DNA of 64,000 nt, taken from positions 185,186,041 to 185,250,040 of the forward strand of contig CM060846.1 of the NCBI GenBank assembly GCA_030762175.1, written 5' to 3'. The notes beneath the pieces are model-generated. The model saw nothing but the letters and a program-made list of their open reading frames with translations. It did no database searches and was not told the DNA's origin. Shown here in pieces: positions 1 through 64,000 of the stretch; positions within the stretch are counted from its first letter, which is position 1, and each line of letters opens with the position of its first letter. Both the position numbers and the translations under genes were made by a program. Source of the DNA: Metallyticus violacea (lineage: Eukaryota; Arthropoda; Insecta; Mantodea; Metallyticidae).

Positions 1-630
1 GCTTTTACGGACGTTGGATTTGGAATTACCTGCCTTTTTCTTAACCGGGGAAACCTTTTCACCCCCTTGGCTGTTAGCAGAGGCCCCCGTTCATCTTGGG
101 CTTACGTCCTGTCCAAAGTCTCCGCTGCACCTATAATTCGTCGTCATTTTAGCGAGATTGTCTCTTCTTTTAATGGCTGGAATTTTATATGTACCGACGG
201 CTCAAAATCTGACACGGGAATAGGCTGTGCATTTGTTTTTAATGGAGCAAGTTTTACGTATGGTCTTAACGTTGCGACATCTATTTTTATGGCGGAGCTT
301 TATGCTATTTATCGGGCGATTTTATTTGTTTCTGAACAGCGGCTGGGGGACAGTGTTGTTTGTTCCGATTCTCTGAGTGCCCTTTTATCTTTTAAACAGC
401 TGTACAACTACCACCCTTCTGTACAGAAAATCCAGGATGCAGTGTTTACGCTTCTTGACGCTGGCGTCAGGGTGACCCTGCTATGGGTTCCTGGACATGT
501 GGGACTTCCGGGTAATGAAGCCGCAGATGTCGCATCTAAATCCGCCCTTTTAGACCCTGCTGAGTACGAGCAACGTTTTTACTTCGGGGATTTTAAATAT
601 TCTTTACGTCGAGGCGTTCTCTCGCGCTGA
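1..630 (+). pseudogene. LINE ORF2 RNase H domain (partial)
   Basis: The frame is open at the left window edge, so no start codon should be assigned. The RNase HI residues can be read in order: Asp in TDGSKSDTGIG (about 196-228), Glu in MAELYA (about 288-306), Asp in CSDSLSAL (about 361-390), and the WVPGHVGLPGNEAAD block with His and the last Asp (about 484-530). In LINEs this domain degrades the RNA strand after target-primed reverse transcription. The domain itself looks intact, but the downstream Cys/His cluster is in another frame, so the whole ORF2 is probably not functional. Confidence 0.85.
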
Positions 631-737
631 CGCGAGGAGTGGAATTTAATCCCTAGCAATAAGCTTCAAGAATGTAAATCCACCCCTTTTAACTGGCCGA
701 CTTCTTCTCGTGCAGTTCGTCAGTAATTTCAGCATGT

Positions 738-971
738 TTGAAAATTGGGCACTGCCGTTTTAGTCACCGTCACCTCTTTAATGGTCAACCAGCTCCAGCT
801 TGCCCTCACTGTGACCACCCCTTTATAGTGCATCACATTTTACTTGAATGCCATCATCAAGCAGCTTGTAGACTTTCTCTGGGTTTGCCCTCCTCTTTTG
901 AGAACTTTTTGCAGATGATGAGGTTGCTGTTGAGAGAGTGCTCCATTTTATCCCTGTTTGTGGTTTTTTAA
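738..971 (+). pseudogene. LINE ORF2 C-terminal Cys/His domain, frameshifted
   Basis: In a different frame from the RNase H segment, this stretch reads through CPHCDHP followed by HHILLEC, a C-x2-C...H...C arrangement. It matches the terminal zinc-finger-like cluster that follows RNase H in R1/I-type LINE ORF2 proteins. The sequence between 631 and 737 has stops in this frame, so at least one indel separates it from the RNase H domain. The stop is at 969-971. Confidence 0.7.
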
Positions 972-999
972 GCAAGGTGTGAGGTTATATCATTTTATT

Positions 1000-1350
1000 C
1001 ATGACGGCATCTTTAGACTGTTTTAAGACTGTTGTGTTTTCAGCTCTTGGTGATATGTTGTTATTAGTCTTTTATTTATGTTGACTATTGTTATTTGTTA
1101 TAGGGTGTAATTGTTACAACTCTATACTGTTGTAAGACTGTTTTGCTTTGAGCTGTTACAGCTGTGTTTTATTTATCAGTCTTGTATGTTGTTGACCCAT
1201 ATTGCCTTTGTTCTTTGTTATGGGGTTTTTATGTTGCATTTATAGACCATTATAAGACTGTTGTGTTTTCAGCTCTAGCAGCCTTGTTTTAGTGCCAGTC
1301 TTCTTTGTTTTTGATCTTTTTACCCTTGTTATTTGTTTTAGATTTTTTTT
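1000..1350 (+). repeat. Degenerate ~110-bp tandem repeats in LINE 3' UTR
   Basis: About three imperfect units start near 1013, 1121 and 1241. Each contains a TAAGACTGTT...TTTTCAGCTC block, a T-rich stretch with CAGTCTT, and GTTATTTGTT near the end. Tandem units in 3' UTRs are common in LINEs and suggest slippage during reverse transcription. Confidence 0.6.
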
Positions 1351-1584
1351 ATTGTTATTGCCTAATGTGCGTAATGCCCTTTTCTACATTGGATTTGGAT
1401 GTAGATATTTTATTCTTGGATCAGTTTTTAGTGTGTTTGGGTGCTAATGACCTAAGTAGTTTTGTGCCCTTTAAACAATAACCATCATCATCCTTCAAGC
1501 ATTAGATTGATTCCATTGTAGCATGTTGAAACTTTGATATTTTAAGCTTGCAATGGATTTCACCATATTATATTATTGTTTCAG

Positions 1585-1661
1585 GCAAGCTGTTGAACTT
1601 GGTAGTAGAGAAAATGCTGATTTTCAACAGCTTTGTGTTTATGTGGCCCAGGATTGTGCAG
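1585..1661 (+). CDS. Atg4: ATG4C/D-like cysteine protease, internal exon (first in window)
   Basis: A 77-bp exon with a pyrimidine-rich acceptor ending at 1584 and a GTAATA donor at 1662. Its first base completes a codon, then 25 codons follow, and one base remains for the next exon. The peptide opens QAVELG and ends CVYVAQDCA. That agrees with the ATG4C/D region after the catalytic-cysteine domain, where relatives have KAVEEA...YISQDC. Phase joins exactly to 7958-8194. ATG4 cleaves the C terminus of Atg8/LC3 proteins and also removes them from lipid. Earlier exons, including the catalytic Cys, are outside the window; a LINE fills the intron immediately upstream. Confidence 0.88.
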
Positions 1662-1689
1662 GTAATATTAATACCTACTTTTACAGACT

Positions 1690-3290
1690 TTAGAAATGTT
1701 GAATTTTTTAAGGACCCAGAATGATGACAGCATGTATTTTGTTACATTATGGGTAACCTGGTTTTTTCAGGTAATAAAATTACTTGAAAGAAGACATTCT
1801 TGGCCAAGTTCACAATAAACAAGTTGTAAGAGCTGTGGGCTTATGAGAGCATATGACATTTTTATGAGTCTGTCCATATAATTAATTTGTGCATGAATTA
1901 CAGTTCTCCTCATAGATGTTCTTTCATTATAAAATGTAATAAAAATATTAAATGATATAATAGTGTTTATTATTTTATATAGTTTTATATAATAAAATGA
2001 ATAATCCCATACATTGTGTTGCATCTTAATAGAGTTTGAAATTGTGCATTGTTATATTTGGAAATGTAATGGAATAAGGAAATTCACACAGTAAGGTCAA
2101 GGAAAGCTCATTTCAGTTTGCTCAATATAGCAAGAAAAGAAAATTCACAACTATGCTTTAAATTCATTTTGTCAGTATAACAAGTTAATCATATAAATAT
2201 ATACCAAGGTATTTCCCTAAAACTTTTCCACCATCTGCTGTCTTCTTGTTTGGAATATCAGCTGTACCATATACCTTTGGAAAGGCAGACCTGAACTTAC
2301 ATACCTTTTGCCTATGTGAAAGAGTACTGGTTAGTGTTATCAATGTACTCGCATGTCTCGAGATATCCAAAGTGTTCTTTATTATATGTTAGATGCTTAT
2401 ACTTTGAAAGAGTTAGTCCAGGATCACATGAGGAACAGCTTCAATTGTTTTCTTAAAATACATCGACCACCATGTTATGAAGTCTATAACATTTTCTGAC
2501 TTTACTAGTGTTGCCATGAAAGCATTTGGGAATCTCTTAGCTCATAATATTAGTGAAATATATTTATGTGAAGTATACATTAATTATGACATAAGAGGAC
2601 ACTCTTTATGAGACCAAAGTCATGATCTCGTGTTAAGAAAGAGTGGCCTCTTTCAGAAAAATACTGGTATGATATTAAATCTTTCTGTCCTCATTAAAGA
2701 CAATGAATTCTTCACTTGTCTTCTTGGCAAATTTTCTTTACTTCCTCCATTTTCTTATAGTGCTTAGCTGCTCTTTTTTATGTACAATTTGTTATGCAAC
2801 TGCAGTCCTTTTAACATTTTTCATTCAGTGATGCGGACTTTATCTTTATATTTAAATTCTCACATTCTGAAGACACATCCACCTGAGAATGACTGAATCT
2901 AAATCCATAGTTTTCGTTGTAGTACTTTATATAGTACTCATCTTCACACTGTTTGCTAAATCTTCATTCTCTTCCCATAAGAGCTGATACATTTTGTTAA
3001 CATTAAGTTGGAGGTCTAGGTATGTGAAAGGTTTATTTGAGTAATGTGTATGCTGTGTAGGAAATGACCTTATTTGTTGATTTATTTTAACAAGTGCAGC
3101 TTCAGGGATTGCATTGCCACAATTAATATGCTTCCCATGCTTATCAACAGATTTTCCTTGAAGTAGCAGGGATGTTTAGTTATATACAGATTTCTCAGAG
3201 ACAGCATACAGGTTCAGAAATGATTACGGAATTTCGGAGTCCACACAGTGAAACTTTTGTTAATACGTACATATAATACACACAGCAGAA
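1690..3290. other. ATG4 intron sequence, no recognised feature
   Basis: AT-rich intronic DNA between the first exon and a PLE fragment. I see no convincing exon, RNA gene or element. Confidence 0.5.
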
Positions 3291-3680
3291 ATAAATGGAT
3301 TTAACAAACAAATGGTAGATAAAAAAATAAAAAGATTTAAAAATAAAAAGGAAATTAAACTAATCATCACACTCAGTTCTTCACTTAAAGAAAATACTTA
3401 TCAAAAATTCACATATCACCCTTATGTTAACCATAAATTCCAAAAAATTTTCAAAAAGTAAAACATTACTCTAGCACCAATAAACAGACATAGTGTTGGT
3501 AAACTATTAAATCTAAATAAAATTAAACAAAAAAAGAAGAAAGAAGAACATTCAGGTATATATAGAATTAATTGCAAGGATTGTGACAAAATATACATAG
3601 GAAAAACAAAGAGAAATCTGGGGATAAGATTAAAGGAACACTGGAGAAATATTAGACACAAACAAGTAGAAAAATCAGCA

Positions 3681-3884
3681 GTGGCTGCACATTTTTGGAA
3701 TGAGAATCATGAAATAGAGAAGGACATAACATTACTAAAAACAATTCAACATCCGAAAGAACTTAATATATGGGAAAAAATTTACATAAAAATATATGAA
3801 TACAAACTTATGAATTTTGATATACCGGAAGCAGACAACATATTGTTTAAGTTCATTAACAGACCACCAGAGCAAGCAGAGTAA
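3681..3884 (+). pseudogene. PLE GIY-YIG domain C-terminal tail
   Basis: This open segment is the end of the PLE protein. The real frame extends upstream through the GIY and YIG motifs without a stop to about 3462. The downstream Glu-containing helix (WEKIYI) is retained. Upstream RT sequence is absent, so this copy cannot make a complete retrotransposase. Confidence 0.75.
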
Positions 3885-3920
3885 CATACATACTTTGCTG
3901 AAATTGGCTCCTCAGTCGTC

Positions 3921-3970
3921 GTTTTGGTTGACAATGTGAGGAATGTACCTCACGAAACATGTACCAAAAT
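3921..3970 (+). ncRNA. Hammerhead-ribozyme-like motif in PLE terminal repeat, degenerate core
   Basis: The motif reads TTGACAA, T, a 6-bp perfect stem GTGAGG/CCTCAC closing the loop AATGTA, then GAAAC. The geometry matches the hammerhead core (CUGANGA, stem II, GAAA), but core positions C3 and G8 are substituted, so it is probably inactive. PLEs are known to carry hammerheads in their terminal repeats. Confidence 0.45.
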
Positions 3971-4009
3971 TACTTTTATAAGTGTGTTTGTGAAACTTAA
4001 AGAGAGTTT

Positions 4010-5010
4010 TAATGTGACGATATGATTTTTAGTGTTTTACTTTAAATCAAAATAAGATTCAGAAATGCTTGTTTACAAACACAAACTCTTCTACAACCAA
4101 ACAGCACATGAAAGATAATAACAATCTTGTTGTCTGTGCATTTTTTCTTATCTTGGCCACGTTCTCTGTGCTGTTTTACTCTCTATTAGTCCCATTAGAA
4201 AGGCAACTTTGTTCATTTTTATGAGATCCACTATGTCTCTGTGATAGAATAGCTGTTTTATGATCATGTACCACCTAGCAGCTGCAACCAGGACCCGGTT
4301 TTTTCACATTCATAACCCTAACCTTCCCAGTAACATACTCTTTCCCAGCAGGTAAATGAGCTCAATATTTCAAGCTCCTTTCCTCCTATTATTTTTTGGA
4401 GATTCACTTCCATAATCATCCTATAAACAGCACCAAAATAACAAACAAGGTTTTAATATGTACTACAGGCACTTCCACAACAATAATGAATAATAATGAG
4501 CATTCAAGGTCATCTTTACTTTGATAAGGGAAACTATTTCAGAATTTATTCCCTTTTTAAAATTAATGGGAGTTTTAATCTGGTACTGGATTCACAATTA
4601 ATATGTTTCTCTTTTAAACTAATATTTAGCTCAAGGGCTGAGAAACAAAATGTATATATTATCAGCTCATTTCTGCAAAAAGTGCACTTGCTTAATACCT
4701 TTTTCAAATCACAGATTCAATTGAGTACATATGTATATTAGATTTTTTATTATAAATTGAAGTTGCAAGAATGTGATAAATGTTAACTGTTAAGAAGGAC
4801 TTAAAGTGAGTGTTTCTGTTCTTTTTTAAGAATATCCGGGGATTTTAATTATTTATTTCATTGCTTGTGAATGATGCTCATAAATTATAACACATATTAA
4901 AATGGGGCTGAACATTAACATGGCATGTAACTAATCAATTTTGGAAGTTATGATGCAAGGATAGCAATAGGATGCATGTATTAACAAGGTTATTTAACAA
5001 AATTTGACTG
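4010..5010. other. Intronic AT-rich stretch, nothing recognised
   Basis: No coding similarity or repeat was identified between the PLE fragment and the LINE remnant. Confidence 0.5.
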
Positions 5011-6480
5011 ATGTGATTCCAAGGAAATGGAGAACAAGTTTGATAGTACCTGTATAATAACCCACCAATCACACAGGTATAAGTCTATGTCAGAAATAGG
5101 AAAGGTTTTCACTGGAATTTTGGCAAATAGATAACAGCAGTTGGTTGAAAGGATAAACATTTTCAGAGTTCCAGTGTGGATTCAGAAGAGGAAAAAGAAC
5201 AGTTGACAATAATTTTGTAATAACAATTGCCTTTAAGTATCAAAAGGGGGTGGGTAGATTTGGAGATTTGTAGAAGACTGTTAATTCTATAGACAGACAA
5301 CCACTGTGGATCAAGTTAAAAAGGAAGGGAGTAAGTGATAACTATAAATGTAATACAAGCAATATATTTAGATGATAATTTTGTGTGCAATGTTCAAGAG
5401 ATGAGAAAACAGAGTGCATCCGGAGTTTATTAGGATGAGGACCAGGATGCAAATTAAGCCCAGTGCTATTTAACATATACATTAATGACATTGAAGGGAT
5501 CCAAAAAGCAATTATACATTCACCAGTAATTAATAACAAAATACCAGCCTTATTGTTTGCAGATGACTTGATTATTGGTTCTGTCCCAAGTGGAGGTTTA
5601 AGAAAAGCAATTGAAGTTATCCATAATTATTGTAAAGATTGGGGCTTAAAAGTGAGCAATAGAAAATTCAAAATAATAGTCTTTAAGAAGGGCTTTAAAC
5701 TGAGAAAAGACGAAAAATGGTAGTTAGTTGGGCAGGAAATAGAGGTGGTTAAGAAATTTGATTATCTTGGGGTGATGTTAAGTGCAAATGGTAGTTGGAA
5801 TGATCAGAGAAAGTTAATATTAGCTGAGGGAAAAATGTATATTAGGGGTTGTAAGGGCATTATTAAGGAAAATACTGGAAATAAGTGTCAAATGGATGGA
5901 ATGGGTATACAACACTAGTGGAGGTGAAAATTGTGTGTGGAATAGAAATATGGGCATATGATGATAGCTGGAAAGTCTTGGATTTAATGAATAGATCATT
6001 TAGTAAATTACTACTGTGACTGCCGAGAGTGCCACATAATAATGTAGCCTTCGTAAAATTGGATAGGCCAACTAGTAAAGGGAGAATAATTAAAAGAAGT
6101 ATGAAATACCTATACAGAATAAACATTTTGGAGGATGGAGTGAATGTCAGGGAATGTGATGGTGCACAGGAGAAATTTAAATGGAAAAGATCATGGGTGA
6201 TTCAAATCCAAAATATTTAAAAAAAAAAAATGGCATGGGGAATTGTTCGGCAAATAAGCAATCTAAAAATAGGAGGTTTTGAAAGAAGTAAATGATAGAA
6301 TTGCAGATATTGAGAAACAAGAAATCTGTTTGAGCTTTAGGGAGAAGAATTCATTGAGAATGTATTGAGAGATAGGTACCTAGAAATTTATGATTAATTA
6401 GGGAGGAAAAGTTTCTTTTGGACCAGATCTGGAGTAAGGAATCTAAGAGTACTGAGGAAAATCTGTGAGGTGCAGGTCCC
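5010..6480 (+). mobile_element. LINE remnant (RT to C-terminal domain), family B
   Basis: A decayed non-LTR reverse transcriptase read across several frames: VIPRKWRTSLIVPV (about 5018), FQCGFRRGKRTVDN (about 5170-5213), GCKLSPVLFNIYINDI (about 5450-5500), LLFADDLIIG (about 5550-5578) and FDYLGVMLSANGSW (about 5758-5800). A C-terminal region follows at 6029-6220. The catalytic FADD box is intact, but multiple frameshifts and stops kill the ORF. Related copies are at about 30350-31690 (-) and 54200-57590 (+). Confidence 0.8.
5463..5723 (+). pseudogene. LINE RT palm segment with FADD motif
   Basis: This is the best-preserved part of the family-B LINE. It contains the LSPVLFNIYINDI block just before the open segment and the catalytic LLFADDLIIG box inside it, then DWGLKVSNRKFKI and the start of the thumb. 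It ends at a stop at 5721-5723 and the protein continues in another frame (LGVMLS). Confidence 0.75.
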
Positions 6481-6731
6481 TTTGCAATTTGTATTTTTTT
6501 TTCTTAGCATGTCAATATTGTTTGATTAATATAAGAATTAATTTCTATTTAAAATTGTTTTTTATGATATTAGTGATTTTTTGTTATTTGAAAATAAGCA
6601 TGGTCTATAGAAGGAACTGAGCCAAAGTCTTCTGGATATTCAAGCAGGGAGCTACTGATGAACCAAAGATTGGGGTTCAGTTACTATTATTATGGTTAGA
6701 AATTGATTTGGGGTTTAACAATTATGTTTTA

Positions 6732-6768
<37 letters not shown>

Positions 6769-7957
6769 GTAATTGTATTTTAATGGTAAATAAATAAAAG
6801 CTAACTAACAGAAGAGACTTTCACTATGACTGTGGCATTGAGTCTGGTCATTGCTTATTAGGGTCCAGGTTTTGACTCCCAATAGGTGCAAGCTATGTTA
6901 GTAGATTTTTTTTTTTTTTTTTTTTTAAAATTTTAAATTTTAAATCTTAAAAAGACAAATGCCACTTGATTGTGGTGGTGGTGGTGGCAACTGCGGCAGT
7001 CATGGTCACAACTTAATATAATACTGAATTATGTTCAAGAATATGAAAAGTAAAAGTAAAAAAAAAAAAAAACATGATACAATTAAGTATATACAATAAT
7101 ATCATGCTAAGTACTAGATGACGTACATGGTCATTCTCGCACTACTGGGATATAGTGAAATTATGAAATAGTCATTTATCATTATTTACAGGGGAATCTT
7201 GAATGGAGTAGTAGAAGCAGTGGTTGATTAGATATGCCTTTAGGAATAGTTTCAAACATTTGTCTTGCATTTTCTTTAAGTAGTTTGGAAGGTTATTGTT
7301 TATCTTTATGCCAGAGTGCAACATACTCCTTTTAATGTTAATTAACCCAAAATTGATTTTATTCCCATTAGTTCATTTAGTTCATGGTTCCAGAGATGAG
7401 TAGTGCTTCATTTGGGATGTAAAAAGCTGTTTTTTTTTTAGGAAAGAAAAAAATGATAAACCTTTTTCACTCATTGTTGACAAATGATTGAAAAAGTTCA
7501 GTTTCATTTTTAAGCATTAAAATATTATAATGAAAGAAATTATACGTGGTCTAAAAACGTGAAATTAAACTCTTTGTAGTTCAAGAAATACTGTTCATAG
7601 CATGTGTAAAAGAGAAAGCCATAACATTAGAGATTAGCATAATGTTAGAGATTGAACTCCATATAGGAGTAAAACAAAATAGCCCATATAATCCTGAGAA
7701 TAGTGCTCTTATTATAATTAAACATTAGCATAAGTAGTAACATTCTAGCAGGTTTTCTGTGAGATAAAGTTATTAGTGTAATATCTTCAGCTCTTACAGC
7801 CAGCGGCTAAGGAATGCTGTAATGAAAGTCTTCCATAGCCATTCACAACTCACAGTCTCAAGCATTGAAGTTCAGAGTGTGTTATCTAGTCTTTGCAAGT
7901 TCCTTAAAATATGTACTGATTCATGTGCCTAATGTTCATGTATGTTTTTTCTTCCAG
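6480..7957. other. Intron with simple repeats, no gene recognised
   Basis: Holds the ATT microsatellite, poly-T near 6906-6925, GGT repeats near 6975-6987 and poly-A near 7055-7070. A tRNA-like patch near 6830-6895 is too weak to call a SINE. Confidence 0.5.
6731..6770. repeat. (ATT)n / (TA)n microsatellite
   Basis: About ten ATT units run directly into a short TATATA stretch. Confidence 0.9.
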
Positions 7958-8194
7958 TTTACATACGAGATGTATTGGACCTATGTGAAGGATCACATGA
8001 ACATTCAAACACCAAAGGAGAATGTCATGCAACACCATGGAAATCTGTGATTCTGCTTGTGCCTATAAGGTTGGGTGCTGAGAAGATGAATTCCATTTAT
8101 GCACCTTGCCTTACTGCAGTTCTGACTTTAGAGAACTGCATAGGAATAATAGGTGGAAGACCTAAACATTCTCTTTATTTCGTGGGCTTTCAAG
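7958..8194 (+). CDS. Atg4: ATG4C/D-like cysteine protease, internal exon (second in window)
   Basis: A 237-bp exon with acceptor TTTTTTCTTCCAG ending at 7957 and donor GTGAGA at 8195. It begins with two bases that complete a Val codon with the previous exon and ends with one base. The peptide carries WKSVILLVPIRLG, then LENCIGIIGGRPKHS and YFVGFQ. These are hallmark blocks of the peptidase C54 (ATG4) fold, where the PxRLG and GIIGGKP segments precede the catalytic Asp-x-His loop. The insert between the QDC motif and WKS is short, as in ATG4C/D. There is no internal stop or frameshift. Confidence 0.95.
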
Positions 8195-8471
8195 GTGAGA
8201 CCCTATCCTTTATCAACATTTATTTTGATTTTTTGGCCACCTTGAAATTTGTATTCTAATAAAATATTTTGCAAACATGGTTTACAAAATTAGAAATCAT
8301 TTTCAGCAAAGAATGAATTTAGCATTCTAATATCAGTACTTACATTTAATTAAGAACATTTAATTTAAATATATTTCTTATGAAGCTGTTGACAATGGAG
8401 TGGTAATATATCCTAAACTTAGGTATTCATTTTTTCTACACTAAACTCCATTTACTTACATATAGGTAAGA

Positions 8472-8515
8472 TGCGTTTCAGGAGAATCTCTCCCATCTTC
8501 AGTTACTTACCGAAC
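8472..8515 (-). ncRNA. Hammerhead-ribozyme-like motif in PLE terminal repeat (minus copy)
   Basis: Read on the minus strand: CTGAAGA, a GGGAG/CTCCT stem II, then GAAAC. All conserved core positions of the hammerhead (CUGANGA and GAAA) are present. PLE hammerheads use a very short stem III, as here. Whether stem I forms cannot be judged by eye. Confidence 0.55.
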
Positions 8516-8865
8516 AGCCATTACTTGAAATGATGGCTGAATACCCGGAGGTTTCTGTGGTGGCCTCTGTTGGTTGAAGTAAGAAATTGCTGAGTTCATC
8601 CATAGGAGGAAACTGGAAATTCATTAGGTTTTCTCTATTTTTTAATATCATTTTTTTTTTCCCAAGTGGATAACTACAATGGGTTGTAAAGATGTTTCAG
8701 CAGTTTAATTTCTGGTTTTTGGTACAAAAGTGAGCTGCTACTGCTGATTTATCCATCTGCTTAAACCGAATATTCCTAAAATGTTTTTTCTCCAAATTCC
8801 CAAACTTCTCTTTGTTTTGCCTATGTGGCTCTGCTCACAATCACCACATTTTATTTCTAAAATCC

Positions 8866-9207
8866 TTATTTCTGTTCTGTTGATATGGAGTCTTTTACTG
8901 TGCAATCTAATAAATTCTTGATGTTGTATCTGTTCTTTGGGCCTAACATTATCCCATGTTCTTTGAACATTTTCTTGAACTTGTTGTGGTAAATTGGATG
9001 GTAGGTGAAACTTTTGAATTTGTATTCTTCTTTTGTGTTTTTCAGTGTGGAAACTTCCCTTATCCCTTTTTGTCTTTTAGATTTATTGATAATTTTTATC
9101 ACTGTGCTTATGTTGAAACCATTGATTATAGCTGTCTTTATTATTTGTTGGTATTCTATTTTGTACTCTGCTTCTGTGAGTGGAATATTCATCAATCTGT
9201 GTGCCAA
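8866..9207 (-). pseudogene. PLE RT-endonuclease linker (minus copy)
   Basis: Starts AHRLMNIPLTEAEY and runs to KNLLDCTVKDS. This is the conserved linker between the RT thumb and the GIY-YIG domain in this PLE family, with FTYHPIYHNKFKKMF in the middle. The GIY-YIG part continues in shifted frames at about 8600-8865. The same linker appears in the copies at 10900-11160 and 41870-42180. Confidence 0.7.
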
Positions 9208-9362
9208 ACTGTGAAATACTGCATAGTTATGTGGAATGGGGTTATAACTCTCATTTTTTATTTAGTTTTCTGTATGTGTTTATTTTCTGTAAATTACAAA
9301 ATTCAAACAAACTCCATTTCTTATAATTTTTAAATCTAGAAATGGTAGCCACCATTTCTTTC

Positions 9363-9833
9363 TTATTCTATGGTAAATTGTATACATTCATGTTTAAAAT
9401 TAAAAAGTTTCAGGGCATCTATTGAGTGTTTCTTTGGTATTATTGCAAAAATGTCATTCACAAACTTATACCATGACTTGAAAATTAAAGAGAAGGCTTT
9501 TGTGATATGTGTTTCATATGAACACATGAATAACTCTGCTAGAAAAGGTGACAAAGGGTTTCCCGTAGTTAGGCCTGAAACTTGTAGGTAACATTTTTTG
9601 TTTAAACTGAAGTAATTTAGTTTAATGCAAATATTAGTAAGATTTAATAAGTCTTCTATTTCTTTTGTTTTTAAATTTATTGATGTTAACCATTTCTTTA
9701 GCATAAGCATAAGTTTCTCTGTAGGTATGCTTGGGAATAAGGCTTTTACATCCAATGATACCATCATATCTCCAGCTGTAATTCTGCTATTTTTAAGTTT
9801 TTTGACCAGATCAACTAAATTTTTAATGCTCAA
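9363..9833 (-). pseudogene. PLE reverse transcriptase (minus copy)
   Basis: PLE RT core: VSLDVKALFPSIP (motif A, catalytic Asp), SGLTTGNPLSPFLAELFM (motif B) and KFVNDIFAI (motif C). The motif C box is altered from the usual YVDD to FVND, so one catalytic Asp is lost. The frame ends just before the LPFLDVKI block because of a stop. Upstream on the same strand to ~10388 further PLE coding sequence can be traced with frameshifts. Confidence 0.8.
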
Positions 9834-10399
9834 ACTTTGGAATCTCTTAAAAACAATTGAAAACTTTGATCATTTCTTTTTGCTACCTTGTATGTGTGTG
9901 AATTTATTTTGTTTATTATTGGTCTCATGCTGTTATCATTTTTATGCATTTTAGTAGTGCATAAAGCCTGGGTAGTACTGGATTACTCTGTGTGATATTC
10001 TGTTTTTCAGTAGTAGATTGTGTTTTGACTTCATTTAATGTTTTGATTAACATTTTATTGCATCAATTGGTTTGTAGTCTTGTCCTTTTAACATAGTTTC
10101 AACACTTATGTATTCTTTTTGTCTAAAATGGCTTTTTATTACCTTTGTCTGCTTTTATATATACATATATAACTGGTTTTTCCTTTGGTGGTTTTAATAT
10201 CATTCTGTAGTTTATTGATTTCTTTCGGTTTTTTATGTTCTCTAAAAGGTTTTTGCATTTACTTTTGAAAAACAATTTTTCCCTTTCGTTTAGTTGTTGG
10301 GTGGCTATGTCTATGTCGGCTATGTAATCTTCTATATTATCTGAGAAATCTATACAAGTTTTTAGGCTTTTATTTAGGAGATTGATTTCTTAATGGTTA

Positions 10400-11580
10400 A
10401 CATCAATAAATTTAAAAACAGAAGAAATAGAAGATTTATTAAAACTTACTAATATTTGCATTAAACAAAATTACTTCAGCTTAAACAAAAAATATTACCG
10501 ACAAGTTTCAGGCCTAACTATGGGAAACCCTTTGTCACCTTTTCTAGCAGAGTAATTCATGTGTTCATATGAAACACATATTACAAAAGCCTTCCCTTTA
10601 ATTTTCAAGTCATGGTATAGGTTTGTGGATGACATTTTTGCAATAATACCAAAGAAACACTCAATAGATGCCCTGAAAGTTCTTAATTTGCAACATGAAT
10701 CTATACAATTTACCGTAGAAGAAGAAAGAAATGGTTGGCTACCATTTCTAGATGTAAAAATTATAAGAAATGGAGATTGTTTGAATTTTGTAATTTATAG
10801 AAAACTACATAAAAAATGAGCGTTATAACCTCATTCCACATATATATATATATAAAGTGTTTCACAGTTTGATGAATATTCTACGCACAGTAACAGAGTA
10901 CAAAATAGAATACCAACAAATAATAAAGACAGCTATAATCAATGGTTTCAACAAAGACACAGTGATAAAATTATCAATAAATCTAAAAGAAAAAAAGGGA
11001 TAAGAGAAATTTCCACACTGAAAAACACAAAAGAAGAATACAAATTCAAAAGTTTCACCTACTATTCAATTTACTGCAAGTTCAAGAAAATTTTCAAAGA
11101 ACATGGGATAATGTTAGGCCCAAAGAACAGATACAACATCAAGAGTTTATTGGGTTGCACAGTAAAAGACTGCATATCTACAGTGCAGAAATCAGAAATT
11201 TACGAAATAAAATGTGCAGATTGTGAGCATAGCTACATAGGCAAAACAAAGAGAAGTTTGGAAATTCGGAGGAAAGAACATTTTAGGAATATTTGGTTAA
11301 ACAAGTGGATAAATCAGCAGTAGCAGCTCTTTTTTGCACCAAAAACCGTTAAATAAAACTGGAAATGAAACTGCTGAAACATCTTCACAACCCATTGAAG
11401 TTATCCATTTGGGAAAAAATGTTCATATTAAAAAATAAAGATAACTTAATGAACTTCGAGTTTCCTCCTATAGATGAACTCAGCAATTTTCTACTTCAAC
11501 CAACAGAGGCCACCACAGAAACATCTGGGTGTTCAGTCATCATTTCGAGTAATGGCGATTCGGTCAGCAACTGAAGATGG
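10400..11580 (+). pseudogene. PLE RT and GIY-YIG endonuclease (plus copy)
   Basis: The RT starts within motif B (SGLTMGNPLSPFLAE, about 10508-10551), followed by a stop, then FMCSYETHITKAF and YRFVDDIFAI with a normal VDD box (about 10617-10646), then LPFLDVKIIRNG. After frameshifts the GIY-YIG core reads IYEIKCADCEHSYIGKTKRS (about 11200-11260). The final tail ends at 11574 after LMNFEFPP. Several stops make this copy non-coding as a whole. Confidence 0.8.
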
Positions 11581-11612
11581 GAGAGATTCTCCCAAAACAG
11601 TTTTTACTTTTA
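11569..11612 (+). ncRNA. Hammerhead-like motif, plus copy (G12 mutated)
   Basis: CTGAAGA at 11571-11577 and a GGGAGA/TCTCCC stem are intact. The following GAAA is AAAA, so the catalytic G12 is lost and self-cleavage is unlikely. It is the mirror of the motif at 8472-8515. Confidence 0.5.
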
Positions 11613-11674
11613 TGTAAGTAAATGGAGTTTAGAGTAAAACAATTTACATCTAAATTTAGGATACATTTAATTTG

Positions 11675-12503
11675 TTTATTTTTGGTGAATATTCTTTATT
11701 AATTATGTGAAGTGTCAGCTGTTTATATCTGTAAAGTGTCATATTTATAATGTACCAATATATTGCAATTATTTCCATGAAAGTATCGAAATGCATGTCA
11801 TACCAGAGGGACTTTATGTTGTGGGTCCTGTGCCATAGATTTTTGTAAGGTTAAAGATCTCCATACCTGAGATATAGATACCTGGACAAAGTTATGACCG
11901 TTTCACACCCAAGGAATACCTTAGTTCCCTGTTAGAATGCATTGGAGGCAATGGGTTTACCACCTGTTCCTGTGCTCTCTGTGAGGAAATAAGTGTAGTT
12001 GAAATTCTCCTGGTAATTGAAACCTTGCTCATGGGAGGTACCCATGTTATGGGATGAAACAGTGGGCATTAACTATTATCATAAAATTTTGATTTAATAA
12101 TATGTAAGTGCAGAACATTATAATGCTAGCAATTTTTGTGTAAGGCTTGCCAAATAAGTACTGGTCAAATTTATATTTCTGAAAAAGTACCATTGTCATG
12201 TTCAACAAAGTAGCATTGTTTGTCATAACTAATATTATGACTCAAATGCTTCTTCTATTGTTGGATGAAAATAACATGGGAAAAGTTAATCATATGAAGA
12301 AAACCCAAAATAATTTTAATTGTGTGCCCTGGTCATTAGGGAAAATTTCTAATATTTTATTTAACAATCCTCTGTAAGAAGTTAAATTATTGAAATAAAA
12401 TGTTCATGTTATAATTTAAAATTTCAGATACATATTAATTGTTTTCTGGTATATTTGTTTATGTTTGTTGATGCATTTAGTATGCTTTTTCTCTTTGGAC
12501 ATT
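11675..12503. other. Intronic stretch, nothing recognised
   Basis: AT-rich sequence between the PLE dimer and a SINE. No coding or repeat signal was identified. Confidence 0.45.
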
Positions 12504-12518
12504 TTCACCTATGGATTC

Positions 12519-12793
12519 ACTGCCACGGGTGGCCGAGGTCGTTAAGTCTCGTGAGCGGGAGGTCTGGGTTCGAATACCGCCAGGATCGTCCTTCCTGACT
12601 GAGGTTTTTTCCAGGTTTTCCTCAGTCCTCATAAATGGCAAATGCCGGGGAGCTACCCTAAACTTAGGCCTGGAACGATTCCTTCCATAAAATCCTTTCC
12701 CAATATATCATTTCATTTCATTTCATTCATCACCAGTGTCCACCACCTGTGGTACCTCTGTAGTAAAAATGGGCGTTAAACACCATTCATTCA
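12519..12793 (+). mobile_element. tRNA-derived SINE, family A (full length)
   Basis: The head resembles a class II (Leu/Ser-like) tRNA: GTGGCCGAGGTCGTTAAG as A box, then GGTTCGAATACC as B box. The body contains GACTGAGGTTTTTTCCAGG and CTAAACTTAGGCCTGGAAC, and the tail is (ATTC)n. It is flanked by a perfect 15-bp target-site duplication, TTCACCTATGGATTC, at 12504-12518 and 12794-12808, so it moved by LINE-type retrotransposition. Confidence 0.93.
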
Positions 12794-12809
12794 TTCACCT
12801 ATGGATTCC

Positions 12810-13540
12810 CTTAGTGGAACTTAAATGTAACTGCTATATGTTACTGTGAAGCCAAATGACACCAATTTATTAACCAATATTATTTATTGTTTCTGAATTA
12901 GTTAGGTACTCTTGTGCTGTTTTCTGTCATAAAAAAGTATAGCAATAATTTAATTATCCCATTGTTATAGCAAATAATTTGACATATTGTATTTAAAATC
13001 ATTATTCTTGTTGTTGGTCTCATTTCAGACACAAAATACCTTAAATTTTTATGTACTGATGAGCCTGTAGAATGGTTTTCTAACAAAGTGAAATAAGACT
13101 GACTTTCTATAGAAGTGATTACAAATAGTGTGCATTTTAAAATCATTCTTCACTGTCTATAGTGTCAGGAGGGAAGAATGTACACTTATAATTTACAAAA
13201 AAAACTAAGCATAATAAGAAATAAAGGCACAAAGGGAAATGCAAGATTTATGGAATAGAAATGGAAAAATTAATAGCAAGAGTTAAATTTTTCCTTTTAA
13301 AGAGCAAAAACGTAAATAAATTACAGTAATATTATGAACATCTATATTTAGAGATTATGTGTGAAGATGTTTTAAAAGTAACTAGTAAACACTATGGATC
13401 AGGTTCTATAATAAAATCTAGTTCTATTTGAGTGGAGGGAGGTAAGTAGCAACATGACAAAGATGGAAAAATAAAAGGAAAAAATAATTATTCAGTTAAA
13501 GCAGCCCACCTAAAAAATAACCAGAGTAAGTAAGCAGTTG
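12810..13540. other. Intronic stretch, nothing recognised
   Basis: AT-rich, no clear feature. Confidence 0.45.
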
Positions 13541-13544
13541 ACCA

Positions 13545-13900
13545 CTTCCTTGGTCTAGTGGTTAGTGTTGCTGACTGCTGCCTGGGAGGCCTGGGTTCAT
13601 TTTACAGTATCTACTTAGGAATTTTTCTAAGATAGGTCTGGAATGGGGTCCACCCAGCCTCATGAGGTCAATTGGGAAGCTACCTGACGGAGAGGTGGCG
13701 ATCTCTGATCTAGTAAGTTGCGATATAGTGATCAGAGGGATGCAGTGTGCTGATCACATGCCTCCCTGCAATACTGCACTCTACCAATAAAAACATGTGA
13801 TGGAGGTAGAAGATGCAGTGATCATCGCTATAAAGCTCAGGCCTACATTGGCTGTAAAAAGGCTTCACAGAAGCAAGCAGCTTAGTTTTTCTGTTCTTAA
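13545..13900 (+). mobile_element. tRNA-derived SINE, family C
   Basis: The head reads TTGGTCTAGTGGTTAGTG (A box), then GCCTGGGTTC (decayed B box). The body contains GGTCCACCCAGCCTCATGAG and a region of GCGATCTCTGATC. Ends are approximate and no duplication was found. It looks older than families A and B. Confidence 0.65.
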
Positions 13901-14379
13901 TTAAATATATGTAGGATATAGAATCCAGCATTTTAACATGAATTATTATTCATTATGGATTGTTGGGTAATCAGCCACATTAAGTTGATGAGTATCAAGT
14001 TTTCAGCCTACTGCAGTTCTGGGGCTAACATCAAAACATTGTCATCAACTTAACATGGCTAATCGCTTGGGAATTAATAATCAATGCCATTAAAATTTCA
14101 AATCTTGGTAATGGTAAAATATAGGGGTTGGTTCATTAAAAGACCCAAGCACATCAAACGCTAGAATTTTTTGTGCATCTGCTTCTCCTAATCATCTAGG
14201 GGACCTGTACCTTTTAAAAATATTGTGTGAGACATTAATGAAAGATTATTAAAATATGAAAAGAAAACTGCAAATACTCATTAAATTTTTTTAAAAATTG
14301 TAAATCTTTAAAAAAAAATTCATACGGAACTAACACAGTGAAGCTCATTCAGATTCAATTCAATTTGCAATTATTCAAC

Positions 14380-15130
14380 TTGACCTCTTAAATTAGTCAG
14401 TGCTTCACATTCGCAAAGAATATGAGAAGTAGTTTCATTTGCCATGTTACATCTCCAGCATGAAGGATCAAGCTGATTCTCAATATTGTGCAGGTGACTT
14501 CTAAGGAGGTAGTGACCCATTTAAAGGTCTACCCTCCAAGATAGTTAGCATGAGAAAATCCTTGGATCTATCTTTGTTAGGTCCTTACATCATAATTTTA
14601 GAGTGCTTGTGTTCCTCAATAGACTATCAACACTCATTGTGTTTCTTGTTTTTCCATTTGCTAACAACCTACCCCAACATCTCAGTGATATACCCACTGC
14701 AGGTTCAGGTCCTGTGAATAGATTCTCAGCACCCTTCTTGGCCAGACAATCTGCCTCTTCTTTGCCCTGAATATCACAATGTCCTGGCACCCACATCCAT
14801 TTAACAGAATTATGTTTACCTGGTATCTCTTTAGGCATTCTAGAACCAAATTTGATATGACTAAGGGAGCTTCAAGCACTTTTTGTGCTGTTTTATTTCT
14901 AAGAGTATCAATATGTAAGTATTCTTATAATCCTTGTTGATACTCTCTCAGATGCTCTGCAAAATGGCATATACTTCAAACTGGAATGCCGATATGTACT
15001 CTTATTTTCCTAAACTGAAATAAAATTGTCTATCACAACTGTATATTCCAGCTGTAATACCAAAATTGGTCATGAAGCTGTCTTTGAATGAAACAGATCC
15101 CTTTTTAAAATCACCTTTCAGCATTCACTT
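14380..15130 (-). mobile_element. LINE RNase H and C-terminal zinc-finger remnant
   Basis: On the minus strand an RNase H C-terminal half is readable: WMWVPGHCDIQGKEEADCLAKKGA at about 14730-14805 has the catalytic His and Asp. Downstream, in shifted frames, follow GHYLLRSHLHNIE and a CWRC...HILCEC Cys/His cluster near 14410-14470. Upstream frames keep traces of the RNase H start. It is decayed and is not the same subfamily as the 1-1490 element. Confidence 0.75.
14590..14838 (-). pseudogene. LINE RNase H fragment
   Basis: Holds the WVPGHCDIQGKEEAD block, the last two RNase H catalytic positions, followed by a degenerate spacer. The first catalytic Asp and Glu regions are frameshifted away upstream (about 14850-15080). 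Confidence 0.75.
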
Positions 15131-15685
15131 CTTTTAAGAAATAATGCAATAAATGCATTCAAATACCAGGGGCAAATAGCTTTAAGAGGCTTTGAGGCTT
15201 AGCCTGTTCAAAATATTGGAAACGTGAAATTAAAATGAATTTTATTGTACCTTATATTAACAGTAGAATTCCATAATAACGAATGTTATCAAAATGTTCC
15301 TTCCATATGTTAAGTTCATCATTGGCAATCAATCCAAAATAAAAGCTCAGTGCAAAGTTCCTGACAGAACCATAATTGTTAAAGGCAGTTATGATTTGCA
15401 CTTGATGTAAACAGGACAACAAAGAGCTATTAATTTCACCAGGAGAAAGAAGGGCTAGCCTCAGTCTACATACAACCAAGCTGTAATGTGTCATTTGTAT
15501 TAGTGCAATATTTTATGAGGGGGTGTTCTAAAAGTTTTCAGCCTGATTCAGAGATAATGTGAAGATGGCCAAATTACTATGATTGTTAAATATCATCCTT
15601 TAGATTTTGCACTGTATATTTTAAAACTAACATGATTGTAAGTGGCAGAGAATGTTTATTATTGGCCCCACGTTGGGCGCCAATT

Positions 15686-16676
15686 TGAAACCAGTTTGTT
15701 GGTTGGGGATGGTAATTGGGCTGTATGGTTGCTGCGGTAAATAATTTATGCCCGCTGATCGCAGATTTCTCCACGGCTGCTGCAGACCACCCCCACTCTT
15801 CTTCGATGAGACTCTCCCGAGGGCGTTTTGCTGGATTTTGGTGGCTGTGAGCCAGCCGGGCCTGAAACGGGATTCCGATGCAAAAGGTGACGATAAATAT
15901 TGCTTCGTTATTTACTTGTTGATATGGTTTAATCTACTAACATGAATATTCGGGCACACTCATATCTCACGTCGAACCAAGGGTAAGGTAATCTTGGCAA
16001 ACGCGTAAGTTCAATACATTAACCAAATGGTGCCGAGTGCGAAGAGATTGTTAATTCAAAGGAAATCTTAATGCAGTTCAATGATGTATCGGCAATTAGC
16101 GTGGTGACTGACACTCAAGGTTAGTTGCCACGGGAACTGATACTTTGTACTTAGCCGCTCTTACGCTGATCTCCGGTCAGCGGTAGCCACACATATCTGC
16201 GCCCTTTTATACACTATACAAAATAGTGCTATCCACGGAAAACGGCGCGAAATGCTTCCGCCAATTTTGGGTTAGCGTGTCTCATGGGTGAGTGTTTTAC
16301 CTCACCGAATTTCATTTCTACTCGCCGGAAAATTTTGATCAAGTTAAGTGCTTTGCTATTCGTCAATAAGATGAATTTAAACATATGTCATACGTTACTG
16401 TCAATGACTCTTTTACTCGGACACCTTCAACTTTGCCACTGAACCAGCCGGTGTTTCGCCTAAGGCAGGGTATTTCCAACCATACCTGCATACAAGAAGG
16501 GGTTACCTTGCATTGGCTGACTTTTGCTAAGTCTTTCTGTGTTCGTAGAAAGACGATAGTTTTTCCTTACCTTGTTACATTTCTACACACTATTTCTTAA
16601 ATATTACCAAAAATTACATTTTATGAATGTATTTAAATATTATACAATATTAATTCTACATATACGAGTTATGTCA
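15686..16676 (-). mobile_element. LTR (5' LTR plus primer-binding site) of an LTR retrotransposon, remnant
   Basis: On the minus strand a ~990-bp segment ending ...TTTCA is followed, after AAT, by TGGCGCCCAACGTGGGGC at 15665-15682. This is the primer-binding-site type seen in insect Ty3/gypsy- and BEL-like elements. The proposed LTR runs TG...CA. Its base composition is clearly richer in G+C than its surroundings. Only a few internal bases beyond the PBS remain before mariner sequence resumes, so the element is truncated. No gag/pol was found. Confidence 0.6.
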
Positions 16677-16899
16677 TTAAAGTTCCTCCACTGAAAGAAA
16701 ATGCACAACATACTTGCACATAATTACTGAGTTGCTGATTCTAAAATTACAAATATTATTTCAATTGTTCTGTAATTGATGGAGAGTGAGGGACAGCTTC
16801 AATTTTCAGACACATAAGTGTAGTTACTTGTTTGTGACAGTCATGTAAACAAATGAGTGTTAATATTTTCTACAAAAAGGGATAAAAGTGAAATATGAG

Positions 16900-17750
16900 C
16901 TGTGACAAAGTATTTCCTTTTGAAGGGTTTAACCCAACAGAAATATAAAAGAAGTTATATGCCACATTAAAGAAATCTTCCCCTTCCTGTTCAATGGTTA
17001 AAAAATGGGATGTTGAATTTAAGCATGGTCGTACATCCATTTAAGATGACGGGCACATAGAGCATCCCAAAACTGCTATGATCAATGAGATGTGACAAGA
17101 ATTCACAATGCCATACTCAATTGCCAATTGAAGAAGGTATGCAAGTTGGCTGGTATTTCAAAGGCCTCGATAGGCCATGTCCACTACATTTTGTGAGAAG
17201 TTTTGGGTGTGGGAAAACTTGATGGGTGAGAATTTTGGACCATATGCATTCAAATGAACATTTTGCAAGAGTGTTTAAATTTGTTTAAATGCAATTATAA
17301 TGAGTTTCTCTAATGTTTCATAACAGTAGATGAAAATTTGATTCACCATTGCATGCCAGAGATGAAGGAGCAGTTCAAACAGTGGGTGGCAAAAGGTGAA
17401 AATGCACCAAAGAAAGCAAAAACAGTTCCATCTGCAGAAATGGTAATGGCAGTGGTTTTCTGGGATTCTCATGGTCTGGTGCTTGTAGACTACCTCCAGA
17501 AGGCAGAACCACCACTGGAGAGTATTATGCTTCATTACATCAACTGAAGGATGCTATTCAGACTTAATGTTCACACCTTGCAAAAAAGAAAGTTGTTTAT
17601 AATCAAGATAATGCACCTTCACTCACATTTGGGATTGTTGCTGCAAAACTTCATGACCTTTGTTTCCAAGTACTTCCATATTAACCATATTTGGCTCCCA
17701 ATGATTACTTTTTGTTCCTAAAGAAACCTGAAGAAATGGCTGGGTGCAAT
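16900..17750 (+). pseudogene. mariner transposase pseudogene
   Basis: In order: an N-terminal helix-turn-helix region near 16900-17060 (decayed), TVDENLIHH at about 17328-17350 holding the first catalytic Asp region, VFWDSHGLVLVDYL at about 17455-17495, YNQDNAPS near 17600 holding the second catalytic region, and YLAPNDYFLF near 17685-17725 corresponding to the third catalytic block (Pro-Asn-Asp in place of Pro-Ser-Asp). At least four stops occur between these blocks. Confidence 0.8.
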
Positions 17751-18200
17751 AAAATGATGAGGTTGAAGCTGAGACAAACTCTTATTTTGCACAAATGACA
17801 AATTTTATTTTACTGAGGGCATGAAAAATTTGAATGTCATTGGATTAAATGCATTGATTTACAAGGTGACTATGTTGAAAAAAAAAATAATAATTTCACT
17901 TAAATCTTGTGTTTTCTTGGTTAGGAAAAAACTTTTAGAACATCCAAGGTGTTAGTTTCTGTGATGCCTAGTTTCAGTGTTGGTATATAAAAATGTGCAT
18001 GTTGTTATCAATGGTGCAAGGTCCTCTTTTTTAGGATAAAGACACCTGATCCAGGCCAGAAATTCATCAAGCCAAACTTATAGCAGTTAAAACTCAAAAG
18101 AAAATGATATCAATGGTAATGGTTGCATAGAAAATGAAGTAAAATTAAAGAATATTTAGCAAGCAATACACAACCTTTATATATTTCATCAAAATATTAG

Positions 18201-18500
18201 TCGGTCCTGGTGGTGTAGTGGTTACCATACTTGCCTCCTAAACCCAAGATCACAGGTTCAAACCCTGCCAGGACCGAGGGACTTTTTCGGGCGTAAAAAT
18301 CCTAAGTATGGCTTCCTTTGGAAGGGAAGTAAAGCCGTGGGTCCCGTGTCATACATTTACGGCATGAAAAAGAACCTCATGCCTGAAAGAGAGGCCTCTG
18401 AGCAAAATTAGTCGGCTGTTTCATGCCCTGAGTTGAATGGAACGCTGATGACCTGAGATGTTACAGTGTGTCCATAAATAAATCACTCAAAAAAAAAAAA
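18201..18500 (+). mobile_element. tRNA-derived SINE, family B, inserted in LINE
   Basis: The head GTCCTGGTGGTGTAGTGGTTA carries the A box and GGTTCAAACCC the B box, and the acceptor-like ends GGTCCTG and CAGGACC still pair over 7 bp. The body has GGGCGTAAAAATCCTAAGTA and GCTGATGACCTGAG, then a CATAAATAAAT and poly-A tail. It is flanked by a 12-bp duplication TCAAAATATTAG at 18189-18200 and 18501-18512. The insertion splits the LINE endonuclease between FHQNI and RRLK. Confidence 0.93.
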
Positions 18501-18710
18501 TCAAAATATTAGAAGACTGAAAAGTAAAACAAATGAATTATTAAACAGCTTAACTTGTGATGGTATAAAACAACATATTATCTCTCTATCCAAATATCAT
18601 TTGAAGCAACAGGAATTATCACAATATTGTTTGGGAGCAGAAGCTTCAAGAAAAAAATTAAATGACAGAGGAGTTTGCATTTATGTTAGGCTGGATGTAC
18701 CATATAAAAC

Positions 18711-18712
<2 letters not shown>

Positions 18713-18756
<44 letters not shown>
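18713..18756. repeat. (TA)n microsatellite inside LINE endonuclease
   Basis: About twenty TA units between the LINE segments reading GVCIYVR and GIEIC. It expands the protein frame as YIYIYI without a stop. Confidence 0.9.
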
Positions 18757-18761
<5 letters not shown>

Positions 18762-18834
18762 TAATACAGAACAGGGCATTGAAATATGCACAGTCCAGTT
18801 GAATAGCAAAAATACAAAAACAATTGTAACTGGT

Positions 18835-18885
18835 CAACACACAGCTGACGATGTGGGCGAAGGCCTGTGAAACATTTTCTATATA
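18835..18885 (+). ncRNA. Hammerhead-ribozyme-like motif with intact core (P4)
   Basis: CTGACGA at 18845-18851, a stem II closed by GGC/GCC with G-U pairs below it and loop GAAG, then GAAAC at 18869-18873. The conserved core bases are present. Cleavage competence depends on stem I, which I cannot confirm by eye. Confidence 0.5.
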
Positions 18886-19005
18886 ATTCAATGTTAAGTG
18901 GAGCAAAAGAGTAGTAAATTGACTCACTATCTAATTAATAATAAAGTAATTCCTCCACTGTATTAGTTCTGACATAAAATTAATTTTAAATTTAATAATT
19001 GCAAT
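18835..19005 (+). mobile_element. PLE terminal-repeat fragment (family P4) inserted in LINE
   Basis: The LINE endonuclease is broken after the TIVTG region and resumes near 19005 (YCSPLGSFENIL). The intervening ~170 bp has no LINE similarity. It shares a block with 47700-47770 and 48720-48865: TTAAGTGGAGCA...GACTCA and a later TTAGTTCTGACAT. Possible duplicated flanks are CAATTG-based and too short to be certain. It carries a hammerhead-like core at 18845-18873. Confidence 0.6.
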
Positions 19006-19201
19006 TGCTATTTATTGCTCACCATTAGGAAGCTTTGAAAATATCTTGATGAAACTTGAAGATACTTTAAATTTTTATTTAAGCCTAAGCATGAAATAAT
19101 TATATGTGGGGACATAAATATTGATTACTTAATTAATACTTATTTATATAAACAATGTATACAGTTTTTTTCACACTAACTCCATTCACTTACATAAATT
19201 T

Positions 19202-19250
19202 GGAACATATGTTTCGGGAGCGATCCCTCCCATCTTCAGCCTGTTGACAA
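19202..19250 (-). ncRNA. Hammerhead-ribozyme motif, left inverted arm, intact core
   Basis: Minus strand: CTGAAGA, T, a perfect GGGAG/CTCCC stem II with a 6-nt loop, GAAAC, then a 2-bp stem III (AC/GT around ATAT). A GG/CC start of stem I is possible. It is identical to the right-arm motif at 19521-19570. Confidence 0.65.
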
Positions 19251-19520
19251 ACTGTCGTTAAACGTGGCGGTTGGGTCTCTTGATATTCTTGTGGCGGCAT
19301 AAAAATCATGAAATTAAATCAGAGATAAAACTACTTAAACAACTTCATAATGCAATAGAACTTTCCACTTGGGAAAACATTTTCATTACAAAAAATAAGG
19401 ATAATTTGATGAATTTCGATATCCCTCCATTGGATGAACTCAGCAAATTCCTAATAATACCAACAGATGCCGCCACAAGAATATCAAGAGACCCAACCGC
19501 CACGTTTAACGACAGTTTGT

Positions 19521-19570
19521 CAACAGGCTGAAGATGGGAGGGATCGCTCCCGAAACATATGTTCCAAATT
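19521..19570 (+). ncRNA. Hammerhead-ribozyme motif, right arm, intact core
   Basis: CTGAAGA at 19528-19534, the GGGAG/CTCCC stem II and GAAAC at 19552-19556. All catalytic core residues match the hammerhead consensus. It sits in the PLE terminal repeat, the location reported for PLE hammerheads. Confidence 0.65.
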
Positions 19571-22279
19571 TATGTAAGTGAATGGAGTTAGTGTGAAAAA
19601 AACTGTATACATTGTTTATATATATATACCACTCCATTGTCAACAGCTTCGTAAGTACACTTATTTGTAATACTTATTTACTTAGTGAATTGATTAAATT
19701 CCCTTCTTGCTGCATATAATATGGAGCATACAATTAACTTTCCCACCAGGATTGATAAAAACTCTAGCACAGCAATAGATAATATATTTGTAAATTCAGA
19801 CAAACTGTCGTCATATTCTGTGTCTCCATTGATTCAATGGTCTCTCTGACCATAATGCTCAAATAATAGTTAAAAAGAATTCTACAGTAAAACTCAAAGA
19901 ATATTTTAGATATATAAAATATAGAGATATTAATGATGCAAAACCCCAGTAAAATGGTGGAGGCACTTCAAAAGTCATGGAATGATATCTTCAGTGCAAA
20001 TGATGTTAACAGTAAATTTAACAATTTTTTTTACACATTTTTAAATTCCATTTTCAAGCATATTTCCCACTAAAAATTAAAAAAAAAAAAGTTATAATAT
20101 GAGCAGGGAATTAACCCAAGGTATTAAAATACCTTGTCAACATAAAAGACAATTATATAATGAGCTTATGCTCAGTAAAGACCCCTAAATTAAAAATACA
20201 TTTTAAAAAGTATTGTAACATACTTAGGAAAGTCATAAAAGCAGCAAAGGGCATCCATTATCAAACACTTACCAGTCAGTGAAGAAACAAAATAAAAAGT
20301 ACTTGGAATATAATAAAAGAAGATACAGGCAAAAATATGCAACAAGATGATGCAATAATCTTAAGCACAAACAATCAAGATAAAGAACACACTGTAGATG
20401 TAGCAAATGTGTATAATGATTACTTTCTTAATGTAATAAAAAATGTAAATTTATACTCTGGTGATAAAGATGCATTAAGGATTTTACAATCATCACTTCC
20501 CAGTCAAAACAGTTAATTCAAACCATATGCCACTACAACACAAGAAATTAGTAATATCATTAGAAAACTAAAATCAAAAAACACTTCTGGCTATGATGAG
20601 AGTAACAGCAAAATCGTAAAGGCCTGTGCAAAGGAAATTAGTGCATCTCTTAGTCACTTGTGTAATGAGTCTTTAACATAGGTGCATTTCCTGAGAGGTT
20701 AAAATATTCAATATTGAAACTTTGTTCAAAAAGGAAGAAAAGATAAATGTCTCTAATTATAGACCTATAACTATTTCAACTACATTTTCTAAAGTGTTTT
20801 AGAAAGTAATGTACAATAGGCTTTACCATCACCTTGAAAGTAACAATATTCTGGTTAATGATCAGTTTGACTGTGAAAAGGAATTTCAACAGAAAATGCA
20901 ATCTGTAAACTCACTAGTGTCATTACTGGAATTCTGATAGATAAATTAGCTTTCTATCAAATAAAAAGCCAAAATTGAAAATTATTCATATTCTACCTTG
21001 GCAAAAGGAAACAGAAAGTAGTAATAAATTGTCCCTTTAAAATAAAAAACAATGATTAACCATGGAGTGCCTCAAGGATCTGTTCTGGGCCCTCTTCTTT
21101 TTCTGATATATTTAAATGATCTCTCCTTATCTATCCAAAATGTATGAAATGCTGTTCTATTTGCAGATGATACAGGCATATTGATTGATAAATGGAAATA
21201 GCCTGAATGATTGTGCCATTAAACTAATTCTGGTTCTGAGTTCTTTGTGTATATAGTTCAAAGCAAACAAATTGTCTCTAAATCTAGATATAACAAATAT
21301 TATGAAATTCATTGTTCACCGTTCTCCAGATCCACAATTACAGATAGGATATTATAACAGTGTACTTCTACAAACCAAATATATTAAATTCCTTGGTTTA
21401 ATAATTGATATCCATCTGAATTGGAAAGATCACATTAATCTTACCATACCTAAACTTAGCAGTGCATGCTATGCAATACTTGCATTAGTAACATTGGAAC
21501 TAAGTCTTTAAAACTAGTTTACTATACTTATTTTAACTCAATAATGAAATATGACCTTATATTTTAGAGAAACTTAGTTAAAAGTGAACATGTCTTCCTA
21601 TTACAGAAAAAAAGACATATGAATAATCACTGGTACACATAGCACACATTCATGCAGAAACCTCTTAGGCAATTTGAAATTTTAACTCTTCTATGTGAAT
21701 ATGCATTATCCCTCAAAAACTTTTGAGTAAGAAATAAAGAAAAAATTGTTCAAAATAACAAGATTAATAGACCAAAAGCAAATCTACTAGACTGGTTTCA
21801 ACACTTTCCTGCCATCAAAAGGAGTTTATTATAAATGCATTTTAGTACAAAATCCTCATTTCTCTATCATAAAAGCCTTAATAAACAATGATAAGCCCTT
21901 TAAATCTGCTCTTGGAAAATCCCTATGTAAAAGTGCATATTATTCTGTAAGGGAATATATGAGTGACAATATATTATACTGAGTTAAAAACACTGCAATA
22001 ATTTTATATCAATGCATATGTAAACATGCATATAGTAAAATTTGTGTGTTTGAGTGACTTGTCAGTTTCTGCTTCATTAGTTTTTGTTGTTTTGGTTAAG
22101 TTAAAGTGTTGCTTTTTCATTTTTATTGTTATATAGGTGTACAAGATATTTTTTGTAAATATGGATTGTGTGTTACTGTGATAATTGTAAATGACATGTG
22201 TGTAGGTCTCTGTGACTGCTTCTTGAACTGACTGAATGCTTCAGTAACTAAACTAAATCAGTAAAGAAAAAGCTTATTA

Positions 22280-24335
22280 GACTCAAAACATGTAAAAAAT
22301 CAAACTTACCACCTACAATTGTGTTAGATAAAATCAAAGACAATTATGAATTCTTCAGAATTACATGGTTAAACATGAAGTGCAAGGTGCTCCAAAACAA
22401 ATATAATATGCTCTATATACAAGTTTTGATGAAATATATATAGCATAACAACAGCATTAAACTAACCACGTCAAATAATGTAGCTAAAATAGCATGGAAC
22501 TTTGTAAAAAAACAAACACAACCAGATAAAAATGGGAAAAAGAACATTCATCTTTTAATAACAAAGAGAAATGCATTACACATCTAAGAAAGGTTTGTAA
22601 CTTGTAAAATAGTTATTTCTTAAGTATGGGTAGAAGTGACAACACTGTGGACATAAGACAGGAATTATTCAATATAAATATATCTGAAAGTTATATTTGT
22701 GTGAAACGAATGTAGAAGAACTAGAATCAATAATTTGTAATTTTAAAAAACTGGGTGGGATGGCATAACATCAAAAATCTTAAAATGTTGTAAGCTCTTG
22801 TTGGGAAATGTATGATGCAACTGATTAATAATTCAATGAAAATGCAGTATTCCCATATATGAAAATGGGAATGATGAAATGACCAGTAACTATAGACCAA
22901 TAACTCTTACATTTGCAAAATTATAAGAAGGGATAGGAGGTTAACAGGGTTTCTAGAATCAAAAAATATACTAATGACACACCTTGAAGAAAATAACAAA
23001 ATTATAGGTATATTCCTAGACTTATCAAAAGCATTTGATTGTGTGTCTCATGAACCATTTCCTTCAAAAGTGCAGAACAATGCAGTGAAGGTAAATTACA
23101 TGAACTCATCTCATCTTACCTAAAAATCATTTACAATGTATAGATGTTCATAGCAAGCAAGGTAACTGTACAAGAACTTTCAAGTCAAAATATGATGTGG
23201 TGAGAATGGGAATTCCACAAGGCTCAGTATTTGGTCCTGTATTATTTATACTTTATATAAACAACATATCATATTCACGTGATTATAGTGTTTTATCATA
23301 TGCTATTGATACTTCACTAATTTGTGCTGACAAAATGCTAAAACAAGTGAAAGAAAAGGCATCAACATCTTTTACAATTTTCAAATTACTTACAACATTC
23401 AAAATTAAGACTCATGTGGACAAAACTGAATTTATGATATTTGAATTATATGAGAACAAAGAAAATGAGTATTCAGTCCAAATTACAACAAAATAGTCCA
23501 AAATGACTGCACAAAATTCCTAGGAATCTTGATAAATGTTTAACTAATAACCATTATGTAAAAAGTTGTATGAAAATATTTATTTGTTAAGAAAATTATC
23601 ACATCAGTTAGAAGATATACTTAAAATGGTTTATTATGGGTTCTTGAACTTGCACATTACATATGGTATAGAAATCTGAGGAGCGACAAACATTTCTAAT
23701 TTAAATAGAATACTTATATTACAGAAAAGAAGTCGGAGATGCATATTTAATTTAACAAATCTGCAATCGGTTACAAATATTTAGAAAACAGCTGATACTA
23801 AGTCATATCATTGTATGTCTGCTTTGTTACTTTATTAATAAAATCACGGGAAATGCACATCATTAAATAAAAATCATTATGAATACAACACGAGAGGAAT
23901 TAAAAATTATCATAGGGAGTATAGGCCAGAAACAATTAGCAATAAATATTTATATAATATAGGTGTTATCATGTACAATTAACCTTCCAGTTTTATTAAA
24001 ACTGCACAAGGTAATTCTTTTAAGAAATTGTTGAAAATGTTCTAATTGATTTATGTCTGTACAGGTGAGACAAATTATAATTAGATATTTGTTACCATTA
24101 TTATCTAGATCATAATTCCTTTTGTTTTTATTGATTGATCTGCTTCATAAAATTGATTGTAAAGGTAACTAACAACTCATAATGTAGAGTATTATATTGC
24201 TGACTGTATATTTAAATACTTAACTGTGCCGATGAATTACTTTGTACCTATAAACTCTATATAGTTAGACAATGGCCATAGTTAATATTTGTATTCACAA
24301 GTCTACGACCAATAAAGCTATTGTTATTAATACCC
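22280..24335 (+). mobile_element. CR1/Jockey-like LINE, copy 2, degraded
   Basis: RT-region remnants across frames: AWNFVKKQTQPDKNG (about 22490-22540), SNYRPITLTFAK (about 22885-22920), IGIFLDLSKAFDCVSHEP (about 23005-23055) and GIPQGSVFGPVLFILYINNI (about 23208-23265). SYAIDTSLI replaces the FADDTS catalytic box, so both Asp positions are damaged. The C-terminal part and a 3' UTR end near 24335 (AATAAAGCTATTGTTATTAA). It follows copy 1 head-to-tail but diverges from it. Confidence 0.75.
23197..23496 (+). pseudogene. LINE RT fragment with lost catalytic FADD
   Basis: Contains the GIPQGSVFGPVLF block and the sequence YAIDTSLI where CR1/Jockey RTs have FADD-T. It ends in the thumb region, KTEFMIF. 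The catalytic loss and later stops show it is inactive. Confidence 0.75.
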
Positions 24336-24339
24336 TTGA

Positions 24340-25480
24340 AGTTTCTTTTAACACTCAAATGAGCGCTATTCTTAGGTTCTGTACCTGTTTTTAGGAGATA
24401 GTCCTAAAGGAAGATTTATTGATTATTATGTTGTTTCAAGTAACAGAATTGCTTTAGGAATATTAGAGGTTATTATTAATCATGTTTTGGAAAGTTAGTG
24501 ATGGGGTTTCTATAATGGAAGGTGATCAATGAGTTAGCCAACATATAATAGAAATAAGTTTTATCTATTAGCTAAATTTTTCATTGCTATCCTCACAATC
24601 TAAATCTAGAGCTGCTACATTGTTAAAAAACAAACAAGTCAGGCTTTTTATTTGTAATTATACAACATTCCATATGTTTTCCAGTAAATCTTCAAAGAGA
24701 ATACAACTCTTAGAAATTAAAAGATTTGGATTACTACAAGCATTTAGTACTCATTAGAATTTTAATTCTCAAGTAGTGCATACGATTTATGCAAAATACA
24801 ATTAACTAAAAGAAAATTTTCACACAATTAAGTAATGTAAGCAGGTAGCAGAGTCATTCAGTTGTGCTTCATGCCTGCTAAATATTCTGAATAAAATGCA
24901 ATTTATTTTCCTGCTTTACACTCACAAAGACATGTTTATACATACAGACTAATTTTTTGCACTCCTTCAATACAAACTTACATCAGACATGTGCATGTGT
25001 AATTAAGAAGACCATCAGGGTAATAAAGAAAATGACCAGAAAATACTGTGTGATTATATGTTGAAACTCTAAATGGATTTGTGGTAAAATAAGTATAAGG
25101 AAACAAGATTTCATATCCCTCAAATTCTGAACATATGAAATTTTAGACATCTAACTGTGCAATTGAAAACATATTTTCCTGATCTTTTAAAGATAAATTT
25201 CTTCAAATTGCTAGATTAGTATTACTTTGGGGAATATAAACTAAAATTTTCTGCAATAAAATTAAATATCTTTATATTTAAATATTGATTTTGCAACAAA
25301 AAATAATTAGAAAATGAATTAGAGAATATTTATGTGGATGAAGAATATCATTTATTCCATGCATACCTTCTGAAATTCATAATTAGCAATGGTCTTCAAC
25401 CCATCTATAGAGAGGTAACAACTTATCAAGTTGGTCTTGACATTCCTTGTTACTGCAGCTTCCTTTATAAGAAGTATGAT
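24340..25480. other. Intronic stretch, nothing recognised
   Basis: AT-rich; no coding, tRNA-like or terminal-repeat signal found. Confidence 0.45.
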
Positions 25481-25494
25481 GGAAAGGATAGTCT

Positions 25495-25765
25495 TTTTTT
25501 TTTTGATTGATTGATTTATTTATGGACGCTCTTTAACATCTCAGGTCATCAGCATCCCATTCAACTCAGGGCATGAAATGGCCGACAAATTTTGCTCAGA
25601 GGCCTCTCTTTCAGGCTTGAGGTTCTTTTTTGTGCCGCAAATGTATGACACGGGACCTACGGCTTTACTTCCCTTCCGAAGGAAGCCATACTTAGGATTT
25701 TTACGCCCGAAAAAATGCATCGGTCCTGGCCGGGTTCAAACCCGCATTTTGGGTTTAGAGGGCAA
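25495..25765 (-). mobile_element. SINE family B, 5'-truncated
   Basis: Minus-strand copy with a GATTGATTTATTTATGG tail at the left and the B box near 25735-25745. The tRNA-like A box and acceptor start are missing, so it is truncated at the head. It is flanked by a 12-bp duplication AAAGGATAGTCT at 25483-25494 and 25766-25777. Confidence 0.92.
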
Positions 25766-25779
25766 AAAGGATAGTCTGA

Positions 25780-26155
25780 AAGTGCAAAATGTAGTATGGC
25801 TTGCTATTTTTTTATGATAACCCTGGTCAATGACTATGATGAAAAGCAGAACTGTGAGTAAGAAGTTAGTTATCAAAGCAAATAGCATTTCAAACATTTT
25901 TATTATCAGATTTTACTCCAGTATTGCTTCTATACATTTTCAGAAAAAATTATGTAATTTTCCAAAAGATTTTCATAGTAGTACTAAGCAATGCTAAATT
26001 TCCAGAATGGGTTTTTGCTCTGTTTTCCTTTTCACCAAACTGAAACCCTTTGATGTGGATATTGTTGCATCTGTTTATGTTACACTCAGCACTACTCTGA
26101 ATATTCTATTTAACTTTCTGTAAACTATACATTTAAGAAGTGGTGAGCAGTAAAC
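25780..26155. other. Intronic stretch, nothing recognised
   Basis: No recognisable element between the SINE and the PLE. Confidence 0.45.
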
Positions 26156-26613
26156 CCATCTCCTCATGGCTAAAAACAAGTGGAATAAATGATACACACA
26201 TAAAAGAATACATCAAAATGACAGAAATTAGCATAAACCAAGCCTTTTTTACTTTTAAAGGAAAATTTTATAAACAACAAGCAGGACTTACAATGGGCAG
26301 CCCCTTATCTCCATTTCTAGCTAACCTCTTCATGAGTAGATTTGAAACACACATCAACACAGCTTTTCCTTACATATGTAAGGCATGGTACAGATATGTA
26401 GACGATATATTTGGCATAGTTAACAAAAAACTCATTGACGAGGCCTTAAAACTTCTAAATATTCAAGATAATAACATATCATTTGCATACGAAATAGAAA
26501 CAGATAACATGCTGCCATTCTTAGATATTAAAATAATGAAATGCCAAGAAAAACTTAAATTTTGGAATATACAGAAAGAATACACATGCCCACAGCACAC
26601 AAACATGCAGTAA
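26140..26613 (+). pseudogene. PLE reverse transcriptase, family P2
   Basis: Carries QAGLTMGSPLSPFLANLFMS (motif B, about 26278-26340), WYRYVDDIFGI (motif C with both Asp residues, about 26385-26420) and LPFLDIKIMK (about 26513-26545). Motif A lies upstream and is missing by truncation. The true frame does not start at the first Met; homology begins near SSWLKTSGIN. Relative to the sister copy, about 40 bases are deleted near 26590, shifting the frame before the linker. Confidence 0.85.
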
Positions 26614-26835
26614 TTAACAGTTTAACACACCGGCTAGTTAACCTACAAATTAGCAAAAAAGAATATTTTAAAGAATACAAACAAATAGAAGAAACAGCAG
26701 TTAAAAAAATGGTTTTAAAAAAGAACTAGTACATAAAAAGGTGCAGAAATTCAAGAGACAAAAACATATCAAAGAAACCACAACACTTTCAGCGACAAAA
26801 GATAAACTAATTTTTAAAAAATTCACATATCATCC

Positions 26836-27189
26836 ATGGGCCACAAAAAATTTCAGAATATTCTTAAAGATTTTAATATCAGGTTGACACCAATTAATAG
26901 ATTTAATGTTAAAAATTTACTGATAGATAATGCCAATGACAGTATTCCACAAGAAGAAAAATCAGGTATTTACAAAATAAACTGTGCAGAATGCGAAAAA
27001 ATTTACATCGGAAAAACAAAGAGAAACATAGGCACACGATTAAAGGAACATTTCAGGAACATAAAGTACAAGCAAATAGAGAAATCAGCAGTAGCATATC
27101 ATTTTTGGACACAAAATCGCGACATAATAAATAAAGCAAAATTATTAAAATCGGTACAAGGACCTACGGAATTAGCAACCTGGGAATGA
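26836..27189 (+). pseudogene. PLE GIY-YIG endonuclease, family P2, split by a SINE
   Basis: Linker end (NRFNVKNLL), then SGIYKINCAECEKIYIGKTKRN with the GIY...YIG pair and the PLE-type CxxC between, then the catalytic-helix region TRLKEHFRN and SAVAYHFW. The frame runs into SINE-A after LATWE; the lost tail continues at 27469. In PLEs this endonuclease nicks the target to prime reverse transcription. Confidence 0.87.
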
Positions 27190-27456
27190 ATGAATGAATT
27201 GTGTTTAACACCCGTTTTTGCTACAGAGGCACCACAGTGCTGATACATGAGATGAAATGATATATTGGGAAAGGATTTTTATGAAAGGAATCGTTCCAGG
27301 CCTAAGTTTAGGGTACCTCCCCGGCATTTACCATTTTATGAGGACTGAGGAAAACAAGGAAAAAACCTCAGTCAGGAAGGACGGTCCTGGCGGTATTCGA
27401 AACCAGACCTCCCGCTCACGAGTCCGAGACTTAACGACCTCGGCCACCCGTGGCGG
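27185..27456 (-). mobile_element. SINE family A inserted in PLE endonuclease
   Basis: Minus-strand copy: the (TGAA)n tail is on the left and the tRNA-like head (CCTCGGCCACCCGTGGCGG complement) on the right. It is flanked by the perfect 12-bp duplication TAGCAACCTGGG at 27173-27184 and 27457-27468. It is younger than the PLE it splits. Confidence 0.95.
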
Positions 27457-27607
27457 TAGCAACCTGGGGGAAAATCTACATCTACAAATACAAAGACAGC
27501 ATAATGAACTTCGACATCGTCGGGGATGAAAACATAAACTACAAGTTTATCACACCGCCACCAGAGCAGAATATACATTCCCACAGCTCAACGAATGATC
27601 CGACAGT

Positions 27608-27660
27608 TGAACTTTAGCCTGGCTGAAGATGGGAACTAAATGTTCTCAAAACCGGTTCCA
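27608..27660 (+). ncRNA. Hammerhead-like motif of P2 (G12 mutated)
   Basis: CTGAAGA near 27622, a GGGAAC/GTTCTC stem II with a TAAAT loop, then AAAAC instead of GAAAC. The core is one substitution from consensus at the catalytic G12. Confidence 0.5.
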
Positions 27661-27793
27661 TACATTTATGAAAAGTAAGTGAAGCTTTAAGAGTGTGTAG
27701 TTCAACTGAATCATACAATGATATCAATTAATATGTTCATGATTTTATTAGGCATTCCAATTTGTTTTAATTTTATCCATATAGTTCCTCTCT

Positions 27794-28587
27794 TTACTGA
27801 GTCAATGGTTTGATAACATCAATAAATATGAAATATAGTGGGCTATTCCATTCCAGTGACTGTTCTATAATAATCTTCATTGTATTTATGAGGTCTGTAC
27901 AGGATCTCTCAACTCTGAATCCATATTGTGTTTTTCCCAAATTCTTATCCTTTACACCTTTGAAGTGAAGGATCCTATAAAAGATCTTGCTCGGAATAGA
28001 TAGTAAGGTGATGACACACCAGTTATCATAGTTAGATATATCTCCCTTTTTAGGTATTTTTACCACAATACCCTTCCTCTAATCTTGAGGGACTTTCTCG
28101 TTTTCCCAGATCTTTTGGAATAGTGGGTATAAAATATCAGTAGTTGAATATATTTCTGTTTTTAACATATCAGCATTAATGAAATCAAGGCCTGGTGCTT
28201 TATTGCTTCTTGTTTCTATTATTGTTTTCTCAACTTTAGATTTTATTATGGGATTTGTATTAATATTTAAACTTCCATTTTCTATTAACAAAGTTGCCTC
28301 AAATTCTTTTAGCTCTAAGAGCATGCAATTCAAAATTTCATTACACTGTTCTCTCCACTTTTTAGTGTCTTTGTTTCAGAAGTTACAATGTTACCACCTT
28401 TATCCTTTATTGGTCTGTTAGCTAGAAAAGATTTATTTGATAAAGTTGTAGTAATTTTGCACAACACTTTAGAATTATTGTTTGCAGCTATTTCCACATC
28501 ATCTGCTAGTTTTTCTAACCAATTTCTTTTGTCTCTCCTTAAGCTACTTTTAACTTCTTTATTTTTAGAGCTGTATTGATTTCTCAT
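27794..28587 (-). pseudogene. RTE-like LINE RT N-terminal part, three frames
   Basis: Three adjacent open pieces (28330-28587, 28079-28333, 27794-28066) cover the pre-RT linker, the NKAPGLD block, IWENEKVP, VKIPKKGDISNYDNW and EQSLEWNSPLYFIFIDVIK. They join in order through frameshifts. The order and motif set are those of RTE-clade LINEs. Confidence 0.78.
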
Positions 28588-28986
28588 TTCTATTTAAATT
28601 TTTTTAGCAGCATTTAACTGGTTTTTTAAGATATTTCTTCGTTTAATTAATGCCCAGGCATTGTTGGAGATCCATGGCTTCTTGCCTCTCTGTTTCTAAC
28701 CTATAACATTTTCTCCAGTTTCATTAAAATTTGTTTTTATTTTATGGCATTGTTGTTTAATGTTCAAACCCAGGTCATTTTCAGTTTCTATGTTTGATTC
28801 TTCAGACAGTAATGCAAATCTACTTTTCAGTTCTAAGCAAAATTGTGTCTTTATCTCCTCATTTTTCAGTTTATCCACTTAGAACTTATCACTTATCTCG
28901 GTTTTATTTCTTACTTGTGTTATTTACAATCTTACTTTGGCTATCATTAGACGATTATCACTTCCCACATCTGCATCTGTTATTCC

Positions 28987-29253
28987 TTATGCCCATGAGT
29001 ATGATCTGAAATTTGTGCTTATTGCATAATGGTCTATCTGATTTTGAATTTTATAGTCAGGAGATACCCATGACACTTTAAAGCATGATCTGTTGTGAAA
29101 GATAGTCCCTACAATGATAAGATTAAAATTTACACATATTTGTAATAATTTTTTGCCATTGTCATTTAAGATGCCTATACCATGTTTTTCCATCACTAAC
29201 TCAAATTCATTGTTATCTCCAAGCTGGGCATTAAAATCACCCATTAACATCAA
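28987..29253 (-). pseudogene. LINE APE-type endonuclease fragment
   Basis: Contains GDFNAQLG (catalytic Asp/Asn of APE endonucleases), then GTIFHNRSCFKVSW and NQIDHYAIS. The final His of the domain is not visible because of frame loss. Confidence 0.78.
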
Positions 29254-29384
29254 AATATCTCATTTTCTAACAGCTCCAAGAGTTCCAACAAGTTGACTTC
29301 ATGTCAGGGTTCATTACCTTTATATCATTCTGGCGTACTTTCATTTTGGTTTATTTGATTTAAAAATTTAAGAAGTGTGAGTTT

Positions 29385-29570
29385 TCAGCCTACAGCTTTC
29401 AATTTCGGTGATCGGGCTGTCATCCACACTGCACCTACAAGCCCCAATTCTTCAGTTGGTCATTTCCTCCCAACCTCTCAAGTTATGGGTTTCCTGCCAA
29501 TTCTCGGGTGGCCGGTTACAATGAAAGCCATTCGGCAATGGGGTCGCCATGTCCCTATGCGAATTGCTAC
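29385..29570. other. Compositionally distinct GC-richer patch, unidentified
   Basis: A ~190-bp segment clearly richer in G+C than its surroundings, between the RTE-like LINE and the hAT remnant. Both strands lack a motif I recognise. Confidence 0.4.
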
Positions 29571-29835
29571 CTAGACTCCATGAATAATTTCTCCAAAACT
29601 GCTTTCAGTGTAATTGAAAATTGCAACTCAGTGCCTTTTACAATAAAAAAACTATTGAAGATTCTAGCAATACTCCCTGTAACTGCAACCTCCAGTGAAT
29701 GATCATTTTCCATTCTCAGAAATCTTAGTATCTCCACAAGTGAGAACAGACTGACTGGATAAGATCTTAATGTTCACAGAGACATTAGTGCAGCTGCAGC
29801 ATACATCGTTAAAAAACTATTAAGAAAATAAAGTA
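29570..29835 (+). pseudogene. hAT transposase C-terminal (dimerisation) domain remnant
   Basis: The frame reads LLKILAILPVTATSSE, a stop, SFSILRNLSISTSENRLTG, a stop, DLNVHRDISAAAA, ending LLRK at 29830. This is the hATC dimerisation signature: LPVTxASSERSFS...RL followed by NIHRDI. Two in-frame stops show it is dead. The catalytic part is absent and no terminal repeats were found. Confidence 0.82.
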
Positions 29836-30065
29836 ATTTAATTTTAAATTATTATATGTAAACTTTCTCATAACTGGAATGTGGATGGTGTAACATTGTT
29901 AAATAAAAAATATGTTTATGAACACCTTAGGGAAATTGTTAAAGAACTGTTAAGAAAATAAGGTGATTTATTTTTTAAATTTTTATGTGTAATGCCTTTC
30001 TCATAACTGAATGTGGATTGTGTAACATTGTTAAATTAAAAATATGTTTATGAAAACCTTAGGGA
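29808..30065 (+). repeat. ~128-bp tandem duplication at the hAT 3' end
   Basis: Two adjacent diverged units (about 29808-29935 and 29936-30065). Each goes from GTTAAA(A/G)AACT(A/G)TTAAGAAAA through TTTCTCATAACTG to ATGTTTATGAA(C/A)ACCTTAGGGA. They include the last hAT codons and 3' flank. Confidence 0.8.
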
Positions 30066-30357
30066 GATCTCCAGGATACATAGAATCAGATGATGGAGTT
30101 TCATGATTCCGTGCTTGAAGGAAGACACAGTATCTCAGTTGGGTATATGACCCAAATTTTTCAAGACTGATTCTTTCCTTTCACTGTTAAATATGTTAAA
30201 TAATTTATAATGCCATTTCTTTTCTCTAGTGTGAGTATGAATACTTCATTATCTACACATTTGCAATTACAATTTTGTAATATTTTGTTCTGGAGCAATT
30301 ATTGTTTCAGGATCCTATACAACTCAGTGAACATTACAATTACTTCCTTAAAAGGGA

Positions 30358-30747
30358 TCATTTTTCCATCATTATTTCTTTATTTATTTCTTCCTTTACC
30401 TTGATCATTTTCCTCCACCACTTTTCTCTTACTTTCCCTTTATAATTTCCAAACTGATTCAAAAACTCCTTTCTGCTAATACCAAAAAATTTTAATGCCA
30501 AAATTTCTGCCTGCAAATTATTCCACTTGTTCCATATATCCTTTCTCCATTCATTGGTTTCTGTACATTCTAGTATATAGTCCAAATATTTGTTTGCCTT
30601 GCCACATAATGGGCACAATTCTTTGTCAACTTTCACATCATTTAACATTATTGTTCCTATTTTTGCCCATCCATACCCTCCCTTCCCATTTATCACAAAC
30701 ATCAATATATTTTTCCCTGCCTCAATATTTCTTAAAACTCCTATCAT
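30358..30747 (-). pseudogene. LINE family B C-terminal Cys/His domain
   Basis: Reads GKGGYGWAKIGTIML, then CPLCGKANKYLDYILECTETNEWR, a C-x2-C...C arrangement near the protein end, followed by a basic tail. It is the terminal domain after the thumb in this LINE family. Confidence 0.65.
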
Positions 30748-30911
30748 ATATCAGTGTACCCTTATCCCTTAAGGTACCATGTATTTCCTCTTTCTCAATC
30801 CTTGTTTTCAATCCTTGCTTTCACTATATTCCATAGGCTTTGTCCATTTGTTGACCATTCCAATTTCTCTTACAATTTCTATTAATGGAGATAACCAACT
30901 TCCTTCCCATT

Positions 30912-31196
30912 ATGTCATTCCTGGTGGTCTAGTGGTAACCATACTTGCCTTGTAGACCCAAGATTGCGGATTCAGTCCTGGCCATGGTCGGTGGTTTTTT
31001 CAGATATAACCATTATATGTATGTCTTTCTCTGGAAGAGAAATAAAGACGTGAGTGCAATGTGATAGATTTATGGCACGAAAAAGAAAGCCTGAAAGAAG
31101 AGGGCTCTGAGCAAAATTTATCGACTCTTTCACGCCTTGTATTGAATGGGATGCTGATGGCCTCAGATGTTAGTGTCCATAAATAAATAATCAACT
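30912..31196 (+). mobile_element. SINE family B inserted in LINE
   Basis: The head GGTGGTCTAGTGGTAACC carries the A box; the B box is altered (GGATTCAGTCC). The body has AAAGACGTGAG and GATGCTGATGGCCTCAGA, with a CATAAATAAATAA tail. A short possible duplication TTCCCATT lies at 30904-30911 and 31197-31204. Confidence 0.85.
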
Positions 31197-31325
31197 TTCC
31201 CATTTAGTTTTTTCTTCTGTCCCCAAGCAATCTTTGACAATATTTCCTTCCTCCAATGATTGTATCCTATGCAAATATTTCATAATGCATTTTATTACTA
31301 ATCCTTTCCTGTCAACCTTTTCCAT

Positions 31326-31685
31326 TTACATTAGGACTACTTCATTGGGTGCTGCTCCAGGCAATCCCAATATCATTTTACAGACTTTTCTATGAATCTG
31401 ATGTATACTTTCTCCCCCTTTTTTTGTTTCCCAAATCTCTATCCCATACATCATTCTGGATTCAACTGTAGCTGTATATACTCTCTCTAGCCAGTTTATG
31501 CTCATATTTGGTATTTTCTTCAAGCATGTTCTTATACTATTGGAGCTAGTTTTTTCTTTCCTAGTTTTGTTACTAAATATATATTGAAACATTAAAATGT
31601 CCCATTGTTTTATTGAAATATTAAACATTTCAATATATTGTTTAAAATAAAGGTTAGTTCTGGATTCTGTATTTCCAATATTCAA
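31326..31685 (-). pseudogene. LINE family B post-RT segment
   Basis: Contains the YGIEIWE block and ILGLPGAAPNEVVLM, the family's conserved connector after the thumb. It continues past a frameshift into the region interrupted by SINE-B. Confidence 0.68.
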
Positions 31686-31819
31686 ATACCAATTTTAGAA
31701 AATTAATAAGTGATATTTTTAACAAAGTAAGCCTTATTAACTTTTATCCTCTAGTTATTGCAAACACCAAAATAAAAATCCCCTTGAGAAAATTCTGGGT
31801 GTGCCATTGGCTGCACAGC

Positions 31820-32420
31820 TCCTGAATATGTTACCAACCATTATGTTTTTGGGTTTGCAATGTTTTAAAGGAGCACAGAGATCTGAGTCTGGCTGTCCAG
31901 TACTTCAGCCAACTTTGACTAGTTTGTGACCCTGCAGGTGTTGCAAACTTAATAACAGTGAAAGAAACATGAATGATTAGAGTAGATAAACCACATGAAA
32001 CATAACAAATATAGTCTCCTAAATATCTGCCAAAGAACAGAACACAAGCACTCCTTAACACCAGAGAACTTGACTTCGGTTTGCCCAGAAATATCAACAT
32101 GGAACTGAGAAGGATTGTGAACATGTTCTGTTTAGCAATGAATCTAGATTTAACCTCCAGTTATCAGATGACAGAGAGAGGGTGTGTGGGAGAGCTGGGG
32201 AATACCTTATTGTTTGACTTACCTTTACATTCAGCATCATCCTTGCATAAGTCATATCTCGTTTCATGAATGGCAGCAGAAAAAAACCAAATATCTCCTT
32301 AGTGTTAGTTTGGAGGTGTAAACATTATCGCACCTATGTTATTGCTCCTTAGTGTTAGTTTGGAGCTGCATTGTCAAATGCTGATGTTATTTCTTATGAG
32401 AGGCAAATAGCATTGTCAAC
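31820..32420 (+). pseudogene. Tc1-like transposase remnant
   Basis: One frame reads VLFSNESRFNLQLSDDRERV at about 32127-32185. That is the Tc1-family block WxxVLFSDESRF with the second catalytic Asp replaced by Asn, then RAGEY. An upstream trace reads GAQRSESGCP. It is heavily decayed and no terminal repeats were identified. Near 32300-32360 a 20-bp block (CTCCTTAGTGTTAGTTTGGA) is repeated at 40-bp spacing. Confidence 0.65.
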
Positions 32421-32429
32421 TTACCTTTT

Positions 32430-32990
32430 GATAAATACTTTTTGCTCATTTTTATAAGTGGAAAAGCTTAAAACAAGACTTAATAAGAAATGCTAGCATT
32501 CATGTTCACACAGGAAGCATTTTTCATTCGGTTGTGTTGTAGTAGAGTTTCTCCAATTTTTGGTTATGTATATATTTTTACCAGTGACATAACAGGTTAA
32601 TCCTTTCTGCATCTTTCTTGTAGCTCAAGTTAAAGAAATGTCCCAAATGAGGAAAATTTTTCAACAGAAAAGACTTTGTTACATGCATACATGCACACAC
32701 ACAAAATCACACAATCTCTTCGCATTCCCCTTGCTAAACCTGATACAACAGACATTAGCTCCACCAAGATTAAGAAATATCTTGCTTATACAATTCTGAA
32801 TACATGCAAAACTTATACTGTTAAAAGTGTATACCTTTTCCCATATAGTTATCATTTCCTTTACGTGTTACATTGCTACATTAGTTTCCCATTTGCTTTC
32901 ATGTGATTAACTACTAACATGCTTCGTTCAAAGTTACTTTTGGCATGCGTTATATCTGCCTGTACTTGTTGAAGTCACGTGTAAACTTCT
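32430..32990. other. Intronic stretch, nothing recognised
   Basis: No coding or repeat assignment. Confidence 0.45.
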
Positions 32991-32996
32991 CTGAAT

Positions 32997-33285
32997 CGGT
33001 CTTGGTGGTCTAGTGGTAATGATACTTACCTCCTAAACCCAAGATCACAAGTTCAATCCTGTCCAGAATCAATGGATTTTTTCAGGTGTTAAAATCCTAA
33101 GTATGGCTTCTTTCGGAAGGGAAGAAAAGCTGTGGGTCCCATGTTATAGATTTATGGCACGAAAAAGAACTTCAAGCCTGAAAGAAGAGACCTGTAAGCA
33201 AAATTTGTCAGTCGTTTCACCCCTGAATTGAATGGGATGCTGATGACCTGAGACATTACAGAGTGTCCATAAATAAACCAAAATC
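32997..33285 (+). mobile_element. SINE family B
   Basis: The head CGGTCTTGGTGGTCTAGTGG, a B box GTTCAATCCTG, body blocks shared with the other family-B copies (CCTAAGTATGGCTTC, GCTGATGACCTGAG), and a CATAAATAAAC end. No clear target duplication, so it is probably older. Confidence 0.88.
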
Positions 33286-33289
33286 AAGA

Positions 33290-35180
33290 ACTCAAAAATT
33301 CAACTTTTCTGCATTGATGCGGTTATTCCTTGCAATTTGGCTGAATTTTCTCCACTGCCATTCATGAAGGAGGGGTAACTGGTGCAAGGATGATGCTGAA
33401 TGTAATGATAAATTTAGTTTGTAATATCTTAGAGAAGACAACCCTTGGTGATAAACCAGTAATGGTCAGGAGAAACATAAACTTGCAGGTCTACACTGAG
33501 TTTGCTTTGATGAAAATAGCCCACAGCACACAGCTACATTCAGTATATTCTCTCAAATCATGCAGTTCATTTTACACTAATCATAAGCAAAAACTTATGC
33601 TGAGCACAAGAGTATCTGTCCCCATACTGCTTCAGTACATGAAAATGCTCTGCAGTAACTTGAAATCCACACCTTGAATTGGCAATCCCAATCCAAATTT
33701 TCTGAAATAAGAGTAACATTGTATCAAGCATCCAGTTTTCCACACATTTAAAAACTTTAGATGTTTTCACTGCAAGATTGGTTGTATTCCCAGAAGAAAT
33801 CCGAGGTCAATGGGGATGCCTAGAAGAATGAGACAGTTATAGGAAGTGTTGCCACCTCAACTAATTAAAATCAACATTGAAGCTCTCAAAGATATTTATG
33901 TATTTTTTTTTCTTAAATTAAAATAATTTTTATTTTTTAAAAGCAAAAATGCCTATATTATTTACTTTTACAAACCTGTAATAATCTAAACATGTTTTTT
34001 TAGTAGTGTTCAAATTTGGGAATAATGAAAATATTAACTTTGTAGACTATATGATGACATTTGCAATTCCACATGTATTTTGTCATAATTAAGTAAATTT
34101 TCTTGGAAAGTTTGCTGCAATTCTTTTGGCAAGCATAATGGTATAATGCTGTGATTACTACCGAAATAATGATGTGCATTTGTTCATTACTGTTGGTGTA
34201 TCAAAATATTTAGTTTAATAAATGATATAATTGATCTTGGGTTCAATTTTGTTAGAAGTTGTGAAAAGAGCTGTTAAAAGCTGTGAAAGAAATTTAAGTT
34301 TAACATTCAAAGGAACGTTTTTGGTATTACAAGAAGTGCCAAAATTAAAGGCAGAAAAGGCATTTAGAAATCATAAATAGGTTCTCTGCCCATATTTTGA
34401 ATATCCTCTCTGAATATTGAATAAGGGATTTACTAAATATAAAAAAGATATTTAAGAAATATTATAGTAGTTTTGCAACAGTCATTTAATCAATAAAAAT
34501 CAGATGTCAAAGTGCATAGTCATCTCATATCATATTGTATCTTTATTCACCATGGAATTTTTTTTACAAACATATGGCTTTGTTAATACAAATTACAACT
34601 TGACATGGAATCTAATATATAGCATGGGAGTATGATTATTAGGTCAAGCAACATATTCAAAATCCTCCAAAATTCAGTTATTAGTTTTATAACTCCTTTT
34701 CATGAATGATTACAATTTTGAAATAAGGCTACTAGTATAGTGCTCATATATTTGAAGGCATTTCTGAAGTAGAGGGGAGAATAGAAATATGCCATTTCAG
34801 ATACTTTTATTTCCAATATTAAAGTGTGAAGTAAAATACACACTGATGTTTTATCAAATTGACATGGACTGATTTCTTAATTTTTTCCTAGCTTTTTGAG
34901 TTTTCTGCCTATTCTGATTTCCATGTCCACTGATCTTTTCCTATTTTCTTTGGTCTCTTCTTGCATGTGCTTTGCAAAGAAATGTTGCTTCCAGAAATCA
35001 AACTCTTTACATTTTTAAATATACTTTAAGATTGATTGATTAATGTATTTATTGATATAGTTTTGTCCATTAGAGCATATACATTTTTTATATATGTCAA
35101 TGTAAAATAAATAAGATTAGTTTTAGTGCATACAAAATATATATAAATAAATTGGTAAAATTTCAAGCAAAATGTTTATG
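33290..35180. other. Intronic stretch, nothing recognised
   Basis: 33390-33890 is slightly less AT-rich than its surroundings but shows no motif I know. The rest is AT-rich single-copy-looking DNA. Confidence 0.45.
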
Positions 35181-35184
35181 CACA

Positions 35185-37430
35185 CACACTATTTTTCCTG
35201 GGCGTTGTCAGTATGGTATTGTTCTTGAGCTTCCCTGCTGCTAGATTGTATGCTGCAGTCCAAGGATTCGTTGTTGTAGTTAAGGTGCAGTACTCCTTCA
35301 ATGATTTAATTTTTTCTTGCTATATTTTTGCTTGGTACTGTTTTTTTACTATCACATATTGCACTTTCCGATACTGCCATTGATCTCCATCATTTCTAGT
35401 CTTCTGAAAACTCCTTCTTAAGGCATTGAGCCTTTTCCCCATAATTGTTAATTCATTTTTCTACCAGGGAATCGTTTTGTTACTATGTGTTTTCATAGCT
35501 GCTTTCCTTAATCCAAATGATTTCCTGCAGGCTGTGGTTACAATAAGTTTAAATGATTCATTATTGAATCTCAGCCATAAACAATGCACAAAGGTGGTTT
35601 GCTTTGCAGAAGATGTTGTTTTGATTAGGGGAAGAACTGAACTATACATTAAAAACTACACCAATATGGAAATGTTAAAGATCTGAGAATGGGCTATAAA
35701 TAACAAAAGACATTCAGTGAACAGAAATTCCAGGTTATATACATATCAAGGAGGAAATCCAACACAAGGCAACAGTTAAACATTTACTTATACAACAACA
35801 AAGTAAAAAGTTAATACTATCAAACACCTTGGAGTGGTCTTTGACAATAGACTGAAATTTAATCAGCACATAGACTATATATACCAAGAAATCTACCAAA
35901 CTCATACACTCTCTATCCACAATTGCCAAAATAAAATGGGGGCTATCATCTGATGTGCTGAGAATAATATACAATGGAGTTCTTCTGCCTCTTCTTTCTT
36001 ATGGGGCATCTGGGATAGATGCTATACAGCAGACTTACAATGCAAGGAAACTGAGAAGAGTACAAAGAATTATAAACAGCAAAATAGCAAAGGCATCCAG
36101 GATAACATCACATAAGGCTCTCTGCATTATTACAGGTATAATTCCAGTAACAATAGCAATTAAAGAAATTGCCAACTTATACAACTTTAGAAGAGGAATC
36201 AAAGGAAGATCAAACATAAATGAAGGACAAACAGTGGGCAGTGAAACACCATACAGAGAATGGCCTCATCCTGCTGATATACCTAAAATAGAGGAGAAGC
36301 AAAATGACAAAGAGTATGCACTTAAGATATACATTGATGGCAGCAAAAGCGATGCAGGTATAGGGCAGGAATAATAAAATAATATATATTAACAATATGC
36401 CCTTCATCGACTACGGTATAAGCTGCACCAAAAATGCTCAAATAATCAAGCTGAGCAGTTCGCTATATTCAGAACCCTGGAACAGTTGGAAAATATACAC
36501 AATGTAACCTTTAACAAGCAAACAGTGACAATCCACATGGATAATCGAATTATACTAGATTTAATTAACAACCACACAAAACATAGTAATCTCTGTGAAT
36601 GAATAAGGCAGAAGTTAAAATAACTCCACAAGAAAACTGGTAAATATATTTTACTTGGGTAAGCACACAATGGCAATGAAGGAAATGAAATAACAGAATT
36701 ACTCACAAAAGAAGCAGCGAAAAGCAAGGACCTGCTAGTGGATTATCAACTCATCCCAAAATGTGAAGTTAGGAATGAATTAAGAGAAGAAAGTCAGTGA
36801 TTATGGGAAACAGAGTGGCAAATGACAATGAATGGAGCAACTACAAAATCATATTTCCCAACTGTAGCTAAAAGGCTAAAAACCAACATCCTTCTAAGCC
36901 TAAATATTACAGCAATTCTCTCAGGATACTGGAAATTTGGAACCTACTTTCATCGCTTCAAAATAGCAGAGAGAACCCATCATGTATATGTCTGAAGGGT
37001 ATACAAATCGTGGAACTCATCTTGTGGGATTGAAAATCTTGAAAAAAGAGTGAGAAATATTCCGGAAAGATATAGCAAAAGTAACTAGGCGATGGCCAAT
37101 AGACAATAGTGAACTTGTTCTAAAATATAATAACAGTTTAAAAATTTATAAACAATATCAATTTTGACAATTTTCAAATTAACACAAATTTACTAATAGG
37201 CTAGAAAATGTGGTTATTAGAATGTTAATTTAAATAATGTAAAAGCATATATAGTACCAATTTCAACAATCTTCATACTGTGATGATTAGGTTAGAATAC
37301 AGAGTAAAAAATTGTATTAACGATAACATGTAACAATGAAATGATAGCAATGTATGTAGTATGACTAATTATTATAATAATGGAGCATGCAGTAAATAAA
37401 GAAGATTAAGAAATAAAACACACACACAAA
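35185..37430 (+). mobile_element. R1-like LINE with inverted 5' segment
   Basis: The left part (35185 to ~35575) is on the minus strand and encodes the endonuclease-RT linker (CRKSFGLRKAAMK, ELTIMGKRLNALRR, KIKSLKEYCT, TNPWTAAYNLAAGKLKN). The right part (~35575-37090) is on the plus strand and runs from the RT catalytic box (FAEDVVLI, Asp to Glu) through RNase H to a C-terminal region. The 3' UTR ends near 37430 in AATAAAACACACACACAAAA. Order and orientation fit one element with a 5' inversion. Stops are present throughout. Confidence 0.75.
35955..36375 (+). pseudogene. R1-like LINE RT thumb to RNase H start
   Basis: Reads YNGVLLPLLSYGASGIDAI (post-palm YG block), RRVQRIINSKIAKASRITSHKAL, LCIITGIIPV, and then IDGSKSDAGIG, the first RNase H catalytic Asp. 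A stop follows, and RNase H continues in other frames: NQAEQFAIFRTLE, MDNRIILDLI and AHNGNEGNEITELL to about 36720. Confidence 0.8.
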
Positions 37431-38925
37431 ATGAATTTTCTAAAAGGTAGCCATCTGATCATTTTATAAAGCAGTTTTTCTATTTTTGCACCTATCATTT
37501 ATTTATATATTTATGTGGATTATAGAAGCTACTCTGTGTACAATTTTTTTTTAATTCTCTTTTAAACATATTTATCTCCTGTAAACTTTTTATACATTTT
37601 GGCAATTGTATAAGTGACAAGCCGCAAGGTTTTGTCTGGTACAACTCAATTCTATGGGTCTGTAAGTGGAAGTTATTACTTACTCAAAATTGATATTTAT
37701 GAGTTTGGTTATGTGTTTTACAAATTGTGGATTTGGTTCTTAAAAACACCATAACTCTTGAATATTTAAATGAATATAAGGTAAAAATTTTATTTTTTAA
37801 AATGATTCGCTGCATGAATCCATAGATCTTAGGCCCAAATTATTTTATTTGCTTTTTTTTTCTGTATAGTAAACACTCTGCTTGTGTATTTAGTTGCACC
37901 ACTTCTCCATATATATCCCAGATGTCCAGAATTATTCCCAAGAAGTTTTGCATACTTCTTTTATAATTATATTCTCAGTAGTGTTAGATTCTGTAGATAG
38001 TACCTCTCCCCCAAAAAAAAAAGACCGGGTATTATGGCATTACAATTTTTAACATTATATATTGCCCAACATTACTTAAAATTTGAAATTATTGTATCAG
38101 AGAGTAAACACACACTTTGTTGAAACTAATCTCATTTAATCTCATTCTGTCACAACTTTGAACTAATGGACAATCTGTAATTCTGTTTTCACTCTATATG
38201 AAATTTTAGAAGCTATAATTTTCAGAGATGTAGAGTGCAGAAAATGTAACTTAAAGAGTATACTGCATCTTAATATTTGCAGTTTTTTTAAGCATGGCTT
38301 TTACAATTAGTGTGTATTGTTCATCTTTAATATTATTCAAAACGTCTTCAACAAGTCACATGCTACTGGCTAATAAATGTTTCTTGGTGTCTCAAATGCA
38401 GCAACTTTAATGACCTGGTGGGTTATCAGCTGTATTTCCTCATTTCTGCCTTAGAGAGCAGGAATTTATGAAATAAGGGCTCATAGTAAGAGCATTTTAT
38501 TACAAATCCTTTACAAACTAATTAACTACCCAAATTCATCTGAGTCAGTTATTGAGATATTTTTAGGAAATGTATATGCATGTGTCTGTGTGTGTGTGTA
38601 TATATATATATATATTTTAGCTTAATCTTACCCTCCGGCACAGTTTATAATTATACCCCTGCACTTAGCCTTACCTTCTAACATTTTGTAACTGTTTGGT
38701 ATCTTTTCCAATTTGACTGCCCCATTCACATAAAAAGCATGAAGATTAGAGTATTCTCCTTGTTGTCTCAATAAAATACTATACACTTTAAGAATATACT
38801 GCATGTAACACTTATGTTCATTGCTCTTTTGTGTATGTGTGTAAGAATTTTTGAATGCATATTTTATAAGATGTTGAATAAGTGATTGGTATTGAAGGAG
38901 ATACCTTGTCATTGTGAAGAAAATA
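37430..38925. other. AT-rich intronic stretch with TG/TA repeat
   Basis: Nothing coding was recognised. A (TG)n(TA)n run lies near 38581-38617. Confidence 0.5.
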
Positions 38926-38929
38926 TTTA

Positions 38930-39874
38930 CGAGGGTCGTTTGGATACTAATGCCTCCAATTTTTATTCATGGAAATTACAGGAGATACATAAATCACAAC
39001 AGCACAGTTAAATAGAGCAATATTTCAGCCACAGACATGTCATTTTTCCACGTAGTCACCACCATTCCTTATGCACTTTTGCCAACGATGAACCCGAGCC
39101 TGCATGCCGCGCTTATAAAAATCTGAACCAGCTGAGGCTAACCACTTCCTTACAGCTTTGACAACAGCACCCAAGTCTTGAAAATGTTTGCCACAGAGTC
39201 ATCTCCAAAATGTTCACCACAGAGTCATCTCCAGTGACGATGTTATTCAGAAAATTGTCACATTCAGCTTCATATTGGTCCAGCAGATTCCAACAAATTT
39301 CCATTTGATGATTTTTTTGTTCTTCTATAAGCATCTGCGGGACCCATCTCGCACAGACTTTGCGATAACCAAGATGTTCCAACATTGTTTCCAAGGCATT
39401 ACAGCCGATATTCAGGTTTGTACACAATTCTTTGGTTGTTATCTGCCAATCAGCACGGATGAGTTGATGAAGATGCTCTTCATTGTGAGGGGTGACAGCT
39501 GTGCAGGGTCGACCAGGTTGTGGCTTGTCATGTACACCCTTTTCACTGCCATTAAAATGCTGTATCCATCACCTCACATTGTTCACGTCTAGTGTATTGT
39601 CTCTATACACCTTTAGCAAGCGTTGATGGATTTCAATCAGTGCAATTTCTTCAGCAGTGAAGAATTCAATCACACATCTCTGTTTTATATGCGCATCCAT
39701 ATCAGACTCCATTTTGGAACACACCTCTGCTGGCGCCAACTACCACTGAGCAATGGAACCACATTCAAATGAAAGAGGATGGTTCAAGCATTAGCACAAC
39801 ACCAACGACATCTGTCTTTGACATGCAAACTCAACACAAAAAAATAGGAGGCATTAGTTTTGAAATGACCCTCA
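38930..39874 (-). mobile_element. Internally deleted mariner transposon
   Basis: Inverted ends: left CGAGGGTCGTTTGGATACTA (38930-38949) and right, complementary, with shared GAGGGTC and ACTAATGCCTCC (to 39874), both beside TA. At ~945 bp it is well short of a ~1.3-kb mariner. The two transposase ends are present and the middle is gone. An approximate 24-bp direct repeat (ACAGAGTCATCTCCA) marks the region of the deletion near 39193-39235. Confidence 0.88.
38990..39712 (-). pseudogene. mariner transposase, internally deleted
   Basis: The N-terminus from about 39712 reads MDAHIKQRCVIEFF..., one stop, WIQHFNGSEKGVHDKPQPGRP (paired-type helix-turn-helix region), LGYRKVCARWVPQ and IVTGDDS, the block of the first catalytic Asp. 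The coding sequence then jumps, in another frame, to the C-terminal VVKAVRKWLASAGSDFYKRG and HRWQKCI..GGDYVEK. The second and third catalytic residues are deleted. Confidence 0.85.
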
Positions 39875-39879
39875 TATAT

Positions 39880-40965
39880 TCCTTTTTCTTGAATCAGTAT
39901 ATAAAATCCTCATTTTTCACACAGTGGACACATTTAGGCAAGAATATCATACATACCATAACACAAGTTCCCATTCTTTATGTCATATGGTTTGAACCCT
40001 TTCTTATCCCTCTATGTCAAAAGTTTTCACAGGAACTAAAATATATTATTATTTCCTTCTTGAGACCAAAAGTACTCTTTTCTTGAGTTCAACTCAAGTG
40101 CCATCTAAAATCATTTAATTCTGAATGATTAAAAGGCTGTGGAGTCTATTTTCCAAGTCTGGTCAAAAGTTAAGATTAAGATTGATTTACATTCCATAGG
40201 ATTCTTGTACAATATATTTACCACAAGGTGTGAAACAAGTAAAGTTACACAATTACATTAATATCTATATGGGGATGAAAAAATGTTAAGTATATAAATA
40301 TACATGCTCAATCTCATAAATATAACCAAAAATATTTAAGCTACAATACAAGAAAAAAAAAGATAGCTTTGCATTTCATACATTTTTATTTGCTATACAG
40401 TGATATTTTGACATATTTTATATGTCTAATGACTATTTGGACATCATACATTGTTCATCTGTGAATTTTTGAACCAAATAATGTCTTATTGCATAGACAT
40501 TGTGTAAGAGGAGATTTGAATCTTTCCAAATTATTGGAATGATAATTTCAGAGTAATTGCAAGAGCATCTGATTCATTCATGATGCATGATGCATTCGTA
40601 ATAACTCCTTTTTTGATAAGATATATTTTCAATAAATCTATACAAATTACTTTTATTGTCTAGTGTTTATGATGTACATTTGAAAATTTTAATGAAATGA
40701 TCTTCATTTTTATGTAAAAGCTCATAAGAGAATGGATATACTCACAAATAAGTGTTAAAACACTAAGTTTTCTAAATAAATCTCTACCTGATTTTGTATT
40801 ACTCGTATCACATATTATTTGTATTGCCTTCTTTTACAATAGAAAAACATGTTTTCTTTCAACTGAGTTTTCCTAGAATATTAAACCATATTTCATAATT
40901 GACAAGAAATATGCATAATAAGCTATATTAAGGGTAGTCTAAGAACTAATATGATACAATGAATG
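39880..40965. other. Intronic stretch, nothing recognised
   Basis: AT-rich; no feature. Confidence 0.45.
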
Positions 40966-40969
40966 AAGT

Positions 40970-41430
40970 GCATAGGTTCTCATTTTAGGTTTGGCCTAAT
41001 ATACTCTATATGTTCTTTCCAATTTAAGTGTTTATCAGCTTCAAGATCTGGAAAATTGGTATGCCCATATTTGTATAGTATGTGATTATTAGCACTTATA
41101 TTTAATGTGAGATATTCAGGTGAATTATATGTTATGAATTTCATGATGTTTGTTTTATTTTTAATAACATTGTTAGCTTTGAAATGGTTACAAATTGTAT
41201 TAAGTATATAATTAATTTTTTCCACTAGATTACCAAATCATTGCTAGAAATTATTACACAGATTGTATTAAGTACATAATTAATTTTTCCACTAGATTAC
41301 CAAATTATTGCTAGAAATTATTACACTAACATCATGAACAAATATAACAATAGAACTAATGTTATTTAATGACAATGGGAGATCATTTATATAGGTTAAA
41401 AATATCAGTGAGTCAATTTAAAAAATATTC
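40970..41430 (-). mobile_element. CR1/Jockey-like LINE fragment
   Basis: Minus strand: IYINDLPLSLNNISSIVIFVHDVSVII (FADD box decayed to FVHD, about 41310-41395), then KNKTNIMKFIT and DKHLNWKEHIEYI (about 40995-41030). It is related to the 21270-21510 region of LINE copy 1. Confidence 0.75.
41190..41325. repeat. ~67-bp tandem duplication within LINE fragment
   Basis: Two adjacent units, each from ATTGTATTAAGTA(T/C)ATAATTAA through CCACTAGATTACCAAAT to GAAATTATTACAC, differ at only a few positions. Confidence 0.85.
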
Positions 41431-41737
41431 TCCTTATACTGGTGATGAATGAAGTTTCATTCTCTAGAATGAAACGTTTTTAGTGTTAAAAACGTTTGTG
41501 TGCATGTTTAACAGTTAAGTCAGCTTATTGGATAAACTAAGGTATAAACATTCTATATTGTAATTAATAATACTTTTTCTGTGCATGGTTGGCAAAGTCA
41601 TATTTTTATTTTTAAGGTACATATGGAACTGTATATATTCAGACATCTAATAAAACTCAGAAGCAATGGATATGTAAGGAAAGTTAAGTTAGAATCCTTT
41701 GAGTTGTCCAAGTTTGCACTCTTATATAAGTGTGTAA

Positions 41738-42680
41738 GATTTCTATATTTAAAAATTATAAGAAATGGAGATTGTTTGAATTTTGGAATTTACAAAAAAG
41801 AAATGCACATGAAAAACTACATAAAAATTGAAAATTGTAACCCCATTCCACATAAGTATGCAATATTTCAAAGTTTGGCACACAGATTGATGAATATTCC
41901 ACTCACAGAAGCAGAATACAAAATAGAACACAAACAAATAATAAATACAGCTATAATCAATGGTTTCAACAAAGACACAGTGGTAAAATTATCAATAAAT
42001 CTAAAAGACAAAAAGGGATAAGGGAAGTTTCCACACTGAAAAACACAAAAGAAGAATACAAATTCAAAAGTTTCACCTACCATTCAACTTACACAACAAG
42101 TTCAAGAAAATTTTCAAAAGAACATGGGATAATGTAAGCCCCAAAGATACAACATCAAGAATTTATTAGATTGCACAGTAAAAGACTCCATATCAACAGA
42201 ACAGAAATCAGGAATTTACAAAATAAAATGTGCAGATCGTGAGCAGAGCTACATAGACAAAACAAAGGGAAGTTTGGAAATTTGGAGGAAAGAACATTTT
42301 AGGAATATTCGGTTTAAGCAGATGGATAAATCAGTAGTAGCAGCTCACTTTTGTACCAAAAACCATAAAATAAAACTGGAAATTAAACTGCTGAAACATC
42401 TTCACAACCCATTGGAGTTATCCACTTGGGAAAAAAAATTTTATATTAAAAAATAGAAAAAATCTAATGAATTTCGAGTTTCCTCCTATGGATGAACTCA
42501 GCAATTTCCTACTTCAACCAACAGAGGCCACCACAGAAACATCTGGGTGTTCAGCCATCATTTCCAGTAATGGCAGTTTGGTGAGCAATTGAAGATTGGA
42601 GAGATTCTCCCAAAACACGTCTTACTTTTATGTAAGAAAATGGGGTTTGGTGTAAAAAAAATGAGTACCTAAGTTGAGGA
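41738..42680 (+). mobile_element. Penelope-like element, family P1, 5'-truncated
   Basis: Starts near LKIIRNGDCLNFGIYKKE (late RT), continues through the linker (HRLMNIPLTEAEYKIEHKQI) and a decayed GIY-YIG region (SGIYKIKCADREQSYIDKTK, where YIG has become YID), and ends with a terminal repeat (GTAAGAAAATGGGGTTTGG). A possible short duplication TGTGTAA lies at 41731-41737 and 42681-42687. It is closely related to the 8.4-11.7 kb dimer. Confidence 0.8.
42585..42630 (+). ncRNA. Hammerhead-like motif, P1 copy, inactivated
   Basis: TTGAAGA replaces CTGAAGA (C3 to T), the stem II is weakened and AAAAC replaces GAAAC. Two core losses. Confidence 0.4.
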
Positions 42681-42689
42681 TGTGTAAAG

Positions 42690-43345
42690 GTTGTTAAGTA
42701 ATTAAAATTCCCAATGTTTTGAATGTTCGACTTTACAGACATCCTCAGATGAAAGGATGGGAAAATGTAGCCATCTGCTGTTTTAGGCTTGATATTGCCA
42801 TATTTCCCATTATGTCAAGACTTACTGGTAATAAATTACACTTCTTTCAAAAATGTTTTTTATTAACTGACTAAGGACAGTAAAGAATGACTTACATCCA
42901 CCATGCTATTGAAACATTTTGTAAAAAATAATTCCATAGCTTTACGTCAAAGGTCTTGGTATCAAATTTTTCAGGGAAAAGTAACTGGTTTGTTCACCTG
43001 AAAATAAATATTCCTAAGAGTGAATAAAGAAGTTTAGCTGAGGGGCGGCAAAGATGAATCATAAAATGCTCAAATGACAGTGAAAATGATCCAATTTCAA
43101 TTCTGACAATCATTAAGTTTGATTATGGAATCTTGAAGAGTTACATTCATACTAAACAGTTTGAAGAACATGCTAAACATGAACAAAGGAACCTAAGAGA
43201 TAGGGAGCTAAAAAAATAATTTTTGAAACTGGTGTCAGCAAGGAAAGTGAGAAAAGAGAAAGTGCTGGAGCAATGTTTATTAATACAGCAGCAGTTATGG
43301 AGTAAAGTCATAGACAGAAGTGAAGCAAAGGGAAGCAAGAAAAAT
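42690..43345. other. Intronic stretch, nothing recognised
   Basis: 43020-43340 is purine-rich on the + strand but shows no known motif. Confidence 0.4.
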
Positions 43346-43349
43346 GAAA

Positions 43350-43500
43350 CTGAGTAGGGTGGTTAAGATGAGAATGCTTGAAACTCACACATAGGAGTTC
43401 TGAAGTTCAATTCCCTTGGGACCAGCCATCCTGACATTTGGATTTTTTTTTGTAGTTCCTCTGATCACATAAGCAAATGCTGTGATGGATATTTACATTC
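43350..43500 (+). mobile_element. tRNA-derived SINE, family E
   Basis: GGTGGTTAAGATGAGAATGC acts as A-box region and AAGTTCAATTCCC as B box. The body reads GACCAGCCATCCTGACATTT, then AAGCAAATGCTGTGATGG. It is decayed and the right end is uncertain. Confidence 0.7.
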
Positions 43501-43820
43501 CATGAATTTTTCACTCCCCAATTTTCTTTTATTTCATTCCATAGCATTAATTACAGGGTGGAAAGCATCAGGCAATGTGGAATGGTGCCTTGTGGTGTGG
43601 CAGTGGCTTGCAACCAGGAAAAGTTCTCCTAGCATCTGGTGAGTTTTATCATGGAACCTCGTTGGGGACCTTGGGACACCTAGCGTGAGATTTTGGTAGA
43701 CCTGGGGTGGTTTTCATGGATCAGCTGGCATCTAGGACTTATCATATATGGAAATGTTATAGTCCTTGCCTATGCCCATGCATTGCTCTTGATATTTCTA
43801 GCTGTCCAGTGTATCCTTCA
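43500..43820. other. Unassigned stretch
   Basis: Somewhat G-rich near 43560-43720. No motif recognised. Confidence 0.4.
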
Positions 43821-43830
43821 TCTCATCCTT

Positions 43831-44104
43831 ATGAGTGGCCAAAGTCGTTAAGGTGCAGACTCGTGAGCGGGAGGTCTGGGGTTCGAATCCTGCCAGGACC
43901 ATCCTCTCTGACTGAGGTTTTTTCCAGGTTTTCATCAGTCCTCATAAATGGCAAATGCCAGGGAGATACCCTAAACTTAGGCCTGGAACATGTCCTTCCT
44001 TAAAAAATCCTTTCCCAATTTTATAATTTTATCTAATGTATCATCAGTGTCCATCACCTATGATGTCTCTGTAGTAAAAACTGGCATAAACACTATTAAA
44101 AAAT
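43831..44104 (+). mobile_element. SINE family A
   Basis: The tRNA-like head has a well-kept A box region (GAGTGGCCAAAGTCGTTAAG) and B box (GGGTTCGAATCCTG). The body is shared with the 12519 copy. A 10-bp duplication TCTCATCCTT lies at 43821-43830 and 44105-44114. Confidence 0.92.
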
Positions 44105-44114
44105 TCTCATCCTT

Positions 44115-44920
44115 TCCTCCTGAATGTGTTCCCTTGGGGAGCATATGTGCAATAGACCCGGCTGGTATGAACTCCTCTGTAGGTAAGAAGAAGAATGAAA
44201 AAGTAAATGTATCTGATTTACAGATTTGAGAAGTCACATCATGTGAAAATAAAATGCAGCATGGTTACAATTAGGTAATAATCCTCATAATTAGGACTAC
44301 CTGAATTTCATTTTATGTGGTTCTGGAGAACATTTACACACACAAAAAAAAAGCATCAGAAGAAAAGAAAAAAATAAAAAAATATGGTCAAAAATTATAT
44401 GACATTGATAAAAGAACAGTTAAGGAAAATTTATGGAACCACTTGCATTATGCTGGGTGAATGTATAGAGAGAAAGAGTATGGGGATTTTTGACAAAAGA
44501 ATTTATATATTTCTAGCTTGATTGAATTTCAGGTCAAATTTTCTACTAGAATTCGATCAGTGGGTCCTCATAAGGAAAATTTTTGGCAAATCATGTCTGC
44601 ATGTAAATTGGAAATTAAAATTTGTTTTATGAAGATGTTCAGAGAAACAAAGCCCTATATAAACAATGATTAAAAAAAAGAGATTGCGCATTTCTGGAAT
44701 TCAGTTTGAGAACATGACAGAAAAATATGAACTTGTGACTACCTGATCATGAAATCAAAACCAAAATTTTATCCTCTTATTACCAATGTATGAAATTTAC
44801 TATGCCAGAAAACAGTCTGAAGAGACAAATTTACCATCTTGTATTACTTTTACCAGATTTGTTTAAAAGAGTGCACTGAAACATTTCCAGAGGACTTTCA
44901 GTAACCACAAATTATCTAAA
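44115..44920. other. Intronic stretch, nothing recognised
   Basis: AT-rich; a short poly-A-rich part near 44343-44385. Confidence 0.45.
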
Positions 44921-44921
44921 C

Positions 44922-45172
44922 TGGTGGCTGAGATCACTAAGGCATTGATTAATAGAAATTTGCAGTTTGATTTTCATCAGGATTCTCCTCCATGGCTGAG
45001 GACCAGGTTTCCCTCATTTCTTGTCCAATACAAATGCCAGGGAGCTGCCTATCTTAGACCTAGATTCCTTACTTTCCAAAAAAAGTTTTATTCTCAATTT
45101 ATTATATCACATGTATCATCGGTGCCTATTGCCTATGATGCCTCTGTGATGAAAATGGTCATAAAAGACACG
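44922..45172 (+). mobile_element. SINE family A, old diverged copy
   Basis: The head is decayed (GGTGGCTGAGATCACTAAGG). The body CAAATGCCAGGGAGCTGCC, TTAGACCTAG and GATGCCTCTGTGATGAAAAT aligns with the 12519 copy. No duplication was found. Confidence 0.8.
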
Positions 45173-45179
45173 TGAGTTG

Positions 45180-47250
45180 GAGAATATTCAAGTTATTATT
45201 TCATGAACTCATCATTGTCATTAAGAATACCAATGCAGACATGTGTGTAACATGTAACATGTTTTAACTAAACATTTTGAAAGATGAAGATAAAATAAGA
45301 CTACAAGAAGATTTGGAAAATATACACCAAGAAAGCAGACTTACAATATTTAAAAAAGGGGGGGGGGACAAAGAAGTTTCAAACCAAACACCATTATGCC
45401 TGGCAACATCAGTGATCGCCAACAGTATTGCATTTTTAAGAGACAATTGTGGGCATACAGTTTTACAATCAATGCAGAGTGTTTCATGTGGCATGAGGGC
45501 CAGGCAGCTAGAGGACAAATAAGATATGTCTATACAAATGCATACATGAACATCAAATCCAACTTGATGTACTAGGATTCTTAGTGTTAATGTATACAAT
45601 TGTACTTCAGGATAGCTCCAACTTGTGATTCATTGATAGAAGTTTTTAATCTCAGATTACACTTGTATGGAAAGAAGCAGTGACCACAATTTAATTGAAA
45701 AAAAAAATAAGTATGTTCTTCCCATACATCATCATATGCTTGGACTGAACTTGATAGGACAAAGGGAAAGAAAACTCCATATTGTTTGGATATGTTAGTT
45801 GCAAACTTCTTTGCATTTTTATCACCTCTAAAGCATGATATTATTCTAAAATTAGCTATATAGAACAATAAGCTTCAGGAGACCAGGATGGCAGATGAAT
45901 AAACTCATGCCAAAATGCAGTTATGATGAAGTAAATCTTAATTTAGTAGAAAAAAATTAAAGAACTCCTTGATCTTTTGCCACTAATCTCAGAAATTTTG
46001 GGAGTTCTAGAGGGGGCTAACAGGAGCTCCACAATCTATAATATTTTTTGTTAATGCTGTTGGAGAAAAAAAATTGATTATGATGAGAAGAGTACTAAAT
46101 GTGCAGAATATAACCTATTGTTTGTCCTTTTAAACCACATAGTAAAATAGCATATTTGCAATCATTTTTGAAGAGTTAAGTTTTATTTAGAATATGAAGA
46201 TTGCTTCCAAAATACAAGTACAGTATTTATGATTTCCAGTCACTAAAAATGAAATTGGTAAGTTACTAAAAACTCTTAAACTGTCAGAGAAATTGCTTTG
46301 AGGATATTTAGTTTGGAGATACTCATTTATCACTCATGTGCACTTACTCAAATTTGTAATTTAAAAATATTTTCCATATTTTCATTTTATACATTTATGT
46401 AAAATAGTTAATTGAAAACTTTGTTAATGTAGAGTTGAGTATAATTTGAGTTTTTTAATGACAAAGAAACTTGAAAAAAAGTAACTTGTGTAAACTTTCT
46501 AAAAACATCATTCATGAAAGTATAATGAAACAATTCAGTAATGGTGTGCTATGCGGGTTATGCTTATTTTGTAAACTTTTAAATCATGTTTTCTATAATA
46601 GTGAAACTTTTTTACTTCATCAACACACATATGTTAATTAGACCTAGTACTTATGACACCAATAGGTATTATTAGTGATTAGTGGCAAATATGAAAATGA
46701 ATGACCTTGTTTTTCTCATTAAAATCAGACTTTCTAGACAAAAAAATAGAACCTATTTTAATAATGTTCTAAAACAAACTATATCACCACAATACTAACA
46801 GCTTAGACTGATGTATATTTTTTGACCACTTGATTTGATTTTTTGCAAAATGTTTACTGGGAAATGTGACCTTGTTTTGTCCTGTTCTCCTAATTTCATA
46901 TCAGATGTGTCAAATATAATTCTTGATAAATGGAATATTTTTGCTTTCTACTGCTTTGTCACAAACTACTAGCATAACTAATATAGATTGTCAGCATTTT
47001 TCACAGAGATACTGACGCTAGAACATTAAATAGGAGAACTATGCAAACAATTGTTTAAATATAACTTTGTAGAGCTTCCAGTGTGGGATATAATTAAATG
47101 GTTTAACTGGTAAGTCAAGGCTCTAGTTGAATGGTGAGTAATATGATTTGCATCCTGGATGTTTACAGCTGGCTTCAAGCAGGAATTTACAAAAATTTTT
47201 AGTCAAACTGTCATCTATTAGAATTTCAAAATTCATCAATGTCTCTATTT
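45180..47250. other. Intronic stretch, nothing recognised
   Basis: A poly-G run sits near 45358-45367. No coding or element evidence. Confidence 0.45.
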
Positions 47251-47254
47251 TTCT

Positions 47255-47585
47255 TTATGTAGATCTGAACTTATGGGAAAAGATCTACATAGAGAAAATT
47301 GAAGATAGATTAATGGGTTTTAAAATTCCAATAGATAAATGTTTAATTACAATATTTTAAACTGCTGCTGAAAGCCAGGTGTAAACATCCAGGGTGTAAT
47401 TTATTTATTTGTTTATGCATTTATTTATTTATTTATTTATTTGGGTAGAGCTAAGACCATTAGGCCTTCTCTTCTGCTCTACCAATCTAATAATAATTAC
47501 ATGAAGTTATAATGACAATATTACAATCACAACATTGACAGTAAACTTCACAATATTTGTATATATGTATAAGTCAATGTAAAAC

Positions 47586-47636
<51 letters not shown>

Positions 47637-47770
47637 GTATGCTAATACTTAAATATTGATATTCATATATTAATATGAATATCACCCACCAGTGGACTAG
47701 CAGCTGAGGATGTGAACAAGAATCCATGAAACATGCGCTGCCAATAAACATTGGTAAGTGGAGAAAAAAA
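47255..47770 (+). mobile_element. Penelope-like element tail, family P4
   Basis: Starts in the endonuclease tail: LNLWEKIYIEKIEDRLMGFKIP ends with a stop at 47358-47360, matching the NIWEKIYI...LMNFDIP tail of the other copies. A UTR with (ATTT)n near 47398-47440 and (TA)n at 47590-47628 follows, then a terminal repeat with a hammerhead-like core. The 5' end is truncated. Confidence 0.6.
47704..47745 (+). ncRNA. Hammerhead-like motif (P4), weak stem II
   Basis: CTGAGGA at 47704-47710 and GAAAC at 47728-47732 are intact core elements, but the stem between them pairs poorly (GTG with CAT). It aligns with the better motif at 18835-18885. Confidence 0.4.
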
Positions 47771-48003
47771 AATAATTGGCTTACCAGCTAAAACATTTAA
47801 TTCTTAAGCAGACAATATTTACCAGTGTTGAGGAATGAGGTAACAGGCACCTATTATTCTACAAAGAAAAAAGGATTTTTTCTGATGCTCTGAGGCTTTA
47901 TTGCATCTATGAGATTAGAGTAAGATGAGAGGGGGGCAGTAATCTTTTTATAAGCAGTCTAATAGATTAACATAATAAAATATATAATTATGCAGGTATG
48001 GAA

Positions 48004-48285
48004 TGCATGAATGAATGAATGGTGTTTTTAATGCCCCTTTTTGCTACAGAGGCACCACAGACGATGGACACTGGTGATACATGAAATGATATATTGGTAA
48101 AGGATTTATTTTTAAGAAAGGAAGCATTCCAGGCCTAAGTTTAGGGTACCTCCCCGGCATTTGCCATTTATGAGGACTGAGGAAAACCTTGGAAAATCCT
48201 CAGTCAGGACGGTCCTGGAGGGATTCGAACCCCAGACCTCCCGCTCACGAGTCCGCGATTTAACGACCTCGGCCACCCATGGCGG
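48004..48285 (-). mobile_element. SINE family A
   Basis: Minus-strand copy, nearly complete, with (ATGA)n tail on the left and tRNA-like head ending at 48285. A perfect 13-bp duplication TGCAGGTATGGAA lies at 47991-48003 and 48286-48298. Confidence 0.94.
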
Positions 48286-48644
48286 TGCAGGTATGGAAAA
48301 ACATAGTTCGAGACTTTAGCAGTTAAGCTTTTGCAAAGCTAAAAAGATGTGCTACAAAATAGCGAATTGTACAAAAGTAATGCAAAAACTAATATTTAGG
48401 ATATGAAAATGTTTCATTTGACTTATATCACATAAAATTTTCCTAAATCTTTACAAATCTGTAATATTCGGATCAATTAGCTTATTCTTTTTCATATTTC
48501 AAAGACATGCCTCTAATTAAAGTAAACCTGAACTAAATTAGTCACTACATAAAACTTTTAACATTTGTTTTATGTAGCAGACTTACCCGAATAATCAAAT
48601 AGAGATTATAAAAATATTCTATGTTTGATTAGTGATTTTTGTTG

Positions 48645-48865
48645 TGCTCCAACATTGAACTACTGAGATCACAAGATACTTGAAGTGTCCATCACCAAAG
48701 ATGTCAATCATCAAGAAATCTGGATGATGTAGGCAAGGCTTTATGGTAAGTGGAGCACAAGAGTACAAAAATGAACTCAACCATCCTAATCTAAAATACA
48801 TTATTGCTTCAATATAGTTGTTCTGACATGAAGTTGGTTTTTGAATTTAATAATAAAAATATCCC
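48645..48865. mobile_element. PLE terminal-repeat fragment, family P4
   Basis: A short inverted left end (GTTGTGCTCCAACATTGAAC) faces a right part with TGGTAAGTGGAGCACAAGAG and TTGTTCTGACATGAAG, matching 18890-19005. The hammerhead region is decayed to TGGATGATGTAGGCAAGGC. Confidence 0.55.
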
Positions 48866-48869
48866 ATTT

Positions 48870-51405
48870 AATTTTCACTGCAAAACAAAAAAATTACATT
48901 AAAAGGGTACCAAGTCATATACAAGTTACTGCTTAACTTTTTCCCACCATCAGGGTGCTGGTTTAGATAAGTCTTGTTTCTTTAAAGCCTCTACACAGTC
49001 ATAGCAAGTGAAGGACAAATTTTTCTTTTCTTTGGATGAGGGAGATTTGGGAAGCAGCTTGATATTGTACACTGAGCTAACTTATCTAATCTGTCCATAA
49101 TAAGGACTAACACCTAAGCACAATGTTTTTTCAATATCAGTTGATGTGGGTAGCTTTATGCTTTTTTCACTTCCATATTTTGTAATGTATTGTTCAAAGA
49201 GTATCTTCTTTTTGTTTGTTCATACATTATTTTCTTTGTGTTTTGTCATTCAGTGTCCTCTTAGAACCAAACTTTATTTGAAATATGTATGTCAATGAAT
49301 AAAAGAGCTGGAAGTGGTCTTTTCTAAGCAAAATATAATTTATTCTTCATATGACACTGTATCAAATTTATAGTTAAACATAAAAGGTTCGTAACATTTA
49401 TAAACAACAAAAATAAAAGCAAAGGGGAGAACAGTTGTAAACTTTTTTTTTTCAATTAACCTGGAACAAAAATGAATAAATAAATAAGCAAACTAAATAA
49501 ATTAATATAAAAATTGTTCTTCTAGGAGCTTTTTACACTGATAGCCATTTGGCTGATTCCGAATACCCAAAAACAGAGGTGAGCATTAAATTAACTGTAA
49601 ATGTAAATGTTCCATGTTGTAGGAAAGCATTAATCTTTTACTTGCTTATGTATTTTAATGAAACAAAAAGGAATTAAAGAATATTTTATGCATAACGCAA
49701 TGGCTCTTTTAAACAACTGTTGGGATTTTAAAATATGGGAATGGTGTATGTAAGCAATTTTCATTCTTAGATTGAATGCATGCTCCCTTTCATTCACCCT
49801 GTTCTTTTATCTTCATCAGAATAAAATGAAACTCTATCACCTCCACTCTGTGTGTTTTGAAAGTTGGAATGTTTATAATGTATGTCTGACCTTCAGTGCT
49901 CCAGAGCTGACTTAAAGCATTCATTCTATATGCATATAATCACTTGTGTTTCTGTCGTATCCCCATCTTACATACAAGGAGTAATGTATTTCAAGGGGCT
50001 GTTGTTTAGACTTGCTAAATTTATTAGCTTGTTCAAACAACTGTAAAATGCTTCATCTATGAAATAGGTCTAGGGTGTCTAGGTATGGAAATAAGATGAA
50101 TATTAGGTTTGAAGCAGTATATAAAAACTTCAGGGTCAGATTTAGCATAAAGAGTTTGACGACAATATAGAGATAAACACATGGATTTACCTGGCTCCCT
50201 AGTAATGCACCTCATATAACCTGTTCTTGATCAGGGTAGAAATATATGTTTACATAACTGGTACAGCTCACAAAAATTATTCATTGCTTTATGTAATAGA
50301 ATGACGAATGTAAATGGAACAGTATGTTCAAATAGTATTGAGTTGCCAGAGGATGTAAATACACAGGCACTAAAGAGAAGGGGAATGGTGGTGCATCAAT
50401 TCTTATTATTGACATACATTGCTTGTCAAAGTAGAAGGGTGATCACAGATCTATACACATTCATACAGTGAAAGAGGGTAATGGTTACAACTAAAGTATA
50501 ATCTAAACTTAATGGCAAGAAGGCAGAGTATGCTTTAGGCTGCATCCAATTATTGTAACCTTTGCCCTGCTGTGTTGTCAGTTATGGTATAATATACTAT
50601 AATTCTACCTATGTATTACTATTTTATGCTCGACAAATATTTAAAATACAATTACAGGAATATTATAATAAGAAAGGGCATAAAATTCTAAACATGTTGG
50701 TTTGTATGATGCATAGTTAGTGAGATATTTGTTGTTGAGTCACACCAGATTCTCAATGCTCAACAAAACTAAATACAAGATAAGCAAAGAGGATGATGTA
50801 AACAAAACATCCTATAGTACTGCATTACAATAAAGTTTAAATAATTGTGTGTTTGTGGTTGTCTTTGTTCATTTGTTCTTAAAATGCCCCAAATGTTATA
50901 TGTTACATAGTCAAAATTGGAAAATTATTCATACAATAATTTGGATATATGAGTTGCTTCACTGCGATAGTTCCTAAATGAACATTTTAAAGTGGAAAAT
51001 TATGTACATAATAACTACTTTTTTTTTTTTAAATTACTTTCCCAAATATAGAGCAAGTGTTAACTCAAGAATTGGTCTTTGAGTTTTGCTCTGATGTATA
51101 GAGTTCTCATCCACCCCCCCCCCCAATACAACACACACATTCATGCATGTACACCCTTATACTACACTACACTACGCACAGTGCACAACATCACTATGTG
51201 CAGGAATTGGTTGACTGTCATAGCTATAGGGAAACATTGAAATAGGGAAATACTAAAATCTTGCAAATTTAAACATACAATGAATTTAGACAATATATTT
51301 TGCAAGAAAGAAAGTACTCTTTACTCTTAATATTATGTATGTATCTTAAGACTTTAAACCAAGTTGATTCTATATCCAAAAACTACATGTTTAGTAATGC
51401 TTGTT
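48870..51405. other. Distal part of the long ATG4 intron
   Basis: No element recognised. A poly-C run is near 51114-51124 and CACTA repeats near 51158-51175. A cryptic acceptor/donor pair at 49527-49579 was considered and rejected as an exon. Confidence 0.5.
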
Positions 51406-51409
51406 TCAG

Positions 51410-51606
51410 ATGATAAATTGATTCATCTAGACCCGCATTACTGCCAAGAAGTAGTGAATGTATGGCAGCCTCACTTTCCTCTTTGGAGTTTTCACTGTAA
51501 ATCTCCAAGGAAGATGATGATGTCTAAGATGGATCCATCATGTTGCATTGGATTCTATTGCAAAACTCGAGAAGACTTCCAAAAATTTGTAAATAATATT
51601 GAACAG
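51410..51606 (+). CDS. Atg4: ATG4C/D-like cysteine protease, catalytic Asp/His exon
   Basis: A 197-bp exon with acceptor TTGTTTCAG ending at 51409 and donor GTAAGC at 51607. Two leading bases complete an Asp codon with exon 7958-8194, giving FQDDKLIHLDPHYCQ. The DPH triplet supplies the Asp and His of the C54 catalytic triad. It is followed by FHC(K)SPRKM, MDPSCCIGFYC and an EDFQKF helix, which match ATG4C/D more closely than ATG4A/B (DPHYCQ rather than DPHTTQ). The exon ends in phase 0 after NNIEQ. A short C-terminal exon is still needed; I did not find it with confidence before 64000. The ORF is intact, so the gene looks functional despite a 43-kb upstream intron. Confidence 0.95.
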
Positions 51607-51609
51607 GTA

Positions 51610-52235
51610 AGCTAGTAAAATGAATTTTTATAAATAGCACATTCTTTAAACCTTTTCAAAATTTATTGCACTTTTTCAGACAATGTCATATGCAACTATA
51701 TTATCTGGTGGTTAAATCATATAGCTGTGCATTCACATATGAGTCTTATTAAAAGTAGAATTAAAAGGAAAAAATTTAAATCCATCTCACCATCCAGGAG
51801 ATGCAGGATTTAGCAGCAAATGTAACTTTCATATTCCTTTCAGTTTAATTTGGATAATATTCAGAGCCATTAATTAAATACATAGAGCTGTACTTTTCCA
51901 TTTATTAATAGTAAAATCAGTTAGCTCAAATGTTTAAAAGACAGAGTTTGTAATTATTTAAATAGGTTTACTGATAATGAAGTCTGACTACTTATTCTTT
52001 ATCAGGGCAAATTTTCTCATTATTTTAATTGAAATTTGAAATATTTCTCATAATTTTTTTTTTCAGTAGCCAACATTGCCAGGACTGTTATTCAGTCCTG
52101 TGGTTTGCTACTGAAAAGTGTTATAATTCTTTGTAGCTTCCTCAGAGCTTATTCTGATATAGAACGTGCAAAACATCAGCAAGATCATTTATTGCAATGG
52201 TGAGGAGAAACCTGGAAACTAGGACAAGCAATGAG
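51610..52235. other. Intronic stretch, nothing recognised
   Basis: Downstream of the catalytic ATG4 exon; no further exon was identified. Confidence 0.45.
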
Positions 52236-52239
52236 AAGA

Positions 52240-52375
52240 CTTTTTTAATGGAGTTTAGCACCCGTTTTTATTACTGAGGCACCACAGGTGGTGGACAATA
52301 TTGAGAAAGATTTTTTTAAGGAAGACCTCCCGCTCACGAGTCTGTGCCTTAACGACCTCGGCCACCTGTGGCAGT
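52240..52375 (-). mobile_element. SINE family A with internal deletion
   Basis: Keeps the 3' part (GTTTAGCACCCGTTTTTATT...GGTGGTGGAC) and the tRNA-like head (CTCCCGCTCACGAG...GGCCACCTGTGG complement). It lacks about 110-130 bp of body, joined near 52325. Confidence 0.82.
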
Positions 52376-52379
52376 TTAT

Positions 52380-53255
52380 AAGAAGATAGACTGTTATATT
52401 TTATATTACATATCTGTTGCATATGTTATGGTATGGCTCTTTCTAGTTGTTTCAATAATTTTCAAACATTTAATCAATGATTTCTTAAGTTTATATAGTG
52501 TTTCTACAGTTCTAAATTTGAAATCCCATTTGCTGTCCGAAATGGGAGGAATTCTAGTGCTCACAATTTCATCTAGAAATTGGTTCTTTGAAGTGAGTTA
52601 AAGAATTGCAATATTTCACTTGAAATCTATGAAAAATATTTAAACCTGTGTGTTCTGACCTATGGGCTTAACAGCGTACATAATGAGCATAGAGAAAATC
52701 TTATGTATTAACTCCTTTGTACCAACATGTATCCTAATTATGACATTATCTTCATAATAGCACTGTGATATATTTCATTTTATCAGATACTGCTACTAAA
52801 GAGTATTTCACACAGTGGACTAAAATTCATATATTCCATCATTCATTTTTTTTAAATGACTGAATCTTCTCAGCTGGCTTGCCAAATATACAGAATATAT
52901 TCAGCAGTAAATAAACAACTGAAGTTTTGTCAGTTACCCAAGAAATGTAGTTCACCTTTTGTTCATGTCCGTATGTATATAATAATATTTGTGATTTTCA
53001 TATTAGTGATCGTACACATTTCTTAAAATCAGTTAACATCTGTCTTGAATTATAATATCTCAAAGTGTAATTCTGTAATTATTCCTGTGGCTGGAAAATG
53101 TAAAAATGTAAAATGAGTATTTGTAGTTATCATTGACTGGAATACAAATTCATAAAAATTTTGTGAAGTATTACAAAGTAAATATTCTAGCAATACATCA
53201 TAATTATTTTCAGGACCATCATCAAGATCAATATATTTCTCCCCAATCCCACTAT
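52380..53255. other. Intronic stretch, nothing recognised
   Basis: AT-rich; no feature. Confidence 0.45.
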
Positions 53256-53259
53256 TGTC

Positions 53260-53560
53260 CATTCAGGCTTGTTGGAAGCTTCCCCTGCCTGGTGGCATGC
53301 TTGCTTCTGAAATTGGGAAGCCTGGAAGGCATGGCTACATTATTCCAGCATAGCTACCAGGCAGTATGATAGATGATAATTGGACCAAATGAGCTCAGGG
53401 AACTTTATGGCCTAAATTTCCCAGGCATTCATCTTTAGACCTAAAAACCTCCTGAGAAAACTAGTAAACTGATCCAGGGGAATCGAATCTGGGACTGCTG
53501 CATAGGAAGCATGAATGCCATTAAACCATGGCAGTGGTAGAGATAAAAATTTTCAGTCCA
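53260..53560 (-). mobile_element. tRNA-derived SINE, family D
   Basis: On the minus strand CCATGGTTTAATGGCATTCA resembles an A box and AGATTCGATTCCCC a B box. A ~230-bp non-tRNA body extends left to about 53260. It is less AT-rich than its flanks. Single copy in the window. Confidence 0.6.
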
Positions 53561-53569
53561 TTCTCCTTG

Positions 53570-54195
53570 TAAGCCAGGATTATAAATAAAATATCCAGCA
53601 TTTCTTTCTCCATAAGATCCTTCCTAAACAATGTTAATTAATAATCATGGAAGTGACAGAATCAACCGAGGGAAGCACTGATTCACAGAAATTGTTGTTT
53701 TCATCAAAAATTGGTCGGTTCTGCAATATAGTGAATTTCTATGCCAGTGAAAATGTCCGGCTACCCAATGAAGTGTGTGTATAAGCAGCAAATTTTTAAG
53801 TGTCAATGTAAGTATAGCTCATCGCTCATCATCAGTGGTAGTGACAGCACTGCAAGCATAGACTGGATAGTGTTAACTCTCCATAAGTAGCATTGGTGCA
53901 AAATTGTTACCACCTTATTTATTTCCTTTATAATTGCAATAATGGATATACCATTGTTTTAACTATTCTTCTATTTAACAATGCCACTAGTACTGTTTCT
54001 AACTTGATAGTATAGAGTTTTTTTAAAAAAGTACAAATTTGCATTTTACTGCTAGTCATTTAAGTAGGACTGTATAATTTTCATACATTTAGTTTTTCTG
54101 ATCAAACAATTGAAGAACACAATTTAAATTATTTATTATTGCATAGAAATTTAACTTTAAATTAGGCTATTTCATAAATTATTTTTTCCCTCTGT
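53570..54195. other. Unassigned stretch
   Basis: No feature recognised. Confidence 0.4.
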
Positions 54196-54983
54196 TACTA
54201 AATACCCTGTCGGTCATGCTGGTGTAGAAAAGGGACAGCAGATGATGAAATATAAAAAAATTGCTTTGGAAAGCACTGAAGATGATGGAGTGTCTGAACT
54301 CTTCTTCAGATGAAAGCAAAATAATACTTCAACTCTGTACAAAAAGCTTTCAAAATAATAATATAAGAACTCCTTCAAGTTTATGTAACCAGATCAAGAG
54401 TTTAGAGACAATGAATTTATTCTAAAAAATCCTCAGAAATTTTATATAGAGAAAGATAATGGACATCAACTATTAACAGAGCAAATAAGATATAATTTAG
54501 GTGGTGGCAAGTAAGAAGTAAAAAGTATGTTAAATTCCAATGGAGGAATGTATATTGTAATGATTTTAGGCAAGCACTAGCTGCAAATTATGGTCAAATA
54601 TATCGGCAAAGGATAAATTTAACGGCAAAAGAAAATAAAATAGAGAAAGCAGTTAACATTATTGTTATAATGCATAGGGCAGGGTAGAAAATGAGAATGG
54701 TGAAGAGGGTATATAAACAGGGAGAAGATTGGTTCGATGAATGTATAATTGCCAAAAGATTATTGAAATAAATGGAAAGAGCAAGGAGTTGAAGAATCAA
54801 AAGACAAATGTTTAAATGGTAGAGATTTTTATAATCTATCATTACAACAAAATTAAATAGAGTGGAGAAAGAAAAATAAAAGCAGTTTAATTAGGATTTT
54901 AAATGAAAATAGCAAGGTATGGAAGGTTGTAAAATCAACTTGTAATTAATATGTAAATCAGCCTAATATTAATCCAGAGAAGT

Positions 54984-55279
54984 TTTTTTTTTTTGATTGA
55001 TTTATTTACGGACGCTCTTTAACATCTCAGGTCATCAGCGTCCCATTCAATTCAGTGAAACGGCCAACAAATTTTGCTCAGAGGCCCCTCTTTCAGGCTT
55101 GAGTTCTTTATCGTGCCGTAAATGTACGACACGGGACCCACGGCTTTACTTTCCTTCCAAAGGAAGCCATACTTAGGATTTTTACGCCCGAAAAAATTCA
55201 TCGGTCCCGGCCGGGTTCGAACCCGCGATCTTGGGTTTAGGAGGCAAGTATGGTAACCACTACACCACCAGGACCGACC
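54984..55279 (-). mobile_element. SINE family B, full length
   Basis: Minus-strand copy with the best-preserved tRNA-like head of the family. Acceptor-like GGTCCTG/CAGGACC pairing, A box (GTGGTGTAGTGGTTACC complement) and B box GGGTTCGAACCCG are all intact. A 12-bp duplication ATCC(A/G)GAGAAGT lies at 54972-54983 and 55280-55291. It splits the LINE before EKWLEYF. Confidence 0.95.
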
Positions 55280-55573
55280 ATCCGGAGAAGTGGTTAGAAT
55301 ATTTTGAAATGCTGTACAGTGAACATAGATACATAAATATGATGCCAGACTTGGAAATTATTAATAGTTGTATAGAAATTTTGGATAGTATAGTGAGAGA
55401 TGAGGGAGTCATAAAATAAGTGAAAGAAGTGAAAAAATATAGAGTAACTGGTATAAATGGAATTTCATCAGAATTTCTCAAACAATAGTGTAGTGATATA
55501 AATAGAGTCAAGATAATAACAGGTTTGCTCAACTTGGATAAAGAGAAGGGGTATGTGCCAGAGAACTGGAGAT

Positions 55574-55620
55574 CAAGAGCTAATGACCTAAGCAATTTTT
55601 TGCCCTAAAACAGTAATAAT
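55574..55620 (+). mobile_element. Minimal LINE 3'-end insertion
   Basis: Contains GCTAATGACCTAAG followed by TTTTGCCC, closely matching the final ~50 bp of the LINE at 1442-1490. It breaks the host LINE between NWRS and WRKAII. Near-duplicate flanks AGAACTGGAGA (about 55562-55572) and AGAATTGGAGG (about 55625-55635) look like a target-site duplication. Confidence 0.7.
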
Positions 55621-55699
55621 TGCAGAATTGGAGGAAAGCAATTATCCACTCATTTTATAAAGGAAATACTGACAAACCTAATATGAAGGGGAATGAAAT

Positions 55700-56990
55700 A
55701 AAAACATTAAATATTTCTTTTAATTTAATTTATTAAACAAAAGTTGAACACAAGTGTACCATTTTTCAACGTAGTCTCCATGACGTTCAACACACATGCT
55801 TCAGAGCATAGGAAGTGCACAGATTCCTTTGGAGAAAAAATCCTGTGGTTGTGTGCGCAGCCAATCATGCACTGTCTAGTGCACCTCTTCATTGGTATGA
55901 AATTTCTCCTTCCATTGTTTCTTGAGTGGTCCAAACGTGTCAAAGCAAGGTCTGGTGAGTATGGCGATGTGGAAGAGTATCAAAGTGAAGATCAGTGATA
56001 GTTGCAACTGTTGCACGAACAGTATGAGACCAAGCATAATCATGTTGCAACATGACACCTGTAGTCAGATGTCCACATTACTTTGATCTGATTGCAGGCC
56101 AAAGATGATTTTTCAACATATTGGAACTTGATGCACTGGTTATGGTGTTTCCCTTAGGCATGTAGTGTTCCAAGATAATGTCCCCTTCATTCCAAAAGAG
56201 AGTCAGCATAACCTTCCTTACAGATGGCTGAGTCCGGAACTTCTTGGGTTTTGGTGATGAGGAATGGAGCCATTCCTTGCTTGCTCTCTTTGTTTTGGGT
56301 TGGTGGCAGTGTACCTAGGTTTCATCTCCTGTAATGATTCTTGCAAGGAAACCATCCTCTTCTGCTTCAAAGCACTTAAAATTTCTTCACAGGTGTCAAT
56401 GCATTGCTCTTTCAGTTCTAAAGCAAGCTGCTGTGGCAGCCACCTTGCAGACACTTAGCGAAACTTAAGCACATCATGAATAATGTGATGTGATGGGTCA
56501 TAACTAATGTACAGATTTGCAGCTGTTTCATTCGCCATAGCATGGCAATTTTCCATCACAATGGTTTCAACAGCTGCAATAGACTCTGGTGTCATAACAC
56601 GGTGTGCCTGACCTGAGCAGGGAGCACTACCATAGAATTCACACTGTTTCTGATTGTAATCCACTCATAAGTTTCTGCAGCAAATAACATGCATCACAAT
56701 ACTGGACCTTCATTAGCTGATGGATTTCAATAGCTTTCATACCTTCATTGTTCAGAAAATGTATGGCAGAACATTGTTCTTTGCTGTGCATGTTGCAAGT
56801 GGGGTAGTCATTTTAAACTGGTATTGTGGCAGCATTTTGCTTGTCTTCAGTATGCTGCCATCTGTTGAGCATTCTTTAAAGCATTAATTACAGTATTGCC
56901 AACTTAAGAACAGTGGCATGAAGATTCACATTTTTATTACATTTTTAAGGTTTTTCATTTAACTCCCCCTTGTATTTATAGAGGTATTGC
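55700..56990 (-). mobile_element. mariner-family transposon, complete length but decayed
   Basis: A minus-strand transposase occupies about 55735-56800 and splits the LINE RT. Terminal repeats were not resolved by eye. Length (~1.3 kb) fits a full mariner. Confidence 0.75.
55735..56664 (-). pseudogene. mariner transposase pseudogene
   Basis: From right to left: HHIIHDVLKFR, a stop, VSARWLPQQLALELKEQCIDTCEEIL (mariner linker region), then HHQNPRSSGLSHL, FGMKGTLSWN..., PYSPDLAL (third-catalytic-block region, with the expected PSD lost), and a basic C-terminal tail ending near 55735. At least five stops or frameshifts. The second catalytic region near 56040-56080 is unrecognisable. Confidence 0.78.
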
Positions 56991-57599
56991 ATTGCCATCA
57001 AATGTAGCAGGTTGCAGAAATGGGATGGAGAATATGATATTCTTTCAAAAATTTCAAATGGAAATTTGAATTGGGAAGCAAACAGTAGAAATATATTTAT
57101 AATGAAAACATTAGCAGATAAATGCTTAAAGGATAAAAGAGTTAAACTGTATAAGGCATTTGTGGATTTAGAGAAAGGGTATGATAGGATTGAGTTACAA
57201 TTATAATGGTATAAATTATAAGCAAAGAAGTTAATCAGCATATGGTAAACATTATTAAAGCACTGTATAAGAAAAATATATTTTGTGTGAGATTTGAGGA
57301 AGGTGTAGAACCAGAGAGATTAAGCAAAGGAAGGGTTTATGGCAAGGGTGTAAATCAACTTCAAATCTTTTCAATCTATAAATTGATGATGTATTACTAG
57401 GAATAAGGAAGAACAATAATTTATGATAGTTATAAATAATACTGTAATTCCTGGATTATTATTTGCAGATGATTTGGTAGTAAGGCCAATTACAGTAAAG
57501 GGTTTAAAACAATATCTTCAGGAATTAGATAAATGCTGTAATGAATGGAATTTAAATGTAAATTAAAACAGTATTTATTGGCTTCACACCTCCAATAAT

Positions 57600-58700
57600 T
57601 GATAATATAGCAGTCATCAATTTTAATACTATAAATTTAATCATATGAATTTTATTTGCTTGTTTCAGTAAAATTACAGGTTTGTAGTAATGTTCCAAAT
57701 ATTCTCTAGCAAGAGTGCACTTATATTAAAGATGGTATGTTCATCTTGTCAAAAGGAATATAAAAACATGTACTCTTTTGTAACCATTATTATTATTTAG
57801 CTATATTTGTACAAGATGCATCATGTCCCGTTACGTTCCTGAGGGTAGGATCCAGAAGACTTATCTTTTGTTATGTTAGCTAAGAGGGAAATTAAAAACT
57901 GCCATTGTTAGAAGAAAAGCATAGGTGTATACAAACCTGTAACCTTTAGAAGGGAGAAGCTAACTGTAAATTGTACAAAGAAGAGTGAATAGACACATTT
58001 TTAAGTAATATTTAATACAATAGCCAATCGAGAAGACCATAGGAAAGCATCTAATAACCAATAGGAAGACGAGATCACAAGAAATGTTCTAGAATATTCT
58101 ACGGCAAAATTTCAAAAATCAAAAACAGCATCTGGACTGACAGACTTTGATAGTCATATAAAAGAAATCTCAAGGCCTGGCGCTACTTGACTTCTTACTT
58201 AACTGAATGCTTGACTTAGTTGTCGCGCTTGTTGCATGCTTGTGTTGGTTGTTACTAGTTGTTATTTGTTCTTGTCCTTAAGACAGATTTATTTCAGTTT
58301 TGCAATTCTAGTTCAATTACACCTCATTATTAGATACTTTGTTACAATTAGGAAAAGTCGAATGTAGGTCGAAATTTAATTCTGAGAAATGCATAGTGAA
58401 TATTGAATCTAGCGCATAGATAGTGAAAGTTAATGGTGAATATTGCCAAGTAGTGATAACGTGAATATTTATGAAGAGTGAACAGTATCGACAAGTGTAG
58501 AAGATAGGAACCTCACGAGTACAAAAAGTTTAATGCCCCTATGTTATTTAAGCTAAAAGACAAATCTTCATTAAATATAGAAGTGAACTAATAGGTCCAA
58601 GGTTCTCAGGAACTTCCAGTGATGCCCAGAGTTAGGAAAGATACAGACAGTAATAAATTGTGCTTCTAAATAAAATTACGAAGCTTCTTAATATCTGGTC
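57600..58700. other. Unassigned segment around the promoter-like cluster, possible LTR
   Basis: 57820-58690 is less AT-rich than neighbours and has a promoter-like core. No primer-binding site, paired LTR or protein domain was recognised, so its nature is open. Confidence 0.35.
58020..58165 (+). promoter_or_regulatory. Promoter-like cluster: two CCAAT boxes, heat-shock element, TATA box
   Basis: CCAAT occurs near 58024 and 58058. A perfect three-unit heat-shock element TTCTAGAATATTC lies at 58087-58099 (alternating TTC, GAA, TTC at 5-bp spacing). A canonical TATAAAAG lies at 58157-58164. Spacing and order resemble animal Hsp promoters or heat-responsive LTRs. A transcript would start near 58190. 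No Hsp coding sequence follows; the first ATG (58207) opens only a 24-codon ORF. It could instead be an LTR promoter. Confidence 0.5.
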
Positions 58701-60190
58701 AGCTGTCCAATTCCTTCTCCCCCTGGTCCATAACTAGAAAATTCCAGCATACTTATCAACAAGCTCAGCCAAGGCATCAACACTTCTGAATATGTTGAAC
58801 TGCTGTTTGAGCAACATTTGCAAAAGTGCCCTCAGTGACTGCAGCACATGCCTTTTCAATTTTTAGTTCTATTTATTGTGATGTTTTCCCATTTTTTAAG
58901 ATTTTTTGCATTAAAATACATAATGGGGTAGAATTTGTGTTTAAAGTATTCCTTATGTCTTACTTGGATGATTAAATGTTGTTAATGTATTCATCTTTAG
59001 TATTTATGTCTTTGCTTCATTAAACACAGATTTTTATTTTCAAATATGTTTAAAAATTAATGTTTTGCTTTTTTGCCACTCAGTGTATATCTGGATTGGT
59101 TTTCGTAACCTGTAAAGTGAAGGAATGTTTTTGGATCATTTTACTTGAAGATTAGTTCCATTTGTGTGCAGTTTCAAAATTCCTCTATTAATTTGCCTGC
59201 TTTGGTGTGAATGCTACATCCCCATCTAGGTGAATGTCCAGTTAAGTTACAAGATATAGTTAATATAGTTAATATATAGTTAATATTTATTTCTAATACG
59301 TGTAAATTTAAAGTTGTATTAAAAAGTGAACTACAAATGGCATAACTACACAACTTTGATCTGTTTTTCATACTTCAATTTTCACTATTTCTGATTTATC
59401 TACAGAGTTCATGGTTTCAATTAATTTGAATTTGGAAGTTATGTCTAATCTTATTCCATTTATGATGCCACTTGCAATTTGCCTATTTTTGTGCATGTGT
59501 TTTATATTTTAGTTTTTAATACTGAAATATTTTTAGTATCTTCAGTTATATTTGATTTTGTAATAATGAACCAATCAATTTCATTTTGTTGTATCATTTA
59601 ATTGATTACAGCCATTTTGCTCTGAAACATGCTACCTGCATTCCATTGCATTATCTTCATAATATCTGGGAAACAGTTGCCTAAAGGACAGTTCATTTCA
59701 GTTGGATTTATGGAGCTTTAACAAAAGCTCTTTATTACTTTGTTGCAGCTACCAATATTTGATGATCCAGTCCCAGGAAGCACTATTTGGAGGTATTAAA
59801 AATAGTCTTTTGTTTGTAAGTGTAAAGTAGGTACTCAATGCAACTCCATGTTCATATACCGCTGGAACATTAAGCAATTCAGATATTAGCCACCTCTTTA
59901 AACATGGTTTAAGGCAGGTATGTCAAATTTGCAGTTCCATACATTTTCTTTTGCAACTATTCTCTAAAATAAAAATTATATTTTATATTTTACCATAAAA
60001 ACCAATCTGTCAAAGTCACTGCAATGTGATCACTCTTGCTGTGTTGGTATATCTGTAATATATCTGAAGGCAAATGCACTACTAAAGACATTCTTTTTTT
60101 GGCAGATTAACCATATGGGTGATCCATTTGTTTTGCAGCATGCTAACTACATATTTCTTCTGGATTGTGCAAATTCAAACACGTTCTACC
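58700..60190. other. Unassigned stretch
   Basis: A short A/T-rich TATAGTTAA triplication lies near 59260-59285. No gene was recognised. Confidence 0.45.
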
Positions 60191-60307
60191 ATGTACTACT
60201 TAAATGTAAATTGGAACTGCACAGTGAAGCTAATCATAATAATTGATATCATTGTATGATTCAGTTGACTACACACTCTTAAAGCCTTACTTACTTTCAT
60301 AAATGTA

Positions 60308-60350
60308 TGGAACCGGTTTCAAGAACATATAGTTCCCATCTTCAACCAAA
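60308..60350 (-). ncRNA. Hammerhead-like motif, left arm of hypermutated PLE (C3 to T)
   Basis: TTGAAGA replaces CTGAAGA; the GAAAC part is intact. The substitution is itself of the C-to-T type seen across the element. Confidence 0.45.
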
Positions 60351-60629
60351 CTAAAGTTCAACTATCAAATTATTCATTAAACTATGGGAATATATATTCT
60401 ACTCTAATGATAATATAATAAACTTATAATTTATATTTTTATCCCCGACAATATCAAAATTCATTATACTATCTTTATATTTATAAATATAAATTTTCTC
60501 CTTGGTTACTAATTCCATAAATCCTTATACTAATTTTAATAATTTTACTTTATTTATTATATTATAATTTTATGCTCAAAAATAATATACTACTACTAAT
60601 TTCTCTATTTACTTATACTTTATCTTTAA

Positions 60630-61915
60630 AGACATAAAATTGCATCCCTCTGACACTCTTATATCTTTTGACGTAGAATCTTTGTTTCCGAGTATACCAA
60701 AAGAAAAACTCCAGATTTATCTACATGATTGACTAAAAACAAGTGGAATTAATGATACATACATAAAAGAATATATCAAATTGATAGAAATTTGCATAAA
60801 TCAATTCTTTTTTATTTTTAAAGGAAATTTTTATAAATAATATGTAGGATTTATAATGAGCAGCCCCTTATCTCCATTTTTAGTTAACCTCTTTATGAGT
60901 AGATTTGAAATATATATCAACACAGTTTATTTATACATATTTAAGGTATGGTATAGATATGTAGATGATATATTTGTCATAGTTAATAAAAAATTCATTG
61001 ACGATGTTTTAAAATTTTTAAATATATAAGATATAAATATATCATTTATACATGAAATAGAAATAGATAATATGTTGCCATTCTGGGTATTAAAATAATG
61101 AAATGTTAATAAAATTTTAAATTTGGAATATATAGAAAGAATATATATGTAGATAATTATATTAAAGCAGATAGTTTTAATTTCACAGTGCACAAATATG
61201 CAGTAATTAATAGTTTTAATATATTGGCTAGTTAACCTATAAATTAGTAAAGAAGAATATTTTAGTGAATATAAATAAATAGAAGAAATAGTAGTTAAAA
61301 ATGGTTTTAAAAGAGAATTAGTATATAAAAAGGTGCAGAAATTTAAGAGATAAAAACATATCAAAGAAACCACAACACTTCCAGCAAGAAAAGATAAGTT
61401 AATTTTTAAAAAATTCACATATCATCCATGGCCCACAAAAAAATTTCAGAATATTCTTAAAGATTTTAATATTAGGTTGGCACCGATTAATAGATTTAAT
61501 GTTAAAAATTTATTGATAGATAATGTTAATGATAGTATTTTATAAGAAGAAAAATCAGGTATTTATAAAATAAATTGTGTAGAATGTGAAAAAATGTATA
61601 TTGGAAAATAAAGAGAAATATAGGTATATGGTTAAAGGAATATTTTAGGAAAATAAAGTATAAGTAAATAGAGAAATTAGTAGTAGTATATTATTTTTGG
61701 ACATAAAATTATGATATAATAAATAAAGTAAAATTATTAAAATTAGTATAAGGATTTATGGAATTAGTAACCTGGGAGAAAATTTATATTTATAAATATA
61801 AAGATAGTATAGTGAATTTTGATATTGTCGGGGATAAAAATATAAATTATAAGTTTATTATATTGTCATTAGAGTAGAATATATATTCCCACAGTTTAAT
61901 GAATGATTTGATTGT
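60630..61915 (+). pseudogene. PLE RT and GIY-YIG, hypermutated copy
   Basis: In order: SFDVESLFPSIP (about 60670-60705), SSPLSPFLVNLFMSRFE (about 60860-60910, where the sister has GSPLSPFLANLFM), WYRYVDDIFVIVNKK (about 60950-60990), MLPF (about 61070), then a linker and GIY-YIG region full of stops: YWKIKRNIG replaces YIGKTKRNIG, and KEYFRKI replaces KEHFRNI. Most lesions are C-to-T, such as Gln to stop, Ala to Val, Thr to Ile and His to Tyr. It extends further 5' than the sister copy, so it is useful for motif A. Confidence 0.85.
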
Positions 61916-61931
61916 TAAATTTTAGTTTGGT

Positions 61932-61975
61932 TGAAGATGGGAACTAAATGTTCTCGAAACTGGTTCCATATATTT
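61932..61975 (+). ncRNA. Hammerhead-like motif, right arm of hypermutated PLE (C3 to T)
   Basis: TTGAAGA, stem II GGGAAC/GTTCTC and GAAAC. The catalytic C3 is lost by C-to-T, as in the left arm. Confidence 0.45.
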
Positions 61976-62140
61976 ATGAAAAGCAAGTAAAGCTTTAAGA
62001 GTTTGTAGTTCAACTGAATCATATAATGATATCAATTAATAAGTTCTACCATCTTTCATTGATTTATTTAAGTCACCATTTTGCAAGCTAACAAAAAGTT
62101 CTGCAGTTTTCATACTGTTTGAGTTGGTTATACTGTAGTG

Positions 62141-62442
62141 TTGATTGATGATTGATTTATTTATGGATGCTCTTTAACATCTCAGGTCATCAGCGTCCCA
62201 TTCAACTCAGGGCGTGAAATGGCTAACAAATTTTGCTCAGAGGCCTCTCTTTCAGGCTTGAAGTTCTTTTTCATGCCGTAAATGTACCACATGGGACCCA
62301 CGGCTTTACTTCCCTTCCGAAGGAAGCCATACTTAGGATTTTTTCGCCTGAAAAAATCCATCAGTCCTGGTCAGGTTCGAACCCGCATTCTTGGGTGTAG
62401 GAGGCAAAAATGGTAACCACTACACCACCAGGACCGACATAC
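62141..62442 (-). mobile_element. SINE family B, full length
   Basis: Minus-strand copy with tail at the left, tRNA-like head ending at about 62438 and body blocks shared with the family. A 12-bp duplication TATACTGTA(G/A)TG lies at 62129-62140 and 62443-62454. Unlike the PLE 100 bp upstream, it shows no excess of C-to-T. Confidence 0.93.
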
Positions 62443-62454
62443 TATACTGTAATG

Positions 62455-64000
62455 TGAAGATAAACAATGTTTATTTGGCAGTTTGGATTTAATAAGATCA
62501 TTAAATAAATAGTTTTGAGTTATGATAGCATGATTTCTGGCATGCTGTTAGTTTTCAAAGCCATCCAGTAAAAGAAAAGTTGGTGATAAAGGGTGAAAAA
62601 AAAAAAATTCCAGAAAGATGGAAACTATGTTACTTTTTCATTGGTGGAGGTTAAAGATGAGAAATATTTTTTAAAAACTCTATTAAATGCAGATTTATTG
62701 GTTACATAACTACCTTCTTGTCTCACATAACCCACTTGAAATATATTAGTTAAAAGCCAATTGTTGATGGAATTACAAACCAATGAAAACCATAAGTTTT
62801 TAGCAAAACTTGATACACACTCTTGATTAGTGAAAGTAAATATTGATAACATAAACTGCATTATAGATGAAAGATATAAATTTGTGATAAAGCTCAAATA
62901 ATGAACATGAGCTTTCTGCTGAAAGGAACAATGCAAAGTTACATTTTGCTCCATATTAATTTGTGATTATTGCTCAGTTCTTCACCAGACTTCTCATGGA
63001 CAAGATTGCAGTAAAAGTCAAGTCCATTACACCTGTAATAGGGGAGGTTCATAAAATTAATTCTGAAAACGACATACCTGTGACTGAGCATGCCAGTGGT
63101 AGGAAGCCCAGCGAGAACAAGAAAGTGCCAGCTAATGCATGTTTATATGACTTCCAGATATACCAGTGAATCCAAATGCTTTAGGGGGAAAAAAAAAATG
63201 CAAGGCAGCCAATTTAATTTATGGTGGTATTACAACTTTTCATCATCATAAAGCTCTTTAACAAAATTGACCTGGATAATGTCGATAAAATTAAGTTCAT
63301 GGAAATCACATCACTAAAATAAAACAAATTAGATTGAAGAAAAGAAGTGAAAAGAAATCACATGGTTTACTGTAAAGTATAGAATAAAGAATAAAAATGA
63401 TAGATATTACCTGTATGAGATCAACATTCCAAGCCATAACAAGGATGTCTAAAGAGAGACTCTCACATTTGGCCAGCAGATACCATGCTACAGAAATGTT
63501 GACAGTTCTGAATGTGTTACAGATAAAGAAGCATCAAATGCTATATAAAGATTAAGAAGTAAAGAATCTGAAATCCAGCACATACAGGTGATGCTATGAA
63601 AGAACTAAACTCATTAATTATTTTTAAATACCAAAAGCACCCAAAGAATTTTTGCTGCTGAAGTCAATTTAAGTAAATTAGTACATTACAAACTGTGCAT
63701 GAAATTATTAACACCAGTAATTGTATAAAATATAGTGAGCTTTTGTAACAGTGATGTCAAGTATTAACATTTTAAAAAAATTCAGTCACTGGTGGGGTGT
63801 ATGTTACAATCTTGATTAAATTTTTTTAAAATGTTATTAACACTATTTGAAATCTGTAGATATAGTCATGGAAATTACACAGGAAGGATGCACAGTCACA
63901 GTGCATTAAAAAGTTGGCTTAGCTGGCAGCTTAGAGACTAGCCACTTTCTGTATTTCATTTCAGCATGACAGAATACACCTTGAAATAATTATTTCCAGG
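62455..64000. other. Unassigned right end
   Basis: No element or gene identified. An acceptor-like TTTCATTTCAG ends at 63964 and the frame after it stays open to the edge, but nothing links it to ATG4. Confidence 0.45.

Follow-up and report, generated by a model that had tools for sequence, protein, structure and literature searches.

Sense-strand C-to-T hypermutation in a head-to-head Penelope-like insertion

One Penelope-like insertion in the 64,000-nt stretch of DNA analysed here, referred to as the window, carries a dense and one-sided load of derived C-to-T changes that is patchy along the element, ordered by sequence context, and laid down as a burst before the two head-to-head arms of the insertion separated. 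It is the one edited insertion seen in the window (60193-62042). We consider it likely that cytosines of the sense strand were deaminated before reverse transcription, whether in RNA or in the source DNA, and the agent was presumably an enzyme. The narrower reading, in which the Penelope RNA itself was edited before or during reverse transcription, underlies the mechanism proposed below and is held at a little under an even chance. Deaminase scars in retroelements serve as a fossil record of genome defence, in which the vertebrate cases have the opposite polarity; a dense sense-strand scar in an AID-like context would point to an editing activity unrecorded for insects in the literature searched.

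Anatomy and family of the insertion

The insertion sits between two copies of GTTCTACCAT, forming a 10-bp target duplication around two head-to-head arms (Table 1), and its ends agree with the coordinates 60193..62042 given in the original prediction. Both occurrences of GTTCTACCAT in the whole window flank this insertion. As a chance control, exact matches of at least 10 bp were found in 4 of 300 random pairs of 101-bp window flanks; beyond the bare 10-bp match, the duplication directly abuts the right end of the insertion. On the right, 60627-62042 holds a Penelope-like element truncated at its 5' end, which runs from reverse transcriptase (RT) motifs through a GIY-YIG endonuclease to a 3' UTR with a hammerhead-like motif, and the left arm is about 94% alike to the matching portion of it. 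The two arms, of which just the left carries the 44-nt extension, look like products of separate reverse-transcription events. Short chance matches aside, the extension has no second copy within the window; two other insertions there carry tails, and on that analogy it is probably Penelope tail or element sequence.

Table 1. Features of the hypermutated insertion and of the Penelope copies compared with it
Feature	Position	Strand	Remarks
Target site duplication, left copy GTTCTACCAT	60183..60192	+	Identical to 62043-62052
Left-arm extension ('tail'), 44 nt past common 3' end	60193..60236	-	C 0.16; absent from right arm
Inverted left arm, 3' part of element	60237..60626	-	Reverse complement of 61650-62041; C>T in the element's sense
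5' part of right-hand copy, RT stretch SFDVESLFPSIP	60627..60760	+	Looks unedited; C 0.18
RT to linker region	60761..61352	+	Mostly converted C>T; largely unedited stretch 60851-60905 inside, C 0.20
Internal island, largely unedited	61353..61484	+	C 0.18; 2 C>T in block
GIY-YIG endonuclease and start of 3' UTR	61485..61945	+	Heaviest conversion; C 0.024
3' terminal part with hammerhead-like motif	61946..62042	+	Mostly unedited; motif read by eye
Target site duplication, right copy GTTCTACCAT	62043..62052	+	
Sister copy, unedited comparison	26164..27740	+	Interrupted by 271-bp repeat at 27187-27457
Related Penelope insertion	8367..11662	.	Head-to-head arms; 11-bp duplication ACATTTAATTT; balanced changes; control and outgroup
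Short Penelope insertion	19147..19667	.	Head-to-head; 13-bp duplication TAATACTTATTTA; right-arm tail; balanced changes
Related Penelope copy	41739..42681	+	Outgroup and control
Related Penelope copy	3262..4007	+	Outgroup

This architecture recurs in the window, where all three head-to-head insertions examined combine a duplication of 10-13 bp with one extended arm. In the insertion at 8367-11662 the tail is on the left arm and matches that of the short insertion at 19147-19667, and a second, offset 11-bp match blurs its exact left end. Its arms carry unequal numbers of private changes (29 and 65; 34 in the third copy), which suggests that they derive from two different RNAs in one event.

A biochemical precedent for such anatomy comes from the Anolis Penelope protein PAc, which, in the available text of PMC11167929, cuts each strand of the target, extends both, and begins reverse transcription from a pair of adjacent internal RNA sites, with an optional 'tail' of 30-40 bp between them. 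From this biochemistry, two reverse-transcription events, one per target strand, should leave head-to-head arms, a short duplication and a single tail. The PAc element resembles the present one in its RT and GIY-YIG domains and, to judge by the arms and the tail here, probably in the extension of both target strands and the pair of starts; its hammerhead may have a counterpart in the hammerhead-like motif. It differs in that its genomic copies are described as tandem or partial tandem rather than head-to-head, and that text makes no mention of hypermutation (PMC11167929).

Domain matches were obtained on the sister copy, not on the edited one: its reading frame at 26137-26613 matches the reverse transcriptase family PF00078 (37.7 bits; cut-off 29.6), and that at 26818-27189 matches GIY-YIG, PF01541 (29.0 bits; cut-off 22.6). 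No target duplication was found around this copy. Its protein has 32 homologues in all, including two from Diploptera punctata (51 and 48% identity over about half of the query), one from Contarinia nasturtii (42% over 36%) and one from Camponotus floridanus (28% over 79%), and these named relatives fit an insect host. A scan for the endonuclease in bacterial and archaeal contigs returned one distant locus, 44% identical over 47 residues. Hammerhead-like motifs with a divergent core lie at three Penelope 3' ends (27607-27650, 61937-61975 and 3930-3975); a CTGAAGA..GAAAC-like motif was read by eye and stem II folds, and Rfam's hammerhead families gave no match on the window, the sister end or the 3262-4007 copy.

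A one-sided burst of derived changes

Against the sister copy, over the full alignable length (which begins only at 60730 of the right-hand copy), 136 of 218 sister C are T in the insertion, compared with 9 of 189 G that have become A (Fisher p 4e-38). The remaining transitions are few, at 3 of 311 T for T>C and 12 of 562 A for A>G. At these counts there is neither an APOBEC3-type G>A excess in the sense strand nor an ADAR-type signal (A>G in sense, or T>C from antisense). The endonuclease part, for which a count by hand had given about 38 C-to-T out of some 45 differences and about 2 G-to-A, was recounted by alignment and has T at 33 of the 35 C sites in 61500-61749. The 3' part that follows, claimed to hold about 33 C-to-T against fewer than 10 others over some 250 bp, holds 37 C>T and 10 other substitutions (61765-62046 vs 27457-27738). 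When binned, 61500-61949 has 70 of its 81 C converted, and the excess reaches upstream of the stretch counted earlier, into the RT part.

The region of about 390 bp that is present twice allows these changes to be ordered in time. Both arms have in common 49 C>T and 5 other substitutions; private to the right arm are 4 C>T and 6 others, and private to the left arm 3 C>T and 11 others, with one private C>T lying at the alignment edge and with one three-state site and gaps left out. The contrast between shared changes (49 to 5) and private ones (7 to 17) is strong (Fisher 8e-8), and in the core of the arms 49 conversions are shared and 2 discordant. With so few other shared substitutions, the C>T changes must have arisen within a period of almost no other change and ahead of the split between the arms, bearing out the original prediction that they are confined to the sense strand and older than arm separation. 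They came as a burst, and the RNA, or the DNA from which it was made, carried them already. By codon position, in two reading frames, 28, 27 and 29 changes fall at positions 1, 2 and 3 (of 41, 45 and 52 C), and 10 of 14 possible stop codons were made; the evenness and the stops together give no sign of selection at the protein level while the changes arose.

Such a pattern sets the insertion apart from its neighbours, in which C>T and G>A were counted per copy against the majority of the other copies of each family. Among related Penelope copies (the PLE-A trio) the two classes are balanced (C>T/G>A 4/3, 14/12 and 4/7), as they are in six tRNA-SINE copies (5/4, 5/4, 13/14, 2/3, 7/6 and 13/13) and in the short Penelope insertion 19147-19667 (C>T 14, G>A 12, T>C 15, A>G 13). 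A repeat of about 270 bp, met inside the sister, gives 5/1, 3/0, 4/2 and 8/10 over four copies, a slight overall lean to C>T (20 vs 13). That lean, the AT-richness of the window, and the place of C>T and G>A among the commonest changes in ordinary copies are what can be said for ordinary decay through CpG methylation loss, AT drift or descent from an old T-rich subfamily. Not only does the asymmetry of 136 to 9 speak against decay of this kind, but merely 16 of the 136 converted C lie in CpG, the PLE-A and tRNA-SINE controls are balanced, 49 C>T are shared with 5 other substitutions, and ten stop codons argue against a living coding lineage. We therefore reject it, on one-sidedness, burst and stops, as very improbable, in line with the earlier dismissal of both CpG decay and general AT drift.

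The repeat families used as controls are distributed through the window. Copies of the ~270-bp repeat lie at 27187-27457, 12519-12797, 43835-44097 and 48008-48287, the one inside the sister being flanked, by eye, by a repeat of TAGCAACCTGGG. The tRNA-like SINEs lie at 18200-18500, 25503-25768, 30911-31193, 32996-33297, 54994-55278 and 62149-62438, and one of them reaches the Rfam tRNA threshold (18204-18275).

The direction of change was examined with four other Penelope copies as outgroups, 62-65% alike. Where the sister has C and the insertion T, the outgroups show C at 0.445 and T at 0.256, resembling sites with C in both copies (C 0.418, T 0.257) and not those with T in both (C 0.15, T 0.63), which identifies C as ancestral. 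A per-site majority of the outgroups over 137 sites sides with the sister at 67, with the insertion copy at 39, and is tied or different at 31; at this degree of likeness, comparison by site class is the better test of polarity. Protein homologues point the same way. Taking 26 of the 32 for the RT part and 22 for the endonuclease part, 35 of 48 amino-acid columns altered by C>T favour the sister's residue, 4 that of the insertion copy and 9 neither. The insertion copy lacks three endonuclease residues (Arg, His and Ser) that 22 of 22 homologues possess, and one column of the RT part, H144Y, goes strongly in the opposite direction (18 vs 0 of 25). Judged by these comparisons, C is the ancestral base at most C/T sites. 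The original prediction had taken C to T as derived and had itself raised an ancestral T as the outcome that would speak against it; outgroups and homologues return C instead.

Polarity also bears on whether the sister was the edited copy, through ADAR acting on antisense RNA and changing T to C in the sense strand. Such editing would leave the same pairwise difference, and it could call on the 39 of 137 sites at which the per-site majority goes with the insertion copy; with outgroup bases at C/T sites matching those at C sites, and proteins at 35 to 4 for the sister, it is refuted and keeps a negligible probability.

Patchiness and sequence context

Conversion is far from uniform along the element. 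C content falls to 2-6% in 60761-60850, 60906-61352 and 61485-61945, and stands at 11-20% in 60627-60760, 60851-60905, 61353-61484 and 61946-62042. Successive C fates are clustered, with 63 runs where 103 +/- 7 are expected, and a two-state model describes them better than a single rate (log likelihood -122 vs -144), with a switching scale of roughly 14-22 nt. With so short a scale in the model, some of what stands out as long islands may be clusters of unfavourable contexts. Two other accounts of the islands were tried and set aside. Had they been patches converted from an unedited copy they should be younger, yet changes other than C>T are about as dense within them (15/325) as elsewhere (34/958). 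Nor does RNA secondary structure have a clear effect at any span: predicted pairing averages 0.43 at edited and 0.50 at kept C with unlimited span (p 0.13; circular shift 0.07), and spans of 150 and 60 give p 0.46 and 0.31 (circular shift 0.41 and 0.34). As pairing fails to separate edited from kept C clearly, no feature of the pattern calls for RNA. The island at the 3' end falls on the hammerhead-like motif; by analogy, and as a suggestive point only, the spared last ~100 nt and the tail would lie where the protein presumably binds the RNA and reverse transcription starts.

The original prediction had seen changes in all dinucleotide contexts; if that is taken to mean no preference, it needs correction, as the contexts proved uneven. 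Over the 218 C, conversion declines from WRC (73/93) through SRC (29/47) and WYC (28/58) to SYC (6/20); by preceding base it is 73/99 for AC, 29/41 for GC, 21/46 for TC and 13/32 for CC. The converted fractions make WRC hot and SYC cold, in the manner of AID, and there is no APOBEC3-type preference for TC or CC, the two least converted classes. With local rate allowed for, WRC is tied for best of 507 one- and two-position motifs, the top-scoring of which is Y[C]NY, as a disfavoured motif, with a score almost equal to that of WRC. The order holds under permutation within blocks of ten C (p 5e-5; trend 9e-7 over all C), and again when the islands, picked by eye after the C fates had been seen, are dropped (160 C left: WRC 68/77, SRC 27/36, WYC 24/34, SYC 6/13; trend p 3.6e-4). 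C near pyrimidines are also spared, including all four preceded by CC (0/4 converted), which may be the same effect as the WRC/SYC order.

These contexts are informative for an alternative that needs no deaminase, namely misincorporation of A across from template C by the reverse transcriptase, for example when dGTP ran short. Misincorporation would place C>T in the sense of both arms within one cycle, and the sparing of C after CC is in keeping with it. Dislocation at template 5'-UC should, by our reasoning, favour TC, whereas TC is converted far less often than AC (21/46 vs 73/99); a strong preference at positions -2 and -1 and largely unedited islands of 130 nt are not expected either. We regard this alternative as improbable.

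Probable strand and candidate enzymes

In the mechanism we propose, a host cytosine deaminase of AID-like taste, with WRC best and SYC worst, would have converted C to U in a Penelope RNA, or in two RNAs from one source, ahead of reverse transcription or in its course. The edited RNA would then have been reverse-transcribed from both nicked target strands, starting at two neighbouring RNA sites, which would leave two head-to-head arms, one tailed and one untailed and both with edits, between the copies of a 10-bp duplication. In favour of RNA are the complete one-sidedness, the lack of repair traces and the small C/T excess between the arms, which differ at 6 C/T sites (edge site left out) where 2.1 are expected from private G>A (Poisson p 0.02), a slight excess that hints at separate molecules. 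Two observations pull the other way. The near-total agreement of the arms (49 vs 2) is explained at least as well by a common mutated source as by two independently edited RNAs, and the WRC/SYC order is the recorded taste of a DNA deaminase, which counts against the RNA reading.

Both observations lend weight to a source genomic copy deaminated by an AID-like enzyme on sense (non-template) single-stranded DNA during transcription, with the transcript seeding the insertion. The context order is as recorded for AID on DNA in the available portions of PMC8141862 and PMC5391955, and near-identical edits in both arms, 49 of them shared, would follow from one mutated source. Such an origin demands heavy conversion of one strand (70/81 C in 61500-61949) with no trace on the other; the changes at A:T that error-prone repair would leave are missing (A>G 12/562, T>C 3/311), and the 6 C/T differences against 2.1 expected hint at separate molecules. 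We think deamination of the source DNA possible and, on balance, unlikely.

For cDNA, polarity is the deciding feature. Had first-strand cDNA been deaminated, the sense strand would show G>A, the class seen at 9 of 189 G against 136 of 218 C for C>T, so the APOBEC3 mode is out, provided that each arm was copied from RNA as a minus strand. Of the template named in the original prediction, 'RNA or one cDNA strand', RNA is retained, with a mutated DNA source copy beside it, as the simplest, and first-strand cDNA is dropped. Deamination of the plus (second) DNA strand, separately in both arms, is possible, at the price of two like events on a strand that becomes double-stranded. It is the twin-arm anatomy that helps to separate editing of the RNA or source copy from editing of cDNA, a distinction that single insertions cannot provide.

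Among known systems, APOBEC3 offers an outward parallel, in that individual copies of mammalian retroviruses and retrotransposons bear cytosine-type transitions that are dense and one-sided. Its target is the minus-strand cDNA, so that the sense strand shows G>A; here the change is C>T in sense, the context is RC rather than TC or CC, and the host is probably an insect. AID acts on DNA, in vertebrate B cells. Its preference for WRC and avoidance of SYC, as given in the accessible parts of PMC8141862 and PMC5391955, follow the same order as the insertion. The strand, too, is the same, sense (non-template); somatic hypermutation differs in showing A:T changes, which the insertion 60193-62042 does not.

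Other deaminases to be compared are LaAIDL, which we take to be a brachiopod enzyme, and ADAT2/3, a tRNA-editing enzyme type widespread in eukaryotes. Invertebrate AID/APOBEC-like deaminases, such as sea urchin SpAIDL and LaAIDL, extend cytosine deamination beyond vertebrates, with targets left open; the available text of that study mentions no insect or arthropod (PMC5956068). Amphioxus ADAT2/3 can deaminate C in DNA, with a taste for TCG and hairpin loops and not the WRC > SYC order, according to the sections available (PMC10354150). For Drosophila, the accessible text of PMC12634045 describes C-to-U editing at one position of Arc1 mRNA and counts three cytosine deaminases that are predicted and unstudied. 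A WRC > SYC context is on record for none of these amphioxus, invertebrate AID-like or Drosophila enzymes in the available parts of the three sources (PMC5956068, PMC10354150, PMC12634045), and C>T hypermutation of Penelope or insect retroelements appears in none of the literature matches listed, which covered few subscription papers. That an invertebrate, probably insect, AID-like or convergent deaminase hyperedits retrotransposon RNA before target-primed reverse transcription is offered tentatively, as a doubtful proposal. If true, such editing would parallel APOBEC3 defence at the level of RNA and would leave Penelope insertions scarred by C>T in the sense strand.

By composition, other stretches of the window are also C-poor or skewed to G over C, at 5000-6500, 30100-31700 (minus), 54300-55000 and 56800-57700; self-comparison of the window found no sister copies of those at 5000-6500, 30100-31700 and 54300-57700. 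The first of them, 5000-6500, reads by eye as a non-LTR retrotransposon, and a reading frame at 39113-39568 (minus) looks, again by eye, like the remnant of a mariner-type transposase.
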